This document shows, one piece after another, positions 1 through 39,783 of a DNA stretch of 39,783 nucleotides. Both the position numbers and the translations under genes were made by a program. The stretch is from Spirochaetales bacterium. Its GTDB lineage: Bacteria > Spirochaetota > Spirochaetia > Sphaerochaetales > Sphaerochaetaceae. A model generated the notes under the pieces. That model ran no database searches. It was not told the DNA's origin and saw only the letters and a list, made by a program, of their open reading frames with translations. The number at the start of each line of letters is the position of its first letter. Position 1 is the stretch's first letter. Where the stretch lies: contig DUOJ01000025.1 of NCBI GenBank assembly GCA_012838895.1, forward strand, positions 1 to 39,783. Reading direction: 5' to 3'.

Positions 1-182
1 CTTTGGCTTTGCATCCTTTTCCAATGGATGCAGCGCTTTAAATATTCGTAGGAGCAGACACTTTCTTGGGAGTATTTCTTAATAGATTTGTTACCGGTGG
101 CTTCTTGCCAACAATAAAGACCAGACAATAGCTGCTCACGATTCTCTTTCTCTTCAAAAGACAAATGATTAACTCTACCCAT
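1..182 (-). CDS. Partial hypothetical protein (3' end outside window)
   Basis: An open frame begins at an ATG at 182 and runs off the left edge, giving about 60 residues (start MGRVNHLSFEEKEN). A GAGGAG Shine-Dalgarno sequence lies about six bases upstream, which supports the start. The visible part is charged and helical, with a pattern (E-x-R-E-Q-L-L-S-G then S-x-K-K-Y-S then Y-L-K-R) reminiscent of a helix-turn-helix N-terminus as found in some transposases, but I do not recognise the family. It lies just downstream of a broken uridine kinase start, so it may belong to inserted DNA; that is a guess. Confidence 0.5.
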   Translation of the reverse strand, partial: MGRVNHLSFEEKENREQLLSGLYCWQEATGNKSIKKYSQESVCSYEYLKRCIHWKRMQSQ

Positions 183-233
183 ATCCAACTCCTCAATAAC
201 ATAGATGACAATAGTATTACAGCTATTAGTGGC

Positions 234-335
234 TTAAGGAATTGGAGACGAGTTGACGCTTACACTAATCTTGCGAACTATTGTCGACTTACCCGAACCA
301 GATCCCCCTGTAATACCAATTAAACGTGCCTCCAT
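234..335 (-). pseudogene. Truncated uridine kinase N-terminus
   Basis: Thirty-three codons start at ATG 335 behind a strong AAAGGAGG Shine-Dalgarno sequence and read MEARLIGITGGSGSGKSTIV, then RKIS, before an unrelated tail and a TAA at 234-236. The P-loop G-G-S-G-S-G-K-S-T in this N-terminal position is typical of uridine kinases (Udk), which are normally about 210 residues. Similarity seems to stop near residue 24 (about base 264). No remaining Udk motif is seen in the next 230 bases to the window edge. I read it as a remnant cut by a deletion or insertion. A genuine 33-residue P-loop peptide is unlikely but cannot be excluded. Confidence 0.6.
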
Positions 336-696
336 ACCGCCTCCTTTCACCAATAGTAGCCGAGGGAGTCGAACGCTACAAGTAGAATTAGGGGTTATGA
401 GGGCCTTTTAGCCCCCCAACGGAGCATTTGGAGCTCCTCTCTTAAATACCAACTGTTACTACTTAATTTTTCAGGAGCTAGTAGAGCCTCTTCTAAAAGA
501 GGCGAGACAAACTCGTAGTAGGAGAAAGGGGGTTTCTCACTACTAAAAATGTAGTGCCTGTGTTTTAGACCTGCACGCTACAAAGGTTGCCCCCTTGATA
601 AAGCGACCACCCCCACCCATATAGAATAGTGGGGCTGAACATCCCCCAAACACTATCTGACCTGAGAGCCAAGCTACCTAACTTTAGCCTTTACAA
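336..696. other. Non-coding stretch with many competing hairpins
   Basis: No convincing gene lies here. The sequence holds an unusual density of inverted repeats: 356-360/375-379, 421-425/433-437 (7-base loop), 486-492/497-503 (7 bp), 515-527/533-543, 538-543/551-556, and 551-557/573-581 with one bulged base. Several share the same unit (GTAGTG/CACTAC), so neighbouring helices exclude each other. It could be a structured RNA or a leader on the minus strand, ahead of the uridine kinase remnant, since flanking genes are on that strand. I could not match it to tmRNA, RNase P, SRP RNA or a known riboswitch by eye. Confidence 0.4.
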
Positions 697-972
697 TCAG
701 TTTTTTGATTCAGCTCTCTTCTTTAAGCGATGGAGGCGGCAATCAAGCTCTTTGATTTCAACTACAATTTCAGAGATTGCCCCCTTAATTTGCTCAGTTT
801 CATCGACGAGAAGAGTCGCATCTGGACTCCCCTTAATTTTTTTACTTGTGTCAAAAAGGGACTGTTTGAGCTCCTCGTGTCTCTTAAGCAGTTTCTCTAA
901 CTCCTTTTCAAGACGCTCTATCTCCTCTACTCGCTTTTGGCGAGTTCGACGCCTAATCTCTCCAATTGACAT
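697..972 (-). CDS. Small coiled-coil protein, function unknown
   Basis: The 91-residue product is almost wholly charged helix: a basic start (MSIGEIRRRTRQKR), then leucine-rich heptads (residues about 15-45 and 60-88) predicting a coiled coil. It has no signal peptide and no membrane segment, so it is likely cytoplasmic. The start is well supported: an AAAGAGGTGAG Shine-Dalgarno sequence sits just ahead of ATG 972, and a perfect TATAAT lies at 989-994. I do not recognise a family. It follows the FGGY kinase gene on the same strand but has its own promoter-like signal, so it is probably separately expressed. Confidence 0.65.
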   Translation of the reverse strand: MSIGEIRRRTRQKRVEEIERLEKELEKLLKRHEELKQSLFDTSKKIKGSPDATLLVDETEQIKGAISEIVVEIKELDCRLHRLKKRAESKN

Positions 973-988
973 GTCTCACCTCTTTCCC

Positions 989-994
989 ATTATA
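989..994 (-). promoter_or_regulatory. -10 box for the coiled-coil gene
   Basis: A perfect TATAAT reads on the minus strand 16 bases before ATG 972. The expected start of transcription leaves a leader of only about nine bases, just enough for the Shine-Dalgarno sequence. No good -35 box is visible. Confidence 0.5.
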
Positions 995-1056
995 CCATGA
1001 AAATGAGCTTTAACAGAGATTTGCCCTTACAGACTTTTCCCCCAACTTTTCGTATC

Positions 1057-2382
1057 TCATCCACCAATAACCTTTTTGATTGTCTCCAAAGAGAGCTCTT
1101 TAGTAGCGAGGGCACCAATAAGAGCAGCCCCAAAACCAGCTCCATCTTCCAGTTGCGCTACAAACACCTCTTTCCCAGATAGCCTCTCTAAAGAGGCTGT
1201 AAAGAGACTGTTTTTTATAAAAGCACTACCGGTAGCAACAATTTTATCAACCTCAAAAAAGGTGTAATCAAGCAGTTCTCTGATTATCCCATCGATAGTC
1301 GCTAGTACTAAATTCCCCAAAGAGAAGTTGTCGAGGGTGATGTTCTCAATAGAGCCCCGGGCCAAAGCTTCGAGGCGTGACCCAGTTAGACGGGGGTCAA
1401 CCTTTAGAGGGCTCTCCGTTATCCCTCGCGTCGACTCCTCCATCAGGTGATAAACCTCATCAGTAGATAAGTCTAAAGCGCCACTCTTTAAAACCCCCTT
1501 AACAAACCTTTGGAGGGTCTCGTAGGTTTTACCAGCTGTCAGGGTAGCCCCCACATGGAGAAACCCCTCTCCAAAGAAGGGACGAAGCTCTAAAGAGGGG
1601 TGCCCCTTCTCCCCCTCGCTATAGAAAGAGATCTGCCCACTAGTCCCCACATTGACAAGGGCCGCTTGATGCCACTCTCTAACCATCCCCAAAAATCCAG
1701 CCTGGTTGTCCCCCACGGGGTAGGCAACAGCCACCCCCTCTGGGGTGTAACCGGCAATTGAGAAGGGGGGAGCGGGAGTTAGAAACTGGGGAGAGTCGCT
1801 ATCCAAGACTACTTTAAGGAGGTGTTGGTTGTACTTTTGTGAAACAACGTCCCATCCACCGTAGGTTGCTAAAGTGCTAGAATCTGAAGCTTCTAAGGGG
1901 TGCCCAATTAGGCGAGCACTGATGTACTCTAAGATTCCACAAAAGCCAACTGCTCCAGCAGGCACCTTCCCCATTCGCCGATTGGTGTAGTGAGTTAGTA
2001 ATCCATAGCCAGCAGGGAGGTGGCATCCACTCTCGTTGTAGAGGAGCTGTTGCGTTGTAATCCCCTCCAAGACCTCAACCCCCCGCTGGTCGAGCCAAGT
2101 GTAGAGGGGGGAGAGGGCCCTCCCTGCCTTATCGTAGTACAAAATTCCGTGAACTTGACCGGTAACGGTGATAGAGGCGACTCTCTCCTCCACTCCTCTA
2201 AGTAAAGATAAGATAGCTTCTTCAATCGCCCAAGGGTCTTGACAATAACTGTAGGATTCACCATTTAAGAGGCGCGGATTGGGGAGGGAGGTAGTGGTAG
2301 GAATCCCCTTTTGCCCCACTCTATAGGGGGTAAGGGTTATATTGGTTGTGCCGATACAAATCCCGATGTGCACTCTATCCAT
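1057..2382 (-). CDS. FGGY-family carbohydrate kinase
   Basis: ATP-dependent sugar kinase of 441 residues, somewhat shorter than the usual 480-510 of FGGY kinases. The N-terminal phosphate loop region reads G-I-C-I-G-T-T-N-I, followed by the substrate-side segment TGQVHGILYYD and SPLYTWLDQRG, which resembles sedoheptulokinase and xylulokinase relatives. The C-terminal half carries the second actin-like fold, with V-A-T-G-S-A (ATP site) and DGAGFGAALIGAL. Substrate cannot be fixed from sequence; a ketose such as L-xylulose, L-ribulose or sedoheptulose would fit the neighbours. It is transcribed divergently from the UlaE-like epimerase gene, from which it is 79 bases away, suggesting shared control. 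The start at ATG 2382 has only a weak AAGG signal. Confidence 0.85.
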   Translation of the reverse strand: MDRVHIGICIGTTNITLTPYRVGQKGIPTTTSLPNPRLLNGESYSYCQDPWAIEEAILSLLRGVEERVASITVTGQVHGILYYDKAGRALSPLYTWLDQRGVEVLEGITTQQLLYNESGCHLPAGYGLLTHYTNRRMGKVPAGAVGFCGILEYISARLIGHPLEASDSSTLATYGGWDVVSQKYNQHLLKVVLDSDSPQFLTPAPPFSIAGYTPEGVAVAYPVGDNQAGFLGMVREWHQAALVNVGTSGQISFYSEGEKGHPSLELRPFFGEGFLHVGATLTAGKTYETLQRFVKGVLKSGALDLSTDEVYHLMEESTRGITESPLKVDPRLTGSRLEALARGSIENITLDNFSLGNLVLATIDGIIRELLDYTFFEVDKIVATGSAFIKNSLFTASLERLSGKEVFVAQLEDGAGFGAALIGALATKELSLETIKKVIGG

Positions 2383-2449
2383 ACCTTAATCGAAATACTA
2401 GTTACCCCAAAAGTCAAGCAAAATGGTCGTCATTAAAGGCCATCTTTGC

Positions 2450-2455
2450 TATAAT
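2450..2455 (+). promoter_or_regulatory. -10 box six bases before the ulaE start
   Basis: A perfect TATAAT ends six bases before ATG 2462. Transcription would begin at or next to the start codon, giving a leaderless message; no Shine-Dalgarno sequence is present. This argues that the longer frame from ATG 2423 is not the real start. No clear -35 box is seen. Confidence 0.5.
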
Positions 2456-2461
2456 GGGATT

Positions 2462-3289
2462 ATGAAAAGTTACCAGCTGGGACTATACGAAAAAGCGCTT
2501 GCCGATAACCTCTCTTTTAGAGAGAAGCTCTCAATAGCGAAAGAGGTGGGTTACGACTTTTTCGAGATTAGTATCGATGAGGGGGACGAGAAGTTGAGTC
2601 GTCTCGACTATAGCCACCAAGAGAAGAGTGAACTCCTCACTCTAACTCGTGAAATTTTACCAATTGGTTCAATTTGTTTAAGTGGCCACCGTCGCTTCCC
2701 GTTGGGCGATAAAAGCACCGCTGCTAGGTCGCTTGAGATAATGGAAAAATCTCTAGAGTTTGCCTCATTCTTAGGGATTCCCATTATTCAGCTTGCGGGC
2801 TACGACATCTACTATGGGGAGTCAACTGAGGCGACACGGGCCCTCTTTGAGGAAAATTTGGCTAAGTCTACCTCGCTGGCTGCTCAATATGGGGTAATTC
2901 TAGCCTTTGAGACGATGGAGACCCCTTTTATGAACACAGTTGAGAAGGCTCTCCACTACGTGAAGTTGATTAACTCCCCCTACCTCCAAATCTACCCCGA
3001 TTTAGGCAACGTGGTGAACGGGGCTGAAGACCCCCACAAAGATCTCGCTACAGGAGTAGGCCATATTGTTGCCCTCCACATCAAGGAGAGTCTCCCTGGT
3101 AAGTTTAGAGAGATCCCCTACGGTAAGGGACATGTTGCCTTCCCTTCCCTGCTAGAGGAGGCTTGGTCACTTGGGGTACGTCGTTATGTCTCTGAATTTT
3201 GGCACAACAGTGCTACCGATTGGCGTCAACAAATCGACGATTCATACAAATTTTTGATGGAGGCCTTTTTCAAGGATAAACAATGCTAG
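2462..3289 (+). CDS. ulaE: L-xylulose/L-ribulose-5-phosphate 3-epimerase, UlaE/SgbU type
   Basis: Interconverts L-xylulose-5-phosphate and L-ribulose-5-phosphate, a step in L-ascorbate and L-xylulose use. The 275-residue product matches the UlaE family along its length: start YQLGLYEKAL, then EVGYDFFEISIDEGDEKLSRLD, CLSGHRRFP, the metal and catalytic segment ILAFETME, then DLGN, HIKE and EFWHN, as expected for this TIM-barrel isomerase family. I chose ATG 2462 because family members begin just before this motif and because a perfect TATAAT lies between the upstream ATG 2423 and this one. The next gene overlaps its end by seven bases, so the two are co-translated. Confidence 0.88.
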   Translation: MKSYQLGLYEKALADNLSFREKLSIAKEVGYDFFEISIDEGDEKLSRLDYSHQEKSELLTLTREILPIGSICLSGHRRFPLGDKSTAARSLEIMEKSLEFASFLGIPIIQLAGYDIYYGESTEATRALFEENLAKSTSLAAQYGVILAFETMETPFMNTVEKALHYVKLINSPYLQIYPDLGNVVNGAEDPHKDLATGVGHIVALHIKESLPGKFREIPYGKGHVAFPSLLEEAWSLGVRRYVSEFWHNSATDWRQQIDDSYKFLMEAFFKDKQC

Positions 3290-3795
3290 TCCCATTTAAA
3301 GAGATCTACCCTAAGGCTACTAAAGCCCTTTTCATCGCTGAAAATGCAACAATTGTGGGCGATGTCACCCTCGAGAGTGATACCACCGTCTGGTATAGCG
3401 CTACCCTAAGGGGGGATATGGCCCCTATCCGGGTCGGACGGGGAACCAATATTCAAGATAATGTCGTAATCCACGTCTCTGAGGGGATGCCTACCCACTT
3501 AGGAGAAGATATTACTGTAGGGCACGGAGCCATCCTCCACGCCTGCACAGTTGGAAGTGGCTCACTAATTGGGATGGGGTCAATTATTTTAGATGGTGCA
3601 GTAATCGGTGAACACTCTCTCGTTGCAGCCGGGAGTGTCGTCCCCCCCAACAAGAGCTACCCTCCCCGCTCCCTCTTAATGGGCTCTCCAGCCAAAGTGG
3701 TGCGTGAGCTAACCGATGAGGAGTTAAAAGGGATGGCTACTAATGTTGCCCACTACATCGAGCTGGGGGCTCTCTTTAAATTAGAGGAGAGGTAA
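3283..3795 (+). CDS. Gamma carbonic anhydrase-like hexapeptide-repeat protein
   Basis: A 170-residue left-handed beta-helix protein of the YrdA/CaiE gamma carbonic anhydrase family. Successive hexapeptides run from about residue 18 to 125 (ENATIVGDVTLESDTTVWYS onward). The zinc-site segments are visible: NIQDNVVIHVS supplies the first histidine and VGHGAILHAC the other two. Members are trimers with metal at subunit interfaces; some hydrate CO2, others act as acyl-transferase-like or unknown proteins, so the reaction is uncertain here. It overlaps the ulaE-like gene by seven bases and its last 15 bases overlap the convergent phosphatase gene. Confidence 0.85.
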   Translation: MLVPFKEIYPKATKALFIAENATIVGDVTLESDTTVWYSATLRGDMAPIRVGRGTNIQDNVVIHVSEGMPTHLGEDITVGHGAILHACTVGSGSLIGMGSIILDGAVIGEHSLVAAGSVVPPNKSYPPRSLLMGSPAKVVRELTDEELKGMATNVAHYIELGALFKLEER

Positions 3796-4431
3796 GAGGT
3801 GGTGAGGGGCCTCAATCATCCCTAAGACATGCCCCTCTCTTTCGAGAGATGCACCTTTAGTAAAGCCAAATCCCCAATCAACCCCTACGAATTTGAGCTT
3901 CGACTCAAGCGAGCCCTCAAGGTCAACCTGGGTATCGCCCACCATCAGCGCTTTAGAGTGGTCATCTTCCCCTAAGCGTCGCATCGCTTTGGCAATGATA
4001 CCAGCTTTGGTTAACTCCCCTCCATAATCGGCACCAACTACTGTTTCAAAGAAAGGGAGCAATTTGAAGTGGTCCAATACGTCAATCGCCAACACCTCAT
4101 ACTTGAGGGTAGCCACTGCCATAACAACCCCTTGCCCCTTTAGGTTCTCTAGGAGTTCAACTATACCATCGTAGACTTTAGCCCTAAACTTAGCCCCTTG
4201 CTTATCGTAGATTTCACGGTAGATATGGCACGCCTCTTCGATATACTCCTCTTCAAGGCCACAAGCAACTTTGAAACAGGTAGCTAAAGGGGGACCCACA
4301 AAGCGGCGTAGACTCACCTCATCAACTGGCTCAAAGCCAAGACGCACCATGGTCTTATTGGCTGTTGCGAAAATACCTTCTGAGGTGTCTAAAAGGGTCC
4401 CATCGAGATCAAATAGTACAATTGAGTGCAT
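3781..4431 (-). CDS. HAD-superfamily phosphatase (phosphoglycolate phosphatase-like)
   Basis: A 216-residue haloacid dehalogenase phosphatase with all motifs: FDLDGTLLDT at the N-terminus (nucleophile Asp), a cap domain, motif II V-A-T-L-K, motif III lysine in GGELTKAGI, and motif IV VGDTQVDLEG. It resembles Gph/PpaX-type phosphoglycolate phosphatases and small sugar-phosphate phosphatases; substrate is unknown. The gene has no Shine-Dalgarno sequence, and a plausible promoter ends seven bases before its ATG, so a leaderless message is possible. Its 3' end overlaps the convergent carbonic anhydrase-like gene by 15 bases. Confidence 0.85.
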   Translation of the reverse strand: MHSIVLFDLDGTLLDTSEGIFATANKTMVRLGFEPVDEVSLRRFVGPPLATCFKVACGLEEEYIEEACHIYREIYDKQGAKFRAKVYDGIVELLENLKGQGVVMAVATLKYEVLAIDVLDHFKLLPFFETVVGADYGGELTKAGIIAKAMRRLGEDDHSKALMVGDTQVDLEGSLESKLKFVGVDWGFGFTKGASLEREGHVLGMIEAPHHLLPLL

Positions 4432-4438
4432 GATGAGG

Positions 4439-4467
4439 AAGATAGACTATTTAACCCTTTACCTCAA
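4439..4467 (-). promoter_or_regulatory. Promoter of the HAD phosphatase gene, possibly leaderless
   Basis: On the minus strand TTGAGG (4462-4467), a 17-base spacer and TATCTT (4439-4444) resemble a sigma-70 promoter (4 of 6 matches each). The -10 ends seven bases before ATG 4431, so transcription would start at the start codon. Confidence 0.4.
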
Positions 4468-4503
4468 TGGGTAAAAAGTCTTCTAACTCTCCCCTTTATC
4501 CAC

Positions 4504-4527
4504 TATAATGACACTACACATAGGAGG
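4504..4527 (+). promoter_or_regulatory. -10 box and ribosome binding site for the PfkB-mtlD pair
   Basis: A perfect TATAAT lies at 4504-4509, followed by TAGGAGG just ahead of ATG 4533. No strong -35 box is seen, but spacing to the start is normal. Confidence 0.5.
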
Positions 4528-4532
4528 TAGGT

Positions 4533-5717
4533 ATGAAGATATCTGGTGCAGGATGTTGTCTAATCGACTCTATTTATATGGATTGCTCTTACCAAGACGA
4601 GGCTTATACAAAGCTTTGGAGCAAAGAACCTGGCGATGGAGGACTCATCGAAGGGGGACTCGTCTTTAGTGAAGAGCTTCAAAAATTTGCCAACCGCCCC
4701 TACTCTGATATTTTAGAAGAGCTTACTAAAGGGAGAGAACCCGATGTTGTAAACCTCGGGGGACCCGCTGTTGTGGCCCTTGTCCACGCCTCTCAAATCT
4801 TAGCTGAAGCTGGAGTAGAGGTCTCCTTTCATGGAGCAGTCGGTAAAGATGAGCTGGCAAATAGGGTTAGAGATGCTGTCAAAAACACCCCTCTAAAGAC
4901 CTACCTTAAAGAGGTAGCCGGAGAGAGAACGGCGACGACCGAGGTCTTTGACGACCCCACCCAACGTGACGGGAAGGGGGAGCGCTCGTTTATCAACACC
5001 ATTGGCGCCGCAGGCTACTTTGGGAGTAACGACCTTGCTGATTCATTTTACGATGCCGATTTAATCTTACTTGGAGGGACCGCCCTAGTCCCTCAACTCC
5101 ACGATGAACTCGCCACCGTTTTGGCTAAAGCAAAAGAGCGGGGGATAATCACAGTTGTAGGAACCGTCTACGACTTTCGTAACGAGAGGGCTAATCCGGG
5201 TCAAAGGTGGCCCTTAGGAAGCGATGAAGCTTACAAGAATATCGACCTCCTTTTGGTTGATGAGGAAGAGGCTCTAAAATTGAGCGGCAAAACCGAGATC
5301 TTTGAAGCCGCCCATGAGCTGATCAGATTTGGGGTGGGTGCCCTAATAATAACCCGAGGTGCCCTCGATATGTTGGTCTACTCCACCGGTAAATTGATTG
5401 CTAAACACGAGCTCGCCTCGATGCCGGTCAACACCTATATCGACGATTTAATGCGAGCTGACCCCTCACTACGTAAAGATACCACCGGTTGTGGTGATAA
5501 CTTTGTGGGGGGAGCCTTAGTTGCCCTCGCTACCCACTTCAACAAAAAGGGGCCAGAGCAAATCGAGATGCGTGAAATATGTGCATGGGGAGCTACTTCT
5601 GGGGGATACACCTGTATGTACCATGGAGGCACCTACCACGAAAAAGAGGTTGGTGAGAAGGCACGCCTTCTTCAACCGGCCCTAGAAGCTTATCGCCAAA
5701 TGACCGAGGGAATGTAA
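4533..5717 (+). CDS. PfkB-family carbohydrate kinase
   Basis: A 394-residue kinase of the ribokinase/PfkB family, longer than the usual 300-330. The C-terminal signature D-T-T-G-C-G-D-N-F-V-G-G holds the catalytic aspartate and anion hole. An N-terminal segment N-L-G-G-P-A-V-V-A-L-V corresponds to the family's first glycine-rich motif. The extra length lies in the N-terminal 70 residues (including DGGLIEGGLVFSEELQKF), which may shape the lid. Substrate is unknown; a sugar or polyol is likely because its stop overlaps the ATG of a mannitol-1-phosphate dehydrogenase-like gene (TAATG), implying translational coupling and a joint pathway. Confidence 0.85.
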   Translation: MKISGAGCCLIDSIYMDCSYQDEAYTKLWSKEPGDGGLIEGGLVFSEELQKFANRPYSDILEELTKGREPDVVNLGGPAVVALVHASQILAEAGVEVSFHGAVGKDELANRVRDAVKNTPLKTYLKEVAGERTATTEVFDDPTQRDGKGERSFINTIGAAGYFGSNDLADSFYDADLILLGGTALVPQLHDELATVLAKAKERGIITVVGTVYDFRNERANPGQRWPLGSDEAYKNIDLLLVDEEEALKLSGKTEIFEAAHELIRFGVGALIITRGALDMLVYSTGKLIAKHELASMPVNTYIDDLMRADPSLRKDTTGCGDNFVGGALVALATHFNKKGPEQIEMREICAWGATSGGYTCMYHGGTYHEKEVGEKARLLQPALEAYRQMTEGM

Positions 5718-6910
5718 TGGAAAAACTATTTGTACAGTGGGGAGGAGGCAATATTGGGCGCTCATTTGTGGGACAAGTCTTTGCCCGCGCCTCCTATAAG
5801 GTCACCTTTATCGATATTGATGAGCGTTTAATTAGCGCCCTCAACGCCAAGGGGGAGTATGTTGTTGAGACAGTATTTAACGATGCAGTGGAACTTATCC
5901 CCATTAAGGGGGTTAACGCCATTAATGCCAACGACCAAGAGGCTGTAAACCAAGCCATTGGCAACTGCGCCCTTATGGGGGTTTCGGTGGGGAAGAACGT
6001 CTGGCCCCATATAGCTAAACAGCTGGCAACAGCAATCAATGAGCGTTACAAAGCTGACAAAAATGCTCCCCTCGATATCATCTTAGCTGAGAATATCCAC
6101 AATGGGGCCGCTTTTGTCACCTCCCTCCTTCAACAATACCTTCCCCCAGATTTCCCACTCAAGGGGTATGTGGGGCTAATTGAGACGAGTATAGGGAAGA
6201 TGGTACCCATCCAGAGTGGAAGCGACCCCCTGATTATAAGGGCGGAGCCCCACAACGACCTCTTTGTCAACCGCGAGGGGTTCCTCAATCCAATTCCCGC
6301 TGTAGCCGATTTAAGACCGGTAGCTCCGATGGAGGCCTATGTCGACCGCAAGCTCTACATCCACAACATGGGGCACGCAACAGCCGCCTATTGGGGGTTC
6401 CAAAAATACCCTGAACGTGAATTTATTGCCGATGTGTTAGGTGATGAGGCTCTCCTTGACCGGGTGCGTCAAACTATGGGGCAATCAACGGCGATCCTTT
6501 GCCAACTCCATAAGGGGGTTTTCACTAAAGAGGAGCTCAACGACCACGTTGAAGACCTCCTCTCAAGGTTCAAAAACCAAGCATTGGGCGACTCCATCTT
6601 CAGGGTGGGACGCGATTTACCTCGTAAGCTCCACTGGGAAGACCGTCTAATGGGAATTATTGTGAAGGGTGAGGCGTTAAATCTTCCTTGGGACCTCATT
6701 GGAGAGGCCTACTTGGTAGCCCTCGAATTTAAAGCTCTCGATGGCAATGGGAAGCGTGAAGCGCGGGACCAACAATTTCAAGAGTCACTCGAAGGGCTCT
6801 CTCTAAGGGAGAAGATTTATAAAGCGAGTGGGTGGAGCACTTCACCCCACCCACAGAGTCTCTTCGATTCAATTGCTAATAAATTTGAGGCACTTAGTTC
6901 CACTCACTAG
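5717..6910 (+). CDS. mtlD: Mannitol-1-phosphate 5-dehydrogenase family protein
   Basis: NAD-dependent long-chain polyol-phosphate dehydrogenase, expected to oxidise mannitol-1-phosphate to fructose-6-phosphate or a related pentitol phosphate to its ketose phosphate. The 397 residues begin with the Rossmann motif WGGGNIGRSFVGQV and FIDID, and include AENIHNGA, GLIETSIGKMVP and the catalytic KLYIHNMGH, matching E. coli MtlD (382 residues) throughout. It starts one base inside the stop of the PfkB gene, and its last 17 bases overlap the convergent DUF1349 gene. No PTS mannitol permease is near, so the phosphorylated substrate may come from the adjacent kinase; this makes the exact substrate open. 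Confidence 0.82.
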   Translation: MEKLFVQWGGGNIGRSFVGQVFARASYKVTFIDIDERLISALNAKGEYVVETVFNDAVELIPIKGVNAINANDQEAVNQAIGNCALMGVSVGKNVWPHIAKQLATAINERYKADKNAPLDIILAENIHNGAAFVTSLLQQYLPPDFPLKGYVGLIETSIGKMVPIQSGSDPLIIRAEPHNDLFVNREGFLNPIPAVADLRPVAPMEAYVDRKLYIHNMGHATAAYWGFQKYPEREFIADVLGDEALLDRVRQTMGQSTAILCQLHKGVFTKEELNDHVEDLLSRFKNQALGDSIFRVGRDLPRKLHWEDRLMGIIVKGEALNLPWDLIGEAYLVALEFKALDGNGKREARDQQFQESLEGLSLREKIYKASGWSTSPHPQSLFDSIANKFEALSSTH

Positions 6911-7466
6911 GGCCAATCACTAAATTACTGAAGGTCACCTCACACCCCCCGGTGTGGGGTGAACAGGCATAAAGACCTATGGCTACCTCCCCTTTGTAGG
7001 CGTGGAGGTGAATTACCCTTAGTTGTTCCCACTTCTCTCCATCAAAACTTGTTTCGATGTAGATATCGGGGCCTTTGCTTTGAACCCTATACCAGACAAC
7101 CTCAATTGTTGAAGGGACATCGCGGGTTGCCCAATCGCTGTACCCGAGATTGGTGACGACTGAACCCAAACGGGAGTACTCACTGTTCTCCCACTCGAGT
7201 GAACTCTTTATCCAATTCTCTTCATCAATTCTAACCATCACTCCAGCTTGATCGTAGGGAAATTTCCCCAAGAAACTACACCGCACAGTGAGCGAAAAGT
7301 CTTCTTTAACTTTAGTCAAAAGGGCGTGACCGTTATCGCGCCGAAATCCGTAGTGGGTCCTTTGCCAAAAATCGGTCTCGGTCTCACAGGTTAGTTTCAA
7401 ATACCCATCCTTAAAGGTGTGTTGTGGTTCATTCAACCAGTACCACTCTCTGCCATCATTAAACAT
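6894..7466 (-). CDS. DUF1349 (concanavalin-like lectin fold) protein
   Basis: A 190-residue protein of the DUF1349 family, with the characteristic F-x-x-R-x-D-N-G-H-A-L-L, DQAGVMVRIDEENWIKSSLE, SRLGSVVTNLGYSDWAT and IGLYACSP segments of its beta-sandwich. Relatives (YeaO-like, including those once annotated as regulators of enolase-like proteins) are thought to bind or process carbohydrate, without a proven reaction. No signal peptide is present, so it is cytoplasmic. An AGGGGAGGAGGT Shine-Dalgarno sequence precedes ATG 7466. It converges with mtlD and diverges from the kinase gene at 7575. Confidence 0.8.
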   Translation of the reverse strand: MFNDGREWYWLNEPQHTFKDGYLKLTCETETDFWQRTHYGFRRDNGHALLTKVKEDFSLTVRCSFLGKFPYDQAGVMVRIDEENWIKSSLEWENSEYSRLGSVVTNLGYSDWATRDVPSTIEVVWYRVQSKGPDIYIETSFDGEKWEQLRVIHLHAYKGEVAIGLYACSPHTGGCEVTFSNLVIGPSEWN

Positions 7467-7569
7467 CTCTCTACCTCCTCCCCTATCTAACCATATTTTA
7501 CACCTTTTGTCTTATGGACAAACTAGGTTCCTTATCATATCATAATAGCTACACATTTTAGGAGATTCA

Positions 7570-7578
7570 ATGCTATGA
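7570..7578 (+). other. Two-codon upstream reading frame overlapping the kinase start
   Basis: AGGAG at 7560-7564 is ideally placed (five bases) for ATG 7570, which reads ATG CTA TGA; the TGA overlaps the kinase ATG at 7575 as TATGA. The kinase start itself is ten bases from the same AGGAG. Start, one codon and stop may tune initiation by reinitiation. Confidence 0.35.
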
Positions 7579-8759
7579 AAGAGAGCCTCTCTTATGTTTT
7601 ACTAACCCCCTATACTGTTGCTAAGAGTCGCACTGGGGGAGTTTTAAGTCGCCTCTTGAGTCAGTCTAACCTCTCCTTGGTAGGGGCTCAGATTATCGCC
7701 TTTGATGAGGGCCTTGCCAAAGCCTATGCAGAGAGTCTCCTCACCCAAACACGCCCTGAATACCCGGCCGCTATGCATCTCCTCGCCTCTTATGTTGAAA
7801 AGAGCGTTGGTCCCAATGGGGGGCGCCCCCATCGCACATTGATGTTGATCTTTAGGGGCGTTGACCCGTGTAAGCAACTGAGTGATATCTGTGGTGCCCT
7901 CTACTCTGAAAACAGGGGGCTTGAGTCGTTTACGGGAGAGACAATTCGTGACACCTATGCCGACTTAATCTACGACAAACAAAACCGCAACCGCATCACC
8001 TACTTTGAACCTGCCATCCTCACCCCCCGGCTTCAAGCCCATGCCGACTCGTTTTTTAAGCTCTTAGCCCCTTGGTTACCGGGACAACCCAATATTGTTG
8101 AAAATATGACCTACCCCCACCCTAATCAGGTTGAACGCACACTGGTGATTATAAAGCCCGACAACTGGCGCTACGCCTCAAGTCGCCCTGGAACAATCCT
8201 CGATATGTTTAGCCGTACCGGACTTAGAATTGTAGGGGTGAAGGTTATGCGCCTCTCGGTGGCCCAAGCGATGGAGTTTTATGGTCCAGTGCGTGAGAGC
8301 CTTAAGGAGAAGTTATCGGGGGTTATTGCAAAGAAGGGGAAAGAGCTCCTTGAAAAGAAGTTCTCCATCACCCTCAGCGAAGAGAGCCTTGAGAGTCTCG
8401 AAAAGGGGTTTGGACAAGAGTATGCAATCGACCAATTTGAGCAGATTGTTGAGTTTATGAGTGGTTCTCGCCCCAGTGCCACCCCGGTTGAAAAACTCGA
8501 TGAGCCGGGAAGTGTGCAGTGTATGATTATCGTCTACGAGGGGGAGAATGCAACATCTAGAATTAGAGATGTGTTGGGTCCGACCGACCCCCACAAGGCC
8601 CCCGAAGGGACAATACGTAGAGAACTAGGCACCGATATTATGGTTAACACCGCCCACGCAAGCGACTCACCCCAGAGTTATCAACGTGAAATCAAAGTTC
8701 TCGCCTTCCACACTAACGGTTGCTCTGAGATTATCAACAGCTATGTTAAGATGCTCTAA
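7575..8759 (+). CDS. Two-domain nucleoside diphosphate kinase-like protein
   Basis: A 394-residue product with two NDK-like halves, where a normal NDK is about 140-150. The second (about 187-380) has ERTLVIIKPD at its start, G-L-R-I-V-G-V-K near 216-223, P-E-G-T-I-R-R-E-L and the active-site N-T-A-H-A-S-D with His361, so it should transfer phosphate between nucleotides. About 60 extra residues (240-315) separate its first helix region from the end. The first (about 5-150) keeps YVLLTPYTV and S-L-V-G-A-Q-I but has FEPAILTP where N-x-x-H-x-S-D should be, so it lacks the phosphate-accepting histidine. Its end overlaps the convergent araD-like gene by four bases. Confidence 0.78.
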   Translation: MKESLSYVLLTPYTVAKSRTGGVLSRLLSQSNLSLVGAQIIAFDEGLAKAYAESLLTQTRPEYPAAMHLLASYVEKSVGPNGGRPHRTLMLIFRGVDPCKQLSDICGALYSENRGLESFTGETIRDTYADLIYDKQNRNRITYFEPAILTPRLQAHADSFFKLLAPWLPGQPNIVENMTYPHPNQVERTLVIIKPDNWRYASSRPGTILDMFSRTGLRIVGVKVMRLSVAQAMEFYGPVRESLKEKLSGVIAKKGKELLEKKFSITLSEESLESLEKGFGQEYAIDQFEQIVEFMSGSRPSATPVEKLDEPGSVQCMIIVYEGENATSRIRDVLGPTDPHKAPEGTIRRELGTDIMVNTAHASDSPQSYQREIKVLAFHTNGCSEIINSYVKML

Positions 8760-9457
8760 TCTTCCTCCTGCCCATAGTAGGCATTAGGACCATGTTTACG
8801 ACTATAGTGCTTCTCCCTCAAGTAGGAGGGGAGCTCTTGGGCGTTGTGATTGATGGTCAAAGTGAAGAGGGCCATCTTACAAATCTCCTCTAACACTATT
8901 GCATTGTAGATCGACTCTTGGGCACTTTTGCCCCAAGTAAAGGGACCGTGGCCAGCGACCAGTACCATCGGCTGTTCGATGGGATTCTTATCGGCAAAGA
9001 GCTTTGTGATTAGGTAGCCTGTCTCAAGCTCATAATTACCCTCCACTTGATCGCGCCCCATAATTGGGGTACAGGGGATTGCTAAGTGGGTATGGTCGGC
9101 ATGGGTTGTTCCAAAGATTGGTACATCGCGCCCCGCTTGGGCCCACCCTACGGCATAGGGGGAGTGGGTGTGGGTCACCCCACCAATCTCTTCAAAAGCG
9201 AGGTAGAGGACCCGGTGGGTCGCCATATCACTTGAAGGGCGCAGTTTACCCTCAACTACCCTCCCCTCTAGGTCGACCACCACAATATCGTCTACCTTCA
9301 AAACATCGTAGGGAACCCCTGATGGTTTAATGGCGAAAACACCCGCTTGACGGTCGATAGCCGAAACATTCCCCCAGGTAAAGAGGGCTAAATTGTGTTT
9401 ATAAATCTCCATATTGGCTAAGAAGGCGGCCTCTTTTAACTCTTTATAACGGTCCAT
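8756..9457 (-). CDS. araD: L-ribulose-5-phosphate 4-epimerase (AraD/UlaF/SgbE type)
   Basis: Zinc enzyme of the class II aldolase/AraD fold converting L-ribulose-5-phosphate to D-xylulose-5-phosphate. The 233 residues (E. coli AraD 231) include LFTWGNVSAID, KPSGVPYD, S-S-D-x-x-T-H near residue 80, the zinc ligands THTHSPYA, GTTHADHTH, and the third ligand AGHGPFTWG, with YYGQ at the C-terminus as in AraD. It is the last gene of the minus-strand operon that starts at 15172, two bases after the LacI regulator. It supplies the last epimerisation needed to bring L-xylulose carbon into the pentose phosphate pathway. Confidence 0.92.
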   Translation of the reverse strand: MDRYKELKEAAFLANMEIYKHNLALFTWGNVSAIDRQAGVFAIKPSGVPYDVLKVDDIVVVDLEGRVVEGKLRPSSDMATHRVLYLAFEEIGGVTHTHSPYAVGWAQAGRDVPIFGTTHADHTHLAIPCTPIMGRDQVEGNYELETGYLITKLFADKNPIEQPMVLVAGHGPFTWGKSAQESIYNAIVLEEICKMALFTLTINHNAQELPSYLREKHYSRKHGPNAYYGQEED

Positions 9458-9459
9458 TA

Positions 9460-10458
9460 TTATCCCTTTAAAGTTGAATTCCTCACCACCAGAGAGGGCT
9501 GTAAGCGCACTTTGTTTTGCGCTATCGTCTCGCCACTGGTCAGTTTATCGATATAGTCGACAGCGATATCACTCATCTCGGCGAAGGGTTGGTAGATGGT
9601 AGAAAGGGATGGATTATAGACTTCAGAGAAGCGGACATCATCCATTCCTATCACCGCCACATCTTCGGGAACCCTCAAACCACGCTTAACTAGAGTTGAG
9701 ATTGCAGCTATGGCAACCATATCATTTTGTCCCCACAATCCGTCAAACTCAAGCCCCTCCTCGATGAAGTGGTTAACCCCATCAATTCCTGCCTCGTAAG
9801 TAAAACCTCCCTTCCACAGGAGGCGCTCGTCAAACTGGACCCCATTTTTAGCGAGGGTCTCTACAAGACCGGCATAGCGGTCACGCGACAAGTTAATCTT
9901 AAAGTTACCAGTTATTGTCGCTATACGCCGACACCCCACATCAAGGAGGTGTTGTGCGGCCAAAGCCCCTGCTTGGTAGTTATCGAGGGTTACGTTGGGG
10001 ATTTTTTCGTTGTCGTAAGCCCTGTCGATAACAACCATCGGGATTGAGTAGGCCCGCGAAAGGTTATCAATATAACTCTCATCAGAGACACGACAGAAGA
10101 TAATCCCGTTGATATTCTGCCCCAACAACATGTCGATAGCTTCAGCTTCTCGTTTGTAGTCGTTGTGGGTATTGAAAATAAGAAGGTTAAGTCCCCGCTT
10201 TGAAGCACTCGCCTCGATATTATCGATTAAGAGGCTGAAAGCGGGGTGGTCTATAGCTGGCACAAGGAGACCAATGTTCTTAGTCACCTTGAGTCTCAGA
10301 CTTTGAGCTAGGAGGTTTGGACGGTAATTGACTTCAGCTATCGCTTTTTCAACCTTTATGCGGGTCTCTTCACTAACGAAGACAGTGCGGTTTATCACCC
10401 TCGAGACTGTCGAGGGTGACACTCCCGCAATTTTTGCAACATCTTTTAGCGATACCAT
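9460..10458 (-). CDS. LacI-family transcriptional regulator
   Basis: A 332-residue repressor with the N-terminal helix-turn-helix LKDVAKIAGVSPSTVSRVIN and the hinge-helix segment RPNLLAQSLR, followed by a periplasmic-binding-like effector domain (NIGLLVPAIDHPAF, GIDGVNHF, AVIGMDDVRFS). The recognition helix S-P-S-T-V-S-R is the common type that binds operators with a central CG, which fits the two sites at 15238-15263 upstream of this operon. It lies inside the transporter operon between the cupin isomerase and araD genes, so it likely controls its own operon and the divergent lyxK genes in response to the transported sugar or its phosphate. Confidence 0.9.
   Translation of the reverse strand: MVSLKDVAKIAGVSPSTVSRVINRTVFVSEETRIKVEKAIAEVNYRPNLLAQSLRLKVTKNIGLLVPAIDHPAFSLLIDNIEASASKRGLNLLIFNTHNDYKREAEAIDMLLGQNINGIIFCRVSDESYIDNLSRAYSIPMVVIDRAYDNEKIPNVTLDNYQAGALAAQHLLDVGCRRIATITGNFKINLSRDRYAGLVETLAKNGVQFDERLLWKGGFTYEAGIDGVNHFIEEGLEFDGLWGQNDMVAIAAISTLVKRGLRVPEDVAVIGMDDVRFSEVYNPSLSTIYQPFAEMSDIAVDYIDKLTSGETIAQNKVRLQPSLVVRNSTLKG
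10396..10418. repeat. Inverted repeat inside the LacI helix-turn-helix coding region
   Basis: Perfect 9-base arms CACCCTCGA and TCGAGGGTG are separated by five bases. It falls in the codons of the recognition helix region, where it may be chance, an mRNA hairpin near the start, or an internal operator. Confidence 0.4.
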
Positions 10459-10472
10459 CCAAACTCTCTCTT

Positions 10473-11684
10473 CTAGAGTCCTAAGTCGGGATTTCCAGCT
10501 CCGTAGTGTTTAAGAATCACAAGTGGATCACTCTTGGAGGGGTTAACAATCCTAACCCCCTCTTTGGCAGCCCCTTCACTGACGAAGAACTCATCGTAGG
10601 TGAGCTGACCAAAGCGGATCAGGGCGGGGGTCTCTACATCCCACACTCCAAACTTACCGTGACCTTGAATCACATACATCCCATAGGCGGCTGCGTCTTT
10701 AATTACAACTTCGGCACCGGGGAAGACGGTCAGCTCTTTAGCACTAAAGGCAGCTGACTTGTAGACAATCCACTGCTCACTATACCCTGCAGCATTCATC
10801 TCAGCTTCAGGTCTCACCGGGCGGGGTGCCATGAAGTGTTTCTCAGCAAAGAGGGGGTCAACGTTGGCTTCCCAATCGATTACATCAAGGAGGTAGTCGA
10901 AGTCACCCACCTTGTCTTTGGGAGTGTTCTTCCATAAGAGTTCCTCTTCAATGATGGCGTCGTTAACTAGAGACTGGTACATCGCAAAGACGTCACTCGC
11001 CATCTGGGGCTCATAGGTACACATACTACCGGGGGCGTGGAGGATTCCGGGAGGGACGTCCCAGCCTGTCCCAACAGTTAGCCTATAAGCTGCCGAGAGG
11101 TCGGTAATCTTGTTGTCCCCTTTGGTAAAGTTCATCAGAGCCTCTTTAACCTGCTCTTTGGTGACTGAGGGCTGAAGACCAAAGAAGGTGTAGGGGAAGT
11201 CGCCACCGTGGTTGTTCAACTGGGGTGGGAAGTAATAGGCCTCAGGCTTACCCATCTCGCCCACATTAGCAGCGTGCTCGTCGCGGTGGTGGATGTGGTG
11301 AGGAAGCGGTCCCTTGTTGTCAAAGAATTTGCTAAACATCGGCCACTTGCCGTAAGTTTTCCACAATCTCTCCCCAATTAGAGCCCCTTTGAGCTCATCA
11401 ACAGCGTCACGTAGGAGGAACTTTTTTGTCTGGCCACCATCTTCCCAGACACAAAAGGAGAGCCCCTCGTTCTCACTAGTGAGAGGTCCGTTATCGGCAG
11501 GGGTGGTTGAACTGAACCACCGCTCATCAATTCCTCCTCGCTCGCCACCAAGGGCGTAGTAATCATCGGGGTGGAGTTTAATGCGACGACCAGGGACACA
11601 GAAGGAGCGGGGCACCCAGTTGGGGGCCAAACGGAAAATCCCCTTCCCCTGCTCAAATGCTAATTGAATCTCTTTCTTACTCAT
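10473..11684 (-). CDS. Class I phosphomannose isomerase-like cupin protein
   Basis: A 403-residue cupin related to type I mannose-6-phosphate isomerase. The metal-site block reads LPHHIHHRDEHA (His130, His132), then KPEAYYF supplies Glu148, equivalent to Q-x-H and the glutamate of PMI. The second block V-P-P-G-I-L-H-A-P-G-S (His216) is equivalent to I-P-A-G-T-x-H-A. A second cupin barrel follows (YGMYVIQGHGKFGVW). The substrate may be a free or phosphorylated aldose; it would serve as the aldose/ketose isomerase of this operon ahead of the L-xylulokinase-like enzyme, but this is inferred. It has a GAGG signal nine bases before ATG 11684. Confidence 0.72.
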   Translation of the reverse strand: MSKKEIQLAFEQGKGIFRLAPNWVPRSFCVPGRRIKLHPDDYYALGGERGGIDERWFSSTTPADNGPLTSENEGLSFCVWEDGGQTKKFLLRDAVDELKGALIGERLWKTYGKWPMFSKFFDNKGPLPHHIHHRDEHAANVGEMGKPEAYYFPPQLNNHGGDFPYTFFGLQPSVTKEQVKEALMNFTKGDNKITDLSAAYRLTVGTGWDVPPGILHAPGSMCTYEPQMASDVFAMYQSLVNDAIIEEELLWKNTPKDKVGDFDYLLDVIDWEANVDPLFAEKHFMAPRPVRPEAEMNAAGYSEQWIVYKSAAFSAKELTVFPGAEVVIKDAAAYGMYVIQGHGKFGVWDVETPALIRFGQLTYDEFFVSEGAAKEGVRIVNPSKSDPLVILKHYGAGNPDLGL

Positions 11685-11705
11685 ATATAATACCTCACTA
11701 AAAAG

Positions 11706-12653
11706 TTATTTTGTATCATCTCGTAGACGATCTAATATTACGGCTCCAATAATTAAGGCTCCCTTAACAACTTGCTGGAAGTAGGGGGAGATTCCCAACA
11801 GGTTCATCCCGTTGTTAATTACCCCAATTAGGAGGGCTCCTATCAAGGTTCCAAGAATTGAACCACGCCCCCCTGTTAAGCTTGTTCCCCCAATTACAAC
11901 GGCAGCAATAACGTCGAGCTCATACCCCTGCCCTGCCACTGCTTCAGCTGAGTTTAGGCGACTCGAGAGAATTAGAGAGCTAAGGGCCGAGGTTATTCCA
12001 ACTATGACATAAACGGCAGTTTTAAAGAAGTTGACGTTAATCCCCGACAACTTAACGGTCTCCTCGTTACCCCCTATCGCATAGGTGTAGCGCCCTAACC
12101 TTGTGTGGTTGAGGATAAACCAGGCGATAATGACTGTTATGAGGAAGATAATGACGGGAATTGGAATACCTGCCACATACCCCCCTCCAAGCTTCCTAAA
12201 TTCGGAAGAGAAACCACTGATGGGGTATCCATTGGTGTAGATAAGGGTTAAACCGCGCCCTATAGTTACCATCCCTAGGGTAACGACGAAGGGGGCAATT
12301 TTCCCCAAGGTAATCAAGAGACCGTTTACCAGTCCCATACCAGCTCCCACGCCAATTGCAGCTAAAGCGGCCAGGAAAATGGGGGCATCGTGGCGTTTCA
12401 TTAAACCGGCACAAATAACCCCGGAGAAGGCTAAAATAGAGCCCACTGAGAGATCAATTCCTCCAGTTAAGATGACGAATGTCATTCCAACAGCAATAAT
12501 CCCATAGATTGATGTTTGTCGAAAGATATTCATAATGTTGTTAAGTGTGAAGAAAACGGGTGACATTATTGCCAACGCTATACAGATAATTAAAAAGGCG
12601 ATTATGACGCCATTGTTCTTAATTATCTGCTTATAATCAATTTTAGTAGCCAT
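11706..12653 (-). CDS. Ribose-type sugar ABC transporter permease
   Basis: A 315-residue inner-membrane permease of the RbsC/XylH/AraH family with eight to ten hydrophobic segments. Family signatures include GITFVILTGGIDLSVG-type sequence (here GMTFVILTGGIDLSVGS), G-L-V-N-G-L-L-I, YAIGGNEETVKLSGI and the loop A-A-V-V-I-G-G-T-S-L-x-G-G-R-G, which contacts the ATPase. It follows the ATPase gene by 33 bases. The Shine-Dalgarno sequence AAAGGAG lies about twelve bases from ATG 12653, rather far. With the ATPase and binding protein it forms a complete importer. Confidence 0.93.
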   Translation of the reverse strand: MATKIDYKQIIKNNGVIIAFLIICIALAIMSPVFFTLNNIMNIFRQTSIYGIIAVGMTFVILTGGIDLSVGSILAFSGVICAGLMKRHDAPIFLAALAAIGVGAGMGLVNGLLITLGKIAPFVVTLGMVTIGRGLTLIYTNGYPISGFSSEFRKLGGGYVAGIPIPVIIFLITVIIAWFILNHTRLGRYTYAIGGNEETVKLSGINVNFFKTAVYVIVGITSALSSLILSSRLNSAEAVAGQGYELDVIAAVVIGGTSLTGGRGSILGTLIGALLIGVINNGMNLLGISPYFQQVVKGALIIGAVILDRLRDDTK

Positions 12654-12686
12654 TGTGTAACAGTGCTCCTTTGGTATCTCAGTGTA

Positions 12687-14189
12687 TTAGGCTTCACGCC
12701 CTTCGTGTAATCCGAGGGAATATTGCATCACCTCTTCCTCGTTCAATTCGCCCTTCTTAAATTTCTTAACCAACTTACCCTCAAAGACAACGGCAACTTG
12801 GTCACTAATATTCATAACTTCGGGGAGTTCCGATGAGATCATAATTACCGCTGCCCCTCGCTTGGCGAGATTTTGCATTAACCGGTAGATCTCAACTTTG
12901 GCTCCAACGTCAATTCCACGCGTCGGTTCATCAAAAATGTAGACATCACATTGGCGGACAAACCACTTAGCCAAAACAACCTTCTGCTGGTTTCCCCCCG
13001 AGAGGTTCATCACCAATTGACGAATTGAGGGGGTTCTAATATTCATGCTCTCAACCATGGTGTTAACTTCGTGGGCGATTTTGCGCTTCTGTAGCACCCC
13101 AAACTTAGAGTAGAGGTCAAGGACCGTTAAGGCAGCATTGTCAAAGATATTCATCCCTAAAACTAACCCTTGTTGCTTTCGCTCTTCTGGGAGCAACCCA
13201 ACCCCTTGGGTCACTGCATCCCGACAGTTTTTAATCTTGATTGGTTTGCCATGGAGGAAAATTTCCCCTTGATCTTTCTTTAAATAGCCGTAGATGGTCT
13301 GCATTATCTCTGTGCGCCCTGCACCAACCAAGCCTACAAAACCTAAAATTTCACCTGCATAAGCGGTGAAAGAGACATCTTCACACACCCCCGCTTTGGT
13401 AAGTCCCTTGACTTCGAGTACCGGTTCTCCCCGTACCGAGTCGTATTGAGGGTATTGCTCTTCTAGGACACGACCAACCATGTGTTTAATCATCTCGTCG
13501 TTGGTCATCTCCCCACGGGCTTTTGTTACGACCTTCTCTCCATCGCGTAAGATGGTGATGCGGTCAGCTAAATGGTGGACCTCATCGAGGCGGTGGGAGA
13601 TGTAGATAATTGAAACTCCCTCTTTTTTAAGGCGCCCAATAATCTCAAAGAGGCGCTCCACCTCAAACCCGGCTAGAGCTGCCGTTGGTTCATCCATCAC
13701 TAAAATTTCAGCATTGAGGGAGAGAGCTTTAGCAATCTCAACTATCTGCTGGTAAGCTGCCCCTAGTGAAGCAACTTTTTGGCGTGGTTTAATATTGAGT
13801 TGGAAGGGGTCTAATACAGCTTGCGTCATCTTATAGAGCTTAGGCCAATCAATTGTCCCCAGCTTTGTCCTCGGCTCCCTCCCTAAAAAGATATTCTCAG
13901 CCACCGATAGGTATGGAATGAGGTTAAGTTCCTGATAGATAATTCCGATGCCATGCCCAATCATCTCACGCAGACCAGTTGTCTTTAACTCTTCACCCCT
14001 CAACACTAATGTCCCCTCATCGGCTTTGTAGAGCCCTGAGAGAATCTTTATAAGGGTAGACTTTCCAGCCCCGTTTTCACCTACTAGCGCATGTAGCTCT
14101 CCCTTCTTAAGGTCAAAATCGACATCTTTGAGAGCTCTCACACCAGGAAATGACTTAGAGATCCCCGACATCTTCAATAAACTTTCCAT
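12687..14189 (-). CDS. Ribose-type sugar ABC transporter ATPase
   Basis: A 500-residue double ATPase of the RbsA/MglA/AraG type that powers sugar uptake. The first half has Walker A GENGAGKST and Walker B ILVMDEPTAAL, but its signature is altered to SLGAAYQQIVEIAKAL where most have L-S-x-x-x-Q-Q. The second half has a degenerate Walker A (GLVGAGRTE), a good signature LSGGNQQKV and Walker B V-Y-I-F-D-E-P-T-R-G-I-D, as usual in this family. An AAGGAG ribosome site precedes ATG 14189. It is separated from the binding-protein gene by a strong hairpin. Confidence 0.94.
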   Translation of the reverse strand: MESLLKMSGISKSFPGVRALKDVDFDLKKGELHALVGENGAGKSTLIKILSGLYKADEGTLVLRGEELKTTGLREMIGHGIGIIYQELNLIPYLSVAENIFLGREPRTKLGTIDWPKLYKMTQAVLDPFQLNIKPRQKVASLGAAYQQIVEIAKALSLNAEILVMDEPTAALAGFEVERLFEIIGRLKKEGVSIIYISHRLDEVHHLADRITILRDGEKVVTKARGEMTNDEMIKHMVGRVLEEQYPQYDSVRGEPVLEVKGLTKAGVCEDVSFTAYAGEILGFVGLVGAGRTEIMQTIYGYLKKDQGEIFLHGKPIKIKNCRDAVTQGVGLLPEERKQQGLVLGMNIFDNAALTVLDLYSKFGVLQKRKIAHEVNTMVESMNIRTPSIRQLVMNLSGGNQQKVVLAKWFVRQCDVYIFDEPTRGIDVGAKVEIYRLMQNLAKRGAAVIMISSELPEVMNISDQVAVVFEGKLVKKFKKGELNEEEVMQYSLGLHEGREA

Positions 14190-14212
14190 TTGTGGACTCC
14201 TTGGTAGATAGG

Positions 14213-14242
14213 ATTATGGAGCCACACGCGTGGCTCCATAAT
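14213..14242 (-). terminator. Intercistronic hairpin after the binding-protein gene
   Basis: Perfect 13-base-pair stem (14213-14225 with 14230-14242) and a 4-base loop, with no T-run after it. It probably protects the 3' end of the binding-protein message or partly attenuates read-through, as seen in other transporter operons. Confidence 0.65.
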
Positions 14243-14260
14243 TCCCAATAAGAGATTTTT

Positions 14261-15172
14261 TTACTTCGTAACAGGAAGGGGGCTAATAAACTGAAGCTTA
14301 TCAGCAGGCTTTCGACCTGTTTTGATGTAGTCAACTAAGACGTCCATAGCTCTGCTTGCCTGTTGCCCAGGATACTGGTCGATGGTGGCGTTGAGTTTGC
14401 CCTCTTTCATGTAGACAAATGCGTCGCTATCGGCGTCAAAACCGATTGTCACTTTGGTTGAGGGGTCAATGCCAGCACTCAACATAGCTTCGATAGCACC
14501 AATGATCATCTCATCGTTAGCTCCGAAAACAGCGTCGAAGTTGGGGTAAACTTGGATTAAGTTTTCCATAACGTTCTGAGCTTTTGAGCGGGAGAAATCA
14601 GCAGTTTGGCTAACTAAGATTTTAACGTTAGAAGCGTTAACAATCTCATCAAAACCAGCTTTGCGGTCAATGGCGGAGGAAGCACCAGGGGTTCCCTCGA
14701 GTTCAATTACGGTTCCTTTGTTACCTAACTTCTCAACAACAAAGCGACCAGCAGCTCTACCACCTTCAACGTTGTCGGCGCCAACGTGGACTAAGATAAC
14801 ATCGGTGTTAGCTTTGCGGTCAACGGTGGCTACAGGAATACCCGCAGCAACAGCAGCCTCAATGGCGGGAACTAGGGAGTCCTCAGTCAGTGGGGAGATA
14901 AGAATTCCGTCCACTTTTTGAGCAATGTAGTTCTCAACAGCAGCCATCTGCATGGCAGAGTTGTTCTGTGAGTCGTGAGTTAGGAGGGTAACCCCAATCT
15001 CCTTAGCGTGGGCGACTGCCTCATTCTGCATGGTGATAAAGAAGGGGAACTGAAGCCCAGGAACTGTCATTCCAATGGTAATTCCCTCTTTCTTAGCCTC
15101 TACTTGGCCTGCAGCAAAGATAGCCCCGGTTAGTGTAACCAAGACCATTAGAAGTACTAGAAATCTTTTCAT
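14261..15172 (-). CDS. Ribose-type periplasmic sugar-binding protein
   Basis: A 303-residue type I periplasmic binding protein (RbsB-like). A signal peptide is evident (basic start MKRF, hydrophobic core, cleavage after A-I-F-A); there is no lipobox cysteine. The mature protein starts A-G-Q-V-E-A-K-K, followed by ITIGMTVPGLQFPFFITM and later VDRKANTD, GANDEMIIGA and G-F-D-A-D-S-D, typical ligand-binding strands. I place the start at ATG 15172, behind AAGGAGAG, and not at the longer frame up to 15283, which runs through the promoter and operators. It is the first gene of the operon ending with araD and probably recognises a pentose or similar sugar. Confidence 0.93.
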   Translation of the reverse strand: MKRFLVLLMVLVTLTGAIFAAGQVEAKKEGITIGMTVPGLQFPFFITMQNEAVAHAKEIGVTLLTHDSQNNSAMQMAAVENYIAQKVDGILISPLTEDSLVPAIEAAVAAGIPVATVDRKANTDVILVHVGADNVEGGRAAGRFVVEKLGNKGTVIELEGTPGASSAIDRKAGFDEIVNASNVKILVSQTADFSRSKAQNVMENLIQVYPNFDAVFGANDEMIIGAIEAMLSAGIDPSTKVTIGFDADSDAFVYMKEGKLNATIDQYPGQQASRAMDVLVDYIKTGRKPADKLQFISPLPVTK

Positions 15173-15228
15173 AATACATCTCTCCTTTTGTAATGATGTA
15201 ACTTTCACACTAACACAGAATCGGGGGT

Positions 15229-15234
15229 TGTCAA
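15229..15234 (-). promoter_or_regulatory. -35 box of the minus-strand transporter operon
   Basis: A perfect TTGACA on the minus strand lies 57 bases before ATG 15172; sixteen bases later TAGTGT (15207-15212) can serve as a weak -10. The operator pair lies just upstream. Confidence 0.55.
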
Positions 15235-15237
15235 GTC

Positions 15238-15263
15238 TGAAATCGATTGCACAATCGATTTCA
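15238..15263. promoter_or_regulatory. Two overlapping LacI-type operators between divergent promoters
   Basis: A perfect palindrome with arms TGAAATCGATTG and CAATCGATTTCA separated by CA. Each arm contains AATCGATT, so it can be read as two LacI-family half-overlapping operators centred on the CG at 15244-15245 and 15256-15257, 12 bases apart. It lies between the -35 boxes of the binding-protein operon (minus) and the lyxK operon (plus). The LacI-type regulator encoded at 9460-10458 is the natural ligand. Confidence 0.75.
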
Positions 15264-15276
15264 CAGACAAATTTCC

Positions 15277-15305
15277 TTGACATCCCCCCTAAAGGGCTCT
15301 ACCGT
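15277..15305 (+). promoter_or_regulatory. Promoter of the lyxK operon
   Basis: TTGACA at 15277-15282, a 17-base spacer and TACCGT at 15300-15305 (weak -10). It points toward the kinase ATG at 15339 and lies 14 bases from the operator pair. Confidence 0.5.
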
Positions 15306-15338
15306 AAGAGGAGACAAAATGATTTGAGAGAGGCAAAA

Positions 15339-16856
15339 ATGGGCAGATATTTTTTAGGTGTTGATAACGGTGGAACCCTCAGCAAAGCGGCTATTTTTGA
15401 CGAAAAAGGGGTAGAAATTGCAAAATCTTCAATCTCTCTGGAGATGCTCACCCCCAAGACCGGTTTCACTGAACGTAATATGGAAGAGCTGTGGCTAGCT
15501 ACCGCTAAAGTAATCAAAGAAGCTCTTCTTAAAAGTGGTCTTAAAAGTGAAGAGATTGTAGGAGTCGCCTGTACCGGCCACGGCAAAGGGCTCTACATGT
15601 GGGGTAAAGATGAAAAGCCCCTCGGTAATGGGATTGTCTCGACCGACAGCCGTGCCTGGCAATACCCCCTCAAGTGGCAAAAAGATGGGACAGCCGATAA
15701 AGTTTTTGAGAAGAACTATCAAGATATCTTGGCCTGCCAGCCCGTCTCGCTTCTCAACTGGCTTGAAGATAACGAGCCGGGGCGCCTCGATAACCTCAAG
15801 TGGATCTTTGAAGTAAAAGATTATATCCGCTTCAGATTAACGGGTGAGGCCCTAGCCGAAATAACCGACTACTCGGGGAGTAACCTCCTCAACTGTGCCA
15901 CTAAGAGTTTTGACAAAGAGCTCCTCAAGCTCTTCAACCTCGACCACCTTTGGGACAACCTCCCCCCCTTGGTCGGTTCAGCAGACAGGTGTGGGGTTAT
16001 TAGCCAAGAGGCGGCCCGCTTAACGGGACTCAAGGCAGGGACCCCGGTCGCTGGTGGAATGTTTGACATTGATGCTTGTGCCATAGCGATGGATATAACC
16101 AACGAAGATAATATTGCCGTTATTGCCGGCACGTGGAGTATCAACGAATATATAAGTAAAAAACCGGTCCTTAACCGCTCAATCATGATGAACTCCCTCT
16201 ACTGCTTAGACGACTACTACGTTATAGAGGAGAGCTCTCCTACTTCAGCCAGTAACCACGCTTGGTTTATAAACACCTTCTTAACGCAAGAGGCTATTGA
16301 AGCCAAGCGTCTAGGGATTCACCCCTACGCCTATTGTGACAACCTCGCGGCAGAAGTGGCCCCTGACGAGCAAAATATCGTCTTCCTCCCCTACCTCTAC
16401 GGGGCTACCCACAACCCCCTCGGTAGAGCCTCCCTCATTGGGGTGGGCTCCCACCACTCTCGCCCCCAGATGGTGCGATCGGTTCTCGAGGGGATTGCCT
16501 TTGGTCACAAAATCCACCTCAACCGTCTCTTGGCTAACCGGAGCCACACTACTGCGGTCCGCTTGGCTGGCGGTGTCGTCGCCTCCCCTCTCTGGATCCA
16601 AATCTTTGCCGATATCTTTGAGATTCCAGTTCAGGTAGTAACAGCCGGTGAGTTGGGGGCTTTAGGGGCTGCCCTCTCAGCCGCTGTCGCCAGTGGCACC
16701 TACTCCTCGCTGGAGGAGGCCTCTAGTCAGATGGTCACTCTGGGGCAACTCTATGAACCCAATTTAAAACATAAAGGGGCCTACCAGGCCAAGGCAGAAC
16801 TCTTTGAAAGGGTTAGTGAGGCCCTAGACCCCCTTTGGGAAAAATTTCAACATTAA
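15339..16856 (+). CDS. lyxK: L-xylulokinase-like FGGY kinase
   Basis: A 505-residue FGGY kinase whose sequence parallels E. coli L-xylulokinase LyxK (about 498 residues) along most of its length: start YFLGVDNGGTLSKAAIFDE, TGFTERNMEELW, the GKGL loop, KPLGNGIVSTDSRA, QPVSLLNWLEDNEPGR, PPLVGSADRCG, GLKAGTPVAGGMFDI and GTWSINEYI, then the ATP-site segment AGGVVASPLW. It should convert L-xylulose to L-xylulose-5-phosphate. ATG 15339 is chosen over the longer frame from 15075 because it follows an AGAGAGG site and the upstream part reads through promoter DNA. The 2-hydroxyacid dehydrogenase gene follows 11 bases later. Related erythritol or glycerol kinases remain alternatives. Confidence 0.82.
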   Translation: MGRYFLGVDNGGTLSKAAIFDEKGVEIAKSSISLEMLTPKTGFTERNMEELWLATAKVIKEALLKSGLKSEEIVGVACTGHGKGLYMWGKDEKPLGNGIVSTDSRAWQYPLKWQKDGTADKVFEKNYQDILACQPVSLLNWLEDNEPGRLDNLKWIFEVKDYIRFRLTGEALAEITDYSGSNLLNCATKSFDKELLKLFNLDHLWDNLPPLVGSADRCGVISQEAARLTGLKAGTPVAGGMFDIDACAIAMDITNEDNIAVIAGTWSINEYISKKPVLNRSIMMNSLYCLDDYYVIEESSPTSASNHAWFINTFLTQEAIEAKRLGIHPYAYCDNLAAEVAPDEQNIVFLPYLYGATHNPLGRASLIGVGSHHSRPQMVRSVLEGIAFGHKIHLNRLLANRSHTTAVRLAGGVVASPLWIQIFADIFEIPVQVVTAGELGALGAALSAAVASGTYSSLEEASSQMVTLGQLYEPNLKHKGAYQAKAELFERVSEALDPLWEKFQH

Positions 16857-16867
16857 GAGAGGATACT

Positions 16868-17893
16868 ATGAGTGAGAAAAAACCGCTAATTATTTGCGAC
16901 CCCTATCCACAAACCCTAGAGAGAATCTTTACCCCCGCTAAAAGGGCTGAAATTGAGAAGATTGCCCGTCTCGTCTACAGCGATGAGGAGCGGATGAGCG
17001 CGGCTATGTTTGAGGAGCACTTGGGGGAGGCTGTCGCCATTATTGGCCAAACAGCAATGCCTAAAGAGCGCCTCGACAAAGCCCCCAACTTGAAAGTTAT
17101 TTTCAACGTTGAGGGAAACTTCTACCAAAACATCGACTACAGGGAGTGCTTTCGGCGCAACATTCGGGTCCTCAACTGTGGCGAGGTCTATGCCCAACCG
17201 GTCGCTGAGATGGCTCTAGCGCTGGCGATTGACCTTAGTCGCGGTATAACTTGGGAACACATGCGCTTTAGAGAAGGACGTGAGCGTTATGTCCTTGAGG
17301 GGAACCACTCTTCGCGCCTCTTAAGTGGCTCTAAGGTGGGAATAATCGGCTTTGGCCTCTTGGGCAGAAGCCTCCGCCCCCTCCTTGAACCCTTTAATTG
17401 TCCCGTCGAAGTCTACGATCCCTGGCTCCCCGAGAACGTAATTCGGGAACACAACTGTACCCCGGTTGGTTTAGATGAACTCTTAGCCAACAACGAATTT
17501 ATCTTCATCATGGCCGGAGTGACGAGTGAGAACCAAGGCTTCTTGGGCAAGCGTGAGTTTGACCTGATTAAAGAGGGCTCTAAAGTACTCCTTATGAGCC
17601 GAGCAGCTGTTGTCGACTTTGAAGAGTTCACCAACCAGATTGAGCAGGGGAGATTCTTGGCTGCTACCGATGTCTTCCCCAGTGAGCCTTTCGACAAAGA
17701 CCACCGCTTGCGACAGGCAGAGGGGTGTATCCTCTCCCCCCATAGAGCCGGAGGGATTCCCCAAGCCTTCTATAAGATTGGGGAGATGGTCTACGACGAC
17801 TTTGCCCTGATTATTAGAAATCTGTCACCGGTGAGGATGCAGGCAGCCCAAATTGAGCTCGTCTCTCGCCTAGAGAGTAAGCCGGTCGGTTAA
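16868..17893 (+). CDS. D-isomer-specific 2-hydroxyacid dehydrogenase
   Basis: A 341-residue NAD(P)-dependent dehydrogenase. The dinucleotide motif GIIGFGLLGRS sits near residue 155, the catalytic region includes L-L-M-S-R-A-A-V-V-D and DVFPSEPF, and the catalytic histidine is in SPHRAGG. Members reduce 2-keto acids or oxidise 2-hydroxy acids such as glycerate, lactate or sugar acids. I use ATG 16868 (after AGAGAGGATACT), not 16835, which lies inside the kinase gene. Its place between a LyxK-like kinase and thpR suggests a role in the same sugar or sugar-acid pathway, possibly detoxifying or diverting an intermediate; the substrate is not deducible. Confidence 0.88.
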   Translation: MSEKKPLIICDPYPQTLERIFTPAKRAEIEKIARLVYSDEERMSAAMFEEHLGEAVAIIGQTAMPKERLDKAPNLKVIFNVEGNFYQNIDYRECFRRNIRVLNCGEVYAQPVAEMALALAIDLSRGITWEHMRFREGRERYVLEGNHSSRLLSGSKVGIIGFGLLGRSLRPLLEPFNCPVEVYDPWLPENVIREHNCTPVGLDELLANNEFIFIMAGVTSENQGFLGKREFDLIKEGSKVLLMSRAAVVDFEEFTNQIEQGRFLAATDVFPSEPFDKDHRLRQAEGCILSPHRAGGIPQAFYKIGEMVYDDFALIIRNLSPVRMQAAQIELVSRLESKPVG

Positions 17894-17896
17894 TAA

Positions 17897-18415
17897 ATGC
17901 GCCTCTTTATCGCTATAAACTTCCCCCCTGGGGCCCTCAGCTACCTCCAAGATCAACAACGGAGGTTAGAGGAGGTTGCCCTTGAGGGGCGTTTTGTTGC
18001 CCCCGACAAACTCCACCTCACCTTAGCTTTTCTAGGGGAGGTCTCAATGGCCGACAGCGCCCACCTCAGCACCCTCTTAAGGGAGGTTGAAGGGGAACCT
18101 TTTGAGCTTAAGTTGCAAGGGCTCGGCTCTTTTAGACGGGGACGCAGCGCCCTTTGGTGGGTCGGTATTGAGGATTCCCCTCCCCTTTTAGAATACCGTG
18201 AGCGCCTCTGTAATCGTCTCTTGGATGAGGGATACGATTTTGATCAGCGCCCCTTCCGCCCCCACGTTACGATAGCCCGTCAAGTAGTTGTTGATGAGGA
18301 CAACACCCCCATATCACCATCTAAGGGGTATATAACGGGGGTGAATAGAATTTCACTGATGGAGTCGGACTATCGTACTTACCGTGAAGTTTACGCTAAG
18401 GAGCTCATAAAATAG
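17897..18415 (+). CDS. thpR: RNA 2',3'-cyclic phosphodiesterase (ThpR/LigT)
   Basis: A 172-residue 2H phosphoesterase. Both H-x-T motifs are present: HLTLAF near residue 40 and HVTIAR near 125, with the family start MRLFIAINFP. ThpR opens 2',3'-cyclic RNA ends to 2'-phosphates. It begins three bases after the dehydrogenase stop, so it is translated from the same message although its biochemistry is unrelated to sugar use. A hairpin at its stop codon ends the unit. Confidence 0.92.
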   Translation: MRLFIAINFPPGALSYLQDQQRRLEEVALEGRFVAPDKLHLTLAFLGEVSMADSAHLSTLLREVEGEPFELKLQGLGSFRRGRSALWWVGIEDSPPLLEYRERLCNRLLDEGYDFDQRPFRPHVTIARQVVVDEDNTPISPSKGYITGVNRISLMESDYRTYREVYAKELIK

Positions 18416-18434
18416 GCCCCGCTCTCGCGGGGCC
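18415..18434. terminator. Hairpin between convergent thpR and transketolase genes
   Basis: An 8-base-pair GC stem (GGCCCCGC with GCGGGGCC) and TCTC loop begins at the last base of the thpR stop codon. Only a weak T-rich tail follows on the minus strand. It probably serves both converging units. Confidence 0.6.
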
Positions 18435-18453
18435 CAACTATTAACATTAACTC

Positions 18454-20448
18454 TTAAAGGATCTCTTTAGCTGCTTCGTAAACGGCATCACTGGTGATAC
18501 CAAAGAATTTAAAGAGCTCTTCGGCAGGAGCTGAGTCTCCAAAGCTCCGCATCCCAATGATTCGTCCCTCTAGACCAACATACTTGTACCAGTAGTCGGC
18601 AGCTAAGGCCTCAACGGCAACCCGTTTGGTGATCGCTTTGGGGAGAACCGCTTCACGGTACTCATCACTTTGGCGATCAAAGAGTTCACATGAGGGCATC
18701 GAGACAACTCTCACTGAGCGACTCTCCCCCTCAAGGCGTTTAGCAGCTTCAAGGGCCAGCTCCACTTCACTACCGGTGGCAACGAAGATAAGCTCGGGGT
18801 TGGCATTGGTCTCATAGAGGACGTAGCCCCCCTTCTCGATGTTGGCCAGTTGCTCCCCATCTCTCTCGAGTGGAGTGAGGTTTTGACGGCTCAACATCAG
18901 GGCGACAGGCCCCTCTTTCCTTAAGATTGCCCGTTTCCAAGCAACTGCAGTCTCAACAGCATCAGCCGGTCTCCACGACTCCATATTGGGAGTTAAGCGG
19001 AGCATGGCAGCCTGCTCGACGGGCTGGTGGGTGGGTCCATCTTCACCGAGACCGATTGAGTCGTGGGTGTAGATGTAGGTGGTGCGGAGCCCCATTAAGG
19101 CCGACATTCTGACGGCGTTACGGGCATACTCCATAAAGATTAAGAAAGTGGCAGTGTAGGGGTGAATTCCACCATGGAGGGCTAAGCCGTTGGCAATAGC
19201 GCTCATAGCAAACTCACGCACTCCGTAGTGGAGGTAGTTTCCACTCGCATCTTTTCCGTTTATAACCTTAGAGCCTTTCCACATGGTGAGGTTAGAGGGG
19301 GCCAAGTCCGCCGACCCTCCCACCATCTCAGGAAGGTCGGGTCCTAGGTGGTCTAACACCATCTGGGAAGCTTTACGCGAGGCAACCTTAACTCCCTCTT
19401 CCTGCCAGTTAGCGATGAAGGCATCAAACTTCTCCTCCCATCCAGCTGGTACGTCACCGTTTAGGCGGCGCATAAAGTCGGCAGCTTCTGCGGGGTAAGC
19501 TTTTTTGTAGCGCTCAAAGAGGGCGTTCCAATCGGCTTCGAGAGTAGCGCCTTGTTGAGTGTAGTCCCACTCTTTATAGATCTCTTGGGGGACAAAGAAG
19601 GGTTCTTCCCACTCCCACCCAAGCTCTTTTCTGCTCAGTTTAACCTCATCGGCTCCCAAGGGTGCTCCATGGGAGGAGGCACTGCCCCCTTTATTGGGAG
19701 AGCCAAAGCCGATAGTTGTTTTACAAATAATGAGGGTTGGCTTATTGGTCACTTTTTTAGCTTCAGCAACAGCTTTCTCAATTGCCTCCCAGTTGTGCCC
19801 ATCAACATCTCTTACTACATGCCAGTTGTAGGCCTCAAACCTTTTGGCAGTATCGTCGGTAAACCAGAGGTCAACTTTCCCATCAATAGAGATTCCGTTG
19901 TCGTCGTAGAAGGCGATCAGTTTCCCCAGCTCCCAAGTTCCTGCCAAGGAGGCGGCTTCGTGGGAGATTCCCTCCATGAGGCACCCATCCCCTACAAAGG
20001 TGTAGGTATAGTGGTCAACAATGTTGAGGTTATCTTTATTGAACTGCGCAGCTAAAATCTTCTCTGCCAAAGCCATTCCAACAGCATTGGTTATACCTTG
20101 GCCTAGGGGGCCGGTAGTGGTCTCAACACCTGGGGTAACGCGGTACTCGGGGTGTCCCGGAGTTTTAGAATGGAGTTGTCTAAAGTTTTTCAACTCCTCT
20201 AAAGAGAGGTCGTAACCACTCAGGTGGAGGAGTGAATAGATCAACATCGACCCATGACCATTGGAGAGGACAAAGCGATCTCGGTTGGCCCACTGAGGGT
20301 TCTTGGGGTTGTGTTTTAGGTGCTTGCGCCACAACACTTCGGCGATATCAGCCATCCCCATAGGGGCGCCTGGGTGTCCAGAATTGGCCTTCTGTACCCC
20401 ATCCATACTTAAAATTCTCAGAGCATCTGCTAATTTTTTCCTATCCAT
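18454..20448 (-). CDS. tkt: Transketolase
   Basis: A 664-residue transketolase, the usual length. It interconverts pentose and triose/hexose phosphates using thiamine diphosphate. Visible motifs are the N-terminal [10 protein letters not shown], the cofactor motif [13 protein letters not shown] followed by [10 protein letters not shown], and the pyrimidine-domain signature [15 protein letters not shown]. The start is MDRKK at 20448, behind AGGGAGA; the longer frame to 20493 would begin inside a likely operator. It feeds D-xylulose-5-phosphate produced by the nearby epimerase route into central metabolism. Being monocistronic, it has its own promoter. Confidence 0.96.
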
Positions 20449-20480
20449 CTCTATCTCCCTAGAATAAAATTGTTCGTTGT

Positions 20481-20493
20481 GTGACGGTGTCAC
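20481..20493. promoter_or_regulatory. Possible operator in the transketolase leader
   Basis: Inverted repeat GTGAC-GGT-GTCAC between the likely -10 and the ATG. It could be a repressor site or a small leader hairpin. Confidence 0.35.
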
Positions 20494-20506
20494 TCTCTCT
20501 GATGAG

Positions 20507-20512
20507 TTTATA
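20507..20512 (-). promoter_or_regulatory. -10 box of the transketolase gene
   Basis: TATAAA on the minus strand, with TTGTTG (20531-20536) 18 bases upstream or TTGACC (20528-20533) at 15 bases, either of which could act as a -35. Confidence 0.4.
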
Positions 20513-20544
20513 GAGAGGGCTCAATAAGGTCAACAAGAGAGCTC

Positions 20545-20757
20545 TTATCTGAGGTGCCACCCCTCCCCTTTTGTATACTCCACCACCCCGTTTAGTTCGA
20601 GGTCGATGAGCTGAGGTAAGAGGGTCTCTTCACTGGTTTTAAGGGCTAAGACAAGAGCTTGGGTTGTCAACTTTACCCCTTTGAGAATTTTAATGATTGC
20701 TATAGCTTGTTGGGCCTCTTTTGAACCTAAAGGAAATGAGCTGCTAAAAGATTCCAA
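20545..20757 (-). CDS. Small winged-helix protein resembling the DprA C-terminal domain
   Basis: A 70-residue protein whose residues about 22-70 (ILKGVKLTTQALVLALKTSE, then L-P-Q-L-I-D-L-E-L-N-G-V-V-E-Y and G-W-H-L-R) match the winged-helix fold found at the C-terminus of DprA/Smf DNA-processing proteins. Here it stands alone, with no Rossmann domain nearby. The start is TTG at 20757, the only candidate behind a strong AGGAGG site (20765-20770). A seven-codon frame and a hairpin cover that site. It may bind DNA as a small regulator; function is unknown. It follows the anchored binding-protein gene by 68 bases and could be the fourth gene of that unit. Confidence 0.6.
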   Translation of the reverse strand: MESFSSSFPLGSKEAQQAIAIIKILKGVKLTTQALVLALKTSEETLLPQLIDLELNGVVEYTKGEGWHLR

Positions 20758-20785
20758 TGCCCTACCTCCTAAAGAAGTAGGGCAT
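20758..20785 (-). promoter_or_regulatory. Leader hairpin overlapping the winged-helix gene's ribosome site
   Basis: Eight-base arms TGCCCTAC and GTAGGGCA enclose an 11-base loop that holds most of AGGAGG; the TTG start follows the stem directly. Folding would limit access to the ribosome site. On the plus strand the same hairpin is followed by TTTT, so it could also end rare plus-strand transcripts. Confidence 0.55.
20762..20785 (-). CDS. Possible seven-codon leader peptide
   Basis: ATG CCC TAC TTC TTT AGG AGG TAG encodes MPYFFRR behind its own well-placed AGAGGAG. Its two AGG arginine codons double as the ribosome site of the next gene and its stop lies seven bases before that gene's TTG start. 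Translating ribosomes would open the hairpin and may be needed to express the winged-helix protein. Confidence 0.35.
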   Translation of the reverse strand: MPYFFRR

Positions 20786-20825
20786 TTTCTCCTCTTTTGC
20801 TTGAGGTTTGCCTGATACTAGCCTC

Positions 20826-22145
20826 TCATTGTAGTTGCTCTGCAATCAATTCTTGGAGGTTGAGGACACTTGTGGGGATATCTTGATCTTGGGCAATGAT
20901 TGTGTAGATTTGCTGGGTTATGTAACGGTCAATAATGGGAAACTTTTTAAAATTGGGGTCGATGTAAGAGTTGGCAATGATATCTTCAATAAAGGGGCGC
21001 GAGAGGGGTTTGAGCCCATCTTCCAAGATAACTCCCGAAGTGTAGAGGTCGTCAAAAACTCTCAGGTTGACCGGTAGCATATTGGAGAGGTTCCATATTT
21101 GGTGTTGGAACTGCTCGTCACTCGAGATAAATTGGAGAAATTTATAGGCAACATCTTTGTGGCGAGAACGACTACTCATCCCCATCTGAACGGTAAAGAG
21201 TTTAGATTTACTCTCTCCCTGTGGCCCATGGGGAAATGGGAGGACATCCCAGTCAAACTGGTTAAAGCGGAGCACTTTGTAGGGGTAGGAGCCGTAGACT
21301 CTAAACTCAGAGAGGTTAAATGTCTTAAAGCCCACCCTCCCCGATTCAAAGGCACCCTCCCGGATGACAACCCCACGGTTGAGGGCGTTAATCTTTTTCA
21401 AAAAGATGAGAAGCTCCTCCATCCGCTCTTTGTTAAATCCCGCTTTGAGGTTATCAACATCAAAGAGGGAGGTGTCGTTAGTATAAAATGCGTGGTGCCA
21501 ATCGTAGCCTTCAACTCCAAATCGGTCGGGCAATCCATCACCATCAAGATCGACTGTTATGGCTCTGCATAACTCATAAAACTGCTCCCAAGTCCAGTTA
21601 TCTAGATCAATCTCCAAACCAAAGGAGCGTAAAAGATCGTTATTAACAATCATCATTGAGGGGACAATTCCGATGGGTAAGGAGTATTGAGAGCCTTGGT
21701 ATTGCCCCGCCTCAAGAGCATTGGGGAAGAAGGTGCTCACATCTAACTTCCCTTGCTCGATATATTTGTCGAGGTTGGTGAGGAGGCCGATAGCTGCATA
21801 AGTATTGAAGTCCTCCTCCAAGATGAGGAATAGGTCACTCTCCTTCCCTTTGAGGACCAGTTGGGCAAACCACTCCGAATAATCTTTATACATCGTCCCA
21901 GTGCGTAACTTTACCCTATAACCCTCCTCTTTGTAACGCTCTTCAAACATTTCGACCGCCCGATCGTAGATGATATAGGCGAAGTTTTGAGGTACCCCCC
22001 AACTGTTGCCCGAATAGAGAGAGAGTTCAATTATGATTGTCTTGTTGCGGTAGTTGGTAATATACAAAGCGACTGCCACAATGAGAGCGACAATGAAAAT
22101 TAATAGGATAATTTTTAATGGGCGGTTAATCCTCTTTTTACTCAT
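20826..22145 (-). CDS. Membrane-anchored extracellular solute-binding protein
   Basis: A 439-residue family 1 (MalE-like) solute-binding protein. The basic start and hydrophobic stretch at about 11-30 lack a clear cleavage site or lipobox, so it is probably held in the membrane by an uncleaved segment with the binding domain outside. Visible family features include SLPIGIVPSMMIVNNDLL, NWTWEQFYELC and, at 199-210, D-L-D-G-D-G-L-P-D-x-x-G, which resembles a calcium-binding loop. Its first eight bases overlap the response-regulator gene. No permease partner is adjacent, so I infer a sensory rather than transport role, passing ligand status to the neighbouring histidine kinase. Confidence 0.8.
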   Translation of the reverse strand: MSKKRINRPLKIILLIFIVALIVAVALYITNYRNKTIIIELSLYSGNSWGVPQNFAYIIYDRAVEMFEERYKEEGYRVKLRTGTMYKDYSEWFAQLVLKGKESDLFLILEEDFNTYAAIGLLTNLDKYIEQGKLDVSTFFPNALEAGQYQGSQYSLPIGIVPSMMIVNNDLLRSFGLEIDLDNWTWEQFYELCRAITVDLDGDGLPDRFGVEGYDWHHAFYTNDTSLFDVDNLKAGFNKERMEELLIFLKKINALNRGVVIREGAFESGRVGFKTFNLSEFRVYGSYPYKVLRFNQFDWDVLPFPHGPQGESKSKLFTVQMGMSSRSRHKDVAYKFLQFISSDEQFQHQIWNLSNMLPVNLRVFDDLYTSGVILEDGLKPLSRPFIEDIIANSYIDPNFKKFPIIDRYITQQIYTIIAQDQDIPTSVLNLQELIAEQLQ

Positions 22146-22821
22146 TTAAGCTATCCAAATCCTTTAACATCAATCCCGACTGAAGGGCAAAAATAGCAAT
22201 CTGTGTGCGGTCTCTTAAATCTAACTTTTTGAGGATATTGCTGATATAGTTGCGAATGGTCCCCTCGGAAAAGTAGACCTCTTGCATAATCTCTTTATTC
22301 GAATATCCCCTGCCTATCAGCTGTATAATTTTAAGCTCTTGGAGAGAGAACTGCTTAAACCCATCGTCGTAATCTTGGATTGTTTTGAAAGAGGAGCTCG
22401 CCAAACGCCCCAATAGGGAGAAGATTTTTTGGGCAGTTTGAGGATCAACCGAGGTCCCTCCTTGGTGGACCGTAACTATAGAGGAGAGGAGGTCGTGCTT
22501 GGAAATCCCTTTGAGGAGGAAGCCATCAGCTCCGTACTTGATAGCATCGTAGACATATTCATCGTCGTCAAAGGTGGTTAAAATTATAATTTTAATTGCA
22601 TCATTTTCCCCCTTGATTAAGTGAACACATTCAAGCCCATTAATTTCGGGCATCCTGATATCGAGCAGGACCACATCAGGGCGATATTTTTTAGCCATCT
22701 CTACCGCTTCACGCCCATCTTTGGCCATAGCCACCACTTCAAAGCGCTCATCACTACTAACTATTAATCTCAAACTGTCGCGGATTAACTCCTGATCGTC
22801 GGCTATTAAAATTCTAATCAT
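22138..22821 (-). CDS. Response regulator, NarL/FixJ type
   Basis: A 227-residue two-component regulator. The receiver domain (1-120) has the acidic pair ADDQ, phospho-acceptor Asp54 in V-L-L-D-I-R-M-P, and the threonine and lysine switch residues in IIILTTFDDD and FLLKGI. The LuxR-type helix-turn-helix follows near 160-215 (LIGRGYSNKEIM, then YFSEGTIRNYISNILKKLDLRDRTQ). It overlaps the kinase gene by eight bases and the binding-protein gene by eight, so the three are made together. The inverted repeat at 24203-24229 upstream of the divergent ABC operon is a reasonable target. Confidence 0.92.
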   Translation of the reverse strand: MIRILIADDQELIRDSLRLIVSSDERFEVVAMAKDGREAVEMAKKYRPDVVLLDIRMPEINGLECVHLIKGENDAIKIIILTTFDDDEYVYDAIKYGADGFLLKGISKHDLLSSIVTVHQGGTSVDPQTAQKIFSLLGRLASSSFKTIQDYDDGFKQFSLQELKIIQLIGRGYSNKEIMQEVYFSEGTIRNYISNILKKLDLRDRTQIAIFALQSGLMLKDLDSLNE

Positions 22822-24121
22822 CCTGTGTAACCCCTTTACGAATCGGAATAGTTGCTATCGTGTTAAAACCCTCCCCAGGGGCACTGACAAAAATTACCTT
22901 TCCTCCGAGAAAGGCGATCCGCTCTTCTATATGTTCTAGTCCGAAATGTTTAACTACTGTTTGACACCCTACCCCATCGTCGGCAATTGTCACGCGTAAC
23001 TGGCTTTCACTATAGGTTAGAGTGATGTTGATATTTTCACTTTGGGAGTGGCGGAAAGAGTTGGTTAAACTCTCCTGAACGATGCGGTAGACAGTTTGTT
23101 CTTCATCATCATCTAAGGGGACATCGTTGCCAATAATAATAAAATTGATGTTTTGGTTTCCGATGGCATTGGCATCATTAATTAGGTCGTTAAGGGCATT
23201 GAGCAGAGAGGAGCGCTCAATAGCATCACTTTTCAACTCCCGCACCGAACGTCTAATGTCGGTGAGGCCACGATTGGCAACTTGTTTAATCTTCTCTAGG
23301 CGCGTGTAGAGTTCTTTTCCCCGCCCCTTGGCCAGCTCAAGAGAGGCTTCAAGACCAGTTGAAATCGAGGTGAGGGAGTGACCCAAGATATCATGAATCT
23401 CGTGGGCCAAGCGGTTGCGCTCTTTAAGGCGGGCACTCTTCTCCAACTCCCCCTGTAGAATCTCCAGCTGGTAGAGTTTATCGGAGAGTTCGTTATTTAG
23501 TCTGATAAACTCTTTATTCTCCCGCACTTTGCTTTGGATCAAGAACTGGAAGAAAAGGATTACCAGAATAAAGTTTAGCGACTCCAATGTACTCTTAATA
23601 CTGTAGAGGGGAATTTGGAAGTTTGAGCCATAAAACGAGATATAATCTTGAAGCGCTACCAAGTTGAGTCTAACCGAGATAATATCGTAGTCACTGAAGA
23701 TGTAGCTCACCATTACCAAAGCAATGGTAAGGTACCGTAGGGGACCGTTACTTATGAAAAGGAAGGCCCCCAGCCCTAAAAAGAGGAAAAGCCCCTTATA
23801 CGAGAAGTTTAGGTTGTAGGCAATGAAGAAAGAGAGCAAGATGTCGGCTACAATGAGGATGAAGGAGAGTCCATCTTGCTTCCCATTGAGTTTACGCTTC
23901 ACTATCCCTGAGATAATTAACAAGAGAAATCCGGTCAAAGTGTAGAATGGGACGTGCCATGGCACATGAGGAAGATAGCGGGCTTGCTCTAAGAAGTTCC
24001 ACGCTTGGTCAGCCTCACAAATCAGGTAAGTTGTTTGGAAGATAACTATCGAGAGGAACGCGACAATTATGAGGTTGAGGAGCAAAATAGTGTTATAAAC
24101 AAACCCCAGAGATTTTTCCAT
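22814..24121 (-). CDS. Sensor histidine kinase, HisKA_3 type with six membrane segments
   Basis: A 435-residue kinase. The N-terminal part (about 8-195) has some six hydrophobic segments with a short extracytoplasmic loop near 35-55; no separate sensory domain is seen, which fits sensing through a partner such as the anchored binding protein. A coiled helix (about 200-235) leads to R-L-A-H-E-I-H-D-I-L-G-H-S-L with phospho-acceptor His243. The ATPase domain ends in D-D-G-V-G-C and G-E-G-F-N-T-I-A-T-I-P-I. There is no Shine-Dalgarno sequence, and a TATCAT lies seven bases before the ATG. Confidence 0.9.
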   Translation of the reverse strand: MEKSLGFVYNTILLLNLIIVAFLSIVIFQTTYLICEADQAWNFLEQARYLPHVPWHVPFYTLTGFLLLIISGIVKRKLNGKQDGLSFILIVADILLSFFIAYNLNFSYKGLFLFLGLGAFLFISNGPLRYLTIALVMVSYIFSDYDIISVRLNLVALQDYISFYGSNFQIPLYSIKSTLESLNFILVILFFQFLIQSKVRENKEFIRLNNELSDKLYQLEILQGELEKSARLKERNRLAHEIHDILGHSLTSISTGLEASLELAKGRGKELYTRLEKIKQVANRGLTDIRRSVRELKSDAIERSSLLNALNDLINDANAIGNQNINFIIIGNDVPLDDDEEQTVYRIVQESLTNSFRHSQSENINITLTYSESQLRVTIADDGVGCQTVVKHFGLEHIEERIAFLGGKVIFVSAPGEGFNTIATIPIRKGVTQDD

Positions 24122-24128
24122 ATCTAAT

Positions 24129-24134
24129 ATGATA
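24129..24134 (-). promoter_or_regulatory. -10-like box seven bases before the histidine kinase start
   Basis: TATCAT on the minus strand followed by seven bases and ATG, with no ribosome site; a leaderless message is possible. No -35 box is recognised. Confidence 0.35.
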
Positions 24135-24202
24135 CCCTATCTCATAGAATCTTACTTTGTAAAGCTTAATTTTCTTTATTACTGTTAGTAAATAGAATTG
24201 AA

Positions 24203-24229
24203 TGACATTTGTCACAAAAGTGATGACAA
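24203..24229. promoter_or_regulatory. Inverted repeats upstream of the second ABC operon
   Basis: TGACA-TT-TGTCA (24203-24214) overlaps TTGTCA (24209-24214) paired with TGACAA (24224-24229). The cluster ends nine bases before the -35, a position suited to an activator such as the adjacent response regulator. Confidence 0.45.
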
Positions 24230-24237
24230 TAAACTGT

Positions 24238-24266
24238 TTGCACCCACTCTCAAACTCTCCTACAAT
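24238..24266 (+). promoter_or_regulatory. Promoter of the second sugar ABC operon
   Basis: TTGCAC (24238-24243), a 17-base spacer and TACAAT (24261-24266). The poor -35 and good -10 are typical of an activated promoter. The leader then forms an 8-base-pair hairpin at 24277-24299. Confidence 0.55.
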
Positions 24267-24276
24267 CAGTGGTGAG

Positions 24277-24299
24277 GATGGCTATGGTACCTAGCCGTC
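24277..24299 (+). promoter_or_regulatory. Leader hairpin of the second ABC operon
   Basis: Arms GATGGCTA and TAGCCGTC (one G-U pair) with a seven-base loop, right at the predicted 5' end of the transcript; likely an mRNA-stabilising stem. Confidence 0.4.
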
Positions 24300-24326
24300 T
24301 ATTCAACAACAAGAAATGGAGGAATC

Positions 24327-25262
24327 ATGAAAAAAACTTTAGTAGTTTTACTGATTTTAGTTGTGTCTCTCGGCGCAGTTTTTGCCCAAGGGCGTTCAGA
24401 AGCTAAGAGCGGTTATACTTTCGGCTACACCTGTATGACGATGAATAACCCCTTCTTTATCATCCTCGAGAAATCAATCCGTGACTCAGTAGAAGCCAAT
24501 GGCGATAAGCTGATTACAATGGATCCGGCAATGGATGTTGCCAAGCAGATTAACCAAATCGAAGACCTGATTACCCAGGGAATCGACGCCATCTTCCTCA
24601 ACCCAGTTGACTGGGAAGGGATTAGACCTGCTCTGGTAGCCCTCAAAAATGCCAATATTCCTATCATCAACTTCGACACCGAAGTTAAAGATATGGAGTA
24701 TGTTACCGCTTATGCCGGTTCTGACAACAAGAACGCCGGTTACGTTTGTGGGTTAGACCTCGTAAGCCGCTTCCCCAATGGTGGAAGAATTGTCGTTCTC
24801 GACTCTCCTCTGATGAACTCAGTTAACGACCGTATTGAGGGATTCATGCGGGCCATTGATGGGAAAGGATTCACCATCCTCGCTCAACAAGATGCAAAAG
24901 GGGACCTCCCAACCGCTATGAGAATTACCGAAGATATCTTACAAGCTCACCCCCAAATTGATGCAATCATGGGTGGAAATGATCCCACAGCATTGGGAGC
25001 ATTAGCTGCTTGTAAAGCTGCCAACCGTACTAACGTCTTAATCTACGGTGTTGACGGTTCACCCGAAGCCAAAGCTGAAATTGCCAGTGGCTCTCAGTTT
25101 GTTGGTTCCGGTGCCCAGAGCCCCATCAGCATTGGTGTTGAGTCAGTTAAACTGGCTTATAAAGTGCTCAATAACGAGCCTTATGAAGAGAGAATTCCTG
25201 TACAAACTTTCTTAATCAACGGCGACAACGTTAACGAGTACGGCACAGATGGCTGGCAATAA
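24327..25262 (+). CDS. Ribose-type periplasmic sugar-binding protein (second system)
   Basis: A 311-residue RbsB-like protein. The signal peptide (MKKTLVVLL core, cleavage after A-V-F-A) lacks a lipobox; the mature end begins Q-G-R-S-E-A-K-S. Ligand-fold strands include NPFFIILEKSIRD, DAIFLNPVDWEG, INFDTEV and MGGNDPTALGALA, with YGVDGSPEAK. ATG 24327 follows GGAGGA. It is the first gene of a binding protein, ATPase and permease operon, with a terminator-like hairpin after its stop that should keep it more abundant than the membrane parts. Confidence 0.93.
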   Translation: MKKTLVVLLILVVSLGAVFAQGRSEAKSGYTFGYTCMTMNNPFFIILEKSIRDSVEANGDKLITMDPAMDVAKQINQIEDLITQGIDAIFLNPVDWEGIRPALVALKNANIPIINFDTEVKDMEYVTAYAGSDNKNAGYVCGLDLVSRFPNGGRIVVLDSPLMNSVNDRIEGFMRAIDGKGFTILAQQDAKGDLPTAMRITEDILQAHPQIDAIMGGNDPTALGALAACKAANRTNVLIYGVDGSPEAKAEIASGSQFVGSGAQSPISIGVESVKLAYKVLNNEPYEERIPVQTFLINGDNVNEYGTDGWQ

Positions 25263-25285
25263 TAGAAAACTCTGTTAAAATTAGG

Positions 25286-25309
25286 GGGCCGATTGCTATC
25301 GGCCCTTTT
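25286..25309 (+). terminator. Hairpin with T-run between binding protein and ATPase genes
   Basis: Stem GGGCCGAT with ATCGGCCC, TGCT loop, then TTTT. It should act as a partial terminator (attenuator) because the operon continues with the ATPase and permease. Confidence 0.75.
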
Positions 25310-25335
25310 GCTAAACTTGTTGGAGGAGCGCCTCT

Positions 25336-26838
25336 GTGAGCGAAAATATTTTATTAAAGATGAACCACATCCGCAAAGAGTTCCCCGGTGTTTTGGCCTT
25401 GAAGGATGTCTCTTTTGAGCTGAAAGCCGGAGAGGTACATGCTCTATTGGGTGAAAATGGGGCAGGAAAATCGACCCTGATTAAAATATTAGGGGGAATC
25501 TACTCCAGTGATGCGGGAGAGATTGTGATTAACGGTCAAGTGGCTACTATTGACAAGGTTCAAGATGCCCAGACCCATGGAATCAGTGTGATTCACCAAG
25601 AATTGGTACTGGTTCCCCATATGACGGTTGCAGAAAATATCTACTTGGGCAGAGAACCGACTAAAAGAGGGAGCCGTTTTGTGGACTTCAAGAAGATGAA
25701 CCGCGATGCCAAAGAGATTCTCGATCCGTTTAATCTCGATTTCAAACCCACCGATTTAGTTAGTAATCTCACTATTGCGCAGCAACAGATGGTGGAAATT
25801 ATTAAAGCCCTCTCTTTTAATGCCCGTATATTGGTGATGGATGAACCCACCTCTTCTTTATCGGAAAAGGATGTTGATTTCCTCTTCGACAATATACGCA
25901 AACTTAAAAAGGCCAATGTTGGAATTATCTATATCTCTCACCGGATGAGCGAGCTGATGCAAATAGCCGACCGAATTACAGTAATTCGTGACGGAGAATA
26001 TATTGGAACACGTAGCTCCAATGAGACAAACAACGATGAGTTAATTGCAATGATGGTTGGACGCCAGCTTACCAACTATTATACACGCACCTTTGGTAAC
26101 CCTCAGGAGAAAGTATTAGAGGTGAAAAATCTCAACGCGGGCTCCTTCTTGAAAGATATTTCATTCCACCTCAACAGTGGTGAAATTCTCGGTTTTGCCG
26201 GGTTAGTGGGGGCCGGAAGAAGTGAGTTAATGAAGTGTATCTTTGGAATAGATCCAATCACCAGTGGTGAAATTTATGTAGAAAACGAGATGGTCACCAT
26301 AAAGAACCCCTTAGAGGCGACAAAATTGGGCATCGCCTTAGTTCCCGAGAGTCGAAAAAGTGAAGCTCTCTTTCCAGAGCAGAGTGTGCAATATAATATC
26401 ACCATCAAGTCACTTGATGAATTTATTAAGGGGATTAGAGTTAATCACTCCAAAGAGGGGGCCATCACCCGTGAGTATGTGGAGAAGATGGATGTGCGCA
26501 CCCCTAGTTTCAACCAATTGGTGGGCAAACTCTCGGGAGGAAACCAACAAAAAGTTGTTGTCGGGCGCTGGCTAGCTACTAAGCCCAAAATTTTAATTTT
26601 TGACGAACCCACCCGTGGTGTTGATGTTGGCGCTAAAGCTGAAATCTACTCAATCATGAATGATTTAGTTAAAGAGGGGGTCGCCATAATCATGATCTCT
26701 TCGGAGTTACCCGAGGTGATTAATATGAGTGACCGAGTGGTTGTGATGAGTAATGGGAGAATCACTGGATGCTTGCCTCGTGAAGATCTGACGCAAGAGA
26801 AGATAATGCACTATGCAACACAATTTGTATTTACCTAA
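25336..26838 (+). CDS. Ribose-type sugar ABC transporter ATPase (second system)
   Basis: A 500-residue double ATPase. First half: Walker A GENGAGKST, signature region N-L-T-I-A-Q-Q-Q-M-V-E-I, Walker B ILVMDEPTSSL. Second half: degenerate GLVGAGRSE, LSGGNQQKVVVGRW and I-L-I-F-D-E-P-T-R-G-V-D. Translation starts at a GTG with GGAGG upstream; the site can pair weakly with CCTC just before the start. It energises the permease that follows 26 bases later. Confidence 0.94.
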   Translation: MSENILLKMNHIRKEFPGVLALKDVSFELKAGEVHALLGENGAGKSTLIKILGGIYSSDAGEIVINGQVATIDKVQDAQTHGISVIHQELVLVPHMTVAENIYLGREPTKRGSRFVDFKKMNRDAKEILDPFNLDFKPTDLVSNLTIAQQQMVEIIKALSFNARILVMDEPTSSLSEKDVDFLFDNIRKLKKANVGIIYISHRMSELMQIADRITVIRDGEYIGTRSSNETNNDELIAMMVGRQLTNYYTRTFGNPQEKVLEVKNLNAGSFLKDISFHLNSGEILGFAGLVGAGRSELMKCIFGIDPITSGEIYVENEMVTIKNPLEATKLGIALVPESRKSEALFPEQSVQYNITIKSLDEFIKGIRVNHSKEGAITREYVEKMDVRTPSFNQLVGKLSGGNQQKVVVGRWLATKPKILIFDEPTRGVDVGAKAEIYSIMNDLVKEGVAIIMISSELPEVINMSDRVVVMSNGRITGCLPREDLTQEKIMHYATQFVFT

Positions 26839-26864
26839 GAAAATGGACAGAGGAGTAATAGACG

Positions 26865-27869
26865 ATGAATGTAGCCAAAAGTAAAACTGAGAAATCGAAG
26901 GTAGTCACCTTCTTAACCCACAATCCACTCTTCAATTTTGGGAAAGAAAACTTGGGTATCCTGATAGGACTTCTGCTCTTATCGTTAATCTTAACGATTT
27001 TCTCACCCGTATTTCTCTCCAAACACAATATCTTGAATGTGTTGCGCCAAGTAGCCACCAACCTCTACATTGCCTGTGCAATGACAATGGTGATTATCTT
27101 GGGAGGAATTGACCTCTCGGTGGGTTCAACTATTGCCATGTCGGGAGTTGTCACCGGAGGCTTGATTGCCTTTGATGGCCAATCAATTGTTGTGGCTGTA
27201 CTGGCAGGCCTTTTTGTAGGATTAGTGGTGGGTGCTTTCAACGGATTTTTAATATCAAGGACCACTATCCCCCCTTTCATAGTGACCCTCTCAACGATGA
27301 ATATTATGCGAGGAGCTAGTTACGTCTACACGGGGGGACAACCCATTAGAGTTATGAGCGATTCGTTCAACTTTATTGGAGCTGGTTACGTGAGAGGCAT
27401 CCCTGTACCGATTATCTACCTGGTGATTATTGTGATTATATCAGTCCTCATAATGTCTAAGTCAAAGCTGGGGCGTCACATCTACGCTGTAGGCGGTAAC
27501 CCGGTAGCGGCTCGCTTCTCGGGTATTAAAAACAACCGAGTCCTTTTCTTCGCCTATCTCTTCTCAGGGCTCATGGCAGCAGTTGCCGGAATCGTCTTAG
27601 CTTCGCGGATGTTCAGTGGTCAGCCCACTGCCGGACAGGGAGCTGAGATGGATGCCATCGCTGCTGTTGTTCTGGGGGGAACCAGCATGAGTGGCGGTGT
27701 AGGAAAGATTGGGGGGACCGTCATTGGGGCTCTGATTATTGGAATCCTTAGTAATGGCCTTAACCTTCTGGGTATAAGCTCCTTCTGGCAATACATTGTA
27801 AAGGGAATTGTTATCTTAATAGCTGTCTATGTCGACTTCCTAAAGAAGCGAAAAGAGGGGACAAATTAA
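26865..27869 (+). CDS. Ribose-type sugar ABC transporter permease (second system)
   Basis: A 334-residue permease of the RbsC family. After a charged cytoplasmic start of about 35 residues it has repeated hydrophobic segments and the family motifs TMVIILGGIDLSVGS, GAFNGFLI, YAVGGNPVAARFSGI and A-A-V-V-L-G-G-T-S-M-S-G-G. GAGGAG lies nine bases before ATG 26865. It is the last gene of the operon and is followed by a good terminator. Confidence 0.93.
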   Translation: MNVAKSKTEKSKVVTFLTHNPLFNFGKENLGILIGLLLLSLILTIFSPVFLSKHNILNVLRQVATNLYIACAMTMVIILGGIDLSVGSTIAMSGVVTGGLIAFDGQSIVVAVLAGLFVGLVVGAFNGFLISRTTIPPFIVTLSTMNIMRGASYVYTGGQPIRVMSDSFNFIGAGYVRGIPVPIIYLVIIVIISVLIMSKSKLGRHIYAVGGNPVAARFSGIKNNRVLFFAYLFSGLMAAVAGIVLASRMFSGQPTAGQGAEMDAIAAVVLGGTSMSGGVGKIGGTVIGALIIGILSNGLNLLGISSFWQYIVKGIVILIAVYVDFLKKRKEGTN

Positions 27870-27874
27870 GCTAA

Positions 27875-27901
27875 GGGCTCCGAACGGAGCCCTTTTCTTT
27901 T
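27875..27901 (+). terminator. Rho-independent terminator of the second ABC operon
   Basis: Stem GGGCTCCG/CGGAGCCC followed by TTTTCTTTT. It overlaps the end of the converging FGGY kinase gene by two bases. Confidence 0.85.
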
Positions 27902-29399
27902 AAAGTAAAATCTTCTCCACCACCTCTTGGTAGCGCTTTTGGAGCTTAGCGTAAGTTTCAGAGTATTTAGGATTGGCGACAAAGTCTTTCTCTGCCCCCT
28001 TAAAAGCCGCTACCCCCTGCTCAACGCTATCGTAGATTCCTATGGCCAATCCGGCGGCTATAGCAGCACCAGCTGTCCCCGACTCGCGGTAGCGAGCCCT
28101 TTTAACAGGACGCCCCAACATATCGGCTTTAATCTGGAGCCAGAGGTCGGAGCGACTCCCCCCTCCGGTGGCTAAGATATCGTTAATTACAATTCCGCGC
28201 TCCTCGAGCTTCTCAAACGCCTCGAGGAAAAACATCGTCTCCCCCTCTAGGAGGGCCCGGTAGAGCTCTCCCCTTCCCGTTGTAGCATCCATTCCTAAGA
28301 AGAGGCCATTGCCCCCTGGGAGGAAAAGAGGTGCCCCTGAGGGTTCCACAAAGGGGAAGAAAAGAAGATTACTGGGGGCTGATGGAGCTTCAGCTGTAAG
28401 GAGTGCTAGAATCTCCCTCTCACTCAGCCCCTGTTTTTGGAGATCGCTAGTAAAAGCCTTCATAAACCAAGTTTGTAGTGCGCCAGCTTGGTTGTGGATA
28501 AAGGCGACATATTTACCGGGCACCACGTGGTGCTCTACCCCCAAGTTTAGATTCAACATCATCTTGGGGTCGGGAATTGAGTCGAAAATAACAGTAGTAC
28601 ACTCTACTGTGCCAATACCGGTTACCGAGTCACCCCCTTTAACCGCTCCAGCTCCCAGGGCGTTGATACACTGGTCGTGTCCCCCCACGATAATCTTAAC
28701 ATCGCGGTTGAGACCCAGTTTAGTGGCCATTTCGGGCAAAATAGTCCCCATGAGGGTCCCTGGAGGGATAGTATCGGCTAGAATGCGCCCATCGAGCCCT
28801 CCGATTGCGAGGAGCTCGTCAGACCACTTCTCATTCCATAAATCGAAAAGGAGGGTTCTATTGGCGTGGCAGTAGTTGGTAGCAGCAACCCCTGAGAGGC
28901 GATAGACCAAGAAGTCGGCCCACGAGAGGACCTTCCAGATCTTACTATGGAGCTCACTCTGGTTCTCCTGGTACCACACCAACTTAGGGTAGGTGTAGGA
29001 GTAGCCTAAAATATTGCCGTTTATCCGGTAGAAGGCCTCATGCCCCATCGCCTCAAAACGACTGATGGCATCTTTACGTCGCTCATCGTGGCTAAAGATT
29101 GAGGGGCCCAAGATGTTCCCATTTTTATCGAGGGGGACCATCGCCTCACCAAATGAACCCACCGAGATTGCCTCTACTGGGTCCGAGCGGTATTTGCCCT
29201 CCCAAAGGGAGGTGTCCCCCGCCTCTTTAATCGTTTTATAGAGGGCCCGCTCCACCTCAAAGCAGTCGAGTTCAAAGACTCCGGCTTCCCCCCTAAGGAC
29301 TTCATAGGAGGCTTCTGAGGAGGTGATGAGGGCACCATCGGCGTTGTAGACGGAAACTTTACACCCCGAAGAACCAATATCGAGACCCATTAAACTCAT
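27900..29399 (-). CDS. FGGY-family sugar kinase (xylulokinase-like)
   Basis: A 499-residue FGGY kinase. N-terminal phosphate loop G-L-D-I-G-S-S-G-C-K-V; sugar-side segments VGSFGEAMVPLD and P-S-I-F-S-H-D-E-R-R; GGHDQCINALGAG; and the ATP-site signature ATGGGSRSDLWLQIKADMLGRPV with G-T-A-G-A-A-I-A-A-G. It is last in the right-hand operon and should phosphorylate the ketose made by the isomerase-family enzyme at the operon's head, possibly at carbon 1 if the adjacent class II aldolase cleaves the product. A xylulokinase or fuculokinase-type activity are both possible. Confidence 0.88.
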   Translation of the reverse strand: MSLMGLDIGSSGCKVSVYNADGALITSSEASYEVLRGEAGVFELDCFEVERALYKTIKEAGDTSLWEGKYRSDPVEAISVGSFGEAMVPLDKNGNILGPSIFSHDERRKDAISRFEAMGHEAFYRINGNILGYSYTYPKLVWYQENQSELHSKIWKVLSWADFLVYRLSGVAATNYCHANRTLLFDLWNEKWSDELLAIGGLDGRILADTIPPGTLMGTILPEMATKLGLNRDVKIIVGGHDQCINALGAGAVKGGDSVTGIGTVECTTVIFDSIPDPKMMLNLNLGVEHHVVPGKYVAFIHNQAGALQTWFMKAFTSDLQKQGLSEREILALLTAEAPSAPSNLLFFPFVEPSGAPLFLPGGNGLFLGMDATTGRGELYRALLEGETMFFLEAFEKLEERGIVINDILATGGGSRSDLWLQIKADMLGRPVKRARYRESGTAGAAIAAGLAIGIYDSVEQGVAAFKGAEKDFVANPKYSETYAKLQKRYQEVVEKILL

Positions 29400-29408
29400 T
29401 TGCCCCTC

Positions 29409-30305
29409 CTAACCAAATAGCTTTTGTGCACTGCCACCTATTTGTAGCTCCTCAACAATCTCCAACACTCGTTTATAGACGGCCTCTTGGCCCGCTTCGA
29501 TTGACTCTTTAACATTAGATTCGTAGGCTTGGCGAATGTCGGTGCCAATATTGAGTTTAGCAATCCCCTCTTTGAAAGAGTCAAGGAGGTAAGAGACAGC
29601 CATCCCCGACCCACCGTGGAGGACTAAGGGGATATCGAGTGCCTTGTTGAGCTCTCTTAAACGCTCAATGTGGACGCGGGCAGTCACCTTCTTTTTATCA
29701 CGGGAAGCTTGAGAGATTGCCCCATGGACCGAACCAACGGCGACGCTGAGCCAGTCTACCCCACTCTCTTTAACAAACCTGATTGCCTCATCGACATCGG
29801 TAAATCCCTTGAGGGAGGCAAACAACTCTTCGTAGCTGGGCATGGGTCCATCTTCGTGCCCCATAACGGCCCCCAACTCAGCTTCAACAGGGGCCCCATG
29901 GCTGTGAGCATAGTCGACCACCTCTTTGGTCACCCTAATATTCTCCTCTAAAGGGAGGCGGGAGCCATCAACCATCACCGATTGGTATCCAACACTGATA
30001 GCCTCTTTGATGTCACGCATATAGTCAACCTTGAGATGGTCCTCATCGATGACCGGAATATGGTCAAGGTGGAGTCTTGTGACGCGACTATCGCCCCATT
30101 TATCGTACTCTTTAGCCACAGCAGCGATGCTCTGGGAGGAGAATTTCATCCACTCAAGACGGGCTACGGCGATGAGGCCGAAGGTATCACTCGCTTTAAG
30201 GGCCTTAACTACCGGCTCCACCATAGGGAGGTGGGGCATATTAAAGGCGGGGATAACAATATTTTTCTTGTAAGCTTTAGTCATGATGGCACTAATATCG
30301 TTCAT
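29409..30305 (-). CDS. Class II fructose-bisphosphate aldolase family protein
   Basis: A 298-residue zinc aldolase of the FbaA/GatY/KbaY family, likely splitting a ketose phosphate into dihydroxyacetone phosphate and an aldehyde. Zinc ligands and motifs are visible: L-H-L-D-H (His79, Asp81, His82), PVEAELGAVMG, V-A-V-G-S-V-H-G and LVLHGGSG. I choose ATG 30305 (MNDISAIM) because AAAAGGAG lies seven bases upstream; the longer frame to 30329 starts inside the LacI gene. FbaA normally uses fructose-1,6-bisphosphate, but the context between a kinase and a LacI regulator points to a dedicated sugar such as a ketopentose or deoxyhexose 1-phosphate. Confidence 0.87.
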   Translation of the reverse strand: MNDISAIMTKAYKKNIVIPAFNMPHLPMVEPVVKALKASDTFGLIAVARLEWMKFSSQSIAAVAKEYDKWGDSRVTRLHLDHIPVIDEDHLKVDYMRDIKEAISVGYQSVMVDGSRLPLEENIRVTKEVVDYAHSHGAPVEAELGAVMGHEDGPMPSYEELFASLKGFTDVDEAIRFVKESGVDWLSVAVGSVHGAISQASRDKKKVTARVHIERLRELNKALDIPLVLHGGSGMAVSYLLDSFKEGIAKLNIGTDIRQAYESNVKESIEAGQEAVYKRVLEIVEELQIGGSAQKLFG

Positions 30306-30322
30306 TTGGTTGCTCCTTTTAG

Positions 30323-31342
30323 CTAACACTTTTTTTGAATATATTTTTCGTCACGATTGACGAGAAAAGTCTCTAAAACAACAATGTGGGGGGAGTTTTG
30401 GTGATTTTTGATTTGTTCAAACAACATATCGACAATTGCCTGGGCCTCCCTCTCTTTACTAATTCCGACACTCGAGAGGGGCATTGGGAAGTTAAGATCA
30501 CTTAAAACATCGTCAACGCCCACAATGGGGACCTCTAAGGCGACCATCGAAATTGTATCGATGGCAGCTAAAGCGATAAAGTCGGAGAAGGCGAAGATTG
30601 CATCAAACTCCCCTTGGCGGTCTAAAATAGTTGAGATGTGATTACTATCTGCCCTTGGAGTAATCTCAGCCTCCACCACTAAGTTGGCGTCAAAAGGAAT
30701 CCCATACTCCCTTAAACACTTCTTATAACCTGTTAAACGGTCGTTGGAGGAGGAGATATGGGGGGGACCATTGAGGTAGAGAATCCGTTTTCTCCCCTTC
30801 ATTACTAAGTGCTGGGTAGCTAAAAACCCCGCCCTTACATCGTCCCATAAGACGGTGTAGAAGAGACGCCCAGCAAAGCGCCGCCCCATTATTACATAGG
30901 GGATTCCGTTAGAGATCATCAGATCAAAGATATCGGTCTTTTTTTGGGTGGGGCAAATAATAATACCATCAACCTTACGGCTAATGGCGGTACGCACCGC
31001 TTCAAACTCGATATCACAATTTTCATCGGTGTTCATTATGAAGGAGTTGTACCCATTTTTACGAAGCACCCTATCCATCTCCCTCACTTTTGAGGCGAAG
31101 AAGGGGTTGGCTATATCGGGGATAATAATTGCTAAGGTGTGGGTAACCCCCGAGCGCATCGAAGCGGCCAGCATGTTGGTAAGGTACCCCATCTCAACCG
31201 CTTTTTTACGTATAATCTTCTTGGTCTCTTCGGAGATATCGTCCATATCTTTAAGAGCATGACTCACAGTGTTGACCGTAAAGCCGGTAGCCTGAGCAAT
31301 ATCCTTCATCGTTACACGCCTGGGCCTCTTAATTATTGACAC
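30323..31342 (-). CDS. LacI-family transcriptional regulator (second)
   Basis: A 339-residue repressor with helix-turn-helix TMKDIAQATGFTVNTVSHALK and hinge MLAASMRSG, then the effector domain. The recognition helix T-V-N-T-V-S-H differs from the usual S-x-x-T-V-S-R, so its operator should differ from the AATCGATT sites of the other operon. Translation starts at a GTG behind GAGGAG. It lies inside the catabolic operon between the glycyl radical enzyme and the aldolase, so it is expected to control that operon. Confidence 0.88.
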   Translation of the reverse strand: MSIIKRPRRVTMKDIAQATGFTVNTVSHALKDMDDISEETKKIIRKKAVEMGYLTNMLAASMRSGVTHTLAIIIPDIANPFFASKVREMDRVLRKNGYNSFIMNTDENCDIEFEAVRTAISRKVDGIIICPTQKKTDIFDLMISNGIPYVIMGRRFAGRLFYTVLWDDVRAGFLATQHLVMKGRKRILYLNGPPHISSSNDRLTGYKKCLREYGIPFDANLVVEAEITPRADSNHISTILDRQGEFDAIFAFSDFIALAAIDTISMVALEVPIVGVDDVLSDLNFPMPLSSVGISKEREAQAIVDMLFEQIKNHQNSPHIVVLETFLVNRDEKYIQKKC

Positions 31343-31383
31343 TCCAATCTCCTCTAATTGCCAAGATTATAACCTATAAGTGG

Positions 31384-33447
31384 CTAGAAATCGAGTTCAC
31401 TCCTCCTAATTATGTGGTCTTGGTAAGCTTTATCGAGCTCAACGAAGTAACCACTCCACCCCCACACCCTTACAATCAGGTTGCGGTACTTGTCGGGGTG
31501 CTTCTGGGCATCCAACATCATCTCTCGATTGACCCCGTTGAGTTGCATCTGCATCCCCCCTAGGTCCATGTAGCTCTTCACCAAGCGCGCCACCTTAGCC
31601 GTGCTCTCAGCGTTCCTAAACATCGAATCGTCAAGTTCGATTGTGAGGGGGCCACCGTTGGCGACTCGCTCCAAGTTTCCTTTGCTAAACGATTTGATGA
31701 GAGAGATGGGCCCTTTGAGGTGAGTATGAAGGGATGGGGAGAAGTTACAAGCAAACTCTTCCCCCTGGTGACGCCCGTCAGGCGAGGCTCCCAACTCATT
31801 ACCGTGCCACAGGTAGTACATAGCTGAACCGGTCCCCGCTCTAAAGATCCCCCCGCGGTCGTTAGATACCCCTTCAAGGGAGTCGGCAAACCAATCGAGG
31901 AGCTCGCCAGCTAAGGCGTCGACATAATCATCATCATTACCCATTTTAGGGGCTTCAAAACGCAAGAGGTGGTAGAGTTCGTCATACCCCACAAAGTCGG
32001 CTTCAAGGGCCTTGAGGAGGGTCTCTTTATCAACCCGCTGCTCCTCAAAAACATACTTTTTAATGGCTGCTAGCGAGTCGGTAGCACTCGAGAGGCCGGT
32101 GCCATGAATTCCGTAGTTGTTGTAGCGCGCACCTAGGCTAATATCTTGCCCCTTGGCGATACACCCCTCCATCATGAGCGACATAAGGGGAGTTGGCTCC
32201 ATATAGACGCCGTTGGTGTTGGAACAAATCTCGGCGGTTTGACGGCAGAGTTTACTTTTTACAACCTCTTTAAATTTATCAAAAGTTTCACACTCAGTGA
32301 GGCAGGGGAGAGCCTCTAAGACAGCCTTCAAAAAGGAGAGAGCATCGATATTTACAATATCCATCGCCACTTCAGGGATAATAAACTCCCAACAAGCCGC
32401 CACAACGTAGTTTAAAGCATCCTCTTCACGGTAGCCCCACTTCTTAAGGGCGTTTACAACCACTTCGTCATTGGAGTATTGGGGGAAGCCAAGCCCCTGC
32501 TTGGTCATCTCAGAACCCAACTCCAACACTTCGATGGGGGTGCCAGCGTGAACTCGAAGGTTAATCTTAGGGTCAATCAGTTTGAGTTCAAGGGAGGCCT
32601 CCATACAGAGTTTTGAGAGGTCGTTGAAAGCATCTTCACCGCTAGTAGTAAGTCCCCCTAACATGAGGGACTGGCCGTTATCACCCTGCTGCATCCCCGG
32701 GTAGAGGTCGCTATCTTTGTTGAACGAGATGAAGAACTCTTGGAGAAGCTCAAGGGCACTCTCTCTGGTGAGCACCCCTTTAGCTAAGTCCGCCTCATAG
32801 TAGGGGAACATAAATTGGTCAAAGCGCCCAATTGTGTTGTGGTAGTTGAAACTGGCCCACAGCCCAAAGTGAATGAGGCGGAAGAATTGGAGAGCTTGAA
32901 CAAAGTTTTGGGGTCGGTTTTGGGGAATTTGGGCAAAGCTCTCCGCCACAGTGGTATTACCCACCTCAATGGCTGCCAAACGGTAGCGTTCAGCAAACGC
33001 CTCCATAATATCAAGGGTCTCAAGGAGTATATTGAGGTAGGCAATCTTCTCAGCGTCTCTGTGGGTTTTTAGAGACTCTTCAATCTCAAGGCGAACTTGG
33101 TTAAATCCCTTATCGATTAAGGAGGAGTAGCTGGGGCAGATGTTACTAACTTTACCCTGCTCATGAATCCTATAGGATCGCTTTATAACCGACCACTCCC
33201 GCTCTGTGTAGATTTCGGGAATCGTAGGAACCGTCCTTAGAAGGGCAATCTTCTCGTTGGGGAAAACAACAACCTTCTCCTTCTCCAAAACCCATTTAAG
33301 GCGTTCTACTGCCCGCTCTGTGTCGCTTAATTCCCGCTTCTCAAACTCTTTGGCTAAAGAGTGGGGGTTAACTGAACTTTGCCGGTAGGTGTGGTGTTCC
33401 TTATTCTCAACATAAAATTGTCTCAATTTAGCGATATAACTGGTCAT
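31384..33447 (-). CDS. Glycyl radical enzyme of unknown substrate (PFL-like fold)
   Basis: A 687-residue member of the pyruvate formate-lyase superfamily, about 100-150 shorter than the well-known eliminases. Landmarks: I-G-R-F-D-Q-F-M-F-P at 207-216, the active-site cysteine Cys352 in A-A-C-W-E-F with Glu354 two residues on, G-A-S-P-D-G-R-H-Q-G-E near 553-563, GGMQMQLN at 630-637, and the C-terminal glycyl loop R-V-W-G-W-S with Gly663. The C-x-E pair resembles that of dehydratase-type enzymes rather than the C-C of pyruvate formate-lyase. The loop W-G-W-S replaces the usual x-G-Y-S. Its activase lies immediately upstream. In this sugar operon it may dehydrate a diol or sugar derivative; substrate unknown. 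Confidence 0.88.
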   Translation of the reverse strand: MTSYIAKLRQFYVENKEHHTYRQSSVNPHSLAKEFEKRELSDTERAVERLKWVLEKEKVVVFPNEKIALLRTVPTIPEIYTEREWSVIKRSYRIHEQGKVSNICPSYSSLIDKGFNQVRLEIEESLKTHRDAEKIAYLNILLETLDIMEAFAERYRLAAIEVGNTTVAESFAQIPQNRPQNFVQALQFFRLIHFGLWASFNYHNTIGRFDQFMFPYYEADLAKGVLTRESALELLQEFFISFNKDSDLYPGMQQGDNGQSLMLGGLTTSGEDAFNDLSKLCMEASLELKLIDPKINLRVHAGTPIEVLELGSEMTKQGLGFPQYSNDEVVVNALKKWGYREEDALNYVVAACWEFIIPEVAMDIVNIDALSFLKAVLEALPCLTECETFDKFKEVVKSKLCRQTAEICSNTNGVYMEPTPLMSLMMEGCIAKGQDISLGARYNNYGIHGTGLSSATDSLAAIKKYVFEEQRVDKETLLKALEADFVGYDELYHLLRFEAPKMGNDDDYVDALAGELLDWFADSLEGVSNDRGGIFRAGTGSAMYYLWHGNELGASPDGRHQGEEFACNFSPSLHTHLKGPISLIKSFSKGNLERVANGGPLTIELDDSMFRNAESTAKVARLVKSYMDLGGMQMQLNGVNREMMLDAQKHPDKYRNLIVRVWGWSGYFVELDKAYQDHIIRRSELDF

Positions 33448-33456
33448 ACTCTCCCC

Positions 33457-34311
33457 TTACAATATGGAGGCCTCAATCCCCCGCTTGGTAAATTCTTCTA
33501 AGTTAAAATAGGGCTTGGCATCTTCATCGAAGTCCACCAGATAATGGCGCCCTACCATCCCATATTTCGCCCCTGCTGTCCTCTGGTAGGGGAGCAGTTC
33601 AACCTTCTCCAAGTTTAAGCTCCCCTCGAGCAGCTTAGCTGTCTCACGGTAGTTCTCGTCGTTGTCGTTAACCCCGGGAATAACCGGAATACGGATAACA
33701 AACGGCTTACCGCTACCCTTGAGGTACTTTAGGTTCTCTAAAATGGGGCGGTTATCTTCCCCACAATAGTAGCGATGTTTCTCACTATCGACCATCTTAA
33801 GGTCCATCAAAACATAATCGAGGTGCTCAACAACCTCTTTAAACTTCGCTTTAGAGGCAAATCCCGACGTCTCAACGGCACAGTGGAGCCCCTCAAGGTG
33901 TTTTATCGTCGCCAGGAGGAAACTGCTCTGAAGCAGAGGCTCTCCTCCCGAAAAAGTGACCCCGCCCCCATTTTTCTCTAAGATGGGGCGATGTTTCAAT
34001 AAAAAGGTGGCTAACTCTTGGGGGGTGTAGCTCTCCCCCACCAAACGTCTCAAATTTAGGGGACAGACACTAATACACTCCCCACGAGTAGTGCAGAGGG
34101 AGTGTACTGCCCCCGTGGGGCAAGCGGCGACACAAGCGCCACACTTGATACACTGGGCGTATTTCACCATCAATTCAACTTTAGGTGAAATCCCCTCAGG
34201 ATTGTGGCACCACTGACACCGCAAAGGACACCCCTTGAGGAAGACGGTGGTGCGAATCCCCGGACCATCGAAGATGGCCATCTCCTTGATATCAAAAACA
34301 AGGCCCGTCAT
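33457..34311 (-). CDS. Glycyl radical enzyme activating protein (radical SAM)
   Basis: A 284-residue activase that should abstract hydrogen from Gly663 of the downstream enzyme. The radical SAM motif is C-P-L-R-C-Q-W-C (Cys28, 32, 35) followed by HNPEG; G-G-V-T-F-S-G-G-E-P binds SAM. A ferredoxin-like insert near 50-85 has a full first cluster motif (Cys54, 57, 60, 64) but the second, C-T-T-R-G-E-C-I-S-V-C-P (Cys73, 79, 83), has Arg76 where a cysteine normally sits. It starts two bases after the ABC ATPase gene and ends nine bases before the enzyme gene, confirming co-expression. Confidence 0.93.
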   Translation of the reverse strand: MTGLVFDIKEMAIFDGPGIRTTVFLKGCPLRCQWCHNPEGISPKVELMVKYAQCIKCGACVAACPTGAVHSLCTTRGECISVCPLNLRRLVGESYTPQELATFLLKHRPILEKNGGGVTFSGGEPLLQSSFLLATIKHLEGLHCAVETSGFASKAKFKEVVEHLDYVLMDLKMVDSEKHRYYCGEDNRPILENLKYLKGSGKPFVIRIPVIPGVNDNDENYRETAKLLEGSLNLEKVELLPYQRTAGAKYGMVGRHYLVDFDEDAKPYFNLEEFTKRGIEASIL

Positions 34312-34313
34312 AA

Positions 34314-35825
34314 CTAGAGGGTGTGAGAGAGGATCTTCTCTTGGATGAACTCCCTCTTGTCGGTCAGTTCAGCCGCGATTGCCCCCCGCTTCATCACATA
34401 GATACGATCACTCATCCCAATAATTTCGGGGAGTTCTGAACTTATCATAAGAATTGCTACCCCTTGCGAGGCGAGCTGGTCGATAATCTTATAGATCTCA
34501 CTCTTGGCATTGACATCGATACCCCTAGTTGGCTCATCTAAAATGAGGAGCTTAGGATTGGTGAGAAGCCACTTGGCTACGACCACTTTCTGTTGGTTAC
34601 CCCCACTTAAAGTATTACAGATTTGCTCAACTGAGTTGGCAACAATGTTAAGTTTATCGATACTCTCTTGGGCTACCACCTCTTCCCTCTTAAAGTCAAT
34701 CTTAGTTTTGGGATACATCCGCTTAAGGGAGGCCATGGTGATATTGTCTTTGAGAGACATATCTAACACTAGCCCTTCAAGCTTACGATCTTCAGAGAGG
34801 TAGATAACCCCCTTCTCAATCAGATTGCTGGGGTGGAGCCCCCCTATCTCTTCTCCCATATAGAGGATCTCCCCTCCATAGTAGGTGCGACTCCCAAAGA
34901 TCGATTTACCCAGTTCGGTACGCCCGGCACCAACGAGGCCACTGAGACCTACCACTTCACCACTACGTACATAGAGGTTGATGGGCTCGGTATTGCGCGA
35001 GATGCGGAGCCCTTTCACCTCAAGGACCACCTCATCTTGAACTTGGTGGCTACTTTGGAACATTGCCCCAAGCTTACGCCCCACCATCATACTTATAATC
35101 TTGTCGTAATCAAAATCTTCAATGTCAACGGTGCCAATATAGCGCCCATCACGCAAGACGGTGATACGGTCTCCAATCTCCTTCAGCTCTTCAAAGCGGT
35201 GGGAGATATAGATGATACTGATTCCATTGCGCCTTAGGTCGTGGATGATGGCAAAGAGTTTATCAATCTCACTCTTAGTTAAACTGGCTGTGGGCTCATC
35301 CATAATAATAATTCTACAGTCGTAGGAGAGGACTTTAACAATCTCAACTATCTGTTGTTGAGCCGTTGAGAGGTCTCGCACCATAGTTTTGGGGTCGATA
35401 TCGAAGCCGAGGCGTAACAACATCTCACGCGCCTCTGTGTACATCGAAGCTTTATCGATGAAGAGCTTTTTTTGACGCTCGCGTCCCAAAAAGATATTTT
35501 GGGCAACATCTAGGTTTAAGCAGAGGTTGAGCTCTTGGTGGATAAACCCAATCCCGTGGGCTAGCGACTCGCGGGGCCCTGCGAAGGTGATTACCTCTCC
35601 GTCGAGGAGCATCTCCCCCTCATCTGCCGGGATAATCCCCCCAATGATTTTCATCAGTGTCGATTTCCCTGCCCCATTTTCCCCCACCAAGACGTGCACT
35701 TCAGCCTCTTTGACATCGAAGTGGACATCTTCGAGAATCTTAACAGTAGTACCGCGGAGGGGCTGACCATGCTCATCAAAGATAAATTTAGTAATCGCAT
35801 TCATCTCAAGGATTGTTTTCTTCAT
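34314..35825 (-). CDS. Ribose-type sugar ABC transporter ATPase (third system)
   Basis: A 503-residue double ATPase. First half: Walker A GENGAGKST, signature region D-L-S-T-A-Q-Q-Q-I-V-E-I, Walker B RIIIMDEPTASL. Second half: GLVGAGRTE, LSGGNQQKVVVAKW and LLILDEPTRGID. It sits between the permeases and the glycyl radical activase gene, tying transport to the catabolic enzymes. An insertion of about 10 residues near the start (EHGQPLRGTTVKILEDV) is longer than in the other two ATPases here. Confidence 0.93.
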   Translation of the reverse strand: MKKTILEMNAITKFIFDEHGQPLRGTTVKILEDVHFDVKEAEVHVLVGENGAGKSTLMKIIGGIIPADEGEMLLDGEVITFAGPRESLAHGIGFIHQELNLCLNLDVAQNIFLGRERQKKLFIDKASMYTEAREMLLRLGFDIDPKTMVRDLSTAQQQIVEIVKVLSYDCRIIIMDEPTASLTKSEIDKLFAIIHDLRRNGISIIYISHRFEELKEIGDRITVLRDGRYIGTVDIEDFDYDKIISMMVGRKLGAMFQSSHQVQDEVVLEVKGLRISRNTEPINLYVRSGEVVGLSGLVGAGRTELGKSIFGSRTYYGGEILYMGEEIGGLHPSNLIEKGVIYLSEDRKLEGLVLDMSLKDNITMASLKRMYPKTKIDFKREEVVAQESIDKLNIVANSVEQICNTLSGGNQQKVVVAKWLLTNPKLLILDEPTRGIDVNAKSEIYKIIDQLASQGVAILMISSELPEIIGMSDRIYVMKRGAIAAELTDKREFIQEKILSHTL

Positions 35826-35835
35826 CTCATCCCCC

Positions 35836-36801
35836 CTACAGTCGCCTATTTTTAACGTTTTCGAAGATGATGGCGAGTAAAATAACGATCCCCTGGAACG
35901 CCTGGTAGGTGTAGTAGGAGACGTTTAAGAGGTTGATACAGTTCTCTAGCACCTTAATGGTTAAGACACCAAAGACACTCCCAATAACCGTACCAATCCC
36001 CCCAAAGAGGCTCGCCCCACCAATAATGGCTCCGGTTATCACCTCGAAGGTGTAGACTCCGCCCCCCATGGTGGGTTGGGCGCAGTTGACCCGAATAGTG
36101 AGTAAAATAGCGGCAATAGCAACTAAGAAGGAGCAGATCATGTAGACTGAAATATTGAGTCGCTCGGTCTTAATACCACTCATCCTCGCCGCCTTAGCGT
36201 TGAAACCAAAAGCTGAGAGCGAACGCCCAAAGGTGCTGTGGTGGAGGAGGTAGTACATCACTACGCAAATAATGAGGGAGATTAAAACCGTCGTATTGAG
36301 TCCGAAGATGTTGGTCACCCCAATTGCCCTAAAGTTGGCGGGAAGGCGGTTGATATCGCTACCGCTACTCACAATTTGGGCAATTCCGAAGATGATATAA
36401 CCAGTCCCTAAAGTGACAATAAAGGCGGGAACTTTAACCACCTGCACCAATATCCCATTGATAAATCCCACTAAAAGCCCCACCAAGAGGGTTATGAAAA
36501 TTGAGAGCCAAATCGGTAGTCCAACCCCCTTTACAAGGAGCCCCACAGTAATTGAGCAGAGCCCTAAGGTGTAGCCTAAAGAGAGGTCAATACCGCCTGT
36601 CATCAAGACAAGGGTGATTCCCAAACAGGCAATAATTGGGATTGCAGCTTGCTTTATAATTGTGAGAAAGTTGTTAAGTGCAAAAAAGTTCTTTACAAAA
36701 ATCGAGGCTATAATAGCGAGTATCAGGAAGATAACGACACTCCCGTTTCTCTTAACAAATCGCCTCACCTTTTCTGAAAATAGTAGTTGAGTAGTGCTCA
36801 T
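35836..36801 (-). CDS. Ribose-type sugar ABC permease (third system, second subunit)
   Basis: A 321-residue RbsC-family permease with repeated hydrophobic segments and the motif LVLMTGGIDLSLG, G-F-I-N-G-I-L-V, AFGFNAKAARMSGI and G-A-I-I-G-G-A-S-L-F-G-G. It differs clearly from the neighbouring permease at 36811, from which it is nine bases away, so the pair probably forms a heterodimer. Together with the ATPase and binding protein it makes the third importer. Confidence 0.92.
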   Translation of the reverse strand: MSTTQLLFSEKVRRFVKRNGSVVIFLILAIIASIFVKNFFALNNFLTIIKQAAIPIIACLGITLVLMTGGIDLSLGYTLGLCSITVGLLVKGVGLPIWLSIFITLLVGLLVGFINGILVQVVKVPAFIVTLGTGYIIFGIAQIVSSGSDINRLPANFRAIGVTNIFGLNTTVLISLIICVVMYYLLHHSTFGRSLSAFGFNAKAARMSGIKTERLNISVYMICSFLVAIAAILLTIRVNCAQPTMGGGVYTFEVITGAIIGGASLFGGIGTVIGSVFGVLTIKVLENCINLLNVSYYTYQAFQGIVILLAIIFENVKNRRL

Positions 36802-36810
36802 CCCTAACCC

Positions 36811-37767
36811 CTAAAATATTTTGCTATGCTCAATAGTTCGCCGTTTTTGGTGAATATTGAGGGCTACAATGACGATAATAATAATTCCGACAAAGATGTT
36901 TTGGTAAAATGGGTGAATCCCCAACAAGTTGAGGGCGTTGCGCTGTACCCCAATAATCAAAGCTCCTATCAGTGCGAAATAGACCTTCCCCTCGCCTCCC
37001 AACATACTTACCCCCCCAATTACACACGCAGCAATAGCGTCCAATTGGTAGGGTTCCCCTTGGGTTGGGTGGACAGTGTCGAGTTGCCCCGAGAGGAGGA
37101 TTCCAGCCATAGCGATACAAAACCCACTAAAGCCGTAGACAAAGAAGTTGATAGTCGCCGTGCTAATCCCCTGCTGCTTGACAACTGTCTCGTTTCCTCC
37201 CATGGCGTAGATATAGACTCCGAGGCGGGTCTTTGACATCAAGATTGAGGTGACCACCACAAAGAGAATCATTATATAGTTGCTCACCGGAACTCCTAAG
37301 ATTGTACCATTCCCCATAAAGACGTAGGGAGCTGGAAAACCTCCAATCGATTTACCGGCATTTAAGAGGAGGGCCAATCCCCCTCCCACGTTTCCCACAA
37401 CTAGCGTTGTTATAAAAGCTGGGATTCCCAATTTCTCCACCATTAAACCGTTAAAGAGCCCCATTAAGGTTCCCACCGCGAGACCCGCCAGCATGGCTAG
37501 AGGAATTGGCCACCCCTTTAGGAGGAGCAGACCGTTAACCATGGCACAAAAACTGAGAACACCAGTTACCGAGAGGTCGATCCCCTTGATGATTATCACC
37601 ATTGTCATCCCACACGCAACAATGGCAATAATTGAGCTTTGACGCACAATATTGAGCAGATTTTTAATCGATAAGAATCCAGGGATTAAAGAGCCCAATA
37701 TGATAAAGAGAGCGACAACTATTGCAATAATTAGTAGATTCTTTTTGCTAATTTTAAGACCTTTCAT
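36811..37767 (-). CDS. Ribose-type sugar ABC permease (third system, first subunit)
   Basis: A 318-residue RbsC-family permease beginning MKGLKISKKNLL, with GMTMVIIIKGIDLSVTG, G-L-F-N-G-L-M-V, YAMGGNETVVKQQGI and A-A-C-V-I-G-G-V-S-M-L-G-G. The Lys in I-I-I-K-G-I-D-L-S is unusual where most have T/L-G-G-I-D. I favour ATG 37767 over the longer frame from GTG 37818, because the added residues read through an intercistronic hairpin; GGAG lies about ten bases upstream. Confidence 0.88.
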   Translation of the reverse strand: MKGLKISKKNLLIIAIVVALFIILGSLIPGFLSIKNLLNIVRQSSIIAIVACGMTMVIIIKGIDLSVTGVLSFCAMVNGLLLLKGWPIPLAMLAGLAVGTLMGLFNGLMVEKLGIPAFITTLVVGNVGGGLALLLNAGKSIGGFPAPYVFMGNGTILGVPVSNYIMILFVVVTSILMSKTRLGVYIYAMGGNETVVKQQGISTATINFFVYGFSGFCIAMAGILLSGQLDTVHPTQGEPYQLDAIAACVIGGVSMLGGEGKVYFALIGALIIGVQRNALNLLGIHPFYQNIFVGIIIIVIVALNIHQKRRTIEHSKIF

Positions 37768-37787
37768 TGGCTTCCCACTCCAGTTAT

Positions 37788-37809
37788 AGTGGGGGCAAAC
37801 GCCCCCACT
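37788..37809 (-). terminator. Intercistronic hairpin after the third binding-protein gene
   Basis: Perfect nine-base-pair stem (AGTGGGGGC/GCCCCCACT) with a four-base loop, no T-run. It likely stabilises the upstream binding-protein message or limits read-through to the permeases. Confidence 0.65.
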
Positions 37810-37824
37810 TAGTGACAAGATTCT

Positions 37825-38751
37825 CTATAAAGAGGTAGCTGTGATACAAGTTGTTCCGCTATCGATATACTTGGGAACATCACTCATGTTGTCGCCATTA
37901 ATGGCGCGCATGAGCAGCTCAATTGCTTTGGTTCCCATTACGTCGGGGAATTGGGCCATTGAACCATAAACTTCACCATCTTTAATCATCTCTTTAACGT
38001 CATCCGATCCGTCAACTGAGAGAATTTTAACAGATGTCTTACCAGCGTTGTCAAGAGCAGTTAGAATACCGTTCAACATAACGTCACTGGCAGTGAAGAG
38101 TCCTTGGATGTTGCTATTGGCTTGGAGCATATTCTCGGTTACCTGCATAGCGACGTCGTTAGCCCAGTTACCCGGTTGCTCACCAACTACTTTAATAGCG
38201 GTCCCGGCAATACCAGCTTTGAAACCGTCGACACGTTGGTCACCAGCTGAGCTACCATTAGCTCCACGGACGATTAAGACGTTCCCTTTGCCGCCCAATA
38301 CTTCAGCAAGGGTCTCCCCTGCCACAAAACCGGCGTTAAAGTTGTCAGTTCCAATGTAGCTGAGGTAGAGGTCTTCGTTCCCATCTTCAATAGTTTGGTC
38401 AACTAAGACAACAGGAATACCAGCCTCTTTGGCTTTCTTTAAGACAGGGATGACAGCCTTTGAGTCCATTGGGGAGAGGACGATACCGTCGACCCCTTTG
38501 GCGATTAGGTCTTCAACCTGGCTAACTTGAGTAGAAACAGCGGTCTGTTGGCCAGCGGTGACCAAGGTAAATTTAGCACCAGCAGCTTTAGCAGCAGCTT
38601 CTACAGAATCGGCGATGGCTTTTTGGAAAGCATCGTTGGTGATTGTCTTTAAGCTAAAGGCAATCTCGGGTCCTTTTGACTCAGCTTTACCAGCGGCAAA
38701 GAGGCCAAAACTGACAACCAGAACTAACATGGCTACGATGATTTTTTTCAT
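37825..38751 (-). CDS. Ribose-type periplasmic sugar-binding protein (third system)
   Basis: A 308-residue RbsB-like protein. Signal peptide MKKIIVAMLVLVVS with cleavage after G-L-F-A, no lipobox; mature start A-G-K-A-E-S-K-G. Typical strands include DGIVLSPMDSKAVIPVLKKA, VVLVDQTI and F-T-A-S-D-V-M-L-N-G. ATG 38751 is chosen because GGAGGAGAAAAG precedes it; the extra 14 codons to 38793 lack support. It follows the isomerase-family gene and precedes two permeases. Confidence 0.93.
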   Translation of the reverse strand: MKKIIVAMLVLVVSFGLFAAGKAESKGPEIAFSLKTITNDAFQKAIADSVEAAAKAAGAKFTLVTAGQQTAVSTQVSQVEDLIAKGVDGIVLSPMDSKAVIPVLKKAKEAGIPVVLVDQTIEDGNEDLYLSYIGTDNFNAGFVAGETLAEVLGGKGNVLIVRGANGSSAGDQRVDGFKAGIAGTAIKVVGEQPGNWANDVAMQVTENMLQANSNIQGLFTASDVMLNGILTALDNAGKTSVKILSVDGSDDVKEMIKDGEVYGSMAQFPDVMGTKAIELLMRAINGDNMSDVPKYIDSGTTCITATSL

Positions 38752-38789
38752 CTTTTCTCCTCCTCCCCGTTCATTGGGGTTCGTTTTAT

Positions 38790-38801
38790 CCACAAATGTG
38801 G
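38790..38801. promoter_or_regulatory. Possible operator in the leader of the third binding-protein gene
   Basis: Inverted repeat CCACA-AA-TGTGG about 40 bases before ATG 38751. A -10-like TATAGT reads on the minus strand at 38819-38824, so the repeat would lie in the early leader, suited to a repressor such as the LacI protein at 30323-31342. Confidence 0.4.
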
Positions 38802-38861
38802 TTATTTAGGCTCCATTAACTATAATGTAAGAGAGCACAAAATCTTATTTAAATAGAGAGA

Positions 38862-38879
38862 GCCCTAATTGCTTAGGGC
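38862..38879 (-). terminator. Hairpin containing the stop codon of the isomerase-family gene
   Basis: Stem GCCCTAA/TTAGGGC with a four-base loop, followed on the minus strand by TCTCTCTATTT. The TAA stop is inside the stem. It may terminate partly before the transporter genes. Confidence 0.5.
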
Positions 38880-39783
38880 AGCTCCACTAATTCGTATCCA
38901 AGATAGGTGGTAAAAGCTTCGCGTAGTACCTTGCTAACCGATCCATAGGTGGCAGCTACGTGGTGGCAGAATCCATTGCGACCCATCTCTAACAACTTCT
39001 CTTGGAGATTTTCAATCTTGGCGATACCACAGGTACCGAAGTACTCCTTCTCAATCTCTTCGGGGGTAAATTCCCCTTCACCAATGTAGGTGTAGAGTTT
39101 TCCATTTTCGGTTCGGCTACTAGCAAAGGAGAAAGCACCGGGCTTTAAGCGACTCTCGACTGGTCCCCAACCACAGCCAGGGCCGTAGCTCTTAGCAAAC
39201 ATCTTGTGCTCCACCATCTTCCCTTTATCAACCAACATCTGTGAGGGGACGGGACCACAGTGGAAGAGAATACACTTCTCCTCATCGTCACCGGCATTGT
39301 TGTTCCAGTCGAGGAGGGTTGATGGGGTATCACTAGCTAGCTTGAGGGCATACATCATTACAGCGTTACACACATCAACTTCACAAGCTACAGGGATTCC
39401 CATGTCTCCCAACATTCCAGCGAGGGTACAAGGAGCACAACCGTAGTTGACCTCTAGTTCGTTCCAACACCTTATCGCAATCATGTCGAGGTCAAGGAGT
39501 TCAATGTACTCATCGAGCACCACCCGTAGTTTACCCATCTTAACGAGGGCATCACTGGGGGCATTACTAGCATCGGTAAAACCTTTAATCGCTTTAACGG
39601 CGGCTACAACTTTAGCGTCGTCATCTTTAAGGAGGGCAATTTTACCAAAAACTTCACTTAAGTCGATCGTCTCAACTGAAATACCATATTTCTGGAGGGT
39701 AATTTCGTCGTAACGGACTGTTTTAAAGGGAGTTGTACGAGCTCCAATAGCTCCGACGGTACAGCGACGCATTCCATTGACGA
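38873..39783 (-). CDS. L-fucose/L-arabinose isomerase family protein (5' end outside window)
   Basis: The C-terminal 303 residues or so of a sugar isomerase; the frame stays open to the window's right edge, with V-N-G before the first visible methionine. Recognisable segments are RRCTVGAIGARTTPFKTVRYDE, I-A-I-R-C-W-N-E-L, G-I-P-V-A-C-E-V-D-V-C-N-A and C-I-L-F-H-C-G-P-V-P, matching the central and C-terminal domains of fucose isomerase-like enzymes with metal ligands in the E-x-D type segment. It should interconvert an aldose and ketose at the entry of the pathway encoded by this operon. Whether the substrate is L-fucose, D-arabinose or another sugar is unknown. Confidence 0.82.
   Translation of the reverse strand, partial: VNGMRRCTVGAIGARTTPFKTVRYDEITLQKYGISVETIDLSEVFGKIALLKDDDAKVVAAVKAIKGFTDASNAPSDALVKMGKLRVVLDEYIELLDLDMIAIRCWNELEVNYGCAPCTLAGMLGDMGIPVACEVDVCNAVMMYALKLASDTPSTLLDWNNNAGDDEEKCILFHCGPVPSQMLVDKGKMVEHKMFAKSYGPGCGWGPVESRLKPGAFSFASSRTENGKLYTYIGEGEFTPEEIEKEYFGTCGIAKIENLQEKLLEMGRNGFCHHVAATYGSVSKVLREAFTTYLGYELVELP

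Follow-up and report, generated by a model that had tools for sequence, protein, structure and literature searches.

A probable LevQRS-type sugar-sensing cassette divergent from a ribose-type ABC importer in a spirochaete

Results

Gene content of the locus

The window analysed here is a stretch of 39,783 nucleotides, positions 1 to 39,783 of contig DUOJ01000025.1 from a Spirochaetales bacterium (assembly GCA_012838895.1). It contains three genuine open reading frames that encode a histidine kinase (HK), a response regulator (RR) and a MalE-like substrate-binding protein (SBP), and that are transcribed divergently from rbsBAC, a CUT2 operon of the ribose type (Table 1). This is the layout proposed in the initial annotation, which noted overlapping genes, a LuxR-type regulator and two binding proteins of different classes. 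The overlap amounts to 8 bp at both the HK/RR and the RR/SBP junctions, the RR is of the NarL/LuxR type, and the binding protein of the cassette matches SBP_bac_1, that of the importer Peripla_BP_4. The hairpin that follows the cassette is the strongest of 7 terminator-like hairpins in the region, where 5.2 are expected.

Table 1. Coordinates of the genes and predicted regulatory features in the window
Feature	Position	Strand	Description
Terminator-like hairpin, end of three-gene operon	20756..20786	-	14 pairs, 3-nt loop, T-rich tail, directly 3' of SBP gene
LevQ-type MalE-like binding protein, 439 aa	20826..22145	-	SBP_bac_1 (Pfam, 3.3e-21), N-terminal membrane anchor
LevR-type NarL/LuxR response regulator, 227 aa	22138..22821	-	Response_reg + GerE (Pfam)
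LevS-type sensor histidine kinase, 435 aa	22814..24121	-	HisKA_3 + HATPase_c (Pfam), 5-6 membrane segments, without extracytoplasmic sensor domain
Predicted operator TGACATTTGTCA-N9-TGACA	24203..24228	+	Palindrome at 24203-24214; third half-site, last base 24228
Predicted rbsB promoter	24237..24266	+	-35 TTTGCA 24237-24242, 18-nt spacer, -10 TACAAT 24261-24266
RbsB-like periplasmic binding protein of importer	24327..25262	+	Peripla_BP_4 (Pfam), cleavable-type signal peptide
RbsA-like ABC ATPase	25336..26838	+	ABC_tran, 2 stretches (Pfam)
RbsC-like permease	26865..27869	+	BPD_transp_2 (Pfam)

The kinase had been described as a six-segment protein without a visible sensor domain. The latter part stands, as neither Pfam nor NCBIfam detects a sensor domain in it; the former is borne out by the six helices of the AlphaFold model (pLDDT 85.2; top Foldseek match, DesK) but not by hydropathy, which gives five N-terminal segments. 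Across the 64 kinases scored, hydropathy yields five segments in 44, six in 12 and four in 8. The outer loops of the kinase are conserved, with the patterns TT..IC..D.AR.FL and Y(I)xxY. The recognition-helix residues G187, R190, N191 and S194 of the RR are invariant in 72 of the 72 regulators aligned. Membrane anchoring of the SBP is apparent in its structural model (pLDDT 90.5), with an N-terminal anchor helix at residues 8-33 and an ectodomain spanning approximately residues 34-439; we found no lipobox in this protein, and in the family an uncleaved transmembrane (TM) anchor is usual, with a lipobox instead in some members. The nearest solved structures are those of oligosaccharide binders and, therefore, provide no pointer to a monosaccharide ligand.

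Conservation of the cassette across two phyla

Conservation of the trio extends over both Spirochaetota and Bacillota. Of 14 strong relatives, 13 show the order HK-RR-SBP; the contig of the remaining one begins within the SBP gene. Co-occurrence of the three genes across genomes, which the initial annotation had named as a check, is extensive: among 80 loci selected by the SBP, an HK lies upstream in 76 and an RR in 77, although some loci are near-copies (e.g., L125/L129 and L084/L100/L101/L106/L111), so that these counts do not represent independent events. In a single locus (L073), neither an HK nor an RR was detected upstream of the SBP despite sufficient room. The absence of a permease near the SBP, likewise noted from the sequence, extends to the entire set, with MalF/G-like genes in 0 of the 80 loci, as judged with MalF and MalG models that were each derived from five loci and scored 173-425 bits in leave-one-out runs. 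By contrast, in control loci with weak SBP matches (~60 bits), the SBP gene adjoins malF and malG in 7 of the 7 cases with room. Thus, homologues accompanied by their own permeases, which would have counted against a sensory role, are found among the controls rather than in the cassette family. The only hint of such a permease among 12 own-family loci is a weak MalF match (28 bits) located ~9 kb away in locus L043.

Downstream of the cassette, the 80 loci encode a mannose-family phosphotransferase system (PTS) in 29 cases, a CUT2 importer in 18, a fructose PTS in 6 and a GH32 fructanase in 4; in 8, the CUT2 importer is divergent, 9 have other contexts and 6 leave no room. Most Bacillota cassettes include a fourth, RbsB-like gene in front of the kinase gene, and many precede a mannose-family PTS.

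A conserved predicted operator upstream of rbsB

The inverted repeat seen next to a -35 element in the initial annotation corresponds to a palindrome that, together with a third half-site, forms the layout TGACA-N2-TGTCA-N9-TGACA, which we predict from its sequence and conservation to be the operator of the cassette. The window contains one exact match to the repeat, against 0.14 expected with up to 3 mismatches, and the genome-wide and cross-locus counts that follow are far stronger evidence. In Group A, to which the window's cassette belongs, the half-sites are invariant in all 9 intergenic regions, and each of the six genomes tested (ours and 5 relatives) carries a single exact copy of the full operator, always at this cassette. 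Of the 80 SBP-selected loci, 7 (L051-L057) lie on contigs already represented in Group A, so that the other 73 were used for counting. The palindrome follows levQ in 29 of these, whereas the runner-up among all 1024 half-sites reaches 3; the other 44 have no exact palindrome within 465 bp after levQ. In Bacillota, the palindrome recurs beside the cassette RR irrespective of the transporter encoded downstream.

The promoter predicted for rbsB comes from a scan that, taken alone, does not rise above chance (10 found versus 8.3 expected). In 7 of the 9 Group A loci, 58 nt separate the start of the palindrome from the -10 element, and the spacing is unclear in 2; on the assumption of a transcription start 7 nt past the -10 element, the palindrome would occupy approximately positions -70 to -59. 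A second, large inverted repeat of the intergenic region, with arms 100 nt apart (24183-24196 and 24298-24311, 79%), is not conserved and was set aside for the TGACA palindrome. Given that a conserved, genome-unique predicted operator is located at the rbsB promoter, the CUT2 operon is probably the target of the cassette and more than a neighbour.

RbsB-family proteins associated with the cassette

An RbsB-family gene is present in all 65 cassettes with complete flanks (64 plus L077, out of 75 loci used), and in 14 of the 15 cassettes without LevT, the adjoining gene encodes the importer's own RbsB. In 4 Group A genomes, the search for a LevT-like gene yielded the importer RbsB as the best match (246-253 bits), with the next at no more than 105 bits; in our genome, this RbsB is the only close LevT-family protein. 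In a quick tree with long branches, the cassette-linked importer RbsBs group with the LevTs in a single clade that excludes the other RbsBs of the window, and 50 of 52 upstream LevTs fall into one subclade. Furthermore, at what we presume to be the ribose-pocket positions, identical substitutions are seen in importer RbsB and in LevT.

These relationships raise the possibility, which we put forward tentatively, that in LevT-less systems the importer RbsB doubles as a second sensor, feeding the ABC permease and reporting its occupancy to the LevQ-LevS complex. On this view, the Bacillota LevT would have arisen by duplication of the importer RbsB, acquired a membrane anchor and been kept when a PTS replaced the importer. 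The simpler rule that LevT is absent only in diderm hosts with a soluble RbsB was not adopted because the importer RbsBs of Pelosinus carry a lipobox.

Discussion

The earlier reading of the locus as a sugar sensor agrees with the cross-genome co-occurrence of its genes, the lack of permeases belonging to the class of the SBP, and the precedent of LevQRST in Streptococcus mutans (PMC3043104). We consider it likely that the cassette represents a LevQRST-type system reduced to three components, without LevT, which senses sugar outside the cytoplasm and activates the divergent rbsBAC. Under this model, the anchored MalE-like protein, in the role of LevQ, would bind a sugar outside the cell, or sense it together with the importer RbsB, and would shift the state of the 5-6-TM kinase (the role of LevS), the signal passing by way of two short outer loops and the helices in the membrane. 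Phosphotransfer from the kinase would then activate the NarL-type regulator (the role of LevR), which would bind the predicted TGACA operator and switch on the importer operon. Fructose, or else a ketose or hexose related to it, is the probable ligand.

Alternatively, the kinase could sense something else, such as the state of the membrane or another solute, with the SBP only tuning it or being a passenger. The kinase does have a membrane domain of its own and a DesK-like cytosolic half, and in S. mutans loss of LevT is reported only to modulate the response. However, loss of LevQ in the same organism abolished target expression and point changes in LevQ altered sugar specificity (PMC3043104), and SBP and HK have been co-inherited across two phyla, which makes this scenario unlikely. 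It is quite improbable, too, that the TGACA operator serves another regulator, for instance, a local repressor. The window does also encode LacI-family regulators; nevertheless, the exact full site is confined to the cassette in all six genomes, the palindrome recurs in Bacillota beside the same RR whichever transporter follows, and the recognition-helix residues of the RR are identical throughout. Finally, we reject as very improbable that the MalE-like protein serves transport as an orphan SBP for a CUT1 permease encoded elsewhere, its adjacency to the kinase being incidental: it does belong to SBP_bac_1 and is closest in fold to SBPs of transporters, and the genome has 27 PF00528 (MalF/G-type permease) matches, all on contigs other than that of the window, but the family keeps company with HK and RR and not with MalF/G, includes loci in front of PTS operons, which use no binding protein, and as a rule retains its anchor.

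The preferred reading of the cassette as a LevQRST-type sensor extends a little-studied streptococcal system to a second phylum and couples one sensing module to at least three unrelated routes of sugar uptake, namely, ABC importers, mannose-type PTS and fructose PTS. The concrete predicted operator makes the regulon searchable and testable. Natural LevT-less variants also bear on whether LevQ suffices or a transport SBP doubles as a sensor, a question raised by the S. mutans work (PMC3043104). Plasmid searches for named LevQRST sequences yielded no cassette, the matches (20-34% identity) being ordinary SBPs or kinases.

Comparison with known systems

The comparisons of importer RbsB and LevT included a match to PDB 2x7x, which we take to be BT1754, a fructose-sensing hybrid two-component protein with an RbsB-fold sensor involved in fructan use. 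In BT1754, the sensor domain is fused to the kinase in one protein, unlike the separate proteins of the window. In XylFII-LytS, the kinase receives its signal from an anchored sugar-binding protein encoded apart from it; this system consists of an XylF-class SBP, a LytS kinase with an outer domain and a YesN regulator. A literature search for two-SBP kinases returned only CuaD. The CuaDSR system of Ruminiclostridium cellulolyticum resembles the window cassette in that an anchored family-1 SBP, the lipoprotein CuaD, has a sensory role and is accompanied by a kinase and a regulator, and in that a sugar ABC importer is controlled (PMC10384115). However, CuaS has 2 TM segments, a large outer domain and a HAMP domain, and CuaR is of the AraC/YesN type (PMC10384115), whereas the window kinase lacks this build and its regulator is not AraC-type.

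The closest counterpart is LevQRST, the fructose/mannose sensor of S. mutans, encoded in the order levT-levS-levR-levQ-levDEFG. In the original work, LevQ and LevT are described as TM-anchored proteins acting solely as sensors, LevS as having up to 5 TM segments with little exposed, and LevR as binding the fruA and levD promoters, with fructose and mannose as inducers; six Bacillota species are listed there as having comparable operons, and spirochaetes are not mentioned (PMC3043104). The proposed equivalence of the two systems is based on the order of the genes, the protein families and their topology, the targets, and a residue fingerprint that is soft. Among class Bacilli relatives, at least 3 of the 4 residues published for LevQ are present in 5 of 29 SBP records, two of which (L149 and L157) are the same gene; in displaced registers, this level is reached by 2 of 290. 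Some of these records and of the 7 RbsB records included in the LevQ/LevT test come from overlapping loci of one genome. On gene order and this fingerprint, LevQ is the MalE-like protein.

Like LevQRST, the window cassette combines a multi-TM HisKA_3 kinase of the HPK7 class, to which LevS is assigned (PMC3353171), with little outside the membrane and no outer sensor domain, a NarL-type RR, and an anchored MalE-like SBP encoded directly after the RR as the last gene in the S-R-Q order, and in both cases a permease of the class that would match the SBP is lacking. The dyads at the target promoters are also nearly equally far from the transcription start: in fruA of S. mutans, a dyad at -72 to -59 is reported as required and the likely target of LevR (PMC9241797), compared with -70 to -59 for the palindrome in the window, a match of position only and relative to an assumed start. 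Conversely, the window cassette and the other Group A genomes tested lack a LevT gene, the neighbour is a divergent CUT2 ABC importer rather than the levDEFG PTS and a fructanase, and the host is a spirochaete, that is, a diderm. Thus, the cassette is best read as a LevQRS-type variant that comprises LevQ, LevS and LevR, has no LevT gene, and is tied to an ABC importer.

Gene content of the cassette

The genes assigned by the initial annotation to a sugar-sensor cassette, encoding a histidine kinase, a response regulator and a MalE-like substrate-binding protein (SBP), overlap as described, and Pfam places their products in matching families (Table). As proposed, Pfam and NCBIfam recognise no sensor domain in the kinase; its six membrane segments were recovered in the structure model, hydropathy giving five, and family alignments show its two conserved outer stretches to be short. 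The SBP is, as described, membrane-anchored, with an N-terminal helix at residues 8–33 (predicted model, mean pLDDT 90.5) and no lipobox. In the SBPs of four relatives (loci L046, L095, L105 and L121), a lipobox cysteine replaces the transmembrane anchor; anchoring is preserved in the family via two routes, a transmembrane segment or a lipobox. The ribose-type importer is transcribed divergently from the kinase gene, also as annotated.

Table. Features of the window
Feature	Coordinates	Strand	Details
Three-gene cassette	24121 to 20826	minus	8-bp overlap at both junctions
Kinase, first gene transcribed	22814-24121	minus	435 aa; HisKA_3 + HATPase_c (Pfam)
Regulator, second gene	22138-22821	minus	227 aa; NarL/LuxR-type (Pfam)
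SBP, third gene	20826-22145	minus	439 aa; SBP_bac_1 (Pfam)
Terminator-like hairpin, cassette end	20786-20756	minus	Strong; hairpin scan
Predicted operator	24203-24228		TGACA-N2-TGTCA-N9-TGACA; alignment of nine Group A regions
rbsB-rbsA-rbsC	24327-27869	plus	CUT2-type importer (Pfam)
Nucleoside-diphosphate kinase-like gene	7575-8759	plus	394 aa; similarity to nucleoside-diphosphate kinase models at residues about 254-376, no NCBIfam match in the first 250; unusual fusion or mis-chosen start
Gene within pentose operon	10473-11684	minus	403 aa; no Pfam or NCBIfam match
Glycyl-radical enzyme	31384-33447	minus	687 aa vs 744-901 positions in matched models; below cut-offs of all of them
Third CUT2-type operon	34314-38793	minus	Two different adjoining RbsC-like permeases (35836-36801, 36811-37818); adjoins glycyl-radical enzyme and its activase (31384-34311)

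Conservation without a cognate permease

Among 139 genomes of the same family, 15, including the source genome, contain strong SBP matches (above 200 bits), and the kinase-regulator-SBP order is retained in 13 of the 14 others, the contig of the 14th starting within the SBP gene. These relatives split into Group A (SBP identity 65–72%), whose cassette diverges from rbsBAC on every contig long enough to show it, and Group B (about 30%), with the cassette in line with rbsBAC and an additional RbsB-like gene immediately 5′ of the kinase in 4 of 5 loci; the contig of the fifth locus (L048) stops at that point. Searching 84,980 species genomes with the SBP alignment yielded 306 relatives. The best 80 come from Spirochaetota and Bacillota, and when co-occurrence was checked across them, as the initial annotation had suggested, 76 had the kinase upstream of the SBP and 77 the regulator. 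Contig ends explain the genes absent from L057, L092 and L094. At L077 (2500–8308), the regulator is split, appearing in two pieces, with an RbsB gene between it and levQ, the SBP gene; at L073 (1–6360), neither kinase nor regulator was detected despite available room, and levQ follows an rbsBAC set. Both are Epulonipiscium-type bins. The family is patchy, occurring in 12 of 392 Spirochaetota genomes and in 22 of 395 from the class of Holdemanella biformis.

Homologues with their own permeases would have spoken against a sensor. MalF/MalG-like genes, of the SBP's own class, occur at none of the best 80 of 306 relatives, and none of the 27 PF00528 matches in the source genome lies on the window's contig, in line with the initial annotation's remark that no permease is nearby; by contrast, weak SBP matches from the 139-genome search (60-odd bits) adjoin MalF and MalG in all 7 loci with room, L030, where the contig stops just past the SBP gene, having no such room.

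A fourth component and the ligand

An RbsB-like gene (Peripla_BP_4) directly precedes the kinase in 50 of the best 80 loci, and many of its products begin with an uncleaved-looking transmembrane segment. Across the 65 loci with complete flanks, a dedicated copy, here LevT, lies upstream in 45, after the SBP in 5 and is missing from 15; of the latter, 8 have an importer with its own RbsB in divergent and 6 in in-line orientation, the last being L077 with its RbsB. An RbsB-family gene therefore accompanies the cassette in all 65. A hidden LevT was sought in four Group A genomes with the spirochaete LevT-like protein of L046: the top match was the importer's RbsB (246–253 bits, the next at most 105), and no separate LevT was found beyond it. 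A quick tree of 90 RbsB-family proteins, with long branches and an uncertain root, unites LevTs and cassette-linked importer RbsBs in a single clade that excludes the other RbsBs of the window (SH-aLRT 97); inside it, 50 of 52 upstream LevTs constitute a subclade (SH-aLRT 98) nested among importer RbsBs, and this placement suggests that LevT may have arisen from an importer RbsB. At the positions that form the ribose pocket in E. coli RbsB, the aligned importer RbsB and LevT agree in retained and altered residues.

Next to the cassette, the same best 80 loci carry a mannose-family PTS (EIIABCD, 29), a CUT2 importer downstream (18) or divergent (8), a fructose PTS (6; FruA, mostly with FruK), a GH32 fructanase (4) or other genes (9), with no room in 6. 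Because PTS transporters need no binding protein, the SBPs of PTS-linked cassettes can only be sensors. The fructose PTS, FruK and GH32 neighbours point to fructose as the sugar; in some Group A loci the SBP gene has as neighbours a PfkB kinase gene and one resembling mannitol-1-phosphate dehydrogenase, a weaker hint.

Predicted operator

Alignment of nine Group A kinase-rbsB intergenic regions left the predicted operator as the sole conserved block, the remainder having diverged. It lies a short way 5′ of TTTGCA-18-TACAAT, the rbsB promoter predicted by promoter scan, the distance between the start of the palindrome and the -10 being 58 nt in 7 of 9 loci (the -10 is unclear in two). The 1.73-Mb source assembly has a single exact copy of the full site, as does each of five relatives (two being single-contig genomes), always beside the cassette. 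Among the 73 loci that played no part in its definition, 29 carry the exact palindrome within 465 bp 3′ of the SBP gene, where it reaches 0.98 per kb versus 0.013 elsewhere; the runner-up among all 1024 half-sites of identical geometry is present in 3. The absence of the exact palindrome from this stretch in 44 of 73 counts against the operator; with one mismatch tolerated in the palindrome, 56 of 73 have a site at an expected promoter. All 72 aligned regulators share the recognition-helix residues G187, R190, N191 and S194. At L064 (1859–1912), TGACA palindromes recur at 21-bp spacing, which suggests that several regulator dimers may occupy one DNA face.

The observation and main idea of the initial annotation, a sugar-sensor cassette, hold. 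Gene content, its conservation, the anchoring and the operator come from computation; from protein families and LevQRST we infer every signalling step. Most likely, extracellular sugar would bind either the anchored SBP or the importer's RbsB or the two together; the SBP would act on the kinase via membrane helices and short outer loops, and the regulator, once phosphorylated, would bind the predicted operator and rbsBAC be activated.

Comparison with LevQRST

In Streptococcus mutans, according to excerpts of PMC3043104, levT-levS-levR-levQ precede levDEFG; two sugar-binding proteins of the ABC type, LevQ and LevT, sit outside the membrane, LevS spans it with at most 5 segments and is little exposed, and LevR binds at the promoters of fruA and levD. 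Fructose and mannose are inducers, and target expression is abolished without LevQ and reduced without LevT. By this gene order LevT corresponds to the RbsB-like protein and LevQ to the MalE-like one, a mapping that fits a fingerprint of 4 LevQ and 3 LevT residues, taken from the same excerpts and scored in relatives within the class Bacilli: 5 of 29 SBP records (two being the same gene) show at least 3 of the 4 LevQ residues, versus 2 of 290 in displaced registers, and 5 of 7 RbsB-like records show at least 2 of the 3 LevT residues, crossed assignments mostly scoring 0–1, with a single 2. A mannose-family PTS lies immediately downstream in 6 of 7 Bacilli regions. The window's palindrome would fall at about -70 to -59, assuming a transcription start 7 nt past the -10; at S. 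mutans fruA, an excerpt of PMC9241797 describes a required dyad at -72 to -59 as the likely LevR target. Because LevT and a PTS target were tested for and not found, the window cassette is not classed as a full LevQRST member; with an ABC importer as target instead, it is, by analogy, a LevQRS-type variant that would work like LevQRST.

Follow-up and report, generated by a model that had tools for sequence, protein, structure and literature searches.

The window, as we call the whole stretch of 39,783 nucleotides analysed here, which is an entire contig, encodes a glycyl radical enzyme (GRE) of 687 aa that, judged by its sequence, lies outside every characterised GRE family tested. There is in our view about an even chance that this protein works as a glycyl radical eliminase on an unphosphorylated pentose-type sugar or polyol, belonging to an uncharacterised subfamily that serves monosaccharide catabolism. 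This reading builds on the radical residues, the intact fold, the cognate activase and the one-direction sugar-uptake operon that the sequence displays.

The GRE gene occupies positions 31384-33447, stop codon included. An earlier note on this DNA gave these coordinates exactly and left the strand unstated: the plus strand is stop-rich across 31384-33447, and the GRE frame is on the minus strand. Its translation contains VVAACWEF, with C352 and E354, and LIVRVWGWSGYF, with G663. The length of 687 aa, the AACWEF loop (Cys352, Glu354) and the RVWGWS loop are all as the note described, and the Cys and Gly loops can be written C352-W353-E354 and W662-G663-W664. The protein had also been called unusually short, and this is real. 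Counted from the preceding stop, the open frame has only 690 codons, with about 3 codons 5' of the ATG, so that an N-terminal extension is impossible; the same frame and the high model confidence through the N-terminus rule out a truncation or a wrong start. The median length in the subfamily is about 690 aa, compared with 776-849 aa in the nearest solved dehydratase-type GREs. Membership of the superfamily is indicated by the RVxG C-terminal glycyl loop, the catalytic Cys loop, an activase nearby and both Pfam domains, PFL-like (336 bits) and Gly_radical (71 bits), each above its cut-off. It is the sole GRE found in the source genome (a draft of 1.73 Mb, 85% complete).

We scanned species-representative genomes with an alignment of relatives from the same bacterial family and confirmed 366 related loci, of which the best 80 were kept; 78 of their sequences were usable for motif counts. 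C352, W353, E354, W662, G663 and W664 are present in 78/78 aligned members, and this invariance excludes a chance origin of the altered motifs. None of the radical residues varies, and 74 of the best 80 of the 366 loci have an activase next to or close by the GRE, which rules out an inactive pseudo-enzyme. All seven reference GREs have Ala where the subfamily has Trp at residue 662, and those references where position 353 is resolved have Val instead of Trp. The W-G-W-S loop, proposed earlier as a mark of the group, is real and its W-G-W part invariant, but W-S alone is not diagnostic: the glycyl loop of Archaeoglobus 2f3o reads RVAGWS, so the Tyr-to-Trp change is not unique to the subfamily. 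As read from the alignment, the diagnostic changes are the Trp before the radical Gly (W662) and the Trp inside CxE (W353).

By its motif the GRE is assigned to the eliminase class, since it keeps CxE and its Cys352 is single, with no adjacent cysteines. The suggestion that its active-site residues are of the dehydratase type rather than the PFL type holds in this sense, although CxE is not proof of a dehydratase because arylacetate decarboxylases retain it too. CxE is the signature defining GRE eliminases, with the Glu acting as base (PMC7077986). That the protein could be a pyruvate formate-lyase (PFL) or another C-C lyase is barely credible. It shares the Pfam family with these enzymes, but it lacks the adjacent cysteines and scores 74 bits on the PFL model TIGR01255 against a cut-off of 994; the true PFLs of the same bacterial family are other proteins, bearing CC and RVSGY.

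The other curated models are also far from a match. The best GRE equivalog, TIGR01774, gives 370 bits against a cut-off of 678, with lower scores for HypD (NF043068, 318 against 1100), the CutC choline TMA-lyase (TIGR04394, 285 against 1050), the (2S)-3-sulfopropanediol dehydratases (NF048009 and NF048011, 287 and 255 against 1000) and the arylacetate decarboxylases HPAD and IAD (NF033715 and NF033718, 198 against 1150 and 217 against 1100). There is no curated annotation for the subfamily beyond the superfamily level. The nearest solved GREs are 25-35% identical to the protein, and in genomes of the same family six relatives at 50-69% identity are followed by a fall to 32-35%. A tree that includes seven reference GREs places the subfamily in a single clade (SH-aLRT 100), whose stem measures 3.0 changes per site. 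A second tree, with 15 other GREs and two further proteins of the same bacterial family from a PFL search, recovers the clade with 100/100 support. The "distinct subgroup" anticipated by the earlier note is supported by this clade and by the scores far below every curated GRE equivalog cut-off; we looked for a placement in a characterised cluster and found none.

None of the 45 other GRE/PFL proteins in this bacterial family showed RVWGW; motifs could be located in 27 of the 45, and the rest were split, cut or atypical proteins. This family also holds other GRE groups. At L107, L109-L117 and L120, a CC-bearing pyruvate formate-lyase (about 690 aa) lacks the glycyl radical domain, and a separate adjoining ORF of about 80-90 aa carries HPEKYPQLTVRVSGYAVNF; we found no description of this split PFL in the literature searched. 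A group of about 740 aa (L136-L142) has RVTGFTA(F/Y) and GC(N/H)WM, with no Glu at the CxE position, and another (L144, L146, L148, L150) has LGCGE and the glycyl loop R(V/I)GG(F/L)SAR. Each of these two groups forms its own clade with 100/100 support.

The best 80 of the 366 loci are from Spirochaetota, Bacillota, Bacteroidota and one Verrucomicrobiota, and the closest relatives are labelled Spirochaetia/Spirochaetales. The gene is present in only 7 of 139 genomes of the same bacterial family and was sporadic in a wider sampling of Bacteroidia (1/345). This patchiness within the family, together with the scattering of the spirochaete sequences over several separate places in the first tree, suggests that the gene moved horizontally. 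Viral contigs gave no match to the subfamily, and the plasmid collection held no close relatives, only matches of roughly 30-35% to known GREs. A literature search for GREs with links to sugars or arabinose returned no description of the subfamily, which may be the same as a cluster left unnamed in earlier GRE networks.

The AlphaFold model, built from 67 relatives, has a pLDDT of 93.1, a pTM of 0.92 and no stretch below 50. In the PDB it most resembles glycerol dehydratase, HypD, CutC and propanediol dehydratase (TM 0.86-0.89). The pocket residues of the Clostridium butyricum glycerol dehydratase are His164, His281, Ser282 and Asp447. They align respectively with N102 (78/78), which by equivalence also falls on HypD H160, with H203 (78/78), with N204 (77/78), which also falls on HypD D278, and with N366 (78/78). 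The three Asn take positions that hold essential acid/base groups in HypD and glycerol dehydratase. From the pocket typical of glycerol and 1,2-propanediol dehydratases only H281 is kept, as H203; among the references, a His here is otherwise found only in these two enzymes. N257, in the invariant loop MQQGDNGQ, would match HypD D339, a less certain correspondence because of loop gaps, as it comes only from extending the alignment without gaps from the Gly-Gly that follows. Four HypD variants, H160Q, D278N, D339N and E436Q, have no activity (PMC7077986). Going by the aligned residues, the subfamily bears amides where an amide kills its relative HypD, yet it keeps the Cys, the Glu and one His. 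Since Asn replaces HypD H160 in the subfamily and the H160Q change abolishes HypD activity, the proton relay would have to differ from that of known dehydratases.

The surrounding genes point to sugar uptake. The operon lies on the minus strand, with intergenic gaps of -7 to 79 bp, and reads from 5' to 3': an L-fucose-isomerase-like protein (PF02952, 38873-39772), an RbsB-type periplasmic sugar-binding protein (37825-38793), two copies of an RbsC-type sugar permease (the second copy at 36811-37818, the other, which clusters with RbsC proteins, at 35836-36801), an RbsA-type sugar ABC ATPase (34314-35825), a radical-SAM GRE activating enzyme of 284 aa (33457-34311), the GRE, a LacI-family regulator (30323-31342), a class II ketose-phosphate aldolase (PF01116, 29409-30329) and a XylB-like FGGY carbohydrate kinase (27900-29399). 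The activase, with CxxxCxxC at C28/C32/C35 and a ferredoxin-like insert, scores 280 bits on TIGR02494 (cut-off 174); it is 9 bp upstream of the GRE, where the ribosome-binding-like AAGGGGAGAG is found. The isomerase-like protein has lost its N-terminus at the contig end (full-length homologues have about 466 aa), and its family has no solved structure detectable by sequence. Of the curated models, sulfoquinovose isomerase fits this protein best, at a score far below the cut-off, and the aldolase and the kinase are likewise below every equivalog cut-off. With all three far below every curated equivalog, the annotation does not give the sugar. A second RbsB-RbsA-RbsC set (24327-27869, plus strand) converges on the operon from the opposite side.

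This operon could also be read as a pathway that ends in a small-diol dehydratase: the isomerase, the FGGY kinase and the class II aldolase would yield DHAP and a short aldehyde, and the diol obtained by reduction (ethylene glycol, propanediol or glycerol) would be the substrate. We find this unlikely. The three genes do accompany the GRE in the window and at L018, L029, L050 and L067, H203 is the His common to glycerol and propanediol dehydratases, and the closest solved structure is a glycerol dehydratase. Against this, three of the aligned glycerol dehydratase positions are Asn, the substrate loop is unlike that of all diol dehydratases compared, and neither a PduP-type aldehyde dehydrogenase nor any microcompartment gene or protein was recognised among the neighbours examined. 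The cassette is moreover missing from most loci, including the arabinofuranosidase loci of Bacteroidota.

Across the best 80 of the 366 loci, with the family names of neighbours checked on representatives using Pfam/NCBIfam, sugar transporters are found at 60 (30 RbsA-type and 19 sugar-porter MFS), L-arabinofuranosidases (GH51 or GH127) at 20 across three phyla, FGGY kinases at 15, the mutarotase GalM at 13, isomerase-like proteins of two types together at 11, and class II aldolases at 8. GH51 occurs in 15 loci, whereas its density across 17 genomes (56 copies in about 72 Mb) would predict about 1 in the roughly 1.3 Mb of loci, although several Bacteroidota loci are close kin and hence not independent. 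It recurs in Bacillota (Eisenbergiella, Hungatella), and GH127 is found in Bacillota and Spirochaetota. GH127 enzymes can act on arabinosylated hydroxyproline, and HypD is a near structural neighbour, both of which would suit a hydroxyproline-type dehydratase working on residues released from arabinosylated proteins of the plant cell wall. Such a role is very improbable: the positions of HypD H160 and D278 are Asn, the transport genes are of the sugar type, and no proline-pathway gene was recognised nearby.

Among the sugar GREs of the same fold family are PflD and YbiW, which act on anhydromannitol-6-phosphate and anhydroglucitol-6-phosphate. A lyase of this kind, opening an anhydro-sugar or a glycosidic/ether C-O bond with no loss of water, would be in keeping with Q323, common to PflD and 8id0. 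We consider it quite unlikely, as neither sequence nor tree groups the GRE with PflD. Transport is via ABC or MFS systems, with no phosphorylating PTS, which also makes a 6-phosphate substrate less likely.

Under the eliminase reading that we favour, pentoses, above all L-arabinose, are the leading candidate substrates across the subfamily. For the window organism L-arabinose is no conclusion, because its genome encodes a canonical AraA but lacks GH51, and substrates may differ between clades, since the clade contexts do. AraA is absent in 9 of 14 GRE-bearing genomes of Bacteroidota/Verrucomicrobiota, including Parabacteroides chinchillae. A general replacement of L-arabinose isomerase by the GRE is ruled out by the presence of AraA in the Bacillota tested and in the window genome. 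DeoC occurs in three Lachnospiraceae loci, and smaller numbers of loci have polyol or sugar (sorbitol-type) dehydrogenases, an aldo-keto reductase or an SMP-30 lactonase; these neighbours would fit either a 2-deoxysugar or a lactone as product. At L033, two activases and a second protein of 793 aa, GRE-like by eye, adjoin the subfamily member, and this locus also holds an FGGY kinase and a PfkB kinase.

The proposed reaction would begin with the radical-SAM activase generating a radical on Gly663, which would hand it to Cys352. The Cys352 thiyl radical would abstract hydrogen from a hydroxylated carbon of the unphosphorylated sugar or polyol, with Asn102, His203, Asn204, Asn366 and the invariant loop MQQGDNGQ keeping the substrate in place. 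Deprotonation of the hydroxyl on that carbon by Glu354 would yield a ketyl radical; the adjacent hydroxyl would depart, most likely with a proton supplied through His203. This would leave a deoxy carbonyl compound as product, either a 2-deoxyaldose or a deoxyaldonolactone, depending on whether an alditol or a hemiacetal is used. A more specific version, which we hold to be possible if rather doubtful, is a radical entry to pentose catabolism by direct dehydration of the free pentose (e.g., the L-arabinose hemiacetal) or of the alditol. Dehydration would then precede any isomerisation or phosphorylation, and the Asn-rich pocket would stand in for the usual His/Asp acid-base set. To our knowledge, no GRE has been described as using a free reducing sugar.

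GREs drive consequential anaerobic chemistry in the gut, acting on choline, hydroxyproline and taurine and producing skatole. The present subfamily is spread over bacteria of the gut, rumen, termite gut and digesters, is found in sugar operons, and has an active site that is strikingly different yet invariant. If it handles pentoses or polyols by radical chemistry, current metabolic models lack one route by which dietary fibre is broken down. The subfamily also raises the question of how a GRE functions with natural amides at positions essential in HypD.

Among known systems, the B12-independent glycerol dehydratase of Clostridium butyricum (1r8w) resembles the GRE in fold (TM 0.89), in CxE, in the His at H281 and in its activase-dependent glycyl radical. 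It shares 26% identity with the GRE over the structural alignment, exceeds it by about 100 residues, carries RVAGYS and CVE, and has H164, S282 and D447 in place of N102, N204 and N366. HypD shares the fold (TM 0.86), CxE and the Arg at its R536, whereas its essential H160 and D278 are Asn in the GRE (as is D339, by ungapped extension only) and its gene context is different. The anhydro-sugar-phosphate enzymes PflD and YbiW (8yjo, 8id0, 8id7) have the fold, CxE and a sugar-related chemistry in common with the GRE, and PflD and 8id0 also Q323; they form a separate clade, PflD has no His at 203, and the GRE is set in a context of unphosphorylated-sugar transport. The Archaeoglobus fulgidus PFL2 (2f3o), of length 776, has the RVxGWS loop with its Trp after the Gly, but differs in the Ala before the Gly, in CVE and in having no His at 203.
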